From the NCBI RefSeq assembly GCF_963678975.1, contig NC_089275.1:33119116-33183115 (forward strand): a stretch of DNA of 64,000 nucleotides, given 5' to 3'. The position numbers and the translations under genes are program-made. A model generated the notes under the pieces. It did no database searches. It saw nothing but the letters and a program-made list of their open reading frames with translations, and was not told the DNA's origin. Position 1 is the stretch's first letter, and each line of letters starts with the position of its first letter. The stretch comes from Dysidea avara (lineage: Eukaryota > Porifera > Demospongiae > Dictyoceratida > Dysideidae). This document shows positions 1 through 64,000 of the stretch, piece after piece.

Positions 1-1251
1 AGTTCCCAGTATTCATCATCATATGGTATTAAATCTCCAATGACCATTGGCAACAGGCGTGCAAGAAGCCACATTTGTGAAGCTATATATAAATAGAAAT
101 AAATAACAAATTTCCACGTGNNNNNNNNNNNNNNNNNNNNNNNNNNNNNNNNNNNNNNNNNNNNNNNNNNNNNNNNNNNNNNNNNNNNNNNNNNNNNNNN
201 NNNNNNNNNNNNNNNNNNNNNNNNNNNNNNNNNNNNNNNNNNNNNNNNNNNNNNNNNNNNNNNNNNNNNNNNNNNNNNNNNNNNNNNNNNNNNNNNNNNN
301 NNNNNNNNNNNNNNNNNNNNTGTATGTAATCAATCCAGGAAAGTACAGACAATTCTCATGATAGTTAGTACCAAAACTATGACGTGTTAGTGCAAGTCAA
401 CACCTACTCACTCAAGAAATAGCACACAAAAAGACAAAGGTAAGTCCATGGTGTATGTTGCTGCAGTTGGCAAAAAGACATGTCTTAGGCTTAAGTGACA
501 TCAAACAGTAAAGTGACTGCCTCAGTCATTGTCAACTTCTGCTTGGCTAAAGGCATCAGTCTAGTTAGTCAGGTAGCCAGTTAGTAGAAAAAATTCACTT
601 AATTCAATCTCACTATATGGAACAATTCAATACAAAAAAATGACAGATTGTTTTATCGTAGTGTATGAAAATATTTCTGTCATATAACAGAGATAGCTAT
701 ACTGAGAGATGATTGGTGTATACAGACATCTTTAGTTGTTGATCAGTTGCCTATCTAACCAATGAAATCCATACAAGTGCAAATTATATTCATATGGCAA
801 TATGTGACAGTAAGCTTTTTCTATGTTACATTAATTATTTTTAACATGATTCATTATTGAAGAGAATTCATTAGCTCATACAGTGCACATAATAATTGTC
901 TTCAAGGCAAACCCTTCAAGTTTTCTTCAAGTGATCACTGTTTACTGTAAAAAAATTAAATCCAAACCTGGCTGACTGAGAACTTCAAAATAATTGTTAT
1001 TGTATATCAGAAACAATTGTACTTAAAATCATTTGTTCAGTATTGCCTTCTTTAGTGGTCAGCTACTTACTTATTCAGGTAATGGAATCCTTACAACTGT
1101 TAAGTATATTCATACCACTCAATGAGACAGGTATGACATATTTGGTTTCTTAAATGTTATTCATTATTAAAGTAAATTCATTGGTCCATATGATGTATAT
1201 AGCACTTCACCAAGTGTCTATACACACAAATATTCTGAAGGTGTTATAGTG
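1..1251. other. Unassigned AT-rich sequence with assembly gap
   Basis: Positions 121-320 are exactly 200 N, the usual placeholder for a scaffold gap of unknown size. The flanking sequence on both sides is AT-rich, and I see no gene, TIR pair or tandem repeat in it. Open frames that cross the gap are artefacts. Confidence 0.9.
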
Positions 1252-1253
1252 TA

Positions 1254-1980
1254 CCGTATAGCGGGAAATTTTCGAAAGGTTAAATGTTCGAAAAATTCGA
1301 AAATAACAATGTGTTTTCGAAAATATTTTTTCGAAAATAGTACATCCCGGCTTTGAAATGACAATCAAAGAAAGTATGGTTAGGTATATATATGAATGAT
1401 TTTTGCGAGTGCACGCATGCATAGTTTCTACCAATATCAGTTAGCTATAGGCCTAATGTATTAGTCTATAGCTAGGCACTGGGGCAGCTAGCCATATAGC
1501 TATAGCTAGATACCATGCATGCGCGTGTATATGAGTGAGCACGAATGACGCCACGAGTCTTGAAACCTATAAGAGCTCGAGAGACCAGAAATTACTAGGA
1601 AAGACTATAATTATCAGCAAACATCTATATGGGCTGAAAAACGCCATGTACTTAGCTATGGTTCAATCCGCAGCTCGATCCGCAGGCCTCTGAGGCGAAG
1701 TCCGCCAAGCAACATGGTTCAACCTACAAATTAAGGAAGACTCTAGGGTAGCTAGACGAGATTCTATCAAAGCTAGATTGGGCGTTTATTTAGCTATACT
1801 GAACAATCAAAGCAGCTATGTATGTGATGAACACAACCATGTACTGTTAGTTTCCTCTGTGAATTAATTATCTACTTTGCGGCACGGTAAAGAGGCATTG
1901 TTTCGAAAATATTTTTTCGAATTTCCAATCAAGCACTCTTTTTCGAAAATTTAACCTTTCGAAAATTTCCCGCTATACGG
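1254..1980. mobile_element. MITE, TA-flanked, TIR CCGTATAGCGGGAAATTTTC
   Basis: A 727-bp non-coding element. The first 32 bases (CCGTATAGCGGG...) are repeated as a perfect inverted copy at 1949-1980, and both ends are rich in TTCGAAAA. It is flanked by TA on each side (1252-1253 and 1981-1982), the target duplication expected of Tc1/mariner-type elements. No transposase frame is present, so it is non-autonomous. Confidence 0.85.
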
Positions 1981-1982
1981 TA

Positions 1983-3146
1983 TATCAATGAAATCCATGA
2001 AGACTGTATTTACATACTCTAATAGAACATTCACTGATGTCGCAAAATTGTTTCCATATTTAATTTTCGTAGAAATTTTTTGGGTTTCTCTGAAGACATT
2101 TTTGGGTTTGGTTATGCTTAATCAATAGCTACTACCAAACTGGCACTGAAGCTGGTTTTTAAGTGATATTTTTGGCCAGGAAAGCCCATCCTTACTATAT
2201 GGTACAGTAGTATTACTGTACTGTATGACACCCTGGTGAGAAGTAAAACATTGCAGCAATGCTTAAGAATGCAGGAGTATAACATTAATTTAACAGTATA
2301 GCTAATGACTCAATATATACTCACTGTACTGCAGCTGCAGTGAAAATAGTATAATCAATCTCATTATCACCTGTGTAAGCAAAGATAAGAAATAGCTAGT
2401 AGCTGTGCATACAATATTATAGCTAGTACATACAGTTGTATGCATCTTACCTATGCTAATTTACAGCTATAGCTATGCAGGCAGGACTGCCCAGAAACTC
2501 AGCTATAGATGCCCAGGGAAATGTGCATGTAGTCAGTACATTGTTTCATGGTCCCTACCAGGGGACAAATTACCCAAGTTTCCCTCCAACTCTGGAGCCT
2601 TTAGCTCAGCTACCACTCCACAATGTAAATTTACTTGCTAGTTGGCCACATTATATTGTTGTCAATGAATAACAAAATTTACTTGTTTAACTATACATGC
2701 TGCCACTCTAACTATGCAGGCCTGGTGCTTGAGAATAAAGTTGCTAAGTCTATAATTTGTTTTCTGGTTTTCTTTCACCTGTCATCATCGTCGATTCATA
2801 GAAGGTTTGTTATTATCAAGGGGGATCCAGGGGTCGCACTAGGGTAGTAGTATGTATATGGAGCAGGGGATCTGGGGCTGCAAAGCTAAAGCTATTTCAT
2901 ATGTTTCAGGACTGAAAATTTTGATGTGTAGTGGTTTATGCACAAATCTCTAGCTTTTTATGTAGACTACATATATTGATCAACAGTTGTATAAAGATAA
3001 GTGAGTCATGATTAGCAGTTCAGTTAGGAGCTATGGACCTAAAGAAAGGCATACAAAGTACCATGTGCATTTCATTTGCAGAATATTCTTAGTAGGCTAA
3101 GTGTGTCCATGCATGGGATAATGTTGTAGATGCTAGTTTTTCATAC
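1983..3146. other. No recognisable feature
   Basis: AT-rich sequence with no domain, TIR pair or long tandem repeat that I can support. A 65-residue frame at 2475-2672 (proline-rich, no known motif) is too short and unsupported to call a gene. Confidence 0.6.
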
Positions 3147-3154
3147 TCAGCAAC

Positions 3155-3417
3155 CGGTGTTGGGCAAGTTACTTTGTAAAAGTAACTAATTACATATTAC
3201 TTGCAACTGAACTATTTAGTTACAGTTACATATTACCCATAAAATAAAGTAACTATAATAATATTACACATTATATTACTTTGTGTCCACAGCTTTAAGC
3301 TATCACGTGTGAAACTACCACCTTATCATGTGACATGATTGCATTGTTTGGACAATGTGCAGATCTTGGTTATAAGTAAGAAGCTGGTGAATAAGCTTCA
3401 TTACTCCCAACACTGTG
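3155..3417. mobile_element. hAT-type MITE with 8-bp target duplication
   Basis: A 263-bp element starting CGGTGTTGGGCAAG and ending CCCAACACTGTG. It is flanked by the same 8 bases, TCAGCAAC, at 3147-3154 and 3418-3425, which is the hAT signature. Its interior is full of AGTAACTAATTAC-like motifs. A longer, inverted, right-truncated relative is at 43522-44407. Confidence 0.85.
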
Positions 3418-3425
3418 TCAGCAAC

Positions 3426-4163
3426 TATGGAGGAAATATGGTGACTGTACTATTAGAGTATTTGACTGACGAGTATCTCTATCTTGATTTTGTGTATTGC
3501 GTTTTTTTGAGAAATGAAGAGGGAGGAACATGCCCCCTATGCCCCCCTTGGATCCCCCACTGATTAGACTACTGCTCTTTCATGAGATGCATCACATGAA
3601 AACATAAATTATGCCAAATTAACCATACATTGAATTTTTATATAAAAATTATTATGAAAAATATTCGCACAAATGTAGAAAAGGTGCAGCCTAAGTCTAG
3701 ATGACAGAGTTGTGAAATCAAAAATGGTGGCCAAGAAATGGGTGCTAATTAGTACATCATTGTAGCCATTTCTTGGAGACTACCTTTGATAACAGAGCTT
3801 TTTTCACCCAGCCTTTTGAAGGTCACATTTTTTTACAGCTTGGTTGTTTTAAATTTCTTTTTACACTCCCAAAGCCAACCATAAACTGGCATTGGGGAAT
3901 TCCCCAGTTTTTTCTTATCTACGGATGAAATGATGACAGAAGTTAGAATTAAGTTCATACAGTTCAGTAGTACTGTATGGTAGGGACCACAAAGGTTTGG
4001 GCATGGCCCATGAAAAAACATAACCCCAAAACCAGCCTAAGTTTTACTTGACGATGATGAGGCAGTATTGGTTAGGTAAAACTAAGCCCAAACAAGCCTT
4101 CAGATCGACCTAAAACACTTTCAACAAGTTGCTATGGAATTTTAAATATTGAACGGAACTTTC
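3426..4163. repeat. Degenerate copy of the foldback hairpin repeat
   Basis: Around 3700-3920 the sequence is a diverged relative of the long inverted repeat found at 11176-11492 and 17268-17585. It keeps GGTGGCCAAGAAATGG, CATTTCTTGG and TTTTTTTACAGCTTGG. The arms no longer pair well. At 3438-3475 there is a degenerate version of the dispersed TACTATTAGAGTAT motif. No gene was seen. Confidence 0.5.
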
Positions 4164-4206
4164 TAGTGACTGACTGATTGACTGACTGATTGACTGACTG
4201 ACTGAT
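4164..4206. repeat. TGAC/TGAT microsatellite
   Basis: Short run of alternating TGAC and TGAT units. The 360 bases after it (to about 4567) hold no recognisable feature apart from a duplicated 20-bp phrase (GCATAATGGATACTTCA) near 4520-4560. Confidence 0.8.
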
Positions 4207-4568
4207 GCCTTCAGACAAGCATAACTTGATAACAGTTAAGGCTACGGGCTTGATGATTTCAGTGTTTGGCCTGAGAGGTGCTTTTTGGCATACCAAAGTG
4301 CATACAATGCATTCTTCATGGACTTACCAGTGTCCTTTTCTGTGTCCATTCATCTTTGTTGACAGCGAAAAGTGTTGATTTGGTGGTAGCACGTGATGGC
4401 TTCCCTTCATAACAGAAATCTTCCGTATTATTCATAGTAACTACTTTGATTGCAGAGGTGCTTTTCGAGCACTTCTTGATTCATACTGCTGTGTAATGGG
4501 TTGAACATGGCTGACAATGAAGCATAATGGATACTTCACTTAAGCATAATGGATACTTCATTTCTTAG

Positions 4569-4970
4569 GCAGACAATGATTTTTTTGAACAAAAGCTGGA
4601 ATCACTATATGACTTTTTTTGTCTAAGGAATGCTCCCAGAAATCATTGGGAAGTGGTGCACAAGGAGACCAGTGGCTGACACAGCAAATGTTGTACCAAG
4701 AACAGTTACTGTCTGTGTATCAACTGAAGACCACCTGGATTGCGAAGATGAAGACATCACAAGATTATGGTGTTACTGTCAAGAACCAAGCTTTGGTGGT
4801 ATGGTATTATGTGACAATGAAGAGTGCCCTATAAAGTGGTTCCATTTTACTGTCTACAAATCAGATGCCCCCCTAAAGATCGTTGGTATTGTCCATCTTG
4901 TTGAAAGCTGCCACAATTTACCAAAGGTAAAGGCTCCAAAAAGAATCTCAATAAAGACTCAGCTATAAAT
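4569..4970 (+). pseudogene. C-terminal PHD-finger exon of a transposon ORF2 (possibly YqaJ type)
   Basis: An exon that begins after a TTTCTTAG splice acceptor. The frame reads NDFFEQKLESLYDFF, then a TAA at about 4624, then MLPEIIGKW and a PHD finger: WCYCQ, VLCDNEECP, KWFHF. One frameshift after WFHF moves the rest of the finger (PPKDRWYCPSC) into another frame. The Cys/His spacing fits a C4HC3 PHD finger. The DFF...LPEI stretch resembles the end of YqaJ-like nucleases that accompany ISL2EU-type DDE transposases in animals. It converges tail-to-tail with the transposase at 4979-8590, as expected for the second gene of such an element. The PHD call is firm. The YqaJ link is an inference from family knowledge, because the nuclease core is absent. 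Confidence 0.6.
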
Positions 4971-4978
4971 CCTAAATT

Positions 4979-5508
4979 TTAATCTTGACTAACAACTGAT
5001 GGACACAAGTTTACACATGCACAGCATACACTTACACTTTTATCAATGGTACTGTCATTTTCATCACCAACAATTAATCTAATTGGTAATGTTCCTTGTA
5101 ATATAGTGTACTTTTGTTTAAGAACACCTATCACCCTCTCTACATGTATTCGAACTACAGACAATTCTTGGCTCCAGTCAACTTCTACTTTCTCTAGCTG
5201 CTTCTTTCCCTTTGTGAAGGGAGGAATCTTCACTTCAGCCATAGCCATTCTTGCATAGTCATCACATGTAAAGCCTCTGTCAGCTAATATCACATCACCT
5301 AAATAATTAACAGTGTTGTAAAATGCACAATGATGGTAATACATCTTACCTGGAAGCAAATGTTGAATTAAGCCAGATTGTTCAGTAATTTCTTTATCTG
5401 ACATCTGCCCACCAACACATTTTGATATATGAGAAATTGTTCCTTGTGGAGTAATTCCAATCAAGAATTTAATAGTGGAGTGATGCTTGTAATTACTCCA
5501 AACTTGTG
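4979..5508 (-). pseudogene. DDE transposase (DDE_Tnp_4 type), C-terminal half
   Basis: The minus strand encodes the second half of a THAP/DDE transposase. In order it has the block WSNYKHHSTIKF, IGITPQGTISHISK, LLPGDVILADRGF (second catalytic Asp), KIPPFTKGKKQL, and VRIHVERVIGVLKQKYTIL (catalytic Glu region), and ends NLCPSVVSQD. A 51-nt intron with GT-AG ends (5299-5349) interrupts LLPG/DVILADRGF in phase. The first half lies at 7590-8590. The two halves are separated by a 2.1-kb inserted element, so the protein cannot be made. Family features such as the LADRGF motif and the HVER helix make the DDE_Tnp_4 (ISL2EU/Harbinger-related) call secure. Confidence 0.88.
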
Positions 5509-7589
5509 TAGTAGAGCAGCATAACTAGCAAAAATGAGCAAATTGTGCACTTTTTAAAGAAAGTATGAAACTTTGCACATAGTTTCTACAGACCATGAAG
5601 AGTTTTTTAAGATATGGAGTCATCGCAGATTTGACCTTTGGTCACCTTTACAATCACTTTTGTGTGCAAAACATTGTATTTCTGCAATTAAACTACATAA
5701 CATTAAATCTAAACTACCTAAATGGGATGCCAAATGAAAGCTCTTGTTTTAAGGAATACACTGGTACTTGAATCAAGTTCATACCATAATTTGGTTGAAA
5801 GTATAACTGATTAAAGTTAAAATTACCTGACTCAGTGTAAAATTATTATATACAACAGGGATGTAAGAATATATCTATGCTTCATATATTTGTATTGTAG
5901 ATAAAGCAGCCCTATAGGAGGCTGCTTCACTTTTACCAAGGAGTTCATAGCTAATTTGCTTGTCATGTCATGTTGTGGCCACATGACAAGTATGCAAATT
6001 AATTTTCAGCAGCTATGACAAATGCACCTGTTGTGGATGCTAAATTATTTGATGGTGCTGCCATTGTACAGATGCTGAATCCTGGAACAGTGAAAACCTT
6101 TCAAGAATATGCTGACAAAGTGTTTTTGCCTTATGTATTTCAACAGCTGTCAACAGCCCAGAGAGTGGATGTTGTTTGGGATAAATACATTGTAAATAGT
6201 TTAAAAGATGTGACCAGACCAAAGAGAGGCAAAGGAATTCGAAGAAGAGTAGCTTCTACCACTCATCTCCCTAAAAACTGGAGAGACTTTCTTCTGGTGA
6301 ACGAGAACAAAGCAGAATTATTACAACTTTTTGTCACAACAAATTGCAAGTGTTACAACTGATGAGGGAAAGGTGGTCTATGCAACTAATGGGAAGATTT
6401 TTTCTGAGCACAAAATTGATGCTGATGTGACAGAGCTTTCCCCCTGCTCACACGAAGAAGCAGATACACGTCTTCTACTGCATGCAAGAGATGCTGTGCA
6501 GAAAGGATACAGAAGATTGTGCATACGTACAGTAGATACAGATGTTGTAATCCTGGCAATTGCTATGTTTAGTCAGATTAATCCGGATGAGCTGTGGTTA
6601 GCATTTGGTATTAAATTACATTTCAGGTATATGCCAATTCATGAAATTGTCAGGGGATTGGATCCAGTGATGTGCAAAACTTTGCCAGTTTTTCATGCAT
6701 TTACTGGATGTGACACAGTTTCAGCATTTGGAGGACAAGGGAAAAAGACAGCCTGGAGTGTGTGGAAAGTATTTCCTGATGTTACTGAAGTATTTGAAGA
6801 CCTCATGCTCATGGAAGACAACATTAGTGACTTGTCTTTGTCATTATTGGAGCGATTTGTAATGCTGCTGTATGATCAGACCAGTGATCTTCTAACAGTC
6901 AATGATGCCAGGAAACAGTTATTTACACAGAAGTCAAGAAGCCTGGAGAACATACCACCAACACAAGCAGCACTCAAGCAACACATTAAGAGGGTAAGCT
7001 ACCAAGCACATTGCTGGAGTATAGCAGTAATTCAGATTCCGGAATTCCTTAGTCCAGCAGAATGGGGGTGGTGGAAGGATGCTACAGGGTGGCATCCACT
7101 ATGGACCACACTCCCAGAAGCTTCACAAGGTTGTCATGAACTAATATGCTGTGCATGCAAGAAAGGGTGCACTGCAAGGTGCAAATGTGTCAAGACTGTT
7201 TTAAAGTGCACTCTACTCTGCATGCTCTGGGGAATGTGAAAGACAGACATAGTTAAATTCATGTATATTTGATAAAAATTTTAATCAAATATTTAAATTG
7301 TTATAACGTGAGAACAAAATAAGGTATGAGCTTAATTCAAGCACCAGTGTATTCCTTAAAGCAAGAGCTTGCATTTGGTATCCCATTAAGGTAGTTTTGA
7401 TTAAAATTTATGTACTATAATTGCAGAAATACAATATATTGTACACAAATGTGATCATAAAGGTCACCAAAGGTCAAATCTGCGATGGCTCCATACCCAA
7501 AATAATTCTTCATAATCTGTTGAAACTATGTACAAAATTTCATACTTTCTTCAAAAAGTGCACAATATCTCGGCTATGCCGCTCTACTA
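5509..7589. mobile_element. Long-TIR element with CXC/nuclease-like gene, 3-bp TSD
   Basis: A 2,081-bp unit. Its ends are inverted repeats of about 310 bp, diverged, starting TAGTAGAGC at each outer end. It interrupts the DDE transposase between codons for ARA and QVWSNYK. The trinucleotide GTG lies on both sides (5506-5508 and 7590-7592), and removing the unit plus one GTG restores the transposase frame, which fixes the boundaries. It carries one gene (6010-7253). The TIRs contain AAGAAAGTATGAAA and a TGACCTTTGG block. I cannot match this TIR/TSD combination to a named superfamily. Confidence 0.85.
6010..7253 (+). pseudogene. Repeat-family protein: nuclease-like domain plus CXC (tesmin-like) domain
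   Basis: The open part begins after an apparent TTTTCAG acceptor at 6009, so upstream exon(s) are probably missing or unrecognised. The first segment (to about 6330) contains FLPYVFQQL and RVDVVWDKYI. A one-base slip in a T run near 6327 shifts the frame. The second segment has SPCSHEEADTRLLLHA, IRTVDTDVVILA, VFHAFTGCDTVSAFGG and GKKTAW. The acidic residues in EEADTR, DTDV and GCD resemble the metal-binding acidic cluster of PIN/FEN1-like nucleases. The C-terminus is cysteine-rich (CCACKKGCTARCKCVK), a CXC/tesmin-like domain, and a second slip near 7220 moves its last cysteines out of frame. Multi-copy proteins of this type are known from invertebrates, to my knowledge without a settled function. 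The nuclease assignment is an inference. Confidence 0.65.
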
Positions 7590-8595
7590 GTGCACGTGCC
7601 AGTAAATCTGATGGTCTCTCTATGAAAACTTCAGTGCAGTCTATTATAACTGCACACTTCTTAAAAAACTTTCTAAATGCTGTGGGCATTGTTTAACGTA
7701 GAGTATCTCTGTCAGGACATTTGATAAAAGGAGCAGTCTTCACAGCCATTACATCCAATACCTGGTGAAAATATCTAGATACAGTGCTACAATGCACCCT
7801 AAATCGGAATGCAAGGTCTTCATCCATTAAATTTAGGCGAAGTTTCATGAAGAACATGATTAAGATAGACATTTTTGATAACCTTGTGTTATCAGGTAAG
7901 GCTGATGATACAAGGTCAAACAAAGCCTTAAAAACACACCATTCAGCAATACCTGTAAAGACTAAAGTCATAATGTACATCATGGCAAATATATGTGTAA
8001 ACTACCTGTGTAAAATTTCAGTAAGTGATCGCTCTGTTGCAAGTGCTCACTGGATAGTTCTTTCTAAGTATGATACTTTCATTTTAAGCTCATCATTCTC
8101 TTTTCTTAGCCTGTCATTATCCCTCTGTAACTGTATGTACTCCAGCATGAAAGCATCATCTGTCTGACATCCATCATTCGCGGTTGTTTTGGTGGTTGTA
8201 CTAGCTGCTGCTACAGAACTAGCATTGCCAACATCCTCAGAATCAGAAACAACTCTCTTCCTTTTAGCACGTTGTTCAGCCCTATTGTGCCTTTCTGAGT
8301 CAGGAACAGAAATTTTATGGCCCATGTATAAAGTGGACACCCAGTCAGGATCAGTTTTCATACAGTTGTGCTGGCTTGCCTACAAATATAGTTATAGCTA
8401 GTTAATTACTGATAACAAGTATATAAACATGTCTAGCTAACCTGACCTGAAGTGTATAGAGCACACACGAGAAGATGTTGTGGGTGTCCAACCTTCCCTA
8501 TGTATACTGGCAATCCATGCCTCACGCTGCTTTCTTGATAGCTGTTCCGTTGTACTCCCTGGGTTGTGCGGATAGCAGGTATCAAGTAGAAACCT
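7590..8595 (-). pseudogene. THAP-domain DDE transposase, N-terminal half
   Basis: First half of the transposase completed at 4979-5508. Exon 1 (about 8442-8590) encodes the end of a THAP DNA-binding domain: REAWIASIHREGW, SRVCSIHFRSG. A 62-nt intron (8380-8441) follows. Exon 2 has KPAQLYE, a one-base loss in an A run near 8358, then TDPDWVSTLYMGH, a basic stretch and a coiled coil with heptad-like leucines. A 53-nt intron (7953-8005) follows another frameshift near 8052. Exon 3 has TGIAEWCVFKALFDLV, a helix-turn-helix-like STVSRYFHQVLDV, an in-frame TAA at 7693-7695 (where the family usually has a codon such as CAA), then the first catalytic Asp region [20 protein letters not shown], where the 2.1-kb element interrupts. 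The extreme N-terminus is cut off at the junction with the exon duplication at 8616. Confidence 0.85.
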
Positions 8596-8615
8596 TCCGT
8601 ACTAGAGTAACTAAC

Positions 8616-8767
8616 CTAAAATCGGACGGGCTCCAAAATCGGACGTAATTACTCGAGCTACAACAGGAGTTTTTGAACAACTAATATGTCTTTAGATAGT
8701 TTAAGGCTGTGGGACTTTGGGCACCAAGTATCAGCTTTCTCGACTTCTTTGTCTGGTGGCAGCAGCC
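8616..8767 (-). pseudogene. Inverted, broken copy of the exon at 24105-24254
   Basis: The minus strand carries a near-identical copy of the exon at 24105-24254, with the same TTGCAG acceptor and a decayed donor (GTTAGT). A 2-base insertion (CATATTAG for CATGAG) puts the second half out of frame. Homology extends past the exon into the upstream intron, to about 8866. With the 24-kb copy it forms inverted arms around the 15-kb transposon nest. Confidence 0.7.
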
Positions 8768-9005
8768 CTGCAAAGTCATTTCCGATTGATACGTATAATC
8801 GGAAAAAACAGTCGATTCACGGACACTCACCGTCTACATATCAGACTTGCATTCAATCAACAGTTTTTTAAACTAGCGATTTCCAACCTACCAATTTTTC
8901 ACACATATTTTTGCTACTTAAATTATACACCTCCAATAAACGTTTCACAAGCTGCCGTTCCAGTTAATGGTAGCCAATGCCTCGTACTTCGTAATGCACT
9001 TTACT

Positions 9006-10698
9006 ATGATAGGGTCCGCAATGCGAAAAATCGATATCCTCCAATCAACTACCTGACTATTGTCATGTGCTAGGCTTAGTGTAACTTGTATAACACCAGC
9101 GTCGCAGCCAAGTTTGTTACTTTCTTCTGGTAGAAAACAATACAAATGTCTTAAAATCACGTGATTTTTAGCTGCAGCGGTTCGTAGGGTTCTTCGTATG
9201 CCACGATATTCACTCTCAACATTGTTCAACTCAAAGTATTGGTGGTTTGATTTTATTGGTCAGTTTCTGGTGGCAGCACAATCTGTGCAGCTTTTTGACG
9301 ACAGACAAAATGTTTCTTCCTCTGGAGCACAGGACAAGCAGAGCAGCAACTGCGCCGTGGGTCAGCAATGACCAGTACTAGGTAAAGTACCTGCATGCGG
9401 AGTATGGTTATAATTGAAGCTTGTTAGCCATCTGGCTGAGCCATCTATATGCTGAAATTCGGCCAAAATGACGCGATTTTTGCAAACAAATACCAGAATG
9501 TTTGATACATCAGTGAGACAGTCTCCAACAGCAAGGATACGAAGCTTATAAACACCTAACAATACGGCTATCTCGCCCAGTAAACGCATAGAGCAGTCCA
9601 ATGCATGAAATAGGCACTCACGTGACTGATATTCAAATCTCCGAAAATACAACTATAATCTATTCCAATGACCTTAAAATCACTTGGAATCAAGTGACAA
9701 TCAGTTTGTGTGCGTTAGGTTCAGCATCTCGACTAGCCCAGCAGTCTAAGACTTTTCCTGCGATACCATTAGTACAAAACACACCTGCACTGGCCCAGAC
9801 CACGTCTGAGTGAACAATTAACACAAATATTTACAAAAGGAGCACATTGCATGGTTCCTATTCAGAAATGAAAGCGATTTCATGGGTATTTCCGTAATTT
9901 AAATTTCAATCACGTGAGTGCCTATTTTATGCACTGGATTGCTCTATGCGTTTACTGGGCGAGATAGCCGTATTGTTAGGTGTTTATAAGCTTCGTATCC
10001 TTGCTGTTGGAGACTGTCTCACTGATGTATCAACCATTCTGGTATTTGTTTGCAAAAATCGCGTCATTTTGGTCGAATTTCAGCATATAGATGGCTCAGC
10101 CAGATGGCTAACAAGCTTCAATTATAACCATACTCCTCATGCAGGTACTTTACCTAGTACTGGTCATTGCTGACCCACGGCGCAGTTGCTGCTCTGCTTG
10201 TCCTGTGCTCCAGAGGAAGAAACATTTTGTCTGTCGTCAAAAAGCTGCACAGATCGTGCTGCCACCAGAAACTGACCAATAAAATCAAACCACCAATACT
10301 TTGAGTTGATGATAGACTACTTGAACAATGTTGAGAGTGAATATCGTGGCATACGAAGAACCCTACGAACCGCTGCAGCGAAAAATCACGTGATTTTAAG
10401 ACATTTGTATCGTTTTCTACCAGAAGAAAGTAACAAACTTGGCTGCCACGCTGGTGTTATTCAAGTTACACTTAGCCTAACACATGACAATAGTTAGGTA
10501 GTTGATTGGAGGATATCGATTTATCGCGTTGCGGACCCTAACTATGATGATCATAACACACGTACATACTGAAAACTACAACATACTACTACTTATTACC
10601 TAACTATATACTTATTACTACCTATACGTACTTAACTTAACCAATGTCAAAGTCAGGAAATTCGTCCTCAGCAGTAAGCGAATACTGGAGGAGTATCA
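9006..10698. mobile_element. Foldback element with 9-bp target duplication
   Basis: CACTTTACT occurs at 8997-9005 and again at 10699-10707, while copy B has it once. That gives a 9-bp target duplication and a 1,693-bp insertion. The insertion is dominated by two inverted arms of about 615 bp (9010-9624 and 9920-10543) that are almost identical, around a 290-bp centre. The right arm is followed by about 150 bp that have no partner on the left, where one minus-strand frame reads TAEDEFPDFDIG then stop. A 9-bp duplication suggests the Mutator superfamily, but no transposase is present. Confidence 0.75.
9946..10173 (+). other. Open frame in the foldback arm
   Basis: A 75-residue frame (MRLLGEIAVLLGVYKLRILA...) in the right arm, mirrored almost residue for residue by 9362-9582 on the minus strand of the left arm. 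A second mirrored pair is at 10306-10497 (+) and 8945-9229 (-), with IRRTLRTAAAKNHVILRH. Both arms keep these frames open, but no domain is recognised. They may be remnants of a captured exon or simply palindrome shadows. Confidence 0.3.
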
Positions 10699-11175
10699 CA
10701 CTTTACTGGATTAAAATCCATGCGGTATTTATTGAAATACAGCAAATCAAAGCTTGAGAAATAAAAATCCCCATAGGGAGCCCATACAAATAATTGCGTA
10801 CGTAATTCTAATTGGAAGAATGTGCCACCGGTGATACCGTATGGAGGGAAACTTTGGCATCGTTAAAATTTGGCGAATTTGGCGATTGACCATGAATTCG
10901 CCAAATTTTCCCCATCCAAATATTTTGGTGGCGAAGAAAATAGCAAACCAAGCCTCGAACTAATCAATTTTCTACTCAACCAAGGGATGGTAGGCCAGGC
11001 ATTACGCTAGAGCCAAGCCTGCCTCAACTACCTCACTAGGTAGCTAGTTACTGTACACGTGGTAGCTATCCTTGAACCGTCACCTCGAACGGGAATGACA
11101 AGTATAGCCAGTCCTACCATGTTAAGCACGATATTCGCTATTCAAGATGGTGTAGATCTACTGTGTATATAGTAT

Positions 11176-11492
11176 CTAATCCAAAACAGCCAAGCTGTAA
11201 AAAAAGTGTGCGGCCCTCAGAAAGGCTATGGTGAAAAAAGATGTGAAATCCAAGGTGGCGGCCAAGAAATGGCTGTGATGGTAGGTTAATGGTAAAAATT
11301 TTAATAATGACAATTCAGGTAAATTTTGTGAAGCGGCACAAAAATTCACCTGAATTGTCGTTATTAAAATTTTTACCATTAACCTACCATCACAGCCATT
11401 TCTTGGCCGCCACCTTGGATTTCACATCTTTTTTCACCATAGCCTTTCTGAGGGCCGCACACTTTTTTTACAGCTTGGCTGTTTTGGATTAG
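11176..11492. repeat. Near-perfect 146-bp-arm hairpin, copy 1
   Basis: Arms 11176-11322 and 11348-11492 are almost perfect inverted repeats around a spacer of about 25 bases. Each arm holds AACAGCCAAGCTGTAAAAAA, GCGGCCCTCAGAAAGG and AAGAAATGGCTGTGATGG. If transcribed, it would fold into a long double-stranded RNA. The same hairpin recurs at 17268-17585, and a decayed relative is near 3700-3920. Confidence 0.9.
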
Positions 11493-11660
11493 ATTTCATT
11501 TCTTTTTGTATTTGTATACCCCAAAGCCAGCCTATGGCCAGCTTTGGGACTTTTTAAACCTATGTTTTTTTTCTTTACTACAGGACGAAGAATAGATGAA
11601 GTAGATGTACGTACTTTAAATATTTTATCAGTAGATGTACAATTATATATATAATACATA

Positions 11661-11770
11661 TGTGACCGGATTTGCGAAAAGGGGCCTTCCACACATCCAA
11701 TTTGCCAACTTTGACAATTGATAACTTCAGATTGGAAAGAGCTATTGCCTTGAAATTTGGGCAGTGATGA
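11661..11770. mobile_element. Left half of a TGTGACCGG MITE, cut by satellite
   Basis: Starts TGTGACCGGATTTGCGAAAA, as does the complete copy at 17756-17985. The match stops at TTTGGGCAGTG, where the satellite begins, so the right half has been lost or replaced by satellite. Confidence 0.75.
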
Positions 11771-14700
11771 TTTCTTTGCAGCTGAACTCTCTACATGATG
11801 GTTTCTTTGTAGCTGAACTCTCTACAAGGTAGCTGATCTCTTTACAAGGAGATTTGTTTGTAGCTGAACTCTCTACAAGGTAACTTCTTCTAGCTGATCT
11901 CTCTACAGGGTGATTTGTTCATAGCTGAATTCTGTACAGGTGATTTGTTTGCAGCTGAGCTCTTTACAAAATGGTTTCTTTGTAGCTGAACTCTCTACAA
12001 AGTAACTTCTTCTAACTGATCTTTCTACAGGGTGATTTGTTTGTAGCTGAACTATCTACAAGGTAATTTCTTCTAGCTGATCTCTCTACAGGGTGATTTG
12101 TTTGTAGCTGAATTCTGTACAGGTGATTTGTTTGCAGCTGAGCTCTTTACAGAATGGTTTCTTTGTAGCTGAACTCTATACAAGGTAACTTTTCTAGCTG
12201 ATGTCTCTACAAGGTGGCTAGTTTGTAGCTGAACTCTCTACATGGTGGTTTCTTTGTAACTGAACTTTCTACAAGGTGACTTCTTCTAGCTGATCTTTCA
12301 ATAGGGTGATTTGTTTGTAGCTTCACTCTCTACAAGGTAACTTCTTCTAGCTGATCTCTCTACAGGGAGATTTGTTTGTAGCTGAACTCTCTACAGGTGA
12401 TTTGTTTGTAGCTGAATTCTGTACAGGTGATTTGTTTGCAGCTGAGCTCTTTACAGAATGGTTTCTTTGTAGCTGAACTCTCTAAAAGGTAACTTCTTCT
12501 AACTGATCTTTCTACAGGGTGATTTGTTTGTAGCTGAACTATCTACAAGGTAACATCTTCTAGCTGATCACTGTACAGGGTGATTTGTTTGAAGCTGAAT
12601 TCTGTACAGGTGATTTGTTTGCAGCTGAGCTCTTTACAGAATGGTTTCTTTGTAGCTGAACTTTCTACAAGGTAATTTCTTCTAGCTGATCTCTCTACAG
12701 GGAGATTTGTTTGTAGCTGAACTCTCTACAAGGTAACTTTTCTAGCTGATGTCTCTACAAGGTGGCTAGTTTGTAGCTGAACTCTCTACATGGTGGTTTC
12801 TTTGTAACTGAACTTTCTACAAGGTGACTTCTTCTATCTGATCTTTCAATAGGATGATTTGTTTGTAGCTTCACTCTCTACAAGGTAACTTCTTCTAGCT
12901 GATCTCTCTACAGGGAGATTTGTTTGAAGCTGAACTTTCTAAATGATGGTTTCTTTGTAGCTGAACTCTCTACAAGGTAATGTCTTCTAGCTGATCTCTC
13001 TACAGGGAGATTTGTTTGTAGCCGAACTATCTACAAGGTAACTTTTTCTAGCTGATCTCTCTACAGGGAGATTTGTTTGTAGCTGAACTCTCTACAGGTG
13101 ATTTGTTTGAAGCTGAACTTTCTAAATGATGGTTTCTTTGTAGCTGAACTCTCTACAAGGTAATTTCTTCTAGCTGATCTCTCTACAGGGAGATTTGTTT
13201 GTAGCTGAACTATCTACAAGGCAACTTCTTCTAGCTGATCTCTCTACAGGATGATTTGTTCGTAGCTGAATTCTGTATAGGTGATTTGTTTGCAGCTGAG
13301 CTCTTTACAGAATGGTTTCTTTGTAGCTGAACTCTCTAAAAGGTAACTTCTTATAACTGATCTTTCTACAGGGCAATTTGTTTCTGGCAGAATTTTCTAC
13401 AGGGTGATTTCTTTGCAGCTGAACTTTCTACATGGTGGTTTCTTTGTAGCTGAACTCTCTACAAGGTAATTTCTTCTAGCTGATCTCTCTACAGGGAGAT
13501 CTGTTTGTAGCTGAACTATCTACAAGGTAACTTCTTCTAACTGATTTTTCTACAGGGCAATTTGCTTGTGGCAGAATTTTATACAGGGTGATTTCTTTGC
13601 AGCTGAACTCTCTACATTGTGGTTTCTTTGTAGCTGAACTCTCTACAAAGTAATTTCTTCTAGCTGATCTCTCTACAGGGTGATTTGTTTGTAGCTGAAT
13701 TCTGTACAGGTGATTTGTTTGCAGCTGAGCTCTTTACAGAATGGTTTCTTTGTAGCTGAACTCTCTACAAGGTAACTTCTTCTAACTGATCTTTCTACAG
13801 GGCACTTTGTTCGTGGCAGAATTTTATACATGGTGATTTCTTTGCAGCTGAACTCTCTACATGGTGGTTTCTTTATAGCTGAACTCTCTACAAGGTAACT
13901 TCTTCTAGCTGATCTCTCTACAGGGTGATTTGTTTGTAGCTGAACGATCTACAAGGTAACTTCTTCTAGCTGATCTCTCTACAGGGTGATTTGTTTGTAA
14001 CTGAATTCTGTACAGGTGATTTGTTTGCAGCTGAGCTCTTTACAGAATGGTTCCTTTGTAGCTGAACTCTCTACAAGGTAACTTCTTCTAGCTGATGTCT
14101 CTACAAGGTGACTAGTTTGTAGCTGAATTCTCTACATGGTGGTTTCTTTGTAACTGAACTTTCTACAAGGTGACTTCTTCTAGCTGATCTTTCTACAGGG
14201 TGATTTGTTTGTAGCTGAACTCTCTACAAGGTAACTTCTTCTAGCTGATCTCTCTACAGGGAGATTTGTTTGTAGCTAAACTCTCTACAGGTGATTTGTT
14301 TGAAGCTGAACTCTCTAAATGATGGTTTCTTTGTAGCTGAACTCTCTACAAGTAAACTTCTTCTAGCTGATCTCTCTACAGGGTGATTTGCTTGTAGCTG
14401 AACTATCTACAAGATAACTTCGTCTAGCTGATCTCTCTACATGGTGATTTGTTTGTAGCTGAATTCTGTATAGGTGATTTGTTTGCAGCTGAGCTCTTTA
14501 AATAATGGTTTCTTTGTAGCTGAACTCTCTCAAGGTAACTTCTTCTAGCTGATGTCTTTACAGGGTCACTAGTTTGTAGCTGAATTCTCTACATGGTGGT
14601 TTCTTTGTAGCTGAACTCTCTACAAGGTAACTTTTTCTAGCTCATCTTTCTACAGGGTGATTTATTTGTAGCTGAATTTTGTACAGGTGATTTGTTTGCA

Positions 14701-15072
14701 GCTGAGCTCTTTAAAGAATGGTTTCTTTGTAGCTGAACTCTCTACAAGGTAACTTCTTCTAGCTGATCTCTCTATACAGGGAGATTTGTTTGTAGTTGAA
14801 CTCTCTACATGATGGTTTCTTTGTAGCTGAACTCTCTACAAGGTAACTTCTTCTAGCTAATCTCTCTACAGGGCGATTTGTTTGTAGCTGAACTCTCTAC
14901 ATGGTGGTTTCTTTGTAGCTGAATTCTACAAGGTGATCCCTTTCCATAGTTGCATGAACTCCCTACAAGGTAACTTCTTCTAGCTGATCTCTCTACAGGG
15001 TGACTTGTGTGTAGCTGATCTCTATACAGGTTTCTTGTTTCTAGCTGATCTCTTGAATTCTTTTCAGGGTGA
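11771..15072 (+). repeat. Satellite array 1, ~30-bp monomers
   Basis: About 3.3 kb of imperfect tandem repeats. The basic unit is 30-31 bases, near TTTGTAGCTGAACTCTCTAC followed by AGGGTGATTTG. It often alternates with a TTCTTCTAGCTGATCTCTCT version to give a dimer of about 61 bases. Monomers differ by substitutions and 1-2-base indels. Longer higher-order blocks (for example those with GTGGCAGAATTTT) recur. No coding content. Confidence 0.95.
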
Positions 15073-15893
15073 CTGCTCTATTAGGATGACTGCTCTATTA
15101 GAGTATCTCAATCTCGCACTTGCTGCACCAAGTTGGATTTCGTGTTATAACTCCGTGGCTTTAAGTCTGATTCTTCTACACCATTGATGAGCCTTTCTAA
15201 GATGATTATTCCATCTGTACAACGATTTTCAAAGCATTACCCCAAGCGGTTTATCTGGTAGGCGTGGCAAGTAGTCGTTTTTTTATTAACTAATCTCGAT
15301 TGCGTAATTGTTACACACTGTTGGTTTTTTCGTTGTATCTTCCTGGTTTTTAGCTCGATTTCTTTCAAACTACAAAAGGTTTGAGGTTCAATAGTTAACC
15401 TATTCACCCACCGATTTTCAGCTTCTTCCCATACGCGGTTTACCCTGTAGGCGTGACAACATATTGGTGTTATTTTTCGTGAATAATCGCTCATAACTCT
15501 TTGCCTGTTTATCGTATTCCAGCCAAAGTTAGTACCGAGATGCGCCTTTATATCCCCCTTCTGTGTGCCAAATTTCAAGGAAATCGGATATGGCATTCGC
15601 GTTTTATAGCAGTTTTTGTAAGTGGGCGACAAGAAAAAGAAAAAGAAGAAGAAGAAACTGAGCCAATTTTTGAAGTCGCATTTCTCGGGAACGCGCGAAG
15701 CGATTTCGCTCAAATTTGGAATGTGGAGTACTGCAGTTGGAGGGAATGTCCACAGCAAAAATCGTCTTGTTTCATCAAGAAAGCACAGAGCTACGGAGGT
15801 GCGAAAATTGCGTTTTCTTTCTTCCTGTCAATATACTCACGGGTGTTATGCGCCGGCTTCTTGGGCCGCACGACACACTACCGTGTGTCTTGA
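15073..15893 (+). repeat. Conserved tail of the satellite carrier, copy 1
   Basis: Non-satellite tail shared with 21440-22320. It starts with two GACTGCTCTATTAG motifs, continues with ATCTCGATCTCGCACTTGCT, holds a GAA-rich microsatellite (about 15627-15660) and ends in the terminal hairpin. A partial CCCCAAGCGGTTTA/CCCATACGCGGTTTACCC pair recurs within it. Minus-strand frames here contain poly-Phe from the microsatellite and are not genes. Confidence 0.8.
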
Positions 15894-16109
15894 TTACCTT
15901 TTAGTTGGTAGCTGACTCCAGGCGGCGAATCGCTGAGAGGCGTGACACTCTAGTTCTCGCTTCAGGCACAGCGATTAGTGATCTAATTAATTCAATACGG
16001 CGTGCGCTTTGCTAACAATTCGCCAAATTTTATTTCGCCAACAGTGATATTTTGCTTGATTCGCCAAATTTTCCCCCTCCAAAGTTTCCCTCCGTACGGT
16101 AGGCGAAGT

Positions 16110-16262
16110 TTCCGAGTGTTTCCACGTGAATCTGCAGCTGATGAGGACGAAGAAAGTGGTTCTGGGCAAACCGTATATGCTGATTTCGATTTTTCCATGT
16201 GTTTTTTGATTGGAGGACTATTGATGTTGGAATACGATGGAAATATGGCCCTGTTAAAGGTA
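16110..16262 (+). other. Exon-like segment carried by copies A and B
   Basis: Part of copy A. One frame reads FRVFPRESAADEDEESGSGQ, then YADFDFSMCFLIGG and MLEYDGNMALLK, ending next to AAAGGTAT. Copy B (about 38500-38650, minus) preserves YADFDFSMCFLIGG and YDGNMAL but differs by a four-base insertion upstream that changes the frame. The codon-like conservation suggests a captured exon or an element gene remnant. I do not recognise the protein. Confidence 0.35.
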
Positions 16263-17267
16263 TCTGCAGTTGCCAACAAGGGTAGATGCTTATATGAACT
16301 CCTTCTTTCATTTTACAATAAAATTATTGAACCAACTAGATTATCATATTATCCAAGCTCCATCTCTTGATTTATTTAACAATTATATAAATTTGTAAAT
16401 AAGTAGCTAACTACATATGTACGAATATACTCATGATTGAGTTTGTACATTAACAAATATATATGTGACCCGGTCTGCGAAAAGGGGTCTTATAGCCTTT
16501 CCAATTATCCATGTTTGGCTAATCATAACTCCTAATCTACTAAAGCTATCACCATGTAATTACACCCACAGCTACTGCCAGGTTAGGGTTGTTGAGCGAC
16601 CAAATTGTAGGCTTGTACCATATTCACCAGTTAAGTTATGGGTAGAGGTGTACCGATATGGATTTTTGGCATGTACCGATATCCGATATTGATGTAACCA
16701 AAAGAAGCGGATAACCGATAATCGATCCGATATTTGCATTAATATTTTAAGCAAACAAAAGTGTACATTTACCTACCCTACAGCAACATGTGCATGCATT
16801 CATTGCTATACTCTTCCTGTGGTGGTGTACAGCTTGGGTTTCTATTGTGCAATCCAGACAATTAGGCACCCACAAACATTTTATGTAGATATACTCTCAT
16901 GAAGCCTTAAACGGATATTTCTGCATTACTCCGCATTCTGATGACTTGTGAGAAAGCTGGTAGCTACAGCAAGTTTCCGTTATCCTGTGATTCTTCTTTT
17001 ATTACAAAGGTACTCTATAACTGCTTCACTTGTAAAGACTGTGATAAACTTTCCAGCAACAAATAGGGCCGCCCACAGGGGGGAAACTGGGGCATTTTGC
17101 CCCGGGCCCCAGCCTGAAAGGGGCCCCAGGAGGCCCCATGAAGGGTCCCCTGAATACCTGTTTAAAAGATCGATATACTCTAATAGAGCAGTCAGATCTA
17201 AATACTCTAATAGAGCAGTCACAGTATTCTTCAGAGGAGCAGTGTAGCAAGCTTATAGATAAGGAGA

Positions 17268-17585
17268 TCTAATCCAAAACAGCCAAGCTGTAAAAAAAGT
17301 GTGCGGCCCTCAGAAAGGCTATGGTGAAAAAAGATGTGAAATCCAAGGTGGCGGCCAAGAAATGGCTGTGATGGTAGGTTAGTGGTAAAAATTTTAATAA
17401 TGACAATTCAGGTGAATTTTTGTGCCGCTTCACAAAAATTCACCTGAATTGTCGTTATTAAAATTTTTACCACTAACCTACCATCACAGCCATTTCTTGG
17501 CCGCCACCTTGGATTTCACATCTTTTTTCACCATAGCCTTTCTGAGGGCCGCACACTTTTTTTACAGCTTGGCTGTTTTGGATTA
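17268..17585. repeat. Near-perfect hairpin, copy 2
   Basis: Same inverted repeat as 11176-11492, arms about 17268-17413 and 17440-17585, with only a few differences from copy 1, for example GTTAGTGG for GTTAATGG, changed in both arms. Matched changes in both arms suggest arm-to-arm conversion. Confidence 0.9.
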
Positions 17586-17755
17586 GATTTCATTTCTTTT
17601 TGTATTTGTATACCCCAAAGCCGGCCTATGGCCAGCTTTGGGACTTTTTTAACCTATGTTTTTTTCTTTACTACAGGAAGAAGAAAAGATGAAGTAGATG
17701 TACTTTAAATATTTTATCAGTAAATGTACAAATTATATATACTGTATAATACATA

Positions 17756-17985
17756 TGTGACCGGATTTGCGAAAAGGGGTCCAATTTGCCAACTTTGACA
17801 ATTGATAACTTCAGATTGGAAAGAGCTATTGCCTTGATATTTGGGCAGTGGTGAGCACCACTATAGCTGAATACATGGTGAAATGTTCAGGTTAATAATT
17901 ATGTTACTTGAACACTGAGTTATGGTCTCCAACATTTACGGAATTGGATGTGTGTGGAAGACCCCTTTTCGCAAATCCGGTCACA
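17756..17985. mobile_element. Complete MITE, TIR TGTGACCGGATTTGCGAAAA
   Basis: 230 bp, perfect inverted ends TGTGACCGGATTTGCGAAAA continuing to GGGG, TA at 17754-17755 and 17986-17987. No coding capacity. It is the intact version of the fragment at 11661. Confidence 0.9.
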
Positions 17986-17989
17986 TATA

Positions 17990-20900
17990 TTGATTACAGA
18001 AATCTCCATGGTGGTTTCTTTGTAACTGAACACTCTACAAGGTGACTTCTTCTAATTGCTCTCTCTACAGGGTGAATTGTTTGTAGCTGAACGATCTACA
18101 AGGTAACTTCTTCTAGCTGATCTCTCTACAGGTGATGTGTTTGTAGCTGAATTTTGTATAGGTGATTTGTTTGCAGCTGAGCTCTTTACAGAATGGTTTC
18201 TTTGTACTGAACTCTCTAAAAGGTAACTTCTTCTAACTGATCTTTCTACAGGGCAATTTGTTTCTGGCAGAATTTTCTACAGGGTGATTTCTTTGCAGCT
18301 GAACTCTCTACATGGTGGTTTCTTTGTAGCTGAACTCTCTACAAGGTAATTTCTTCTAGCTGATCTCTCTACAGGGAGATTTGTTTGTAGCTGAACTATC
18401 TACAAGGTAACTTCTTATAGCTGATCTCTACAGGGTGATTTGTTCGTAGTTGAATTCTGTACAGGTGATTTGTTTGCAGCTGAGCTCTTTACAAAATGGT
18501 TTCTTTGTAGCTGAACTTTCTCCAAGGTAAGTTCTTCTAACTGATCTTTCTACAGGGTGATTTGTTTGTAGCTGAACTATCTACAAGGTAATTTCTTCTA
18601 GCTGATCTCTCTACAGGGAGATTTGTTTGTAGCTGAATTCTGTACAAGTGATTTGTTTGCAGCTGAGCTCTTTACAGAATAGTTTCTTTGTAGCTGAACT
18701 CTCTACAGGGTGATTTGTTTGTAGCTGAAATCCCTACAAGGTAACTTCTTCTAGCTGATCTCTCTACAGGGTGATTTGTTTGTAGCTGAACTCTCTACAG
18801 GTGATTTGTTTGTAGCTGAACTCTACAAGGTGATACTTCTAGGTGATTTCTCTACAGGATTCCTTGTTTCTAACTGAACTCTCAACAGGGTGATCTGTTC
18901 ATAGCTGAACTTTCTACTGGGTGATTTGTTTGCAGCTGAACTCTCTAAATGGTGGTTTCTTTGTAGCTGAACTCTCTACAATGTGACTTCTTCTAGCTGA
19001 ACTCTCTACAAGGTGACTTGTTTCTAGCTGATCTCTCTACAGGGTGACTTGTTTCTAGCTGAACTCTCTACAGGTGATTTGTTTGTAGCTGAACTCTCTA
19101 CATGGTGGTTTCGTTGTAGCTGAACTCTCTACAAGGTAACTTCTTCTAGCTGATCTTTTTCACTGCATATTTGTTTGTAGCTGAGTTCTCTACAGGGTGA
19201 TTTGTTTGCAGCTGAACTCTCTACATGGGAGTTTCATTGTAGCTGAACTCTCTACAATGTGACTTCTTCTAGCTGAACTCTCTACAGGGTGACTTGTTTC
19301 TAGCTGAACTCTCTACAGGTGATTTGTTTGCAGCTGAACTCTCTACATGGTGGTTTCTTTGTAGCTGAACTCTCTACAAGGTAACTTCTTCTAGCCGATC
19401 TTTCTACAAGGTGATTGAGTTTTTTGCAGCTGAACTCTTTACATGGTGGTTGCTTTGTAGCTGAACTCTCTAAAAGGTGACTTCTTCTAGCTGAACTCTC
19501 TACAGGATGATTTGTTTGCAGCTGGATTCTCTACGTGGTAGTTTCTTTGTAGCTGAACTCTCTACAATGTGACTTCTTCTAGCTGAACTCTCTACAGGGT
19601 GACTTGTTTCTAGCTGATCTCTCTACAGGGTGACTTGTTTCTAGCTGAATTCTCTACAGGTGATTTGTTTGCAGCTGAACTCTCTACATGGTGGTTTCTT
19701 TGTAGCTGAACTCTCTACAAGGTAACTTCTTCTAGCTGATCTTTCTACAGGGTGATTTGTTTGTAGCTGAATTCTCTACAGGGTGATTTATTTGCAGCTT
19801 AACTCTCTACAAGGTGACTTCTTCTAGCTGAACTCTCTACAGAGTGATTGATTTTTTTTGCAGCTGAACTCTCTACATGGTGGTTTCTTTGTAACTTAAC
19901 TCTCTACAGGGTGATTTGTTTGTAGCTGAACTCTCTACAGGGTGATCTGTTCATAGCTGAACTCCCTATAAAGTAACTTCTTCTAGCTAATCTTTCTACA
20001 GGGCGATTTGTTTGTAGCTGAGTTCTCTACAGGGTGATTTGTTTGCAGCTGAACTCTACATGGTAGCTTCTTTGTAGCTCTACAATGTTACTTCTTCTAG
20101 CTGAACTCTCTACAAGGTGACTTGTTTCTAGCTGATCTCTCTACAGGGTGACTTGTTTCTAGCTGAACTCTCTACAGGTGATTTGTTTGCAGCTGAACTC
20201 TCTACATGATTGTTTCTTTGTAGCTGAACTCTCTACAAGGTAATTTCTTCTAGCTGATCTCTCTACAGGCCGATTTGTTTGTAGCTGAACTCTCTACATG
20301 ATGGTTTCTTTGTAGCTGAACTCTCTACAAGGTGATTTCTTCTATAGCTGATCTTTCTACAGGGTGATTTGTTTGTAGTTAAACTCTCTACACGATAGAT
20401 TCTTTGTAGCTGAACTCTCTACAAGGTGATTTCTTCTATAGCTGATCTTTCTACAGGGTGATTTGTTTGTACCTGAACTATCTACATGATGGTTTCTTTG
20501 TAGCTGAACTCTCTACAAGGTAACTTCTTCTAGCTGATCTCTCTACAGGACAATTTGTTTGTACCTGAACTCTCACATGATTGTTTCTTTGAAGCTGAAC
20601 TCTCTACGAGGTGATTTCTTCTAGCTGATCTTTCTACAGGGTGATTTGTTTGTAGCAGAACTCTCTACAAGGAAACTTCTTCTAGCTGATCTCTCTACAG
20701 GGAGATTTGTTTGTAGCTGAACTCTCTATACATGATTTGTTTGCGGCTGAATTCTCTACATGATGGTTTCTTTGTAGCTGAACTCTCTACAAGGTAACTT
20801 CTTCTAGCTGATCTCTTTACAGGGTGAATTGTTTGTAGCAGAACGATCTACAAGGTAACTTCTTCTTACTTATCTCTCTACAGGGTGATTTGTTTGTAGC

Positions 20901-21439
20901 TGAACTTTTTACAAGGAAACCTCTTTTAACTGAGCTCTGTACAGGGTGAATTGTTTGTAGCTGAACTATCTACAAGGTAACTTCTTCTAGCTGATCTCTC
21001 TACAGGATGATTTGTTTGTAGCTGAACTATCTACAAGGTAACTTCTTCTAGCTGATCTCTCTACAGGGTGATTTGTTTGTAGCTGAATTCTGTATAGGTG
21101 ATTTGTTTGCAGCTGAGCTCTTTACAGAATGGTTTCTTTGTAGCTGAACTCTCTACAAGGTAACTTCTTCTAGCTGATGTATCTACAGGGTCACTAGTTT
21201 GTAGCTGAATTCTCTACATGGTGGTTTCTTTGTAACTGAACTATCTACAAGGTGACATCTTCTAGCTGATCTTTCAACAGGGTGATTTGTTTGTATTTGA
21301 ACTCTCTACAAGAAATCTTCTTCTAACTGATGTTTTAACAGGGTGAATTGTTTGTAGCTGAATTCTCTACAGGGTGATTTGTTTGTAGCTGATCTCTATA
21401 CAGGTTACTTATTTCTAACTGATCTCTTTAATTCTGTTC
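17990..21439 (+). repeat. Satellite array 2, ~30-bp monomers
   Basis: About 3.45 kb of the same satellite as 11771-15072, with somewhat different variant mixtures (for example GGTGACTTGTTTCTAGCTG blocks near 19000-19700). The arrays have diverged or been rearranged since the two carriers separated. Confidence 0.95.
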
Positions 21440-22320
21440 AGGGTGACTGCTCTATTAGGATGACTGCTCTATTAGAGTATCTCGATCTCGCACTTGCTAC
21501 ACCAAGTTGGATTTCGTGTTATAACTCCGTGGATTTAAGTCTGATTCTTCTACACCATTGAAGAGCCTTTCTAAGATGATAACTCCATCTGTACAGCGAT
21601 TTTGAAAGCATTACCCCAAGCGGTTTACCTGGTAGGCGTGGCAAGCATAATAATAATAATAATAATAATAAAATAAAAATATTAAAAATTAGCTAATCTC
21701 GATTGCGTAATTGTTACACACTGTTGATTTTTTCGCTGTATCTTCCTAGTTTTTAGCTCGATTTCTTTCAAACCACAAAAGGTTTGAGGTTCAATAGTTA
21801 ACCTATTCACCCACCGATTTTCAGCTTCTTCCCATACGCGGTTTACCCTGTAGGCGTGACAACATATTGGTGTTATTTTTCGTGCATAATCGCTCATAAC
21901 TCTTTGTCTGTTTATGGTATTCCAGCCAAAGTTGGTACCGAGATGCGCCTTTATACCCCCCTTCTGTGTGCCAAATTTCAAGGCAATCGGATAACGCGTT
22001 CGAGTTTTATAGCAGTTTTTGTAAGTGTGCGACAAGAAAAAGAAAAATAAGAAGAAGAAGAAGAAGAAGAAAAAAACGAAGAAACTCAGCCAATTTTTGA
22101 AGTCGCATATCTCGGGAACGCGCGAAGCGATTTCGCTCAAATTTGGAATGTAGAGTGCTGCAGTTGGGGGGCATGTCCACAGCAAAAATCGTCTTGTTTC
22201 ATCAAGGAAGCACAGAGCTACGGAGGTGCGAAAATTGCGTTTTCTTTCTTCCTGTCAATATACTCACGGGTGTTACGCGCCGGCTTCTTGGGCCGCACGA
22301 CACACTACCGTGTGTCTTGA
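21440..22320 (+). repeat. Conserved tail of the satellite carrier, copy 2
   Basis: Counterpart of 15073-15893: two GACTGCTCTATTAG motifs, an AAT microsatellite (21650-21672), a GAA/GAAGAA microsatellite (about 22028-22080) and the terminal hairpin. Confidence 0.8.
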
Positions 22321-23651
22321 TATGGTTGGTGATGGGTAGTTATTGTCATTGCCAGCAGGTGGTGATGTTTTTTTTTTTTTTTTTTTTTTTGGTCTTCACC
22401 TTACAACTTGGGTCAAGGGCCCCACTTTAACTCTTTGCCCTGGGCCCCTTAATTTCTCTGGGCGGCCCTGGCAACAAACACTAGAATTGCGTGTATTTAT
22501 ATGGCTTCTCGTAGCGTAGCACTTGTTGCAGAGTAAACAATAAGCCAGAGCATAAAGAATCTAGCCGATCCGATTATCGGTACACCTCTAGTTATGGGTT
22601 ACCATATATATGCAATTTGAAAAGGCTATAAGACCCCTTTTTGCAGACCGGGTCACATATATATATAAATCACCATCTAGCACTGTTCAGAATTCAGCAT
22701 TACAATCACCCTGGGCTTAAAGGCACCCCCCTGCATCGATGCAAGTATAGTTTGAAGGTGAGCAGTTTGTTGTCTTGCGCGGAATTGCAAAATAAGGTTC
22801 AAGGTTTAGCATAATCTTTTTAAAAGTGGAGACTAGCATGTGATAGCAGCCTTGCATGGCTTCACACTTACCTGTTGTTATATTCTGGTGTATTCCATTT
22901 TATAGCAGCTTCAGTGATTGTAATTTTGATCAGAAACTATTTTATAATTTCTCTTTGTAGCTAGTATAGTGATTACATTGTGTTATATAATAATAATCAT
23001 CCTTAGTGCTTACAATGTGACAAATATAGCTGAGCAGTGTCTAAACAAATCTATTTCAAAAATAATGTTGCTCTTACATTGTGTTATCTGATTGTTTCCG
23101 AAGTATGTGTTAATTGTGACTTGTGATGCCAGTGCTTACCATGTTGTAAAATATTACTAATTTTTCTAGCTAGTTATCCCTTAAAATGCATTAGGTACCT
23201 TTTCTAGCTAGTTATCCCTTGAAATGCAATAGGTACCTGTGTATACTTAGTGTTACTCATTACACACAGTTTTATTTGTGAATCACTTGCTTTATTCATG
23301 TAATATTCTGAGTGGTCAGTCTACAAAGAAGTGGTCACTTTTGAGAGGTTTTACCTAGTTCATATGCTGTTCTCCATAAATAGATATGTGGTGAAAATGT
23401 CATGTCATTATTAGTTTCCTATCTAGATTTAAGACACTTTGAATATTGTGTTTGGTGGCATGCAATATACATAAAAAGCATTGAAAATGCTGTACACAAA
23501 AATCATCACACTGTCAACTTCTTTTCCTTATATGTTTTGATAGGAACCACTGATTGAGGTGGGGTTTGTACTAAAATGACCCTGAAAAAAAGCACAATAT
23601 TTGTCATACCGGAATGTTAATTATTTAATTTAGTTGGAAATCTCTACTTAA

Positions 23652-23996
23652 AGTAGTAGAGTAACTCATCTACTTTCTAAATATCCCTGGTTTATTAAAT
23701 CAAATCCTTTTAATCACGAATTACAAATCAAATAAAATGAGACGTCACTGGAGTAATAATCGCACTATGAATTTAAGTATACGGAAGTAAACGGTGTTTG
23801 TAAAAGTATACGGTGAACATTTCCCGTATACGTGTCTCAAACAACGTATACTTAATCAAGTTTCCGTATACTTAAGTTTATGGTGCGATTATTACTCCAG
23901 TGACGTCTCATTTTATTTAATTTGTAATTCGTGATTAAAAGGATTTGATTTAATAAACTAGGGATATTTAGAAAGTAGATGAGTTACTCTACTACT
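23652..23996. mobile_element. TTAA-flanked MITE with ~120-bp inverted repeats
   Basis: 345 bp, nearly symmetrical. Outer ends AGTAGTAGAGTAAC, flanked by TTAA at 23648-23651 and 23997-24000, as for piggyBac or Kolobok elements. The arms include GAGACGTCACTGGAGTAATA. The centre is rich in GTATACG. It lies 3 bp outside the right end of copy A. Confidence 0.85.
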
Positions 23997-24104
23997 TTAA
24001 GGTAGAAAACTGTTGATTGAATGCAAGTCTGATATGTAGACGGTGAGTGTCCGTGAATCGACTGTTTTTCCTATTATACGTATTAATCGGAAATGACTTT
24101 GCAG

Positions 24105-24254
24105 GACTGCTGCCACCAGACAAAGAAGTCGAAAAAGCTGATACTTGGTGCCCAAAGCCCCACAGCCTTGAACTATCTAAAGACATGAGTTGTTCAAAAA
24201 TTCCTGTTGTAGCTCGAGTAATTGCGTCCGATTTTGGAGCCCGTTCCATATTAG
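24105..24254 (+). CDS. Single exon of an unrecognised protein
   Basis: A 150-nt segment bounded by an acceptor (ACTTTGCAG) and a consensus donor (GTGAGT). In phase it reads LLPPDKEVEKADTWCPKPH, then LELSKDMSCSKIPVVARVIA and SDFGARSIL. No family is recognised. Flanking exons were not found with confidence: the left side is the TTAA MITE, and to the right lies a 487-bp MITE. A decayed inverted duplicate is at 8616-8767. It could belong to a real host gene broken by the transposon nest, or to a captured fragment. Confidence 0.45.
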
Positions 24255-24419
24255 GTGAGTTCCTCTACGTCTTTTACAACCTACAACGCAGCAAGAATTC
24301 ACCATTATCACTGAGATTACCACTGAGACTCGTCTGTATCGCAATTACTATAGGTATAAACCTACAACTACGGGTATTTATAGCATTACGCGTGCCTCTT
24401 TGCCTTCGAAGATGGCGTA

Positions 24420-24906
24420 TAGACGGGTTGCCTTTTTAAGGCGTGGTCGTTTTACCGTAAATTTTCCACATACTTTCCGAATTCGCTAAGTCAAAAATGT
24501 ATTACGGCTAATGGAGAAAATGAACGTTTCGGTTAACTTTAGCAAGCAAGAGTTAGCCAGCCTTCAGAACAGAAAGTATGTTATAGAGAAAGGTTCGAGC
24601 TATAACATATCCAGCGTGTAAGGTGAAGGCTGAACGAGAAGATGCTTTTCTCTCAATCTCGGGTTTTGGGATAGCGATAAAACTCGCTGAAAACATTATT
24701 TGTAAGACTTTGCTACTACTTAGAATGATAGACTGGATGATTTTAACTCACCTTTTACCTTTGAAGAATCAAAAACGTTTGTCAAACTATTTTTAAAAAT
24801 GGGTTTTTTGTTGACTTCTTGACCAACATTGTAATCATGCGTAAAACGGAAAGTCGCGTTTTCTCGCGTTACACAAGGGACACGCCCTAAATAGGCAACC
24901 CGTCTA
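24420..24906. mobile_element. TA-flanked MITE, TIR TAGACGGGTTGCCT
   Basis: 487 bp with inverted ends TAGACGGGTTGCCTTTTTAA and TAGACGGGTTGCCTATTTAG, TA on both sides (24418-24419 and 24907-24908). No transposase. It ends only 42 bp before the start codon of the 24949 gene, so it may supply that gene's promoter region. Confidence 0.8.
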
Positions 24907-24948
24907 TAGCAACAGTAACCAGGACACACCCTCGTTTGCAAAACCTCT

Positions 24949-25914
24949 ATGATGATGACACAAACAAACCAACAAGAGAATTTGGATTTTGAAAGTTTGG
25001 CCAAAGACTTCCTGAAGGCTAACGGAAATCTGGGGTACACGCAGCTTCAGGCTGAGGTAGGGAATTTATTGGACGATCGCAATCACACTAAGGAAAAACT
25101 GAACAAAGCAGTTACTCGATTCAATCGTTTCTACAAGGGGTTTACTTTTGTAAAATGTGTATTTAGTGGTGTTGGAATCATTGCAAAAGTCAGCATAGCC
25201 GTACTAGTATACCACTGGACACCTAAGACAGAGTCAGCCAGAAAAACGTCCAGTGATTCAAATTGGGATGCCACAATGATAGGAGTTGCAGTTGCCGCAT
25301 GGGCTGGTGTGGTTGTTTGCGGAACTGTGTGGCGTATAGCCCATAATGATCACTGCAAGTTACAAGTAAAGGATGCCATGAACGCCATTAGAAAAGGCGA
25401 TGCGTCTATGAAAGCCAGGCTGAGTGAATTCAAGGATCCAAACATACTAAATACCTTGTTGATTACTAGGGAAGAAAGAATAGATGTGAAGTATGTTCCA
25501 AATGAGGAATTTTTAATAAGATTATTTAAATATTTAACCAATCCTACAATGTCATCTGTGATTGCTGCGAATCCAATAGGTGGTGTTGCCACGTGGGTCA
25601 TGAAACGAACAGTTACTGTCCCCGCAGAGCCTGAAATTGTAGAGCGTAATTCTCATGGACCAATTGCTACAACATGGCAATTTATAACTGGATCAGTGAC
25701 AAAATTGGTTTCCAAAAATGTAATCCCACCCATTATGGCATTCTTTGTAACGTTTGATGTTATCGAACTGGTCAATGCCTGCAGTATACTTCTTAGTAGA
25801 AGTGAACGGTCAGAGTCAACAGTTATTAAAGATTACATTAAAACACTAGATAAAGAAATAGACAGACTTCAAAAATTCAGAGATGCCATAACTGATCATA
25901 TCGCAAGAAAATAG
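24949..25914 (+). CDS. Uncharacterised membrane protein, 321 aa
   Basis: The only intact long gene in the window, in one uninterrupted exon. The start is the first of three Met codons, 42 bp after a MITE. Residues 1-60 are hydrophilic with a helical segment. Three hydrophobic segments follow at about 68-90 (FVKCVFSGVGIIAKVSIAVL), 106-128 (ATMIGVAVAAWAGVVVCGTV) and 262-284 (IPPIMAFFVTFDVIELVNAC). A possible coiled coil closes the protein (about 292-315, IKTLDKEIDRLQKFRDAI). There is no signal peptide. The C-terminal hydrophobic hairpin followed by a coiled coil loosely recalls apolipoprotein L-like proteins, but I cannot support that by a motif. It probably acts at a membrane. It carries no lesion, unlike the transposon genes around it, so it may be a functional host gene. 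Confidence 0.7.
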   Translation: MMMTQTNQQENLDFESLAKDFLKANGNLGYTQLQAEVGNLLDDRNHTKEKLNKAVTRFNRFYKGFTFVKCVFSGVGIIAKVSIAVLVYHWTPKTESARKTSSDSNWDATMIGVAVAAWAGVVVCGTVWRIAHNDHCKLQVKDAMNAIRKGDASMKARLSEFKDPNILNTLLITREERIDVKYVPNEEFLIRLFKYLTNPTMSSVIAANPIGGVATWVMKRTVTVPAEPEIVERNSHGPIATTWQFITGSVTKLVSKNVIPPIMAFFVTFDVIELVNACSILLSRSERSESTVIKDYIKTLDKEIDRLQKFRDAITDHIARK

Positions 25915-26969
25915 GCACTGATTTAGCCGTATAGTTGAACCTCTTGTTACCTTATACATGTATACAGAAGGTCATTATAATAGTAACAGTAGTAGCTCAG
26001 TCATATTATATAAAGTGCTATACATACATAATTCATATAATGCATACAGTTATGCTACACGAATACAGTTATTATATGAAGTACTAACGTTGTACATTTT
26101 TGTGCTGTATATTATCATGATTGTCCAAACAGCTAAGTAAATTGTGTGATAAAGACAGTAGTGCCAGTACAGAAGGATTTCTGACTTACTATAGTGGTGT
26201 CTGGGGCATACTTCCCCAGGGAAATTTAAAATGTAAGTGTGCCATAATTGAATCTGGAAGCAATTATTGAAGTAACTAGCAAGTTGAAGGGGCAAAATAA
26301 TAAGAAGTACATATTATATATATATATATTTATATATATATATATAATTACATACATGCAAACTCAAAGTTACATACACTTATGTGTTGTACATCTTAAG
26401 TTTGACTAAAAGTAACTCAAGACTGATTTTAATCTTAAGATAGTCATTTCAAAATTTTTCTTGGTCTACTGTTTGATTAAAAATTGCCTTACAATCCAAC
26501 TAGTTTTAATTTATTTCTTACAGTCCACTATAAAATAGGATTACCTTAAAATCTGGCTATAAAACAAGGCTTATACTTTTCTGTAGTGCAGGCTGGCTGT
26601 TCTGGTGAAGTTTTGCAACTAGTCCAATCACCATGCATTTACAACTATAACCAAAAGTCATTTACAACTACACAACTAGCCCCCTTTTTAGCCCCCACCA
26701 CATTTGCCCTACCATCACAGTTCTTTCCCGACCATCAAGTCCTGTCATACCATGACAAAAACTATAGCAGTGCGCAAACAGTTCTTGACAACATATACTA
26801 TATTAAAGTACACATGTACCACATTGTAGAACCAATACCACCAGAGTGATAATTATCAGATGATCTATTTAGGGGAAATCTCTTGGAAAGTCCCTGAAAC
26901 ATCTAAAGTAGACTTTATGTATGTATATATATATATATATTTTTAAGGTTAATAAAAAGATAATAATAT
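25915..26969. other. Non-coding, with AT microsatellites
   Basis: AT-rich sequence downstream of the membrane-protein gene, including its presumed 3' UTR. (TA)n runs lie near 26317-26346 and 26924-26941. An 87-residue frame at 26586-26849 (TTQLAPFLAPTTFALPSQFF) has no recognised motif and is not called as a gene. Confidence 0.6.
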
Positions 26970-26972
26970 AAA

Positions 26973-27469
26973 TCAATAATAAATGCTTAAACAGTAGGCA
27001 GAGAGGCAAACGCTGCCCAATCCTAGGATTGTTGCCATTACAGAAGCAGCATTGTCATATTGAACATCAATGGCAACCTTCTGAATCAAAAATTGGGTGG
27101 CCCTATTATCACCAGACTGTTTCATTACCTGGGAACTAATGAGCATGCACATGATCCCCAAGCACCTAGGGTCTCAACACATGAAGGAGAGAAGTGAAAT
27201 GATAGAAGCAGAGAAGAATACTTTCTGAACTTAGCTGACTCTGCAGAGTTTGCCAGCCGGCTGGCACCACTTGCAGAAGTAGTAAGATAAATTAGATGGG
27301 GCCAGGGTCTCTGAACAGGTAAAATCCCAGAGCAAGGGTAAACCCCGTGACCAAGGAATCAATGACAAGCCATCTGGCCTCTTACCATCATTGCGACAAA
27401 CACTGACTGGCTCCAAAACAGCAGGTACACCTCCAGACACCAGAGCACGACAAATAGTTTCATTCACCA
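26973..27469 (-). pseudogene. 'RPDG' repeat-encoded protein, C-terminal part
   Basis: Minus-strand frame reading NETICRALVSGGVPAVLEPV, CRNDGKRPDGLSLIPW, LLWDFTCSETLAPSNL and, after a frame change, FLIQKVAIDVQYDNAAS. These blocks match a multi-copy invertebrate protein that usually accompanies retroelement reverse transcriptases (pattern GTHGLSC...KRPDG...PW...WD.T). Its function is unclear to me. The PDG...W-D spacing could be a nuclease core, which is speculation. The gene is cut at VV/NE by the gypsy element at 27470-38920, and the upstream part resumes at 38921. Confidence 0.6.
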
Positions 27470-27586
27470 TGTATCATTATAATCAATTGGATTAAAAATC
27501 ATACACACACGCCATATACACACATGAGCACACATCAGTATATACATACGTGACCTATTACATAATCACTATGCGCTACTACTACA
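27470..27586 (-). repeat. Gypsy 3' LTR, 117 bp
   Basis: Aligns with the start of the right LTR at 31561-31635 (two differences in the first 75 bases) and then with its scattered remainder. It begins TGTATCATTA and ends CTACTACTACA on the plus strand. Confidence 0.85.
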
Positions 27587-27597
27587 TCTCCCTTATG
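27587..27597 (-). promoter_or_regulatory. Polypurine tract
   Basis: On the minus strand ATAAGGGAGA lies immediately before the 3' LTR, the expected plus-strand primer site for reverse transcription. Confidence 0.7.
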
Positions 27598-27608
27598 GGA
27601 AAGGTCAG

Positions 27609-28160
27609 TTAGTTCCAGTGGGAATCTTCCAGAAGCCTAGAGGGAGGCTTTAAAACTCTACCACTTCTAGTAATTGTTGTATCAGACTGAGATCTGACAG
27701 AGTCTCCACTGGAGGATTGTTCTATTTCGGCCGAAGTGTCACTAACTGGAGTTTCAGGTAAAGAATTCAAGTGTCTACAATTTCGTCTCAACATTCCTGA
27801 GTCTGTCACAACTTGATAAGATCATGGTGTAGATGATTGTACAACAGTACCTTCTGTTTGTTGATTAGTAATCCACACACGGTCTTCTGGGAACAAGGGA
27901 CTTAACTCTCTGGTTCTGTGGTGATTATTATAATTTGACCTTAGTCGGTCCTGTCTTCTCTTTTCTTTTTCCTTTAGAGCAGAGTAGTCAGGAATAAATG
28001 GTTTCAATTGTGAGGGAGAAATGGGAACTGATGAATGTAATTGTCTGTTCATAAAGAGTTCTGCTGGGCTGTAACCGCATTCGATTGGAGTGCTTCTACA
28101 TGCAAGTAGTGCTGCATAGGGGTCTTCAGACTTACTGAGAAGATTCTTAATAGTGTGGAC
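27609..28160 (-). pseudogene. Gypsy integrase C-terminal region
   Basis: Two frames that follow the integrase core. First ELFMNRQLHSSVPISPSQLK, EKEKRRQDRLRSNYN and FPEDRVWITNQ, a pattern typical of the integrase C-terminal domain (LF.NR.LRS, then a basic stretch, then a beta barrel). Then VTDSGMLRRNCRHL and TTITRSGRVLKPPSRL, ending at a stop about 20 bases from the polypurine tract. A frameshift at about 27815-27825 separates the two parts. No chromodomain was seen. Confidence 0.75.
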
Positions 28161-28163
28161 AGC

Positions 28164-28883
28164 TCACTCGGCTTCTCCAATGCTCTGAGGAAATCTCGGG
28201 CTACTTGTGGTATGGACAAACTGATACCTCTTTGAAAAATTGGAAAATTCTGTAGATGAATATTGAGGCCCGTTGTCTGAAAACAATTGCTGTGGGATAC
28301 CATGTCTGGCAAATATCGACTTGAGATGACAAATCACTTCTTCAGAAGTCTCATTTCTTAGCTTGCTGATTTCAATAAACTTGGAGAAATAGCCTATCAC
28401 TAACAAGTACGTATCTCCTTTCCATTTAAACAAACCAGAAGCAACTTTTTGCCATGGTAGTGCTGGATGAGTAGATGGTATTAATGGTTCGGCAGGTTGG
28501 TTTTGGAACTCACAGCAAATAGGACAGCCATGAACAAGGTTCTCTAGTTGAGTACTGAGACCTGGCCACCATACAGACACTTTGGCTTTCTCATGACACT
28601 TTGAAATACCTTGGTGGCCTGTGTGCAACTTCTCTAGGATATCTGATCTAAGTTGTGCAGGTATGATGATTCTACTGCCTCTCATTAGCAAGTCATCCTG
28701 AAACGAAATTTCACCCGCAACAGGATAATAAGGTTTTACTATACCTGGTACATGTCTTTTATCCGGCCATCCATCTTTGCAGTATTTTACAAGCTGTTGA
28801 CAAACTTCATCTTTGAGTTGGAATTGTTTGGTTTGATGAATACGTTGATCTGATGCTGGTAAATTCTCACACACTAAATTCAC
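28164..28883 (-). pseudogene. Gypsy integrase (zinc-binding and catalytic core)
   Basis: 239 residues. The H2C2 zinc finger appears as HTGHQGISKCHEKAK, VWWPGL and CPICCEF. The rve catalytic core follows with ALPWQKVASGLFKWKG, where the family has D in GxDLF (here GLF, apparently mutated or shifted), then LVIGYFSKFIEI, a second Asp in FSDNGPQYSS, and PRFPQSIGEAE carrying the catalytic Glu region. It acts in insertion of retrotransposon DNA. Loss of the first Asp suggests it is inactive. Confidence 0.8.
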
Positions 28884-29998
28884 GTAAGCTGTAACTTCTT
28901 GATTGAACTGTTCATCAGTGAATGAAGAAGCCCTAACTGGTGCTTGAGATAAAGTATCAGCAGTTGAAAGGTCTTTGCCAGGTACATGTGAGATCGTAAA
29001 TTGAAATCACATTAGTTGCATCTTGAATCTCTGAACACGGATTGGTAAATCGTCAAGATGTTTGGAACTCAACAGTGGAATGAGGGGTTTGTGGTCAGTT
29101 TGAACATGGAAGGTCTTGCCAAGTAAATAGTCGCTGAATCATTCACAGGACCAAGTGATAGCCAGTGCTTCCTTCTCAATCTGTGCGTACTTTTGTTCAG
29201 TAGGTGTAAGTGCTCTCGATACATACGCAACTGGCTGCCATGTTCCGGAAGGTTGTTTCTGAAGTAGGACTCCTCCTAATCCGAATGCTGAGGCATCAGC
29301 GAATGCAATGGTATCACGGTCTGGACTATACAGTGCTAGTACTGGACTGGAACTCTGCAATTTTGTCACTGCAGTAAATGCTTGCTCTTGAGGTGTATCC
29401 CATACCCAAGAATTCTTTGAGCTGAGCAGATCACGTAGAGGTTTGGTGACTTCTGCTAAACTGGGAGTAAATTTACCTAGTTGGTTTGCCATGCCCAGGA
29501 ATCGTCGTACTTCTGAAGGAGAGGTGGGACTTTTCATCAATTGGACTGCTTCCACCTTCTGTGGGTCAGGGAGTATCCCAGCACTATCGACAAGTTGACC
29601 CAAAAATCTGACACTCTGTGTCGAAAACTGCATTTCTCCTTATTGAGTGTAACTTTGGCTTGCTTTAGACGTTCTAATACAGCAGTCAATCTTTTATCAT
29701 GTTCATCTTGGTCTTGGCCATAGACAAGAATGTCGTCCATCATACATACCACACCACTCAGATCGTGCAATAACTCACTGATTCTCTTTTGGAAGGATTT
29801 GGGAGCAGAAGTAATTCCAAATGGAAGTCCGTTAAAGCAGAATCTTCCAAATGGAGTAATAAATGTAGTAAGTAAAGCTGATTCTTTCTGTAATGCTATC
29901 TACCAAAACCCCGAATTTGCGTTAAGTTTGGAGAATACTTTTGCTTCGCCTAACTGAGCAAGGATGTATTCCAGATGGTATGGGGTGTTGTTCCCTTA
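28884..29998 (-). pseudogene. Gypsy reverse transcriptase and RNase H
   Basis: The RT palm motif reads DLSGVVCMMDDILVYGQDQ (the YMDD-type motif as MMDD). It is followed by the thumb region (LKQAKVTLNKEKCSF) and, after a frameshift near 29610, by VRFLGQLVDSAGILPDPQK, VRRFLGMANQLGKF and the RNase H start FADASAFGLGGVLLQKQ with RALTPTEQKYAQIEKEALAI. The remaining RNase H to about 28900 is in broken frames (HKPLIPLLSS). Upstream, 29770-30000 holds RT fingers in several frames. The gene is clearly decayed. Confidence 0.8.
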
Positions 29999-29999
29999 G

Positions 30000-30979
30000 G
30001 ACACTTTCATTTAACTTGGTGAGATCAACACAAATATGTTTCTGCCATCTGGTTTTGGTACTACGACCATAGCTGTGCACCATTCGGTTGGTATGTCAAC
30101 TTTTGATATAACCCCAGATTTCTCCATTCTCTCTAGCTCACTTTTGACTTTTGGCAGAAGAGGAAGGGCAACTCTTCTAGGCATTGTAATAGTGAATGGT
30201 CTGGCATTGTCACTCAGGCGGATTGTATACTCACCTGGTAAGGAGCCTAAGCCTTCGAAGAGTTCAGGAAATTTGGCTGGAATATCTAATGTTATGTTAT
30301 TGACTCTGGACACTAGTTCAAGTGCCTCAATTGCTGGAAGCCCAATAAGTGCTTTGTGCAAGTCATGGATTACAAACACTTCTTGTTCCACTACTATGTT
30401 GTTATATTGCATAACACCAGTAAACTGACCACATACCTCAAGGGTCTTCTGGCATGGTCCACTCAAGGATCGACTACAGTGCTGCAACTCTACTCCATTT
30501 AATTTCTTGAAAATTGATTCAGGGATAACGGTTACATCAGCTCCCATGTCTATTTTGAAGTTAACATCATGGTTATTGAGAGATACTGTGACAGAACATG
30601 TAGGTTTGTTGGCAGTATTAGTTTCAACTGCTCCAAGGAAGTCATCAACACTGTCTTCTGTAGGACTAGTTGACTCAATCACGTTAACTCCTTTGGAATG
30701 ACACACTACTTGGTAGTGACCTTTCATAGAACATTTCTGACAGACAGCTTCTCGTGCCGGACATTGTTGTCGACTGTGCAGTGGTGATTTTCCACATCTG
30801 GTACAAGTGTCCTTATGCACTGTTTGTGGCTGCTTAGGATTATCAATTGGTGGGGGTTGAGGATGTGTACTCTTCCTTACTTGTGATTTTTTGTACACTA
30901 CTCTGTCTATGTTCGGAGACTGATCTGGACCTCGTATCACTGACTGTTGACGTTTCACTGCTTCACTGACAGGTAACAA
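30000..30979 (-). pseudogene. Gypsy protease and start of RT, with zinc knuckle
   Basis: 322-residue frame. Zinc knuckles: CTRCGKSPLHSRQQCP and CQKCSMKGHYQVVC. The aspartic protease motif is FKIDMGADVTVIP, where the family has D-T/S-G, so the catalytic triplet is altered to DMG and probably inactive. Later IEALELVSR and the RT N-terminus LPLLPKVKSELERMEKSGVI, TEWCTAMVVVPKPDG. A frame change near 30020 separates it from the rest of RT. Confidence 0.82.
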
Positions 30980-31463
30980 TTACTGCTCGCTTCAAAGTAA
31001 GCTCTGGGTCAAGTTGAAGTTTCATGGATACTTGCATGTCACGCAAGCCCACTACTAAGCGGTCTCGAATCATTTCCTCTCGAAGTGGTCCATAAGAACA
31101 GTTTTCAGCAAGTGTGTGTAAGGCTGTCACAAACTGGTCGACTGTCTCGCCATCTTGTTGGCGCCGGATATTGAATTTGGCGCGCTCGTGTATCACGTTT
31201 CTCCCCCTTGCAAAATGTTCGTCAAACTTTGTCTTTACTGGTTCGTATTTCTTTTTGTTGTCGTCACTCAGATCCATTGAACTCAATATGTCGTCTGCGG
31301 CATCGCCCATCGAATAAATAAGAGTGTTAACTTGCTTTGCCTCGTCTTTCGAGTGCAGTCCTGAAGCTTGACGGAAGCGTTCGAACTTACGAATCCATCG
31401 AGGCCACTCTTCGGGACGGTCAAAGTTGAAATTCTCTGGTGCGACAATCTGAAATGATGCCAT
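30963..31463 (-). CDS. Gypsy gag (capsid-like) protein, N-terminal part
   Basis: 166 residues starting MASFQIVAPENFNFDRPEEW, with PRWIRKFERFRQASGL, INTLIYSMG-like VNTLIYSMGDAADDIL, DEHFARGRNVIHERAKFNIR and GETVDQFVTALHTLAENC, which is the gag fold of invertebrate gypsy elements. It overlaps the zinc-knuckle/protease frame by 17 bases in another frame, so gag was either continuous with it or joined by frameshifting. Confidence 0.8.
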   Translation of the reverse strand: MASFQIVAPENFNFDRPEEWPRWIRKFERFRQASGLHSKDEAKQVNTLIYSMGDAADDILSSMDLSDDNKKKYEPVKTKFDEHFARGRNVIHERAKFNIRRQQDGETVDQFVTALHTLAENCSYGPLREEMIRDRLVVGLRDMQVSMKLQLDPELTLKRAVIVTCQ

Positions 31464-31542
31464 GTCAAGTTCGTCGGTGTTTAATCTTTCTACAGTTCAC
31501 GATGATAAAAATATCACTTAGTTCTCTTAGTTCCTTGAAGAA

Positions 31543-31560
31543 ATCCCACTCGTTTCACCA
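31543..31560 (-). promoter_or_regulatory. Primer-binding site
   Basis: On the minus strand TGGTGAAACGAGTGGGAT begins directly after the 5' LTR. TGG at this position pairs with a tRNA CCA end. The priming tRNA is not identified. Confidence 0.55.
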
Positions 31561-31886
31561 TGTATCATTAGAATCAATTGGATTAAAAATCATACACGCA
31601 CGCCATATACACACATGAGCACACATCAGTATATATGTTCTATACCATATGCGTATTTTGTACCATACGCGTATTGTACATACCATATGCGTATACGCGT
31701 ACGGTACAACCATACGCGTATGGTACGGAGAATCGTACCATCTGAGTATAGCTAACCTGGTATGCGTATAATATCAAGCAGAAGGTTTTTGCACTGCCGT
31801 ACCTATTGACTACGCCTGATGGCACTCTGCTTTCATTTCTGTTCGGGGAACAGGGAGGGGGGAGGAACTAGTCTTTCTGTTCTGTG

Positions 31887-31916
31887 AAGATCGAGATACT
31901 CTAATAGAGCAATCAT
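31887..31916 (-). repeat. Dispersed motif TACTCTAATAGAGCA
   Basis: One copy of the motif GATCGAGATACTCTAATAGA followed by GCAATCA, also found at about 15073, 17168, 21440, 43858 and 46507. See findings. Confidence 0.7.
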
Positions 31917-32003
31917 GATTATTATATAATTGCAAGACCTCCCACAGCGAGTATAAATGCAATATACAAATCAAAATATATAGCTACAGCTAACTAATTA
32001 CAA

Positions 32004-32144
32004 TTTTACAGTTCATTTATAAGAAGGTTGTTAAACACGGTGATAGATGAAGCTTCAAAAGTCTCTGGTTGCAAGTTGTTCCATATAGCAGTGGAAGGAA
32101 AGAAGCTGAATTTCTATGTGTCAATTCTAGTGAATGGCAGGGTA
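32004..32144 (-). pseudogene. LINE ORF2 C-terminal fragment
   Basis: Minus-strand translation LTLPFTRIDT, a stop, then KFSFFPSTAIWNNLQPETFE and FNNLLINEL stop. The pattern R.D..K.SFFP..IWN.L is the characteristic C-terminus of CR1/Jockey-like LINE ORF2 proteins. Confidence 0.75.
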
Positions 32145-32226
32145 AGTTGATCTGATTATAGCTATTCTATTCTCTAGAGCTATATATATAAGTGATGAAA
32201 CTGACATCTTGATTTAGGACAATATA

Positions 32227-32465
32227 TGTGATCGAATTTGACAAAACAAGGCTTCCACACACATCCAATTTTCTGACTTTAACCAGCTGTAACTTGACTA
32301 CGCAGCAAGCTATTAGCCTAAAATTTTCACAAAGTCCTTTCATAACATAGTACAATACTATGTCAAAATTTGAGACTAATGGCATACTCCTACATTGTGT
32401 TATGGTACCTCAAAGTCAAAAAAATGGATGTGTGTGGAAGCCTTGTTTTGTCAAATTCGGTCACA
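32227..32465. mobile_element. TA-flanked MITE, TIR TGTGATCGAATTTGAC
   Basis: 239 bp, inverted ends TGTGAYCGAATTTGACAAAA extending through CAAGGCTTCCACACACATCCA-like sequence, TA at 32225-32226 and 32466-32467. Same TIR family as the TGTGACC elements elsewhere. Confidence 0.85.
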
Positions 32466-33046
32466 TATGATAAAAACAATCATGAATTCATCACACTGTT
32501 AGTAGATCCAGTCTTGAATTGTGTTAAGTCCTGCTGATCTGGTAGGATCTGATGAAATTCTACATTGTCAAAACTAATAAAGGTCAATCATCTGGGTTGG
32601 AAGCTTTACGAAAAACATGATAACACCTAGCTGCATACGGTATAAGTCTGAAAAGTATAAATCAAAGGAAGGGGATTAGATATAATATGTCTTGATTTAT
32701 ACGTAGTCATTGGTGTATATCTAGCTATAACAATGTATCTCGTTGTCTGTTTAACATTTCATTTCATCAAAGCACCTGACAGTTCCACAAAATACATGCA
32801 ATAGAGCCATCACCCATATAATTATGATGGTTTATGTATAAGCATGCACCTGTGGATTATTTTCTTGATGTCTTCTGACTTTTGTACATATTGATTTATT
32901 GCCTCGTCCTGCTGTCTACTACCTTATTTGTCATGGATTTCCATCTTGCATTTTTACAATAAATGACTTCATTTATCCACAGTGTAATTGATTTGAAAGT
33001 ACACAAGCTGGTATACTGTATACGTTCTTTAGAATAGTTGAGTTAA

Positions 33047-33313
33047 AATGACCAGATTTGTGAAAAGGTACCTTTTCCACACATTTTACATACCAGCAAA
33101 CAAAATGGTGTAACACTTGACTCCTTACACTGATAAACTCGCTCTTAGTATCAAAATGCAGATAGATACTAGTAGCTACTGTACACTCATGGATAATTGC
33201 ATGCAGGCAATTATAAGGTATATGTTCAAAAACTTACGAAACTCCGAATTTCAAAATATGAATGGGTCAAATTTTGTCTGTGAAAAAGGTACCTTTTTGC
33301 AAATCCGGTCACA
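33047..33313. mobile_element. MITE, diverged TGTGACC family
   Basis: About 267 bp between ATGACCAGATTTGTGAAAAG and the inverted TTTGTGACCGGATTTGCAAA. The GGTACCTTTT block is shared by both ends. The ends are less perfect than in the 32227 copy. Confidence 0.65.
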
Positions 33314-35555
33314 AATTATCTAGCTGTTGCATAGCAACTGCACACACTGACAACGTATGGTAAATTTTAATTTTTGTTTCTTCTTCCACACAGTACGTTG
33401 TGGCTGCAATTGCTACACATATATTGCTTCTTATTGGATTCATGATCCATTGTTGATACAATAAAAATTCAAAAACCAGGCCATTATTACAAATGCTACT
33501 CCTCCTTCATATCTATAATAGAGTTAATGATGTAATGTAATGATGTGACATGATGTAATATAATGTAATTTATGCATACCTGTAACATTAATATTGTGTA
33601 CTGTAGTTGTAAGAGTTATTTGTTATTGTGTACTTTCAGTTATTGATTAATAATATTATATACAGTAGTCTGTTTTGCCTATAAATGGTCTGCCTACACT
33701 TCCCTACAATTAGAACAATACCCACACATAATATTTATGTGTTTACAAATACTCCTGAAGATAGTCAAAGATTAGTACAATAATTAAAAGCTATATAGAT
33801 TGATATTACCCAAAACTCTACTAGGGGTTTCTCTATACTTGTATATATGAAATTTGTAAAAATGTGTTTGGGTTTAATTAAAGATGCCCATGCAATTATC
33901 CCTTCAACATAAAACAAGAGCAGTATGCTCCTTGTCTTACTCAGAAACCGAAATTTGAAGTTTGATCTTCTAATGCATTATTTAGGACAAAAGACATTGA
34001 TTTCTTTTAGGCTGTAGAATTGTGCCAGCATATTGATATTCACGATATTTCAATGAATATAACTGGAATGCATAGTGATATAAACGCTAAGCCGGTAGAG
34101 GTAGCATTGTAGCTAAATATAAACATAAGATTTTGATATAATTATCCATATACTACATTCTGATTGGTTACAACATAGCAACCATATTAAATAATTTGCA
34201 TCCATTGGCAAATGGAGCCAATTTTTTCAGGCATATATATATTATTTCATTAAATATTTTATTCTATTGTTGCTACATATAATCTATTGTTTACCTTTAA
34301 TTTGTTAGTACACTAGCTTCCACTTAAAAATGGATATTTATGCCTGGTGGCACTAAAGGTGTGTCACAGTTGAGCAGACAATTTTAATCAGATGAGCTCG
34401 AGAAGTACAATGTATAATGATTGCTCAAACAGAGGAAGACCTGGAGAATGCTGATACAATAAGCATTGAGGGAGGTAGCAAAGAGATATATAACTGTAGA
34501 GAAAGTAATGTTTTTAGTTTGCAAATTAATGTAAATCTGCATGGCTGTAGCTTATAGCAATATTAGACATGCTATACTCTAAGACTGATGTGCATAGTAA
34601 TTAATTGTGCAATAATTTTTTTTAAAACTGTAGTTCTGTTCGCTGAATCTTTGCTATTGAATGAGGCATGTGCATTGCCTGCTGAGATGAAGTAGGAAAA
34701 CATAACATGGCAGAGATTTTATGGTGAGTTTATGAGTTCTAATGTATAGTTCAGTAATGAATGTATATTAAGTATAGCATTGTTTTATTATTGTTAAGTG
34801 CGTTGTATAGCTACTCGCTACTTACTGTCATGCTAGTGGATGGGAAGACAATGTGTTTAGCTACTCTTATCTGAATGTATACTCCTTAAAGTTAACAACA
34901 TCCACATTAATTTGTGCTGTAGGTCCAGTGTGATGAATATATTATTTACAGTATGTATAAACAAGAAAAGTACGTAAACAAGAAATTGGATCCTCAAAAG
35001 AAGAAGGGTGTACATAGTATATAAAAATGCAAATACAGTGAGGAGCCATGTTGCACAACTGATGACACTTACGAAGTTCATTTTTCCAGTTATTAGCTTT
35101 GCACAAGCATGCAGTATAATTATGTATAATTCAGTTAGAACTTACTAGCTACCATTCATGTTGTAATTGCTCTCCTTGCTTATTTACCCAATTCTGTTGT
35201 AAATTGTCACACTTATACTGAATTGAGTATATTATAAGTGCATGCTTCTGATAGCTACTGTATAAAGTAGCATACATGCACAGTACCATTTATGTAAAGT
35301 TCTGCAGACAAAGTGAGATCATGTACATAAGATTTAGGTGCATTAGTATAGGACTATAGTGGGTATTGCATGGGCATGGCAAGGATAAAATGCATGCATG
35401 TGTGTGCTGATGAATAAATTTATAGTTACAGCTCAGTAGTAAACAGATTATTGTGTTGTGTTCTAAGTTTGCTCAGCTAGAAATGCTTGTAAAGACAGCC
35501 CATTGTAGCTAGGTGATGGCAAGGCTAGAAGATACTGAGAAAAGGCATAATACGC
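33314..35555. other. Unassigned interior of the 4.1-kb element
   Basis: AT-rich, no recognised gene. A GATGTAATGTAAT-type microsatellite lies at 33527-33580. A short frame near 34420 (MIAQTEEDLENADTISIEGG) is unsupported. Confidence 0.55.
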
Positions 35556-35717
35556 ATATGGTACGTACCATACGCGTATGTCTATACCGTACGCGTATGG
35601 TACGGAAAATCGTACCGTACGCGTATGGTATGTACCATACGCGTATGGTATACATACCATACGCGTACGGTACAAAATACGCATATGGTATAGAACATAT
35701 ACACACGTGACCTATTA

Positions 35718-36026
35718 TTTAATTTTTATTTATTTAATAATGCTTTAAAGCACAAGTGCTGAAGGTCTGTAGGGACACCTGGTCCTACAGCCTGCTCAAA
35801 GACTTTAGCTACTTAGACTTTAGCTATTTAAGGTGTGTTTGAAAAGTTGGAGGAAGGAGAAAAATCCATGACTGGACCTAGGTAGCCTTGAACCTGCAGC
35901 TGTCCAATTTAAGCTCGAACGTTTACTGGAGTCTGCCAGGTGGTCAGGATGTTTTCTCCTTGTTATTTTCATGTAATTATATCCATAGGAATTCTAGAGA
36001 GTAACTCATTATCTCTAAGTACCCCG
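35718..36026 (-). mobile_element. tRNA-derived SINE in the LTR
   Basis: 309 bp flanked by TATTA at 35713-35717 and 36027-36031. On the minus strand it has a B-box-like GCAGGTTCAAGGC, a body ending CAGACCTTCAGCACTTGTGC and an AT-rich tail of AAATAAATAAA. Related copies are at 47150, 47815 and 47930. It interrupts the gypsy LTR. Confidence 0.7.
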
Positions 36027-36059
36027 TATTACATAATCACTATGCCCTACTAGCTACTA

Positions 36060-38910
36060 GAGATGTCCAACTAAACTAAATAATTAACATTCCGTACATT
36101 CATTGGTATGACAAATATCGTGCTATTTTTCAGGGTCATTTTAGTGCAAACCTCTCCTCAATCAGTGGTTCCTATCAAAAGATATAAGGAAAAGAAGTCG
36201 ACAGTGTGATGATTTTTGTGTACAGCATTTTCAATGCTTTTTATGTATATTGCATGGCACCAAACACAATATTCAAAGTGTCATAAATCTAGATTGAAAT
36301 CTAATAACGACATAAAATTTTCACCACATATCTATTTTATGAAGAACAGCACATATGAACTAGGTAAAACCTCTCAAAAGTGACCACTTCTTTGTAGACT
36401 GACCACTCAGAATATTACATGAATAAAGCAAGTGATTCACTAAGAAAACTGTGTGTAATGTGACACAGGTACCCAATACATTTTCAGGGATAACTAACTA
36501 GAAACATCAGTAATATTAAGTAACATGGTAATTACTGGCATCACAAGTCACAATTAACACATACTTTGGAAATATGACTTTTATATTTATTTATTTATAT
36601 ATTATAATGTGCAGAACCTCAAAAAGAGTGTGTGGCACAACATTACAAGTGGGTGAGTTGTGGGGAAGGGGGTGTGACATATTACAAAACAGTTCGTACA
36701 TACAGTCATGTTAATATAAGTGTTCTTTTGAAGTGATCTAGAGTTGGAGAGTTAATGGTTTGCTGGCTAAGGCTGTTCCACAATCTGATGGCTGACGGGA
36801 AAAAGGAATATAAGTGAGTGTTAATTCTTGAGTAAGGAAGCTGATAGCAGAGCCGATGATGGCGAGTATGGGAGGTGCAAGGGATAAGAGATTGGTTGCA
36901 AGGCATATTTATCAAGTTATTAGATATCTTATACATCATTGTAGCTTTTATGCATGCTCTTCTATTTTGTAGACTTTTCCATCCAAGGTTGTTAATAAGG
37001 TTAGTTACACTAACAGACCAAGAGTAACTGATCGTAACAAATCTACTTGCACGCCTTTGAATCTTTTCCAACATTAGGATATCTTTTTGAGTATGGGGAT
37101 CCCAAACTGTGCACGAATATTCTAGAATTGGTATAACTAAGGATTTGTAACAGGATTCCTTGATGTGGGGTGGACAGGATTTTAAATTTCTATGCAAAAC
37201 TCCCAAGACAGAGCTTGCCTTTTTGGAAATATTGGAGATGTGCACTGACCAGTTCAGTCTCTCATTAATGGTAATTCCTAGGTATTTAACTGATGAAACT
37301 TGTTTTATAGCTGTACCATCCATTCTATAGGTTATGGTTAATGGTGAACGTTTGTTTGTGATGTAAAGAAATTCGCACTTGTTAAAGTTAAACAGAAGTT
37401 GCCAATCCTTGGACCATTTGACCAGTCTGTTGATGTCATCCTGGAGAAGGTTTTGATCATCTCTGGATTCGATTTTGCGATATAATAAGATATCATCAGC
37501 ATATAGTTTGATTTTGGAGGCTATATTTAGGGGAATATTGTTTACAAAGCATAAAAAAGGAGGGGGGCTAAAACAGTTCCTTGGGGTACACCAGATGTTA
37601 CCATGGAAGAATTGCTACTTGTGCCATCTATTGTTACTTTTTGACTTCTATTATAAAGATAGTGCTTGATCCATGACAAGAGGGGCCTCTGATCCCATAA
37701 TGTGATAGTTTATTGCATAGTCTGGAGTGTGGAACTCTATCAAAAGCTTTTGAAAAGTCCAGAAAAATGCAGTCCATTTGTGCATTATCATTGAGGCAGT
37801 TGACTAAATCATCTATGGTTGTTATCAGTTGAGTTTCACATGATTTGCCTGCTTGAAAGTCATGTTGTTCTTCAGCCAGAATGTTATAGTTAGTTAAATG
37901 TGAAAAGATACAGCTGTAAACAATATGTTCAAGAATTTTACTACAAATTGACGTTACGGAGACAGGACGATAATTGCAAGTCTGAGTACGGCTGCCCTTC
38001 TTGAAGATGGGAATTATGTTTGCAACCTTCCAGTCATCTGGTAGAAACCCTTGGGACAATCAGATAACAAAATGTAAGAGCAACATTATTTTTAAAATAG
38101 ATTTGTTTGGACACTGTTCAGCTTTATTTGTCACACTGTAATTACGCACTGGGTATAATAATTATTATATAACACAATGACATCACTATACTGCAAAGAG
38201 AAATTATAAATAGTTTCTGATCAAAATTACAATCACTGAAGCTGCTATAAAATGGATCAAAACAGCAGTAAATACACCAGAATAAAACAACAGGTAAGTG
38301 TGAAGCCATGTAAGGCTGGTATCACATGCCAGTCTCCACTTTTGAAAAGATTATGCTCAACCTTGAACCTTATTTTGAAATTCCGCGCAAGACAACAAAC
38401 TGCTCACCTTTAAACTATACTTGCATCAATGCAGGGGGATGCCTCGAAGCCCAGGGTGATTGTAATGCTGAATTATGAACAGGCGATTTACCTTTACAAG
38501 GGCCATATTTCCATCGTAATCCAACATAAATCGTCCTCCAATCAAAAAACACATGGAAAAATCGAAATCAGCATATTTATACGGTTTGTCCAGAACCACT
38601 TTCTTCGTCCTCATCAGCAGCAGATTCACGCGGAAACACTCGGAAACTTCGGCTATCACCGGTGCTACATTCTTCTAATTAGAATTACGTACGCACTTAT
38701 TTGTATGGGTTCCCTATGGGGATTTTATTTCTCAAACTTTAGTTTGCTGTTTTCAATAAATACCACATGGATTTTAATCCAGTAAAGTGCATTACGAAGT
38801 ACGAAGCATTGGCTACCATTAATTGGAACGGCAGCTTATGAAACGTTTATTGAAGGTGTATAATTTAAGTAGCAATAATATGTATGAAAAATTGGTAGTT
38901 TGGAAATCGC
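36060..38910 (-). mobile_element. Copy B of the TA-flanked element (empty-site reference)
   Basis: Inverted relative to copy A. Ends GAGATGTCCAAC and, inverted, GCGATTTCCAAAC, each next to TA. It lies in the gypsy LTR. After subtracting a LINE (36579-38056), the remaining 1.4 kb aligns along its length with the fragments of copy A. It reads straight through the sites of the 9006, 10837 and 16464 insertions. Confidence 0.82.
36579..38056 (-). pseudogene. 5'-truncated LINE reverse transcriptase (CR1/Jockey-like)
   Basis: Inserted in copy B at a point where copy A reads CTGATTGTTT. Minus-strand frames: fingers and motif A, SQGFLPDDWKVANIIPIFKK, NYRPVSVTSICSKILEHIV and IFLDFSKAFDRVPHSRL. The next part is out of frame, with GVPQGTV-like text and KLYADDILLY (catalytic YADD) near 37480. 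The third part is KYLGITINERLNWSVHI, EYSCTVWDPH, KIQRRASRFV, ending in SFFPSAIRLWNSLSQQTINS. The 3' end (left) has an ATAAATAAATAAAT tail. The endonuclease is missing, so the copy is dead on arrival, with at least two frameshifts. Confidence 0.88.
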
Positions 38911-38920
38911 TACTACTATA

Positions 38921-39300
38921 ACCACAGCGTAATACGCCTTCAAGACAAACCGCCGTGAGTTCCAAAAACATCAACTTTACTTATAGGGTTTCCAATGTAA
39001 AAATTCGACATCTTCAAAATAATTTGCTAACTGCTGTTACATGTTGGACTAACTCTCACTTGAATATAGCTGCTGTGCCGATAAATTCCATAGCCTTCTT
39101 GGGGTAGAAATCGATCGAAACATCTGCAAAATCTGAGATTACGAGCTGTAACTCTCAGAAGCCTTGATCTTTTATCGAAATACTGGAGTTTAACCTTCCT
39201 CTGTGAGTAAACCTTCACCTAAAAGCATTGGCAGCTTGATTGGTGAGGTAGGTTTCCTGTCGCTGCATCATTTAAAATTTTCGGCTACAGAAATGGGTTT
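38921..39300 (-). pseudogene. 'RPDG' repeat-encoded protein, upstream part
   Basis: Continues 26973-27469 across the gypsy insertion. Next to the insertion the minus strand reads LKAYYAVV, which joins NETICRALV. A little upstream, in another frame, VDVFGTHGGLS matches the family block VD..GTHGLSC. Further upstream (39027-39218) RFCRCFDRFLPQEGYG and VRVSPTCNSS may belong to it but are uncertain. Confidence 0.5.
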
Positions 39301-39465
39301 TCGTATACGGACATCAAACGAATAATAGCCCAAACTTCCTCACACCACAGTAGTAATCATCCATTGACCAAAAAGTCACATACGAAGTATGGATAAAGTT
39401 GAACATTTCTAACCATCTGGGTGAGCACGATATAAGCGAGGATATAAGTGAAATAATTGTTAAGA

Positions 39466-39960
39466 ATTAGATCTACACAATAGTCTTGAGCGTTCCTTAA
39501 ACAATTTGAATTGATGCCCCCTGGTACTAGATCTTGAGTACGTATATATATCAGTAAAATCGGTGGTGAAATAATTGTTAAGAATTTTTGAAAAGAAATA
39601 TTAGATCACCTCTCAAAGAAATATTAGAGAGGTGATCTAATATTTCTTTGAGAGGTGATCTAATATTTCTTTTCAAAATTCTTAACAACTATTTCACCAC
39701 CGATTTTACTGATATATATACGTACTCAAGATCTATTACCAGGGGGCATCAATTCAAATTGTTTAAGGAACGCTCAAGACTATTGTGTAGATCTAATTAC
39801 TTTATCAATAGAATCACCAACAATTGGAATAGTTTGCCTAATTATGTTGTAAATAGTTCTTCGATTAACACTTTTAAATCATTATTAGATAGTCATTTAA
39901 TTGATTCAAGATTTATTTTTGTATAAGTCATTTAATTGATTCTAGAGTTATTTTTGTATA
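39466..39960 (+). pseudogene. LINE ORF2 C-terminus with an inverted duplicate
   Basis: Plus strand 39648-39926 ends a LINE ORF2: SRSITRGHQFKLFKERSRLL, FINRITNNWNSLPNYVVNSS, FKSLLDSHL, followed by a 3' UTR with GGCTGTGCCTTTACCC. Positions 39466-39620 are an inverted copy of 39640-39795, giving an almost perfect palindrome around GATCACCTCTCAAAGAAATA. The inverted piece repeats the neighbouring segment instead of preceding it, so it is not a simple twin-priming product. Confidence 0.75.
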
Positions 39961-40004
39961 ATTACTGCATTGATCGGGTATGCAGGCTGTGCCTTTACCC
40001 GTAT

Positions 40005-40169
40005 TTAATCATAATCATAATCATATAAGGCAAATTTTGCTGGAAACCACATATTGAATGCACATCTTGTGTTTTCTGGAAGATTGTTCCATAATTTAAT
40101 AGTTGAAGGCAAGAAGGAGATAAGGTACATGAGTGTCAATCCTGGCATATGGTGTTCTCTCTTCCTGGT
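40005..40169 (-). pseudogene. LINE ORF2 C-terminus, left of a 3.2-kb insertion
   Basis: Minus strand RKREHHMPGLTLMYLISFLP, STIKLWNNLPENTR, then a tail of ATCATA repeats. The frame continues across the 40170-43357 element into 43367-43520 (SISLIPMSTST then RK), so the insertion split one LINE. Confidence 0.75.
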
Positions 40170-40469
40170 GGGCATACCTACTTTCCGGAACGGGACGGGA
40201 CGGAACAATTCCGGAAAATGCTTCAGTACTACTTTACGGGATGGGACATAAAAAATAACGCTCTATTGGACTATCCTTTGAACTGACAGATTGAGCGACC
40301 TCCATGTACCAATAGTTGGGCCACCACTACGCCACATCTACCGGGAATGTAGCCTCGGTAGCTGCTTCGCTAAAATATAACTCAGCGCGGGGCGCGTGGA
40401 ATAACATGGATAACGAAGCACGTGTTGACACCTGCAGGTGTAAATTATGTACATGGCCACTGCTACAGC

Positions 40470-42004
40470 AAACATGATCAAGCAACGAACATAATGTGAT
40501 ATTATGGAACCTACCGTTCCTGTTCCTTACTGTAGAAGCCGTTGTACGCCCTATACCATAGATTATCGATTATAATCTATGCCTATACTACCGACGAAGC
40601 GGCCAGGGATTCTTCACGGAATTAGTGGAAGTGACTGGGGTTTGTTGCACACCAACAGTCAAACCAAAAGGCGGAGATGTGTTAATATATGTTGCTCAAA
40701 GCGAGAGACACATAAGTAAGTAGCTTGCTAGTTGTGTTGGTGGCTGATTAACCCAGCATCGTATCCCACTAGACAAGGTGCATTATGCACACATCATTAA
40801 AAATTATTTCATTGTCCTAGCTAAGCAAGCAGTTATCAACTTATGTTGATTTAGCAAGAGTTCATAACATAAGACCAGGTAAAGTTGATTGCTAGTTTCC
40901 TGTTTTGGGTTTTTTTTAAACAGATGCGGGTAGGAGATACATTTTCTAAACGTATGTAGGCGGGCTGGAGGTATTGAATAAAAAATCAACACTGCTAGAA
41001 TAGAGTGCAGATTGTTACACAACAAAATGAGCATATCTACATAGAACTTTATTTAGGTACCATTTAAAAATGACATGCAAGAACAATAGCTGAATTAGGA
41101 GTCAAATGTCCAATAGATTATCTGCAGGTGTAGGTGACCTCCCTTGTTTCTTTAATTTTTATTTCTAAAATCCCAAATTTTTTTTGTTTGTTTGCATTTT
41201 AAATAACATTGCAGTGCCTAGTGAACCTATGCATAAAGAAAGAACAGTGCCAGACTTCGTATTTTTGTCTGAATGCATGCCTCTACTATCAAATACTGAC
41301 TCAAAAGTGACTGGCCATTCACACTCTCCAGCTATCAACCTCCTTTTGTGACAGTGTTACAAATGATATGGACAATTTTCATTTATAAAAACATAAAGAA
41401 TCTATCTCCACAGGCACTACCACCAATCAACCAACCAACCATCAAATTGTGCTGGCATGATTGATGCAGGCCTACTGCTGCTCCATTTTACATAGTGGAT
41501 ATGATGAATACAATACTCCTCATATTGTTGTATACCTCAATGGACTATTATGTATGCAAGCCCTTGGCCTTTCAACCTTGTAAATTGGTAACCAAATACC
41601 GATACAGAGTGATAGAGGAGCTAATTGTATTTTTAGCTATACGATAGCTTTTAAATCATCCCAATCCCAATATTTTATCACCAGCAATCAAGATTGTGGA
41701 ATCCTTTACCAAGTCCTGTGTAATAGATGTGAGATGCCCAGAATAGCTATAGAAATTTTGTGTGGGACACCTTAATTCTTTAGCCACATACTTATGTGCA
41801 CTATCAGTCATACTGAGCTGGTGAAGCTCAGTATAGCTATAAATGAATAACATATCGGATCAGATTTACACAACACATACTTACTTATGTGTCTCTCACG
41901 TATGAATGGCGGTGTACCTGCTAAGGTTACTCCCAACTCCTTCAGTTGAAGAATTGTTACTGCTGTACCGTATGTGTATGTCGTGTACCTTGTGCCAGCA
42001 ATAA
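40470..42004. other. Unassigned interior of the 3.2-kb element
   Basis: No domain was recognised in any frame. Short minus-strand frames at 40804-41034 and 41656-41853 lack motifs. The sequence is AT-rich, with an imperfect CAACCAACCAACCA run near 41430. Confidence 0.55.
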
Positions 42005-43035
42005 GGCATAGGGATTTTATTTATTTATTATTTATTGTTTGCTTTACAGCATACATACAACAAGATACATACAGTATAAACATTAGTAGTCCTTAAAATC
42101 TAGTGTATGCTGAAGGTCTACTGGCACTGGCATCCAGTGCCAGTGGCCAGGAGTAGGTAGTTATTAAGATTAGTTATAGTTACTTATATCATATTATATA
42201 AACTCATTTAAAGCAAGGGTTACTAGATGATCAAAGTTGGGAGGTTTGGGGGGCTTATTACAATTACAACAGGGACAAACAAAAGAAAAAGTGCACGTGT
42301 TGTCAGGATCAAAATTTAGTTCAAAATGATTCCATAGAAAGTTTGTAAGTTTGTACTTGATAATAGGTAGGCTAAGATTGTAATTTATTATTGGTAAAAC
42401 ATTCCATATACGAGAGAGTCTGTTGAAATAGATTCTGAAGTTGCTGCTGAAACATTAGTACTTCTTATGTGTTGCAGTTTATAGCTAGCTAGATCCTGAT
42501 CATGTGTTTCCTGAAGTGAATTTAATAATATTATAGTCAGTGATATTAAATGCATTTTTAGGAGTTTTAAGTTTTTTTTACTTTATGTCACAGATGTCCA
42601 AAACATACATTAAAGGCAAAATTTTGAGCTCAAGTAATCGAGATTTATATTTGCTGGTATAGTCATTCAATATGTACTTCATTGTGCGACGCTGAAGCTG
42701 TTCTAGTTGTTTGATATCTTTTAATAAATATGGTTTCCATAGTGTTGAACGAAACATTAATTGGGATCTGACTAGTGATATATAGATGTTTCTTGGTTTA
42801 TGTTAGTTGAAACAGAACGTCGTAATAATCCTAACATCCGATAAGCCTTTGATATTATGTGTTGGTGGTGGGGTCTCCAGTCTAAATCTGATGAGATAAT
42901 GATACACAGATCTCTATGAGTAGTCACTTTAGATATAACATTGTTGCCTATACAGTAGGATGTTTGCAGGTGAGGTTTAAAGGACATGGATGGCAGGTTC
43001 CATAAAGTTATTCGATCAGGATTAACTGATGACCT
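42005..43035 (-). pseudogene. 5'-truncated LINE inside the 3.2-kb element
   Basis: At its right end the minus strand encodes the post-RT region: SFKPHLQTSYCIGNNVISKV, HRDLCIIISSDLDWRPH, KAYRMLGLLRRSVSTN, the usual LG(V/I).IS.DL.W..H pattern of LINE ORF2. The remaining 700 bases carry broken frames (FEQLQRRTMK-like text near 42690). It ends at the left in a TTTATTTATTTATTA tail, so it is a plain 5'-truncated insertion. Confidence 0.75.
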
Positions 43036-43366
43036 CTCATCTGTATTAAATCATAATCATTCGTTTCAGCTGTGCCATGTACTCTCTTAGCTAGCACCTG
43101 CAGGTGTGAGCAGGTGCACAGCACGTGCTTCTTTATTTCACGCGGCCTCGCACTGCGTTATATTTTAGCGAAGGAGCTACCGAGGCTACATTCTCTGTAG
43201 ATGTGGCGTAGTGGTGGCCCAACTATTGGTACATGAAGGTCGCTCAATCTGTTAGTTCAAAGGATAGTCCGATAGAGCGTTATTTTTTTACGTCCCGTCC
43301 CGTAAAGTAGTGAATGTAGCATTGTTCCGTCCCGTTCCGGAAAGTATAGGTATGCCCCTTCCTGGT

Positions 43367-43521
43367 GGATGTGGACATTGGAATTAATGATATAGATTGG
43401 ACAACAATGAGATCATTAATTGTCTTGGCTTTGAATCACGTAAGTGTATTCTAATGTTTTTACGTGTTTCATGACTGCCCCATAAACTTTAGTTATATAG
43501 TTGGCCACATTGTGATATATA
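43367..43521 (-). pseudogene. LINE ORF2 fragment, right of the 3.2-kb insertion
   Basis: Minus strand DSKPRQLMISLLSNLYH-like text in mixed frames, ending SISLIPMSTSTRK, which joins 40169 and below once the 3.2-kb element is removed. Confidence 0.6.
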
Positions 43522-44407
43522 CAGTGTTGGAAGTAACGCGTTACTTATTATGTAACGCGTTACGTAATATTATTACTTTTGTGGTAACTAAGTAATATGA
43601 CGAATACGCTATAAAAACAGGTGTAATATACTACTCAAGTTACTTTAATATAACGCGTTACCTAAGTAATATAGTTACTGTAACGAGTCTAATATTACGT
43701 AATATTATTACTACAAGTAACCAGGGACCCGCCGATTATGCTGGCATAATTTTGAGCATAATAGGTACCTAAAAGCATTGAGCATAATTCCAGCATAATA
43801 GGTTAAATATTTGTACGATAGTGTAAATTCTTGCTGGAAAAATGACAATTGTAAAATAAGATCGATATACTCTAATAGAACAATCATCAAACTGACTGTT
43901 CTATTAGAATATATCGATCTTTTCCCTTACATGCAGCAAGAATTTATTATTTGTGTTCCAGCCACTCATTTATTTCTTTCTATACAGTGTTAAACTAGTA
44001 GCAAAGCATATGAACTAAGGCATGAACATTAGCATAATCGAGCATAATAGGTAAATATTAAGCATTAATTTAAGCATAATAGGTGAATTTTTGAGCAGTG
44101 CAGCATAGCATAATAGGTAAAATTATGAGCATAATCGGGGGGTCCCTACAAGTAACGAAGTTACTAATCTCATTAGTAATCCACTGAGTAACGCCTAACC
44201 ACAACGAAGTAATGAAGCCTACTGAATGAAGCTCATTCATCAACTTCTTACTTATAATCAAGATTTGCACATTGTCTCCAACAACGCAATCATGTCACAT
44301 GATAAGGTGGTAGTTTCACACGTGACAGCTTAAGGCTGTGGACACAAAATAATATAATATGTAATATTATTATAGTTACTTTATTTTATGGGTAATATGT
44401 AACTGTA
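43522..44407. mobile_element. hAT MITE (GTAACGCGTTAC family), right-truncated
   Basis: Starts CAGTGTTGGAAGTAACGCGT. Its right part (44149-44407) is an inverted match to 3218-3417 of the intact MITE near the left of the window. The final 65 or so bases of that end are missing. It is interrupted by the 427-bp element at 43722-44148. Confidence 0.7.
43722..44148. mobile_element. 427-bp hAT MITE with GCATAATAGG repeats
   Basis: Ends CAGGGACCCGCCGATTATGC and TAGGGACCCCCCGATTATGC (inverted) with an 8-bp duplication, CAAGTAAC, at 43714-43721 and 44149-44156. Inside, GCATAATAGGTAAA recurs about eight times at irregular spacing. A 65-bp hairpin (43858-43922) of the dispersed TACTCTAATAGAACA motif is embedded. 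Confidence 0.88.
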
Positions 44408-44934
44408 CAATGCAAAAACCGAAGTATAAACTTTGTACCATATTTGGTATAAATGGACGGCCACAGGGGTCATACCTTTTTTGAGAGTAACCCTTGTACT
44501 TTTAGCCCCATTGGTATAAACTTTATACCACCGAATTATGGTAACCTTTATACCCCTCAATTACTATTATGACCTTAATTTCAAAATGCTTATTGTATGT
44601 TATAAATATATGTGTACAAATGTCTTTACAGGTGTACAGAGACATATATTTGGTCATATCGACTCATATGTCCACCACTCATATCAGTCACAGAAGAGTT
44701 CTATATGTGGAGTACATCATCAGCTTCATATTGGATCCTATATGATGTATCAAACAAAATGTGACATCTTTGCATGCGTGCAGTATACACTTACGTTTCT
44801 GTCATGACAAATACCTGTGAACAAAGCATTCATTTTTTCCAGTAGCCACTGCAGATTCAGTTTGCTGCATGTAATCACCATGATGACCATGAGTCGTCCT
44901 ACATTTAAATTTAGAGCAAAAAATAATAACCAAA
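44408..44934. other. No recognisable feature
   Basis: TATACC/GGTATA motifs cluster at 44425-44560 (TTGGTATAAACTTTATACCA), perhaps the edge of a palindromic MITE, but I found no second end. An 89-residue frame at 44538-44807 is unsupported. Confidence 0.5.
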
Positions 44935-45930
44935 CAGTAAGGATATACTAAACTTGCCTGTGTATAGCACAAGATAGCTATTCCAGTCAACCAGTTCTCC
45001 TATCAGTTGGTATATTGTAACGAGTCATATCCTACATTAGAGACCCTGACATAAAAACCAAACAGTTAGAATACTAACTTGCCTGTGTATAACACAAGGT
45101 AGCTATTCCAGTCAACCAGTTCTCCTATCAGTCGGTGTATCGTAACAAGTCATATCCTACATTGGAGAACCTGGCAAAACTAAACAATAAGAATAGTAAC
45201 ATGCCTGTGTATAACACGATGTAGCTCATCAGGTCAACCAGTTCTCCTATCAGTCAGTGTAACATAACAAGTGATATCCTATGTACACAATGACCAAGAG
45301 ACACCCTACATTTTAGAGCAATAAATAATAACCGAACAGTTCGGATACTAAATTTGCCTGTGTATAACACAATGTAGTTTATCCAGTCAACCAGTTCTCC
45401 TATCAGTTGGTGTATTGAAACGAGTCATATCCTACATTAGAGATCAGACCCTGACATAAAAACCAAGCAGTTAAAATACTAACTTGCCCGGCACTGTGTA
45501 TAACACAATGTAGATTATCCAGTCAACCAGTTTTATCAGTCAATACATTGTAACAAGTTATATTCTACATTAGAGACCCTGACATAGCAACCGAACAATT
45601 AGAATACCAAACTTTCCTGCATATAGCACAACCCACTCAACCAGTTTTCTTATCAGACAGTGTATCAAAAGGAGTCATATCCCAGCTACATTAGAGAACC
45701 AGGCACGCAGACAAAAAAAATTGAATATTAAACTTGCCTGTGTATAGAATAATGTATCTTATCCACAACCAGTTCTCCCATCAGTTGGTGCATTGTAACG
45801 AGTCACATCCTACAATAAAATACACATGACCACAATAATTAGAGACCCGGATATATAAATAACAACAAAAAAAAATTAGAATATCATCTTGCCTGTGTAT
45901 ACCTTATCCACTGAACCAGTTCCTCTCAGG
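44935..45930. repeat. Minisatellite, eight units of ~121-155 bp
   Basis: The phrase CTTGCCTGTGTATA recurs at 44953, 45078, 45200, 45353, 45483 (with a small insertion), 45612 (degenerate), 45733 and 45888. Each unit also holds CAACCAGTTCTCCTATCAG and GTCATATCCTACATTAGAGA. Units diverge by substitutions and by short A-rich insertions. Confidence 0.9.
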
Positions 45931-46745
45931 GGCGGATCTAGGATTTATAAAAGGGAGGGCTAACTCAAGGTACTAATCTCTTGGGTTGAGGTGTGCAAAG
46001 TACACTTCCTAGCATGCGAAGCATGCTGGAACTACGGGGGTTTGGGGGCATGCCCACCCAGGAAATTTTTGAATAATAGATGCTAAAATACTGCAATTTG
46101 GAGACATTTCCACATAAAAAATTCATAACATTTTCTGCCTGTAGATATTTTATATATTAGATTATAGGTATGGCTCTCTGAAGCATTTTGCTAATGGAAA
46201 AGTTTGGGTAGGTACAGGCAACCAAGTACATGATGCACCCCTCTCACAATTGCACAACACTGAATAGGTGCATGTTAGAATAAAAATGTTGAAAGTGGAA
46301 AATTTTGAAATTTGATCAATACAAGATTGAATCTGAGAGCATTTTCAATGGAAATTGTGTACCTGAATTAAGTATTGCTATACATATTAACTACACAAGT
46401 AGATGAATGAAGCCTTTTATACAGACCAATGCACTTCATTGTATGTATAGGTGCAGGCAGATTTGGAAACATTCCATAGCAGAACCAACTACATGTTTCC
46501 AGTGAATGTTCTATTAGAGTAGTTAGCTGACTGCTCTATTAGAGTGTCTCGATCTTGTACACCTCCAATGCTGATCCGGGTCCTTGTTGCATAAACTTTA
46601 GCATAAATCTACTGATAATACCTTGGAAAGATGTTTATAAGGTGGTTTTATGAGTATTTGTATTATTAGTGATCATATAATTATGCTAAGACAAAATTTC
46701 ATTATAATACTTAGCATATACTATCTTTATTTATTTATTTACCCT
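45931..46745. other. Unassigned, with one MITE-like end
   Basis: GGGGCGGATCTAGGATTTAT at 45937 resembles the TIR at 62209 (GGGGCGGATCCAGG), but no second end was found here. A GACTGCTCTATTAGAGTGTC motif lies at 46527-46556. Confidence 0.5.
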
Positions 46746-46751
46746 TCGATC

Positions 46752-47040
46752 ATCTTCTATAACAAGAGGTCATGATTTAAAGATCTACAAACCACACGCT
46801 ACCTGCTTGCCACGCCGTCACTTTTATTCAGTAAGAATTATAAATGATTGGAATGGACTCCCATATGACTCAGTTAATGTTCATTCAACCAATTTGTTTA
46901 AGACACACCTCGATAGATTTTATTATGATTACCAGTATGATATTGTATAGTTATTTTTGTAGTAGTTTGATTGTTTAAATCAGGTTTTTACAGGCTTTGC
47001 CTCCTTACCTGTACCCCCAATAATAATAATAATAATATAG
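46752..47040 (+). pseudogene. LINE ORF2 C-terminus and 3' UTR
   Basis: Plus strand SITRGHDLKIYKPHATCLP, RRHFYSVRIINDWNGLP, TNLFKTHLDRFYYDYQYDIV then stop at about 46950, followed by a 3' UTR (CAGGCTTTGCCTCCTTACC) and an AATAATAATAAT tail. The UTR is related to that of the 39.9-kb LINE. Confidence 0.8.
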
Positions 47041-47149
47041 ATCAAGTAAAGCCTAAATATGAAGAGGGGGGCTTCAGCCCCCAAATCCTCCCCCCCTGGA
47101 TCCTCCCCTGCCCCTATCTGTCGATGCATCGTAACGATAATTTTGTTTT

Positions 47150-47270
47150 ATTATTTTTATTAACACTTTACAGTGACCAGCACTGAAGGTCTACAGCAAC
47201 ATGTGCTGCAGCCTTAGGATTACCTAACCTAATTTCAAGGACTTAGACTTAATGACTTATAGCTGGAAAG
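47150..47270 (-). mobile_element. SINE fragment
   Basis: Reverse complement of the SINE body at 48080-48180 (CCTAAGGCTGCAGCACATGT, CAGTGCTGGTCACTGTAAAG) with its AT-rich tail at the left. Confidence 0.65.
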
Positions 47271-47567
47271 AAAACGCCCCTCTTCATACAAGGGCGTAGG
47301 CAGGGGGGTTCGGATGGTTCGGACGAACCCCCCTTTCAGAGGCAAAATTTTTTAAAATTAAAAATCACACCAAATCCTACAGCTCTGGAACTCTCCAGTA
47401 GCTACTTGCCCACTGGCGCTCCTCTGTACTACTCCTGAGGGTCACATCACATTACTGCTGAACCATTGAAAAGCATATCTATTGCATCACGTGATCAATT
47501 GTGCACGTGATGCATGGTTGAAATGGCGCGAGTGAAATGGCGGAGGACTGTTCAATGGTCGGTTGAG

Positions 47568-47667
47568 GCTAGTCTCGCGTGGCCAGATCACTATTTTCTT
47601 CGGGGTGGCGCTTATCGATTAGAGATTCCACCCCGATGAAAATAGTGGTCTGGCCACGCGAGACTAG
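47568..47667. mobile_element. 100-bp hairpin MITE, CTAGTCTCGCG ends
   Basis: Inverted arms of about 40 bp (CTAGTCTCGCGTGGCCAGA...) around a short loop, flanked by GTTGAG on both sides. A diverged relative starts at 61861 (CTAGTCTCGCGTACCCAGAC). Confidence 0.75.
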
Positions 47668-47814
47668 GTTGAGACACAGATAGTATTATTATTATTATTA
47701 TTATTATTGTTTACTGAGCAGTCAGCCCTGCTGGTGTGCTCAGGAATCACATAAACAAATACATTGGGTACAATAATATGATTGGAGTCTAGCTGTAAAT
47801 AGATCAGTATTCAA

Positions 47815-48205
47815 GTCCCTGAAATTAGGTTAGGTAATCCTAAGGCTGCAGCACATGTTGCTGTCAGACCTTCAGTGCTGGTCACTGTAAAGTGCTAATA
47901 ATAAATACTTTAGGTTTAAGGAAGAAAATCCATCCCTCCTGGAGGAAGACTGGGTGTGGTCCCGACTAGACATTGGGTGACCTGCAGTTCGAATCTTGAG
48001 GGTTGGAGGGATTTTTTTCTTTACTTTGGCCCCTTTTCTGTTACACCTTTTCAGTCAGTCAGTAAGTTAAGTCATTAGGTCTAAGTCCCTGAAATTAGGT
48101 TAGGTAATCCTAAGGCTGTAGCACATGTTGCTGTCAGACCTTCAGTGCTGGTCACTGTAAAGTGCTAATAATAATAATAAAAATAATAATAATAATAAAA
48201 ACATA
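47815..48205 (+). mobile_element. Two tandem SINE copies
   Basis: A partial SINE tail (47815-47920), then a fuller copy (about 47930-48205) with a B-box-like GCAGTTCGAATCTTG near 47985, the body ATTAGGTTAGGTAATCCTAA, and a tail of AATAATAATAAAAATAAT. Same family as the SINE in the gypsy LTR. An ATT microsatellite (47684-47708) precedes it. Confidence 0.65.
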
Positions 48206-48640
48206 CTATCTATGGTTGAGACATATTACAAGGCAGCAGCTGCTAAATTTGAGTGGTCATGTTATACATGTGTCAAGTTAGCACAAACTGTGAATTGTTG
48301 ATGTATATTTACTTGATGAATGGTTTGTTTATTTGTTACATGTTGTGGGCACGTGACGTCTCGAACATATTGGAGTACAAGCCAAGTCTGAAGTTGCTGA
48401 CCATCAACAGGAGGACCGGCCGAGAATAATGTATCTGGAAAGAAGTATTGCCAACTAAGGGACTCGAGTGTGGAGAGCTTCCGTGTGCTAGGAAATTGAA
48501 GTTGGCTCTCAGCATGCTGTCTGGAAGTGAAGATTAGTTAGTTTTACAATAGGTTTATAGTTTCTATAAGCTGCATAAACAGCAGTGTGTAAGTTTTAGC
48601 TAGTTAGATGCACAAACAGCACCTTTTAATGTTACTGCCT
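48206..48640. other. No recognisable feature
   Basis: Between the SINE pair and the next LINE fragment, no gene or repeat that I can support. Confidence 0.55.
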
Positions 48641-48654
48641 AAGGGCACGTTTTG

Positions 48655-49200
48655 TGTTGTTTATTATTATTTATTGTTAATCAGCAGGATCCTCCAGGGG
48701 TATAATGCTGATGTGCAATTACATGTGTACAATTTCAATTAATTACTTAACTATATAAGTATGTATAATTACGACAAGTTACTTAATTATATACATACTG
48801 TATGTACAATTACAATAATAAACTATAAAAATATATACAATTACGATAAGTTACTTAACTATGTACATAGAAGGGGCTAATTTTTGCGTAAATTCTTCAA
48901 CACAGTCTCAATAATCTAATCTATTCCATTCTGGTACAGTTCTTGGGAGGAAGGAATATTTATATACATCAATTCTTGGTTGGTAAGGTACTAGTTTAAA
49001 GTTGTGTGAGTGTCGGGTCCGTAATACAGTAGATTTAAATGAGAGGTAACAGTTTGGTATAATTAATAAATCATGTACTTTAGATAGTAAAATTAGTCTT
49101 AGACTAGCTGATTTGCGACGTTCTTGTAGTGTAGGCCATTGCAAGTTTTCAAGGATGTTAGTGATGCTGTCTCTATTATTTCGTCGGGAATATATATAAC
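48655..49200 (-). pseudogene. LINE ORF2 C-terminal fragment
   Basis: Minus strand LENLQWPTLQERRKSASLRL, STVLRTRHSHNFKLVPYQPR and DVYKYSFLPRTVPEWNRLDY, a typical LINE C-terminus (W..L..RR..A.L, then Y.YSF.PR...WN.L), followed by a 3' UTR to about 48655. Its 5'-truncated end abuts the 50-bp array starting near 49205. Confidence 0.8.
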
Positions 49201-49204
49201 AAAG

Positions 49205-49429
49205 AAAATATTGTAGCAAATAGTTTAGTTAAAAGGAAATTTGTAAGGGTGGAATCATTGCGAAAAACAAACGTTTTATTTAAAGTATGCACATACAGTG
49301 GAATCATGGCGAAACAAAAACGTTTAATTGAAAGCCCTTACACATAATGTAATCATACACACTTACCATTGCTTTAAACAAAACAAACGCTTTCTGCTAT
49401 GACTCTCGCAACTAAAGTTCTTTAAATGA
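49205..49429 (+). repeat. 50-bp-period array, left part
   Basis: About 4.5 units with box centres at 49228, 49278, 49327, 49377 and 49425, that is every 49-50 bases. The box is a half-palindrome near CTTTAANNNAAAG (GTTTAGTTAAAAGG, GTTTTATTTAAAG, GTTTAATTGAAAG). Two units share GTGGAATCATKGCGAAA upstream of it. The rest of each unit varies. A CR1 LINE interrupts the last unit; the array resumes at 53863. Confidence 0.75.
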
Positions 49430-49738
49430 GAATAAAAATGGCGGTTGCGTAAGAGATTCGTCTGCTACACGACGACTGTTCATTGCTACTCTATCATCGC
49501 CCCCAACAAGACCTAGACATTTCGGACTGGTAGTGTGATTTTACGTCGTCTGCTGGCTACTGGGTACACTCTGGGATCCTCTTCACCCCAATTAACGCCC
49601 ACAACTAAGCGACTCACCTCGTACCGTGGTGTCAAACCTCGCCAGGATTGGTAAAACGGTACCATAAAAGGCGAGAAATCAATCTATCACCTGTACTGTG
49701 TTTCGTTGTAACATTTTCAGTTGTGAATTTTTGTCACC

Positions 49739-50685
49739 ATGACGACACCTCAACGACCCCACAAAAGAAAGAGACCACAACTGAGTTCCCCTGGGAAAAA
49801 TTCAACAATTTGCCCAGTCTGCCTTGACCCTATTTTAGATGCTACTGAAAACACTGAAGGCCAAGAAGCAATATTTTGTGAAAGTACTTGTAACTCCTGG
49901 ATACACCGCCAGTGTGCTGGCCTATCTCAAGTTCTATTCAAAATATTTGAGGAAAGTGATGAGCCTTTTTACTGTCCCCATTGTCGCTTGGCCTCACAGG
50001 ACAAGCAACTGCAGGAGTTGAAGAGTATGGTGGATGTTTTATCCAAGGAGGTGGTCTCACTCAAATCTATGGCATCCGATCAACAAGCCCCAAAGTCACC
50101 ATCTTCAACTCCTCAACAACGACCACTACAAGAATCTCAGACAATTTCAACTGCAGCTGGTAAGCAAACTCAACTACCTACTATCACAAAGACAAGTCCA
50201 TCCAGCAGAGGAGATCGTAAGTTTAATGTGGTAGTATATGGCACTGATGAGTGTGATAAGGGAATACCTAGGCATGAGAGACTAAATCATGACTTACACA
50301 AAGTTACCACTATTGTTACTGAGGCTAAGACTAACATAAATCCTTTATCTATACGTGACCTTCTGCGACTGGGAAAGTACCGTGACAATTCCTAGAAACC
50401 TCGACCAATACTAGTTAGATTCAATTGAGCTGTTGACTCTTCACTTTTGTTATCTAAGGCCAGTGCATTGCCTAAAGACATAAGAGTTAAGCCTGACATG
50501 TCCAAGGAAGAAAGACTTGTAGAGTCACTTCTTCTTAAAGTAAGACGGCAACAAATTGACAAGGGAATTGAACGCAAACATATCAAAATGCATAACAACA
50601 AGATCTACATATGAAATAAGTTACATGGTCAAGTTATCGATTCAGTATTTGTCCCGTCTCGGTCTCAACAAGATAGAGATGAATA
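49739..50685 (+). pseudogene. CR1 ORF1 (PHD-like zinc finger, coiled coil)
   Basis: Starts MTTPQRPHKRKRPQLSSPGK. The zinc finger has ICPVCLDPI, FCESTCNSWIHRQC and FYCPHCRLA, matching the PHD-like finger of CR1 ORF1 proteins. A coiled coil follows (QLQELKSMVDVLSKEVVSLK), then a Ser/Thr/Gln-rich linker and an RNA-binding-like region (NVVVYGTDEC, LSIRDLLRLGKY). A TAG at 50393 ends the open frame. The same frame continues through TGA codons at about 50427 and 50613 with coding character (SKEERLVESLLLKVRRQQID). It is thought to bind element RNA. Confidence 0.8.
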
Positions 50686-53600
50686 GATGCTACCCACAAC
50701 AAAGTTACTGCTGACCATGATTCTCCCACTCAAATGGATTCATCATCAAACTGACTACCTAACAGACAAGTTCATGATTCTACAAATTACACACATGATC
50801 ACACAATCAATTTCAATGAATCAGATACTAGAAGTGGCAGCAGTAATCTCAAAGTTCTCCTATGGAACGCACGTAGTTTAAATAAACAAATTAATGCTTT
50901 TCAATCGTATGTGTACTCTCAATCTTTTGACATAATTGGAGTAACTGAAACTTGGCTCTCAACTAACATTTTTACTAATGAAATATTTCCCTCTTGCTAC
51001 ACTGTTTTAAGAAAAGATCGAGATAGTAGAGGTGGTGGTGTATTATTAGCTTTCAAATCTTTCCTCACAGTAACGCAGTTGTCCTCTCCAAATGATTTAG
51101 AAATAGTCTCTGCTGAGATAGACCCAAATTTGCTCGTGTGTCTGATATATCGTCCACCTAACTGTTCTGATCAATATAATACCTCACTCATGGCATAACT
51201 CAATTCATTCGATAGTACCCAAAACATGGGAGATTTAAATTTTCCTTACATAGACTGGAGTATCTACAGTGGTAGTTCCCCCACAGCTGATGATTTCGCA
51301 GAAGTAGTATTTTGACTCAATTTGATTCAATGCATAACTGGCCCCACGCATCGCGCTGGGAACACCCTAGACATAGCCTTGTCTAATATTAGTGGCCTTC
51401 AACATATTGAAACCTGCACAAACCTACCACCCAACCTCTCATCTGACCATTATTTGATAAAATTTCTCATTAACCATGTCCTCAGCAAACCTACAAAAAT
51501 ACGTATACAAAGATTAGATTACAATAAAGTTATATTAACTGGGAGGACATGAACCAATTCCTTACAGAATATGACTTTACCTTAGCATTGAATTCTAAAA
51601 ATGTCGAGTTTATCTGGCTATACCTGAAAACTGCCATAAATAGTGCTTTAAATCTATATGTTCCTAAGATCTCTATTAAAGAATCAAATCATCCCAAGTG
51701 GTTTAATCCAACAATCCGTCACAAAATCAAGTGCCTCCGCACTGCTAAGAGACAACTTGTGAGACATCCTACAGAAAGGAAAAGACTTAAAGTGGAGGAT
51801 CTACAAAGGGAATTACAACAGATGATAACTGAAGCAAAGCATGATTATGAAACAAATCTAGCTTTAAATTATGCTCACAGTAATAGTAACAAAATTTTAA
51901 AATATATATCAAGTATCAAAGGGCGAGAAAGCTTTCCTGCTAAAATGTACCACATAAATGAATCAGCATCCACTGACTTGGAAAAAGCTCAACTATTTAA
52001 CAATTATTTCCACTCAGTTTTTTCTACATTTACAGGTTCAACATCATCTGTATCTGACTTACAATCAAGCAGTGTCACTCCTCATGTTCAAGATATTCTG
52101 TTTTCTGATTCTGACGTCCTTGACTTACTTATATCTCTTGACGAAACCAAAGCTTGTGGCATTGACAGCTTTAGCCCAAAAATCTTCAAACACCGTGCAG
52201 GGCCACTACTTCATATAATTTGCCATCTTTTTCACATGAGTATATCATGCAGTTTTATTCCTCTTGACTGGCGCACTCATTGTGTGGTTCCTGTGTACAA
52301 ATCTGGGGACAAAAGTTCTGTGAGCAACTACAGACCCATCTCACTGTTATGTATTTTATCGAAGGTTCTAGAAAGAATTGTGTATAATAATATAATTAAT
52401 CATGTCAGAGAACAATCCACCAAACATCAGTTTGGTTTCCTTCCTAGAAGATCTACGTTACAGCAGCTACTAGTATTTGCAGAAAAAGTCTTTGAACCTA
52501 ACAAATGTGAAGTGGATGTAGTATACATGGATTTCAAGAAAGCTTTTGACTCTGTCTCTCACCACCACTTACTTGGCAAATTACAAACCTTTGGAATAAC
52601 TGGTAAAGCAAGACAGTGGTTTGAAGCATATCTACACAATCGCTATCAATGTGTCAAGATAGGAGATTCACTGTCAGAATTATGTTATGTACATTCAGGG
52701 GTGCCCCAAGGAAGTGTCTTAGGACCTTTGTTATTCGTCATTTTCATTAACAACCTACCTGAATTCATTCAATTTGCAACTCCTTTTATATACGCTGATG
52801 ACACCAAACTTCTATATGCAATTAGATCTCATGAAGATACTGCAAAGTTACAAACTGATATCAACAGAGCTTCTAATTGGAGCACCCTGACTGACTTACC
52901 TTTCCACGAATCCAAATTTATTCATTTACGTTTCTTCTCGACTACAACAGTCCCCTCTACATACACCATCAATGGAAATCCTATTAAATGTCTAGCACGG
53001 CATAAAGATCTTGGAGTAACATTCACATCTGACTTCAGCTGGTCAGCATACTATAACAACATATGTATGAAAGCTTACCAAACCTTAGGACTTGGAAGAA
53101 CATTCCAGGTTAACGGTGCTGAGGCAAAGAAACGTCTATACCTAGCACTAGTCAGATCACAACTATTATATTGTTCACAACAATTGAGGCCTCAACTAAT
53201 AAGAGACATTACTGCACTAGAACGCATTCAACAAAGAGCCACTAAATATATTCTTAACGATTATACATCCTCATACAAACTCAGACTGGAACAACTGCAT
53301 CTCCTGCCTCTCATGTATCACTACGAACTCCAAGATATACTGTTTCTAATAAAATCATTAAAGTCACCCACTGATAATTTTAACATCTACAACTACATTA
53401 CTTTTGCAAGAGGCAACACCAGATCTGGGATTAACCAAAAACTGAATCATCCAAGGACATCATCAGTAACACAACATCATTTTTACTTTAACAGGATAGC
53501 CAGACTATACAATTACTTACCAGTCATTGATCTTTCACTATCTACCAACACAATTAAATATTGTTTAACTAACTACTTATGGTCGCATTTTACTAAATTA

Positions 53601-53711
53601 ATAACTTCAACCCTGAGAGAGCTTCTGCATTTCACCTTTTGTGCCCTTGCCACCGCTGCTCTAGAGCACCAATTTCTACCAATTTTAACAAACTCTAGCT
53701 ATCTATTGTAA
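50686..53711 (+). pseudogene. CR1 ORF2: APE endonuclease and reverse transcriptase
   Basis: The endonuclease part has LLWNARSLNKQINAFQSYV, DIIGVTETWLS, SRGGGVLLAFKS, LVCLIYRPPN and GDLNFPYIDW, with a TAA (51196), a TGA (51313) and small slips near 51225 and 51533. From 51549 a 720-residue frame is open: RT fingers DWRTHCVVPVYKSGDKS, NYRPISLLCILSKVLERIV, motif A VVYMDFKKAFDSVSHHHL, GVPQGSVLGPLLFVIFINNL, catalytic FIYADDTKLL, KDLGVTFTSDFSW and the C-terminal ERIQQRATKYILNDY region. Order and spacing are those of CR1-group LINEs. The RT half looks intact; the endonuclease half does not. Confidence 0.9.
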
Positions 53712-53855
53712 TTATAAGTAACTAACAGTTGTAATTATTAGTTATTGCTCTGTATTGTATGTATGTTTCTTTGGCAGTGGGTATCTATTACCCACTGACC
53801 TTTAATGCAGTCCTGAACTGCATTAAAAAGTATTAAAATAAATAAATAATAAAAA

Positions 53856-54225
53856 TAAATGAAAGGTTGGTTGCTACTGAGGAATCATGGCGAAGTAGAA
53901 CCGTTTAGGATCAAAACACCTTCATACGTTGAAACAATACACTTACGCCATTCTGAACGAAACAAATCCTTTTTGCTGGAATACTTGCAGTGTAATCGGC
54001 CTTTAATGGAAAGGTTGTATGCGACTGGCTGTAAACATGTCAGAGTCACAAACGTTTCAATCCAACAATATTACCTTTCTGGAATTACAGATGTTTAGAA
54101 TTCCTTTAAATAAAAGAACTCAGATTGCTGAGATCACCGCGACTAGAAAATCCTTTAAACGAAAGGTTTGCATTTAGCCACTATATTAGCAAGGTAAATG
54201 TTTTAGACGAAACGGTTGCATTTGG
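53856..54225 (+). repeat. 50-bp-period array, right part
   Basis: Seven to eight units in direct continuation of 49205-49429. In register every 50 bases: CCGTTTAGGATCAAAAC, CTGAACGAAACAAATCC, CCTTTAATGGAAAGG, CGTTTCAATCC, CCTTTAAATAAAAG, CCTTTAAACGAAAGG, GTTTTAGACGAAACGG. The intervening 35 or so bases are mostly unlike each other, except ATCATGGCGA-type text in some. It ends about 140 bases before the start codon of the composite gene. Confidence 0.75.
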
Positions 54226-54519
54226 TGTGCGGTAACAGACAATATTACTACAATGATGCCTTCTAGTAACCACATGTAGGTATTTATAAAAATCATGCTT
54301 CTTTACGCATGTGCAGTAGTTGTCACGAAAATCGATTGATTTGGTGTGAATTAATGTGGAGTTAAAAATGTCACAAGGTGAGCTTGCACGCACATTTATT
54401 CATCTTCATATGCCCTTTTACATTAGTTCACATACAAGGAGTGCCTGCTCGTAAGAAAAGGCGATTGGCAGCGCCGTTACCACCGCTACCGCCACAACAA
54501 GACCATAATTGGATTAGCA

Positions 54520-55360
54520 GCTTTAATTTGGAAGGGAGGATAATAATGTCTCAACACGAAGTAGGTGATGGTGCAACTAGTCGTGTGTATGTGGGAACCT
54601 TAGATGGTGTTACTGTTGCTGTTAAGCAGCTTAAGTTGCACACTCCCCGATTGGCATCAGCATTAATCCAGGCTTATGAGCAGCTTTTTAAGCTGAAGCA
54701 TGACAACATTGTTCAGGTATTTGGTATTTGTCCTACAAATGGTTACATTGTTATGGAATATTGTCACACAATACTTCATAATCACATACCCAGAACCTTG
54801 GGTGATTTATTGACGCACCGGCTATGGTGACGATTTGCCTGTTGAACACAGAATTATGGCCCTTAGTGATATTGCAGAAGGTTTACAGTACCTTCACTCT
54901 AATGATCTAGTGCATGGTGACATTAAACCACACAATGTACTGGTGGCAGGATCAGAACAGTAGTTTTTGTTTAAAATTACTGATTATGCCTGTTACAAAT
55001 ACAAAACTGCTAATCAATTTTCTTCCTGGTCAACTTCTCTCAAACAGCTAATGACACCAGGGTATTTGGCACCAGAATTGATAAGTGATGTAGGTAGCTA
55101 TTTACACCCAACTAAAGCCTCAGACATATATTCGTTTTCTATCTTGGCTTATGAAGTAGCCTTTATTCGTGAACCATGGCCAGCTGTCAACATGCAATTA
55201 ATTGAATCTGTTAGAAGAGGCATTAGACCTGTTGTTCCAAACAATGCTTCAACATTTATTTCCTCATTATTACAGAACTGTTGGAAGCATGATAGCTCAT
55301 CACGCCCAAGTGCTTTGTATGTGTCACAGTCCATCCAAGATTACCTGGAATTATCATCTC
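54520..55360 (+). other. Protein-kinase domain of the composite gene
   Basis: Glycine loop VGDGATSRVYVG, catalytic lysine in VAVKQLKL, hinge region IVMEYCH, catalytic loop VHGDIKPHNVLV (HGD for HRD, with Asp kept), metal-binding segment KITDYA (for DFG, Asp kept), APE-like GYLAPEL, then SDIYSFSILAYEV (subdomain IX), CWKHDSSSRPSA (subdomain XI Arg). HGDIKP and the CW...RP ending point to the tyrosine-kinase-like/RIPK-type group. A frameshift near 54815 and a TAG at 54961 lie between the loop and the activation segment. Key residues survive, so the ancestor probably was an active kinase or scaffold. Confidence 0.8.
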
Positions 55361-55849
55361 CACAAATTTTTGTTAAAGATATCAGTAACATAAATCCTGG
55401 CCAGAGTCAGAATCAATCGGCTGCTAATAGTGTTGTGATACATCACTCAATAATAGACAACGTTGCAAGTACTGCTTTATTAAGCGAACAGATAATCCCT
55501 ATACCTAACTCAAATTTCTCTGTGTCTGCTAAAGATGGAGGGTCTCAGACACTATTTGGTGATGTATCTTCCATTCATTCGGACAATAATGGAGCAAGCT
55601 TTAATTCTAACACACAAGGTAATGAAATACCACAAGATAGTCATCGTGTTACTGCTGACTTATCAGAATCTCCTTCAGATTCTTTACTCTCTACCCACAA
55701 CGATTATGCTCTGGAATACAATGAGTGTGTAGCTCCTTCAGAATCATCAACGGATGGTTTTGATTCTATTAGTAAGCAAGTATTATGCAGCTCTGATCCT
55801 AGTACAGTAGTTTCACCACTACAGATATCCAGGACCAAAGTGTGATTTC

Positions 55850-57100
55850 CCAACATATTAGCTGCTCAGATGTGATAAGTGGTGATGATATAGAAAAGAT
55901 TAAGACTGCCCTAAATGTCAGAGAATTAAAAGAGTTTCAAGTACAGTGCATTAATGCAGTTCAGCAAGGAAGGGATGTAATATTAGTTCAACCAACTGGC
56001 TCGGGAAAGTCATTGTGTTTTATTTTCTGGAAAAGTTTAATCCTGGAAAAGTTTGTATTGTTGTTGAACCAGTGGTGGCAATAATTAATAACCAAGTAGA
56101 AGCATTGGAAAGGAAAGGCATAGATGCTGTAGCATTAGGTAGGGCAGCAGAAACAAAGAAGAGGTCATCAAACTTTAAGCGTGTGTTTTACAGTTCCAAT
56201 CTTCCTACTCTGGCATTTTGTACTCCTGAGTATCTATTCGGTGCACCGAGTAATGACTCTTTCTCAGGGTCAAGTGGTCAATCCCATTTGTTGCCTGAAA
56301 TTCAGGACAAGATTTCTATGGTAATTATAGATGAAGCCCATAAAATCTTTGACTGCATGCCAGATTATTGCCCAGCTTTTGATGAAATGAAGCAATTACG
56401 CAAACTTCTGTGCCCACTTGTTGCAATGTCTGCAACATTAACAAGCTCATAGGTGAATACTCTAAAGCGAGAGTATTTAAGAAGCGATCTGTGTCTTGTA
56501 CTAACTAAAGGAGTACACCGAGACAATTTGCAGCTATATACGTATGCAACACTACAGGCGCCGAAAGCTAAACAGCTTAGGAGAAGGCATGGTGGATGAT
56601 CCTGATAGCGACAAAGAAAATAACGATGATATATCCATTTTGAGCAATGATATTTCAGCTAGTGTATATACATCTATGTGGGCAGACAGCATGAGTAGGA
56701 TTAGCTCATTGTTTGAAGGTCACTCATCAGTGCCCTACTTAGATTTTGTTTAGGATGTTGAGGAAGTTGCTAGTATTTTAGGCCAAAGCAATATTAAAGT
56801 GGGTAAGTATACTGGAGAAATGCAGATAGATGACCAAAAAATGGCAGACATAAAGTTTTTACATGGTGAAATATCAGTGTTAGTAGCAACTGAATCTTAT
56901 GAACTAGGAGTTGATAATCCTAATGTCAGTCAGATTATTAGAATTGGCTGCCCCCGTAATCTGGGTGTGTTCTTGCAAGAAGTAGGTCGTGCAGGTAGAA
57001 AGCTAAATAGTACAGCGAAAGGATTGCTACTTTTCAATGAATACATTGATGATAAGCATTTGGGTCAGTGGTTGAAATCTTCACTGGGTCCTAAAGGAGA
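55850..57100 (+). other. RecQ-like DEAH-box helicase domain of the composite gene
   Basis: Q-like lead-in LKEFQVQCINAVQQGRDVIL, Walker A VQPTGSGKSLCF, motif Ia IVVEPVVAIINNQVEAL, TPEYL, Walker B MVIIDEAHKIFD, motif III MSATLTS, then the second RecA lobe: GKYTGEM, SVLVATESYELGVD, PRNLGVFLQEVGRAGR. The last blocks match RecQ motifs V and VI (GID.P....H...P.....Y.QE.GRAGR). ATP-driven strand unwinding is the expected activity. The zinc-binding and winged-helix RecQ regions were not recognised; the following CMVCEH Cys pair may be part of one. Confidence 0.82.
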
Positions 57101-58009
57101 AGATCCGGCATTTAAAGCAGTGAAGTTGAGCATTCTTGATACATACACCAAAGCTTGGTGGTTCATTTATTCGATTTATAATGGGAAATGCTTATCTCGA
57201 GCTCTTGCTTACTTTTATGGCGGTGTCAATGATAACAATCCACCAACTTGCTTTCTGGCTAATAGTCCTCTGTGCATGGTATGTGAACATACTGAAGAAA
57301 TTTGTGAAGTTAGCATAGACATTAAAGATTTCTTGTTAGTGTTGCTGAATACTATCAAACAGCTATGTACAACTGGTTTTGCAGGTGTGACCAAAACCCT
57401 ACTGATATCTGTTTTGCTTGCCAACAATGAGAAGTACATTCATACATTTGTGGTTTTAACAGATATATTTGATAGCGAAGACACTTGTTGGGGGTCCGGC
57501 ATATCTATTAATGGCACAGCAATGTCACAATCTGCTTGGCACAAAGTATTGTATGTAGCAGTACATCTCTGTTTGATTGATTTGAACTTTACATTCAGAC
57601 CATTTGAAAACCACTACGAAGTGCACAGAAATATATTCTGTCTTCTGCAGGAAATGAGTTTTTGCAAATTCCAGGAGCAATTATGTCACTAGATCCACAT
57701 GCTTGCTTTATTGATAGAATTCTAGGTGTCACACAAAGAGTTTCTAAAAGATGCAATCAAAATCATGGTAAGCAACTGAAACCACGTATAGTAGCTGCAT
57801 TGGAAGAATGCCAAGAAGAAGGAACTGTGGATGACTTGAAATTGATTGGTTTTGAACGTGAAAATGATACGTGCATATTTTTCAAGGATTGCTTTTCTCT
57901 TCCATGTGCAACAAAAGATCCACATTATCTCCTTGAATCCATTCAGTTATCACGCACTCAAGCTGGTATTAAAGAAATGTCAGCTGTGATTGATGGGGTC
58001 ACAATGAAT

Positions 58010-59420
58010 CTTATGTGCAATCGATCATACTGTTCTGGTGTGAAAATGTGTGGAGCAGATGATTGTACTTATACAGTGTCCACCAAACAAAGGGTGAACA
58101 GATGCAAAGCACACCCAAAAATGGGTCTTTAGCAAACTGGTCCTTGTAGTTGCTATATTGCATACTTTTACCCACTAGATCCCAAAGAGGATGGGAGACA
58201 TTGGTTTGTGGTGATAAATGCAGAAAGCACTACTGCAGGTGACTTACATAATCACCTGCCACCATCAGAATGGAAACTTCCCCCGAAAATGATTAGTGAT
58301 ATTGTTGATGCAACAAAACGAAACATCCAGCTAACACCTAAAGAAATACAAAAAGGTGCTGGAATGGACTACAGACCAATGCAGGTGTCATTGGCTGCAT
58401 CTCACATTGGCAGAATACGAGCTGCTGTGAAAAAGAGTAGGCGTGATGTAGACAAGGTTGATCATGAAAAAGTAAATCCTTTTACAATAATTGCTAATTG
58501 CATCTTTTCCATCAATTAAAGAACGAGTAGACCAGAGTAATGCATCTGATATACAAGGAATTGATGACATGGTTGGTAAGTACCAACTTGATGGTGATGA
58601 CACTTACTCATTCGGAAGAGATAGACAATTTGCTTGGTTTCAAGCCCCATTTCAAGCATACCATTGGGCAAAAGTAGACGTTTTATTTGTAGATATTGAC
58701 TATACAGGGTGCCACCATTTTCCTTACCTTTTGAATGTTGTGTGTAAGAACACCGTGTTGCAGCAGTACATGGCTTGTGGCAGGGTGCTACTAAATCGTC
58801 AAGATGGTGCATCTATAGGGAAAGCCTTGTCTAAATTAGAGTGCAATATTAAAACCTTGTACAAGGAATACAACATCTCAAGAGATCAAAGGAAATTTTA
58901 TTAGATTTTGACGAGGCTGAATCTAATGCTTTTGTTGAAGCTTTTGGCAAGGAAATAGGAAATATTTTGCGAGGGTGCTCAGTGCATTTTTTTTGCTCGG
59001 CAATGCGTGTGGAAAAGCTGGTAAATTTGTCAACTTCCTCGCAGGGATATCACATTTTTATGTCAATTGCTAAAAAGATACCTGATGAACCTTCACCAGA
59101 TACTGTGATGAAGGCATTTGATGTGTTGTGTGGCTTAAAGTCTTTTGAAATATTTTCTTCCCAATTACCACCTGATTTAAAGTCGTTAAAAGCGAATAAT
59201 GTTGACACTAGCAAATGGGGAGATACACAAACCTGGGTAGACTGGTGGAGTCGGCCACAGATTTAAAAAAAAACTAACTGTGGCATTTAGTTCAATTTCT
59301 ATAGAAGATTGGCAAGATCTTCCAGATACCAATAATCCTGTTGAATCAATTAACAGACACAGCACTCCAGAGAATGTAAAATCAGTCTCTTTGAAACCTC
59401 TTATTGAACATTTTTATCTG
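58010..59420 (+). other. Zinc finger and Mutator-type DDE transposase domain
   Basis: A finger with CGADDC and RCKAH (C2-CH, FLYWCH/WRKY-GCM1-like) precedes the transposase, as in many Mutator-like proteins. HNHLPP and TPKEIQKG are typical of that region. The catalytic core shows VLFVDIDYTGCHHFPYLL (first Asp), then LLDFDEAESNAFVEAFG (second Asp) with CSVHF (C-x2-H), and DTNNPVESINRHS carrying the catalytic Glu, the TNN..ES pattern of MULE transposases. Frameshifts near 58500, 58890 and 59270 break it. It would have cut and joined the element's own ends. Confidence 0.75.
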
Positions 59421-59569
59421 GAAGACAGAAGAATAGCTGTAATGCAAATTGCTTCTTCTGCAAACGTAACAATTTCATATCAAGCAAATCCCAGAAAAAG
59501 AAGACGTCGCCCTGCAAAGCCTCCAGAGAAGAAAGCCTCATTAAGTTCAGTTCCTAAGGGAACCAAAGC

Positions 59570-59760
59570 AATTGGATGCAGAGTAAATGTAGAATTTTAT
59601 GAAGGAGAAGAAGGGGAAAGTTATCAAACTACTAAGTGGTACAAGGGCACAATTGTTGCATACAGTAAGAGGGGACATGTTGTTCTTTCGATGGATATGG
59701 TCCAGAACATAATGAAACAATAAAGCAACTGAAGAAGTCAGTAGAGAAGGGAGAGGTTCG
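59570..59760 (+). other. Tudor-like C-terminal segment of the composite gene
   Basis: GCRVNVEFYEGEE, TTKWYKGTIVAYSKRGHVV and, after a one-base slip near 59682, SFDGYGPEHNETIKQLKKSV. The pattern V.V.F......WYKG.I......G...V.FDGY resembles Tudor/chromo-barrel folds that read chromatin or methylated partners. Assignment is by pattern only. Confidence 0.5.
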
Positions 59761-60400
59761 GTTACTGTAGACTATAGACTAGTGTACGTGCGTGTATTTT
59801 TACTTCTAGTCAACATATACTTATAACTCATTGTTCACTATCTTTTCTGATTTATGATTTGATGTAATTTTTAACTTTAAATTTGGTTGCTGTAAGCTAT
59901 AGACTACTGCACATGCATGTTTGTCATTTATTACTTTACTCTTGTTTATTGTATCTTGTCTGTAGCTTCAGTGTTATTTGTCTGATTCATGATTTGTTGT
60001 AAATTTTATTAATTTAGAAACATTTTTTTAACAGAGGTCTATACCAATTGTGCAGCTGTATAAACATGATGAATAGCTATAGTTATAATATAATAATTGC
60101 AAGACTCCAATATACATGCAACATAACAATAACAGTATACGCCATTGACCACTTTCTGACTAATTTCAGCATTAGGCCATGGCCAGCCAAAATTCATTTT
60201 GTTTGAACATATTTTCAATGGAGAAGCCGTGCATTGATTGCCCTTGGCCTCTGCTAATGGATGGTGGTGTGTTTAGTATTACATTAATTTAAGTTAATTG
60301 TGGGAGGGCTGAGCATTGATAACAGAGACGACCAGGAAATTCAGAAATTATCATTATAATTGTAAGATTCATATGCATGAGCATAGTACAATGATTAGTT
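59761..60400. other. 3' region of the composite gene; no gene seen
   Basis: Starts with an imperfect duplication (GACTATAGACTAGTGTACGT and GCTATAGACTACTGCACATG, about 130 bases apart). The rest is AT-rich and unassigned. Confidence 0.6.
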
Positions 60401-60790
60401 ACAAATTAAATTAGAATGTAAGTAAGTAAGTAAGTAAGTAAATTAATTAAGTATAAGTAATTATGTATAGAAGAGATCACTGGTGTACAAGTGTAGAGAA
60501 CTGTTGTAGAGTTGGTGCAATGACAGTGACACTTGGTAAAGCATTCCACTGAGGGATTACTCGTGGAGATGAACTTGTAGCTATTAACTGTTGAAGATAT
60601 TGTAATAAATCTTTTGTTGTGACCTCTAGTGATAAGAGAGTTATTAATCATGCATTCTGGGAGTGAAATGTCCAATAAACCTTTTAAGATTTTATAAAGA
60701 ACACATAGAGACCGAATATCTCGTCTCTTCTTCAAGCTGTCCCACTGTAAAGTTGATAACATTTCACTAACACTGCTGTATCTGTTAATT
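60401..60790 (-). pseudogene. LINE ORF2 C-terminal fragment with TAAG tail
   Basis: Minus strand MLSTLQWDSLKKRRDIRSLC, LYKILKGLLDISLPECM and NSLITRGHNKRFITISSTVN match the L.W..L..RR....LC..YKI....LP pattern of LINE C-termini. A frameshift follows before the usual SF.PR. The 3' tail is a (TAAG)n microsatellite at 60419-60442. Confidence 0.75.
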
Positions 60791-61325
60791 GGTTGAGAAT
60801 TCTTTAAAGTGCAGCTTAAAATTAATGTGTTTCTATGATTCCATAATCTGACATTAAAAGTGCTGATGTATGGAGGAAGGTGATGCAGAATTAATATTTT
60901 AACCTATGGCAGTTTCCAAATCTTGTGCAGTATGTGGTAAATTTATAATTGTTCATATAGTGTTGAAATGATCAGATGGTTCTTAAGGCTATAAAAACCT
61001 CAAATCATCAAGTACATTAATGATATTAATTGTATAAGTTAATTTGTTATGTGTAGCCCTAAGTTAAATGTATTCCAGAGTGATGATTATATATGCAAAG
61101 CTGAGAGCAGACTTGAATACTTTATTATATAACTATAGAAGTGGCTAATAGTATAACTACATGCTTTGTAGCTATATATATATACATATATATAATTTAT
61201 AGTGCTATAGCTATAGGCTGAAAACATATAATCATGCATGGCATCATGAGAAATTCATATAGGTTGTGTCTGCATGCATCATGGTATGTGAATGATGGGA
61301 TACAATCAGCTATAGCTATATATAA
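60791..61325. other. No recognisable feature
   Basis: AT-rich with scattered TATAGCTATA palindromes (61140-61325). No gene or repeat array. Confidence 0.55.
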
Positions 61326-61585
61326 ATGCAGGTCACCATGATCTCAGCGAATGCTCTATCTTTTGGGCTAAAGAAATGCAGGTAGCCATGATCTCAGCAA
61401 ATGCTCTATCTTTTGGGTTAAAGAAATGTAGGTCGCCATGATCTCAGCAAATGTTCTATCTTTTGTGTTAAAGAAATGCAGGTCGCCATGATCTCAGCAA
61501 ATGCTCTATCTTTTGGGTTAAAGAAATGAAGGTCGCCATGATCTCAGCGAATAGCATTTCCTTTGAATAAAAGAAATGCAGGTGG
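61326..61585 (-). repeat. 50-bp tandem array, inverted relative to the left array
   Basis: Five units of exactly 50 bases. On the minus strand each reads TTGCTGAGATCATGGCGACC, then TGCATTTCTTTAACCCAAAA, then GATAGAGCAT. This aligns position by position with the unit at about 54118-54167 (TTGCTGAGATCACCGCGACT...CTTTAAACGAAAGG). The first four units are nearly identical; the last (61545-61585) has CCTTTGAATAAAAG, closer to the left array. Confidence 0.9.
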
Positions 61586-61589
61586 TGGG

Positions 61590-62200
61590 GACTATTATAC
61601 GGAACGGAACGGAATCATGGACTAATTTGCGGAACGGAACACTTTCGAATACACTACCAGTATACACCTGGTTTAATAATGCTGAAACATAACTACGTGA
61701 CCGCAGCGTCTGTAGATCAAGAAGGCGCTACACAATCTCCATGGTAACAGGTTGAAACTGCCATCAATAGGTGAATGGAATGGATCGAGGCTCCACACAG
61801 TTTTATGATAAGAAGCTGTCTAGATATGCAATTCGTTGTGGGATTTGTGGTGCCCTAAGCTAGTCTCGCGTACCCAGACCACTATTGTGACCTTTGGCCA
61901 CATAAAAAAGAAAAAAAATGAGTATTGGTCTGCCTACGCCTAGTGGTGCCAGTCCAGTTTAAGCTGTCCAGTTTCGGAGGCTATGATTGCAGCATAGATA
62001 GCTCTATGGATAGCTAATACACGAATATTTCATGTTCATGTATTACCTATGGTTGCAGTAGTGCAGGTCTTGGAGGCTCGTATTTATTTTTACGGAAGTG
62101 CTGAAGGTGTTAGCTAACTATTTGAATCATAAATGACGGCACTTCACGGGTTATCAATCTCACGTACAAATAACTTAAAGCATAGATAGCATACGCCGGA
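61590..62200. other. Unassigned, with MITE-like ends
   Basis: ACGGAACGGAACGGAA at 61600-61615 resembles the arms of the 40170 element. CTAGTCTCGCGTACCCAGAC at 61861 with a decayed partner near 61945 is a relative of the 47568 hairpin. No coding region. Confidence 0.5.
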
Positions 62201-62208
62201 ACCAGGGG

Positions 62209-63001
62209 CGGATCCAGGACCTGGCAAGGGGAGGGGCACAAACAGGCCAAGTTGTAGGTGGTTAGGAAGAGTCAGATTCTGTTGTTAGTTGCTGCATTTT
62301 TGTGCAGCAAATAATGCACCTCTTAGTAGTATCTCACTGTTGATTTTTACCATTTTTGCCTTTGTGAAGTCTTAAAAACTGTTTAAATAGCTCTGAATGT
62401 CTTAAACAACAGCAACACGATAATTATTTTAGAGGCGCTTAGTACGCACGAAGGTGTAGGGTGACAATTTCATAGCTAGTTTGAGTTTGGTTCGCTTTGG
62501 TTTCAGGTGAATTTGTAATAAATGCTAATAAATGTGCATATTTTCATGAGTTATATAAGCTGATCTTGGCCTGACATACACTGTGCAAAAAGAGGGATAT
62601 AATATGGTATTTCCAGTGGCTTATTGAATACAAATAAGCCTTAATATAAATCCTGTATTATACTCATTTTATACTTTAGTATAATCCATACTATACTATT
62701 GCATCTATGGTTTCAGTTTATTAACCACATTACCTTAAATAGCTTATATCTAGTATAATGCCCACACTATACCATCATATATATGGTTTCAGTATATTTA
62801 ACACATTAACTGAAGTCTTACATGAGATTGTTAGTATAATACAGGTTATACCAAGCTTTTTTGTATTCAATAAGCCACTGGAAATACCATCTTATATCCC
62901 TCTTTTTTCACAGTGATAAAGTTGTAGAAGTAGCTATGGCTCCTCCACAAGGTCACTGGGGGGGGCATTTGCCCTAAATGCCCCATCCTGGATCCGCCAT
63001 T
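62209..63001. mobile_element. MITE-like element, TIR GGGCGGATCCAGG
   Basis: Left end CAGGGGCGGATCCAGGACCT and right end with inverted AATGGCGGATCCAGGAT. CAGGG at one end suggests hAT, but I could not find a matching 8-bp duplication. It contains the 337-bp element at 62579-62915. Confidence 0.55.
62579..62915. mobile_element. 337-bp MITE, TIR CACTGTGNAAAAAGAGGG
   Basis: About 60-bp inverted ends (CACTGTGCAAAAAGAGGGAT... and CACTGTGAAAAAAGAGGGAT...), both with TTCCAGTGGCTTATTGAATA, flanked by ATA at 62576-62578 and 62916-62918. Non-coding and AT-rich inside. A 3-bp duplication fits Harbinger-type elements only loosely, because their usual target is TWA. Confidence 0.8.
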
Positions 63002-63460
63002 GGGCACTGGGTATAATCAACCATGCATATGCTTAAAAGGTCAATTGTGGATTCATATATTGTCATAGTAACGAAGTTTTAATTGTGGGATTAGCCGTTG
63101 CTGTTACAAATTTTGTCAGATTTTAGCACTTTCCTGATTTAGAGACCATTGTGCTTTATGAAACGATATCTCTCTCCCGTGAAAGGTCAGATTATAAGGG
63201 TACTTTAATCGCTGCATCGTCAGTTCTTATGGTCACTTTGGTTATAGCTATTTCTTCCAGATTAACAGTATGTCAAACTATGTCTATATGTTCACCATTG
63301 ACTAAGAATTAATTACACGGTCAGTGTAAATAGCTATGCAGCAGTCCCCCAGTGGTGTATGAAAATGTGCTTATATTTCGAGCCATTATAATTATTGATG
63401 ATTATATAAAGATACAAGATTAAAATGAATGATCACAATTCATGAGAGGACATGTAACAA
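63002..63460. other. No recognisable feature
   Basis: AT-rich spacer between the MITE pair and the Ulp1/PHD gene; nothing supportable on either strand. Confidence 0.55.
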
Positions 63461-63465
63461 GTATG

Positions 63466-64000
63466 TCAGTTATCAGCCACTGGTCGACCATCAGTGCACA
63501 GCCAAACCATCTTATGCTGCCACGCTTCTTTGGGTACTTGAATACATATATTTGCATGGTACCACTCCTGGCACTCGGAACATTCGACCATTGACGCCTC
63601 ACTGATTTCTGGCATTCGGCAAAAACAGTAAACTTTAATTGATTGTGTATTTGTAACCTTTGTTGCTTTTAATCTTCGAGTGTGTGTTATCGGAAACTCC
63701 TCAATTCTTTCTACCTCAAAACATTTTATCAAGTGTTGTCTCATTAATGGTTGGTTATAAAAGATCAACTCTGGTTGCTTGCCAAAGCATAATGAGGTAG
63801 CAAATGCAATAGAAAATAAGCCGCAATCACTTGTTCCACTTTGCCGTTGAATATCCACAAAGTGGACATTAATCTGTCTGAATTGGGTCTTCATAATGCA
63901 TGCTATTTGATGCTGGACATTTTCTGACAATTGCCAGTATAGACTGTCGTAAACAAAAACGTTTGGTTCTTTTGTTTCAATTGTTGAAATTGTAAGCCAG
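63466..64000 (-). CDS. Ulp1-type (C48) protease with C-terminal PHD finger, partial
   Basis: Open to the window edge on the minus strand, so the N-terminus is missing. The visible part starts WLTISTI and EPNVFVYDSLYWQL, then RQINVHFVDIQRQSGTSDCGLFSIAFA. The Asp of VYDS, the Gln of QRQSG and the Cys of SDCG correspond to the catalytic Asp, oxyanion Gln and nucleophile of Ulp1/SENP proteases. The His should lie just off the edge. After a linker comes a PHD-like finger: VYCFCRMPE, MVECSECQEWYHANIC, MVWLC. Ulp1-PHD proteins of this kind are multi-copy in sponges and cnidarians and are usually parts of DNA transposons. No lesion is visible here. A host SUMO protease is less likely because of the PHD tail. 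Confidence 0.75.
   Translation of the reverse strand, partial: WLTISTIETKEPNVFVYDSLYWQLSENVQHQIACIMKTQFRQINVHFVDIQRQSGTSDCGLFSIAFATSLCFGKQPELIFYNQPLMRQHLIKCFEVERIEEFPITHTRRLKATKVTNTQSIKVYCFCRMPEISEASMVECSECQEWYHANICIQVPKEAWQHKMVWLCTDGRPVADN

Follow-up and report, generated by a model that had tools for sequence, protein, structure and literature searches.

Within the window, by which we mean the whole 64-kb stretch of DNA analysed, one decayed gene on the + strand (54368-59767) lies between arrays of a ~50-bp repeat. Read through, it encodes a kinase, a RecQ helicase, a zinc domain, a DDE core and a Tudor domain in that order. The initial annotation had described a single gene with collinear kinase, helicase, zinc, DDE and Tudor-like blocks, and that description holds over this span. 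The features of the locus are as follows.

49205..49429 (outer limit uncertain), + strand: outer part of the left array, made of decayed ~49-bp units
49430..53862, + strand: LINE with reverse transcriptase, inside the left array and foreign to the original element
53863..54200 (inner limit approximate), + strand: left array, inner part
54368..54438, + strand: probable first exon (MSQ, with a split G) and 61-bp intron (54378-54438)
54439..59767, + strand: decayed main exon of the fused gene
54549..55326, + strand: protein kinase domain (PF07714 on two pieces; HGDIKPHN; DFG replaced by DYA)
55890..57640, + strand: RecQ helicase with two lobes, a zinc region and a winged helix
58031..58255, + strand: Cys/His zinc domain with HNH at its end (from conserved residues; coordinates counted from the sequence)
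58500..59410 (limits approximate), + strand: DDE transposase core (D 58692, D 58904, CxxH, E 59343)
59559..59767, + strand: Tudor/Agenet-like end
60406..60903, - strand: LINE-like 3' fragment, a later insertion (by eye, from an ORF)
61324..61583, - strand: right array, 5.2 copies of 50 bp

Decay of the gene amounts to nine frame changes, which leave ten frame segments, and four in-frame stops; with an X placed at each break, the read-through protein has 1784 residues. The tblastn matches of all fetched proteins lie at 54426-59767, and because none of the 575 matches in the 64-kb window starts outside 54300-59800, the window holds no second copy of the gene. The GT...AG interval 54378-54438 is probably an intron linking the start codon to the point at which the N termini of the relatives begin, and the assignment of the first exon draws on these splice signals together with that position.

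Unbroken relatives and domain evidence

Among 5.8 billion proteins searched there were 88 matches, 16 of which (P0001-P0016) make up the fused family; the remaining 72 each cover 22% of the query or less. P0001, P0002 and P0003 are single unbroken chains with 100% query cover and 48-51% identity; P0001-P0006 are encoded on JGI contigs of 6.8-10.7 kb. When the 16 relatives were aligned with the window, half of them (P0001-P0007 and P0013) were found to hold the full kinase, RecQ and DDE residue set in one chain, that is, the kinase Lys, the catalytic-loop Asp/Lys/Asn, the DFG Asp, APE, Walker A, DExH, motif VI and the DDE triad. The other eight, being shorter or internally gapped, miss some part. 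A search with P0013 gave 50 proteins, including P0149, an annotated protein of the coral Stylophora pistillata that is named as a RecQ helicase and in which Pfam places, in this order, kinase, DEAD and Helicase_C domains and a MULE match that is weak (0.023). Another coral copy, P0098, is from Montipora. HCDL, Walker A and NP[VA]ES occur together in four (P0013, P0149, P0150, P0153) of the 13 distant-clade proteins checked, with at least one of the three missing in the other nine. In total, eleven one-chain relatives of 1630-2040 residues share the same domain order.

Because the unbroken relatives hold kinase, RecQ and DDE in one chain, the kinase-RecQ-transposase fusion is real and conserved, and no artefact. 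The fusion of a kinase, a RecQ helicase and a Mutator-type transposase that had been claimed from the window is thus borne out, and it also survives the search for copies in which the three occur as separate genes, the unbroken relatives being single chains. Their clusters reach sizes of up to 260, which suggests many copies, or may instead count many assemblies of one locus.

The GTDB scan yielded only a contig of a Planctomycetaceae MAG (L001), with a 32% match to query residues 414-506 in the helicase part, and IMG/VR, searched with P0001, A1, A3 and P0013, gave no relatives. The only viral model matched by Foldseek at E<=0.001 was that of an uncharacterised bracovirus protein (1.8e-10); a Phantom-type element is reported from a polydnavirus in the available text of a review of Mutator-like elements (MULEs; PMC6446971). 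P0129, a relative of the transposase part (63% identity), is listed under an Acidobacteria MAG; its DNA is probably of animal origin and was binned with that of a symbiont. Separately, a DG[ST]NAC motif, with its Cys, stands between kinase and RecQ in 11 of the 13 distant-clade proteins checked (P0013, P0149, P0150, P0151, P0153, P0015, P0016, P0152, P0156, P0158, P0159), followed ~130 residues later by DTH, with its His, in 10 of these 11. This region, which the window's clade lacks, is perhaps a cysteine-peptidase-like domain; among profiles, only Herpes_teg_N in P0015 (E 0.065) hints at it.

The kinase is of the Tyr/Ser-Thr type, and two unjoined pieces of the window match PF07714 above the Pfam cut-off (E 7.5e-10 and 3.3e-13). 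The kinase Lys, HxD Asp, Asn and DFG Asp are kept in the window and all 12 covering relatives, with the exception of P0010, which lacks the Lys region. In the near clade the Phe and Gly of DFG are replaced by Tyr and by Ala, Ser, Cys, Val or Thr (DY[ACSTV]), so that kinase activity is uncertain; P0013 and P0016 retain DFG. Unjoined window pieces also exceed the Pfam cut-off for the DEAD lobe (E 2.7e-07 and 6.8e-10) and Helicase_C (E 1.1e-12), and the helicase stretch of the read-through protein matches RecQ proteins of known structure (4tmu, 3.2e-25). Walker A, DExH, motif VI, the zinc region and the winged helix are all present as hallmarks of RecQ, the sole motif exception being a Thr at the first motif-VI Arg in P0016.

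Two features of Mutator elements are found in the transposase part: a zinc-binding domain ahead of the core, recognised by conserved Cys/His, and a MULE/IS256-type DDE core. Five Cys and one His of the zinc domain are common to both clades and are followed by the terminal HNH, while a sixth Cys is confined to the near clade, with Ala in P0013-P0016. No profile assigns a finger type; for the C2-CH finger initially proposed, a larger Cys/His domain is the better description. The triad proposed for the core is intact in every one of the 16 relatives that covers it. Pfam gives no convincing match for the window's transposase stretch, and the MULE profile is weak wherever it matches relatives and absent for the window copy. 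The PDB yielded no match for the transposase model with Foldseek (E<=0.001), nor did a profile search of its sequences, and the fold link of the model is based on VIA-align. No PHD finger, as carried by the Rehavkus transposase, occurs among the Pfam families listed for the relatives (25 of 59 families in one case).

Pairwise distances were compared across nine sequences. For the kinase, helicase, winged-helix and DDE parts they correlate at 0.96-0.97, a range that falls to 0.76-0.89 when the distant P0013 is left out; for the short Tudor part the values are lower (0.90-0.93, and 0.37-0.48 without P0013). In a helicase-core tree of 29 sequences, with family members picked by us and 13 outsiders including BLM, WRN, Q4, Q5 and bacterial RecQ, the family's 16 cores, the window's own and those of 15 relatives, group as a single clade with support 100. 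Because the part distances correlate and the family's RecQ cores form one clade, one ancient fusion fits better than repeated captures.

Inverted arrays, insertions and boundaries

When the left array is joined without its insertion (668 bases), its strongest period is 49, a strength reached by none of 200 shuffles. A profile built solely from the right (downstream) array has its best non-self match in the 64 kb at 54101-54166 on the opposite strand (E 0.0016). The inverted 50-bp arrays initially claimed on either side of the gene are recovered by this profile: it finds the left region inverted at 14.2 bits, above all 500 shuffles of that region, scored on one strand only (best 5.4). It scores 7.7 bits in direct sense because the repeat unit is partly palindromic. 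A second inverted match (9.2 bits) runs across the rejoined insertion site. The pattern GNRATCATGGCGA, picked after the arrays had been seen, matches exactly at 49300 and 53881 on the + strand and at 61433, 61483 and 61533 on the - strand, and nowhere else in the window. A CTTTAA...AAAG sub-motif with one mismatch allowed is at chance level over the whole window (12 versus 10.4 expected). Although old, the two arrays are related and stand in inverted orientation: the profile matches in inverted sense, yet a plain local alignment of one flank against the other does not rise above controls (9 of 300 as high).

The insertion in the left array, a LINE that the initial annotation labels CR1 and that is putatively CR1-like, carries RVT_1 (E 6.4e-30) in an ORF at 51528-53711 and a weak PHD match in an ORF at 49727-50395. 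AAATGA, only 6 bp, stands at both of its edges, and rejoining its flanks restores a repeat unit. Besides the LINE-like fragment at 60406-60903, another, on the minus strand near 48720-49228 and labelled by eye, adjoins the left array; Pfam gave no match on either, and no convincing duplication was seen for either. Two boundaries given previously need to be qualified accordingly. There is an array at 49205, but this limit is merely where the LINE-like minus-strand fragment seems to stop; and the gap of ~1.6 kb between gene and right array is present, at 1.56 kb, but ~0.5 kb of it is the fragment 60406-60903. No short inverted ends were found at the array edges, and around them no convincing target duplication, which in Mutator elements measures 8-11 bp; the closest approach to one, an 11-bp pair at 49183 and 61585 that differs at 2 positions, is by our estimate roughly what chance would give.

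The window contains other repetitive and mobile sequences. A ~4-kb block occurs twice (11174-15051 and 17267-21242; 77.7% identical over 4133 columns), each copy with a ~3.3-kb minisatellite of 31/61-bp units and with a palindromic stretch at 11174-11494 and 17261-17594, respectively; it looks like a Foldback-type element. On the minus strand there are a DDE_Tnp_4 transposase fragment (4979-5524, E 7.1e-37), broken LTR-retrotransposon pieces (gag, aspartyl protease, RNase H and integrase; 28164-31496) and an ORF open at the window edge (63466-63999) that is possibly another transposon protein, with PHD (8.3e-05) and Ulp1-type peptidase (0.0064) matches just under the cut-off. A MITE-like inverted repeat lies at 62579-62915, with 61-bp arms that are 95% complementary and 215 bp apart.

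Nature of the element and rival readings

We consider the locus to be, most probably, a decayed DNA transposon of the Mutator/IS256 class that carries its own kinase and RecQ and has Foldback-like inverted ~50-bp arrays as its ends. Without later insertions it would measure about 7.4-7.9 kb, and to call it a putative autonomous transposon is well motivated.

As mobility is presumed, there is some room for a less likely reading, in which an immobile host gene family long ago captured a Mutator transposase, the window copy is a pseudogene and the arrays are local minisatellites. Minisatellites are common in the window, and the copy in the coral bears a gene annotation; however, the DDE triad and the zinc residues are kept in both clades, clusters are large, and the arrays that flank the gene are related and inverted. 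The absence of short inverted ends and of a duplication at the array edges, together with the LINE-like fragment adjoining the left edge, would also suit a mobile element with its true ends elsewhere, for which the gene would be cargo or the core of something larger and the arrays internal. We regard this as improbable, as the arrays lie close to the gene on both sides and the window has no further element genes of this kind. That neighbouring kinase, helicase and transposase genes were joined by read-through is hardly credible at all: the window copy does consist of ten frame segments, but the eleven relatives hold the same order in one chain, by which we consider a reading-frame artefact ruled out, short of an identical prediction error in every one of them.

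If the locus is a transposon of the kind we favour, its zinc domain and helicase winged helix would bind repeat units at both ends and its DDE core would cut and join, while the Tudor domain might direct insertion to marked chromatin. By unwinding repair intermediates, the built-in RecQ would let the donor gap be recopied from the sister, and the kinase could phosphorylate its own protein or repair and cell-cycle factors and thereby set the timing of the reaction. The element would provide for itself, in cis, a helicase function for which P-element gap repair relies on host BLM. More tentatively, and with slightly less than even confidence, we propose an animal transposon lineage, found in corals and the source of the window, that moves with one multi-enzyme protein, its own RecQ refilling the donor gap and its own kinase timing the reaction or taming the damage response.

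Significance and comparison with known systems

Cut-and-paste transposons are thought to borrow host repair and signalling. The permanent fusion of a transposase with a RecQ helicase and a kinase suggests that certain elements supply repair and signalling steps themselves, and control of donor-site repair by a transposon would become testable in one protein. If our reading is true, this is a self-contained machine for cutting, signalling and repair, undescribed for any transposon that we found. The set of accessory domains did not come up in the literature searched. In flies, repair of a 14-kb gap after P element excision is impaired without BLM, a RecQ helicase, and likewise without HELQ or FANCM, according to the part of PMC8951532 available.

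We recognised no description of a kinase-RecQ-transposase element among the matches listed in the literature searched, the scope of which excludes most subscription journals and Repbase. In KolobokH, on the available text of PMC9587614, RecQ is likewise joined to a DDE transposase; it lies downstream of the transposase, and the group is known only from fungi, while in a red-alga Kolobok RecQ is on the other strand. The element described here differs in its upstream RecQ, its additional kinase and Tudor domains and its DDE core of Mutator/IS256-like appearance, and membership in KolobokH is ruled out by the domain order, RecQ being upstream in the window and in the relatives. Host RecQs (BLM, WRN, Q1, Q4, Q5) have the same lobes, zinc region and winged helix, but the RecQ of this family forms a separate clade (support 100) and is fused to a kinase and a transposase. 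The telomeric RecQ genes of a fungus, in the portion of PMC4522978 available, have no bearing on the element. TRADD-N fusions (PMC8195603, in its available part) resemble it in that a signalling domain is fused to a Mutator-type element in animals, but no kinase-RecQ-transposase chain is described there.

Further parallels are with Mutator and Foldback elements. The MULE review (PMC6446971), in its available text, lists OTU, SET and PHD as accessory domains, together with minisatellites; 'helicase' and 'kinase' are absent from that main text, whereas our element fuses both to its transposase. MULEs, including Phantom and Rehavkus, are described there with a DDE core with CxxH, a zinc domain before it and long inverted ends; the first two are shared by this element, whose inverted arrays are candidates for the third. 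Tm1, a Mutator/Foldback element (PMC3169594, available main text), shares a Phantom-type transposase between inverted tandem-repeat arrays, but its units are of ~14 bp, its 9-bp duplications are shown, and 'helicase' is absent from that text. Rehavkus and Foldback-type elements end in tandem repeats (minisatellites), and the arrays that flank the fused gene are candidate ends of the same kind.
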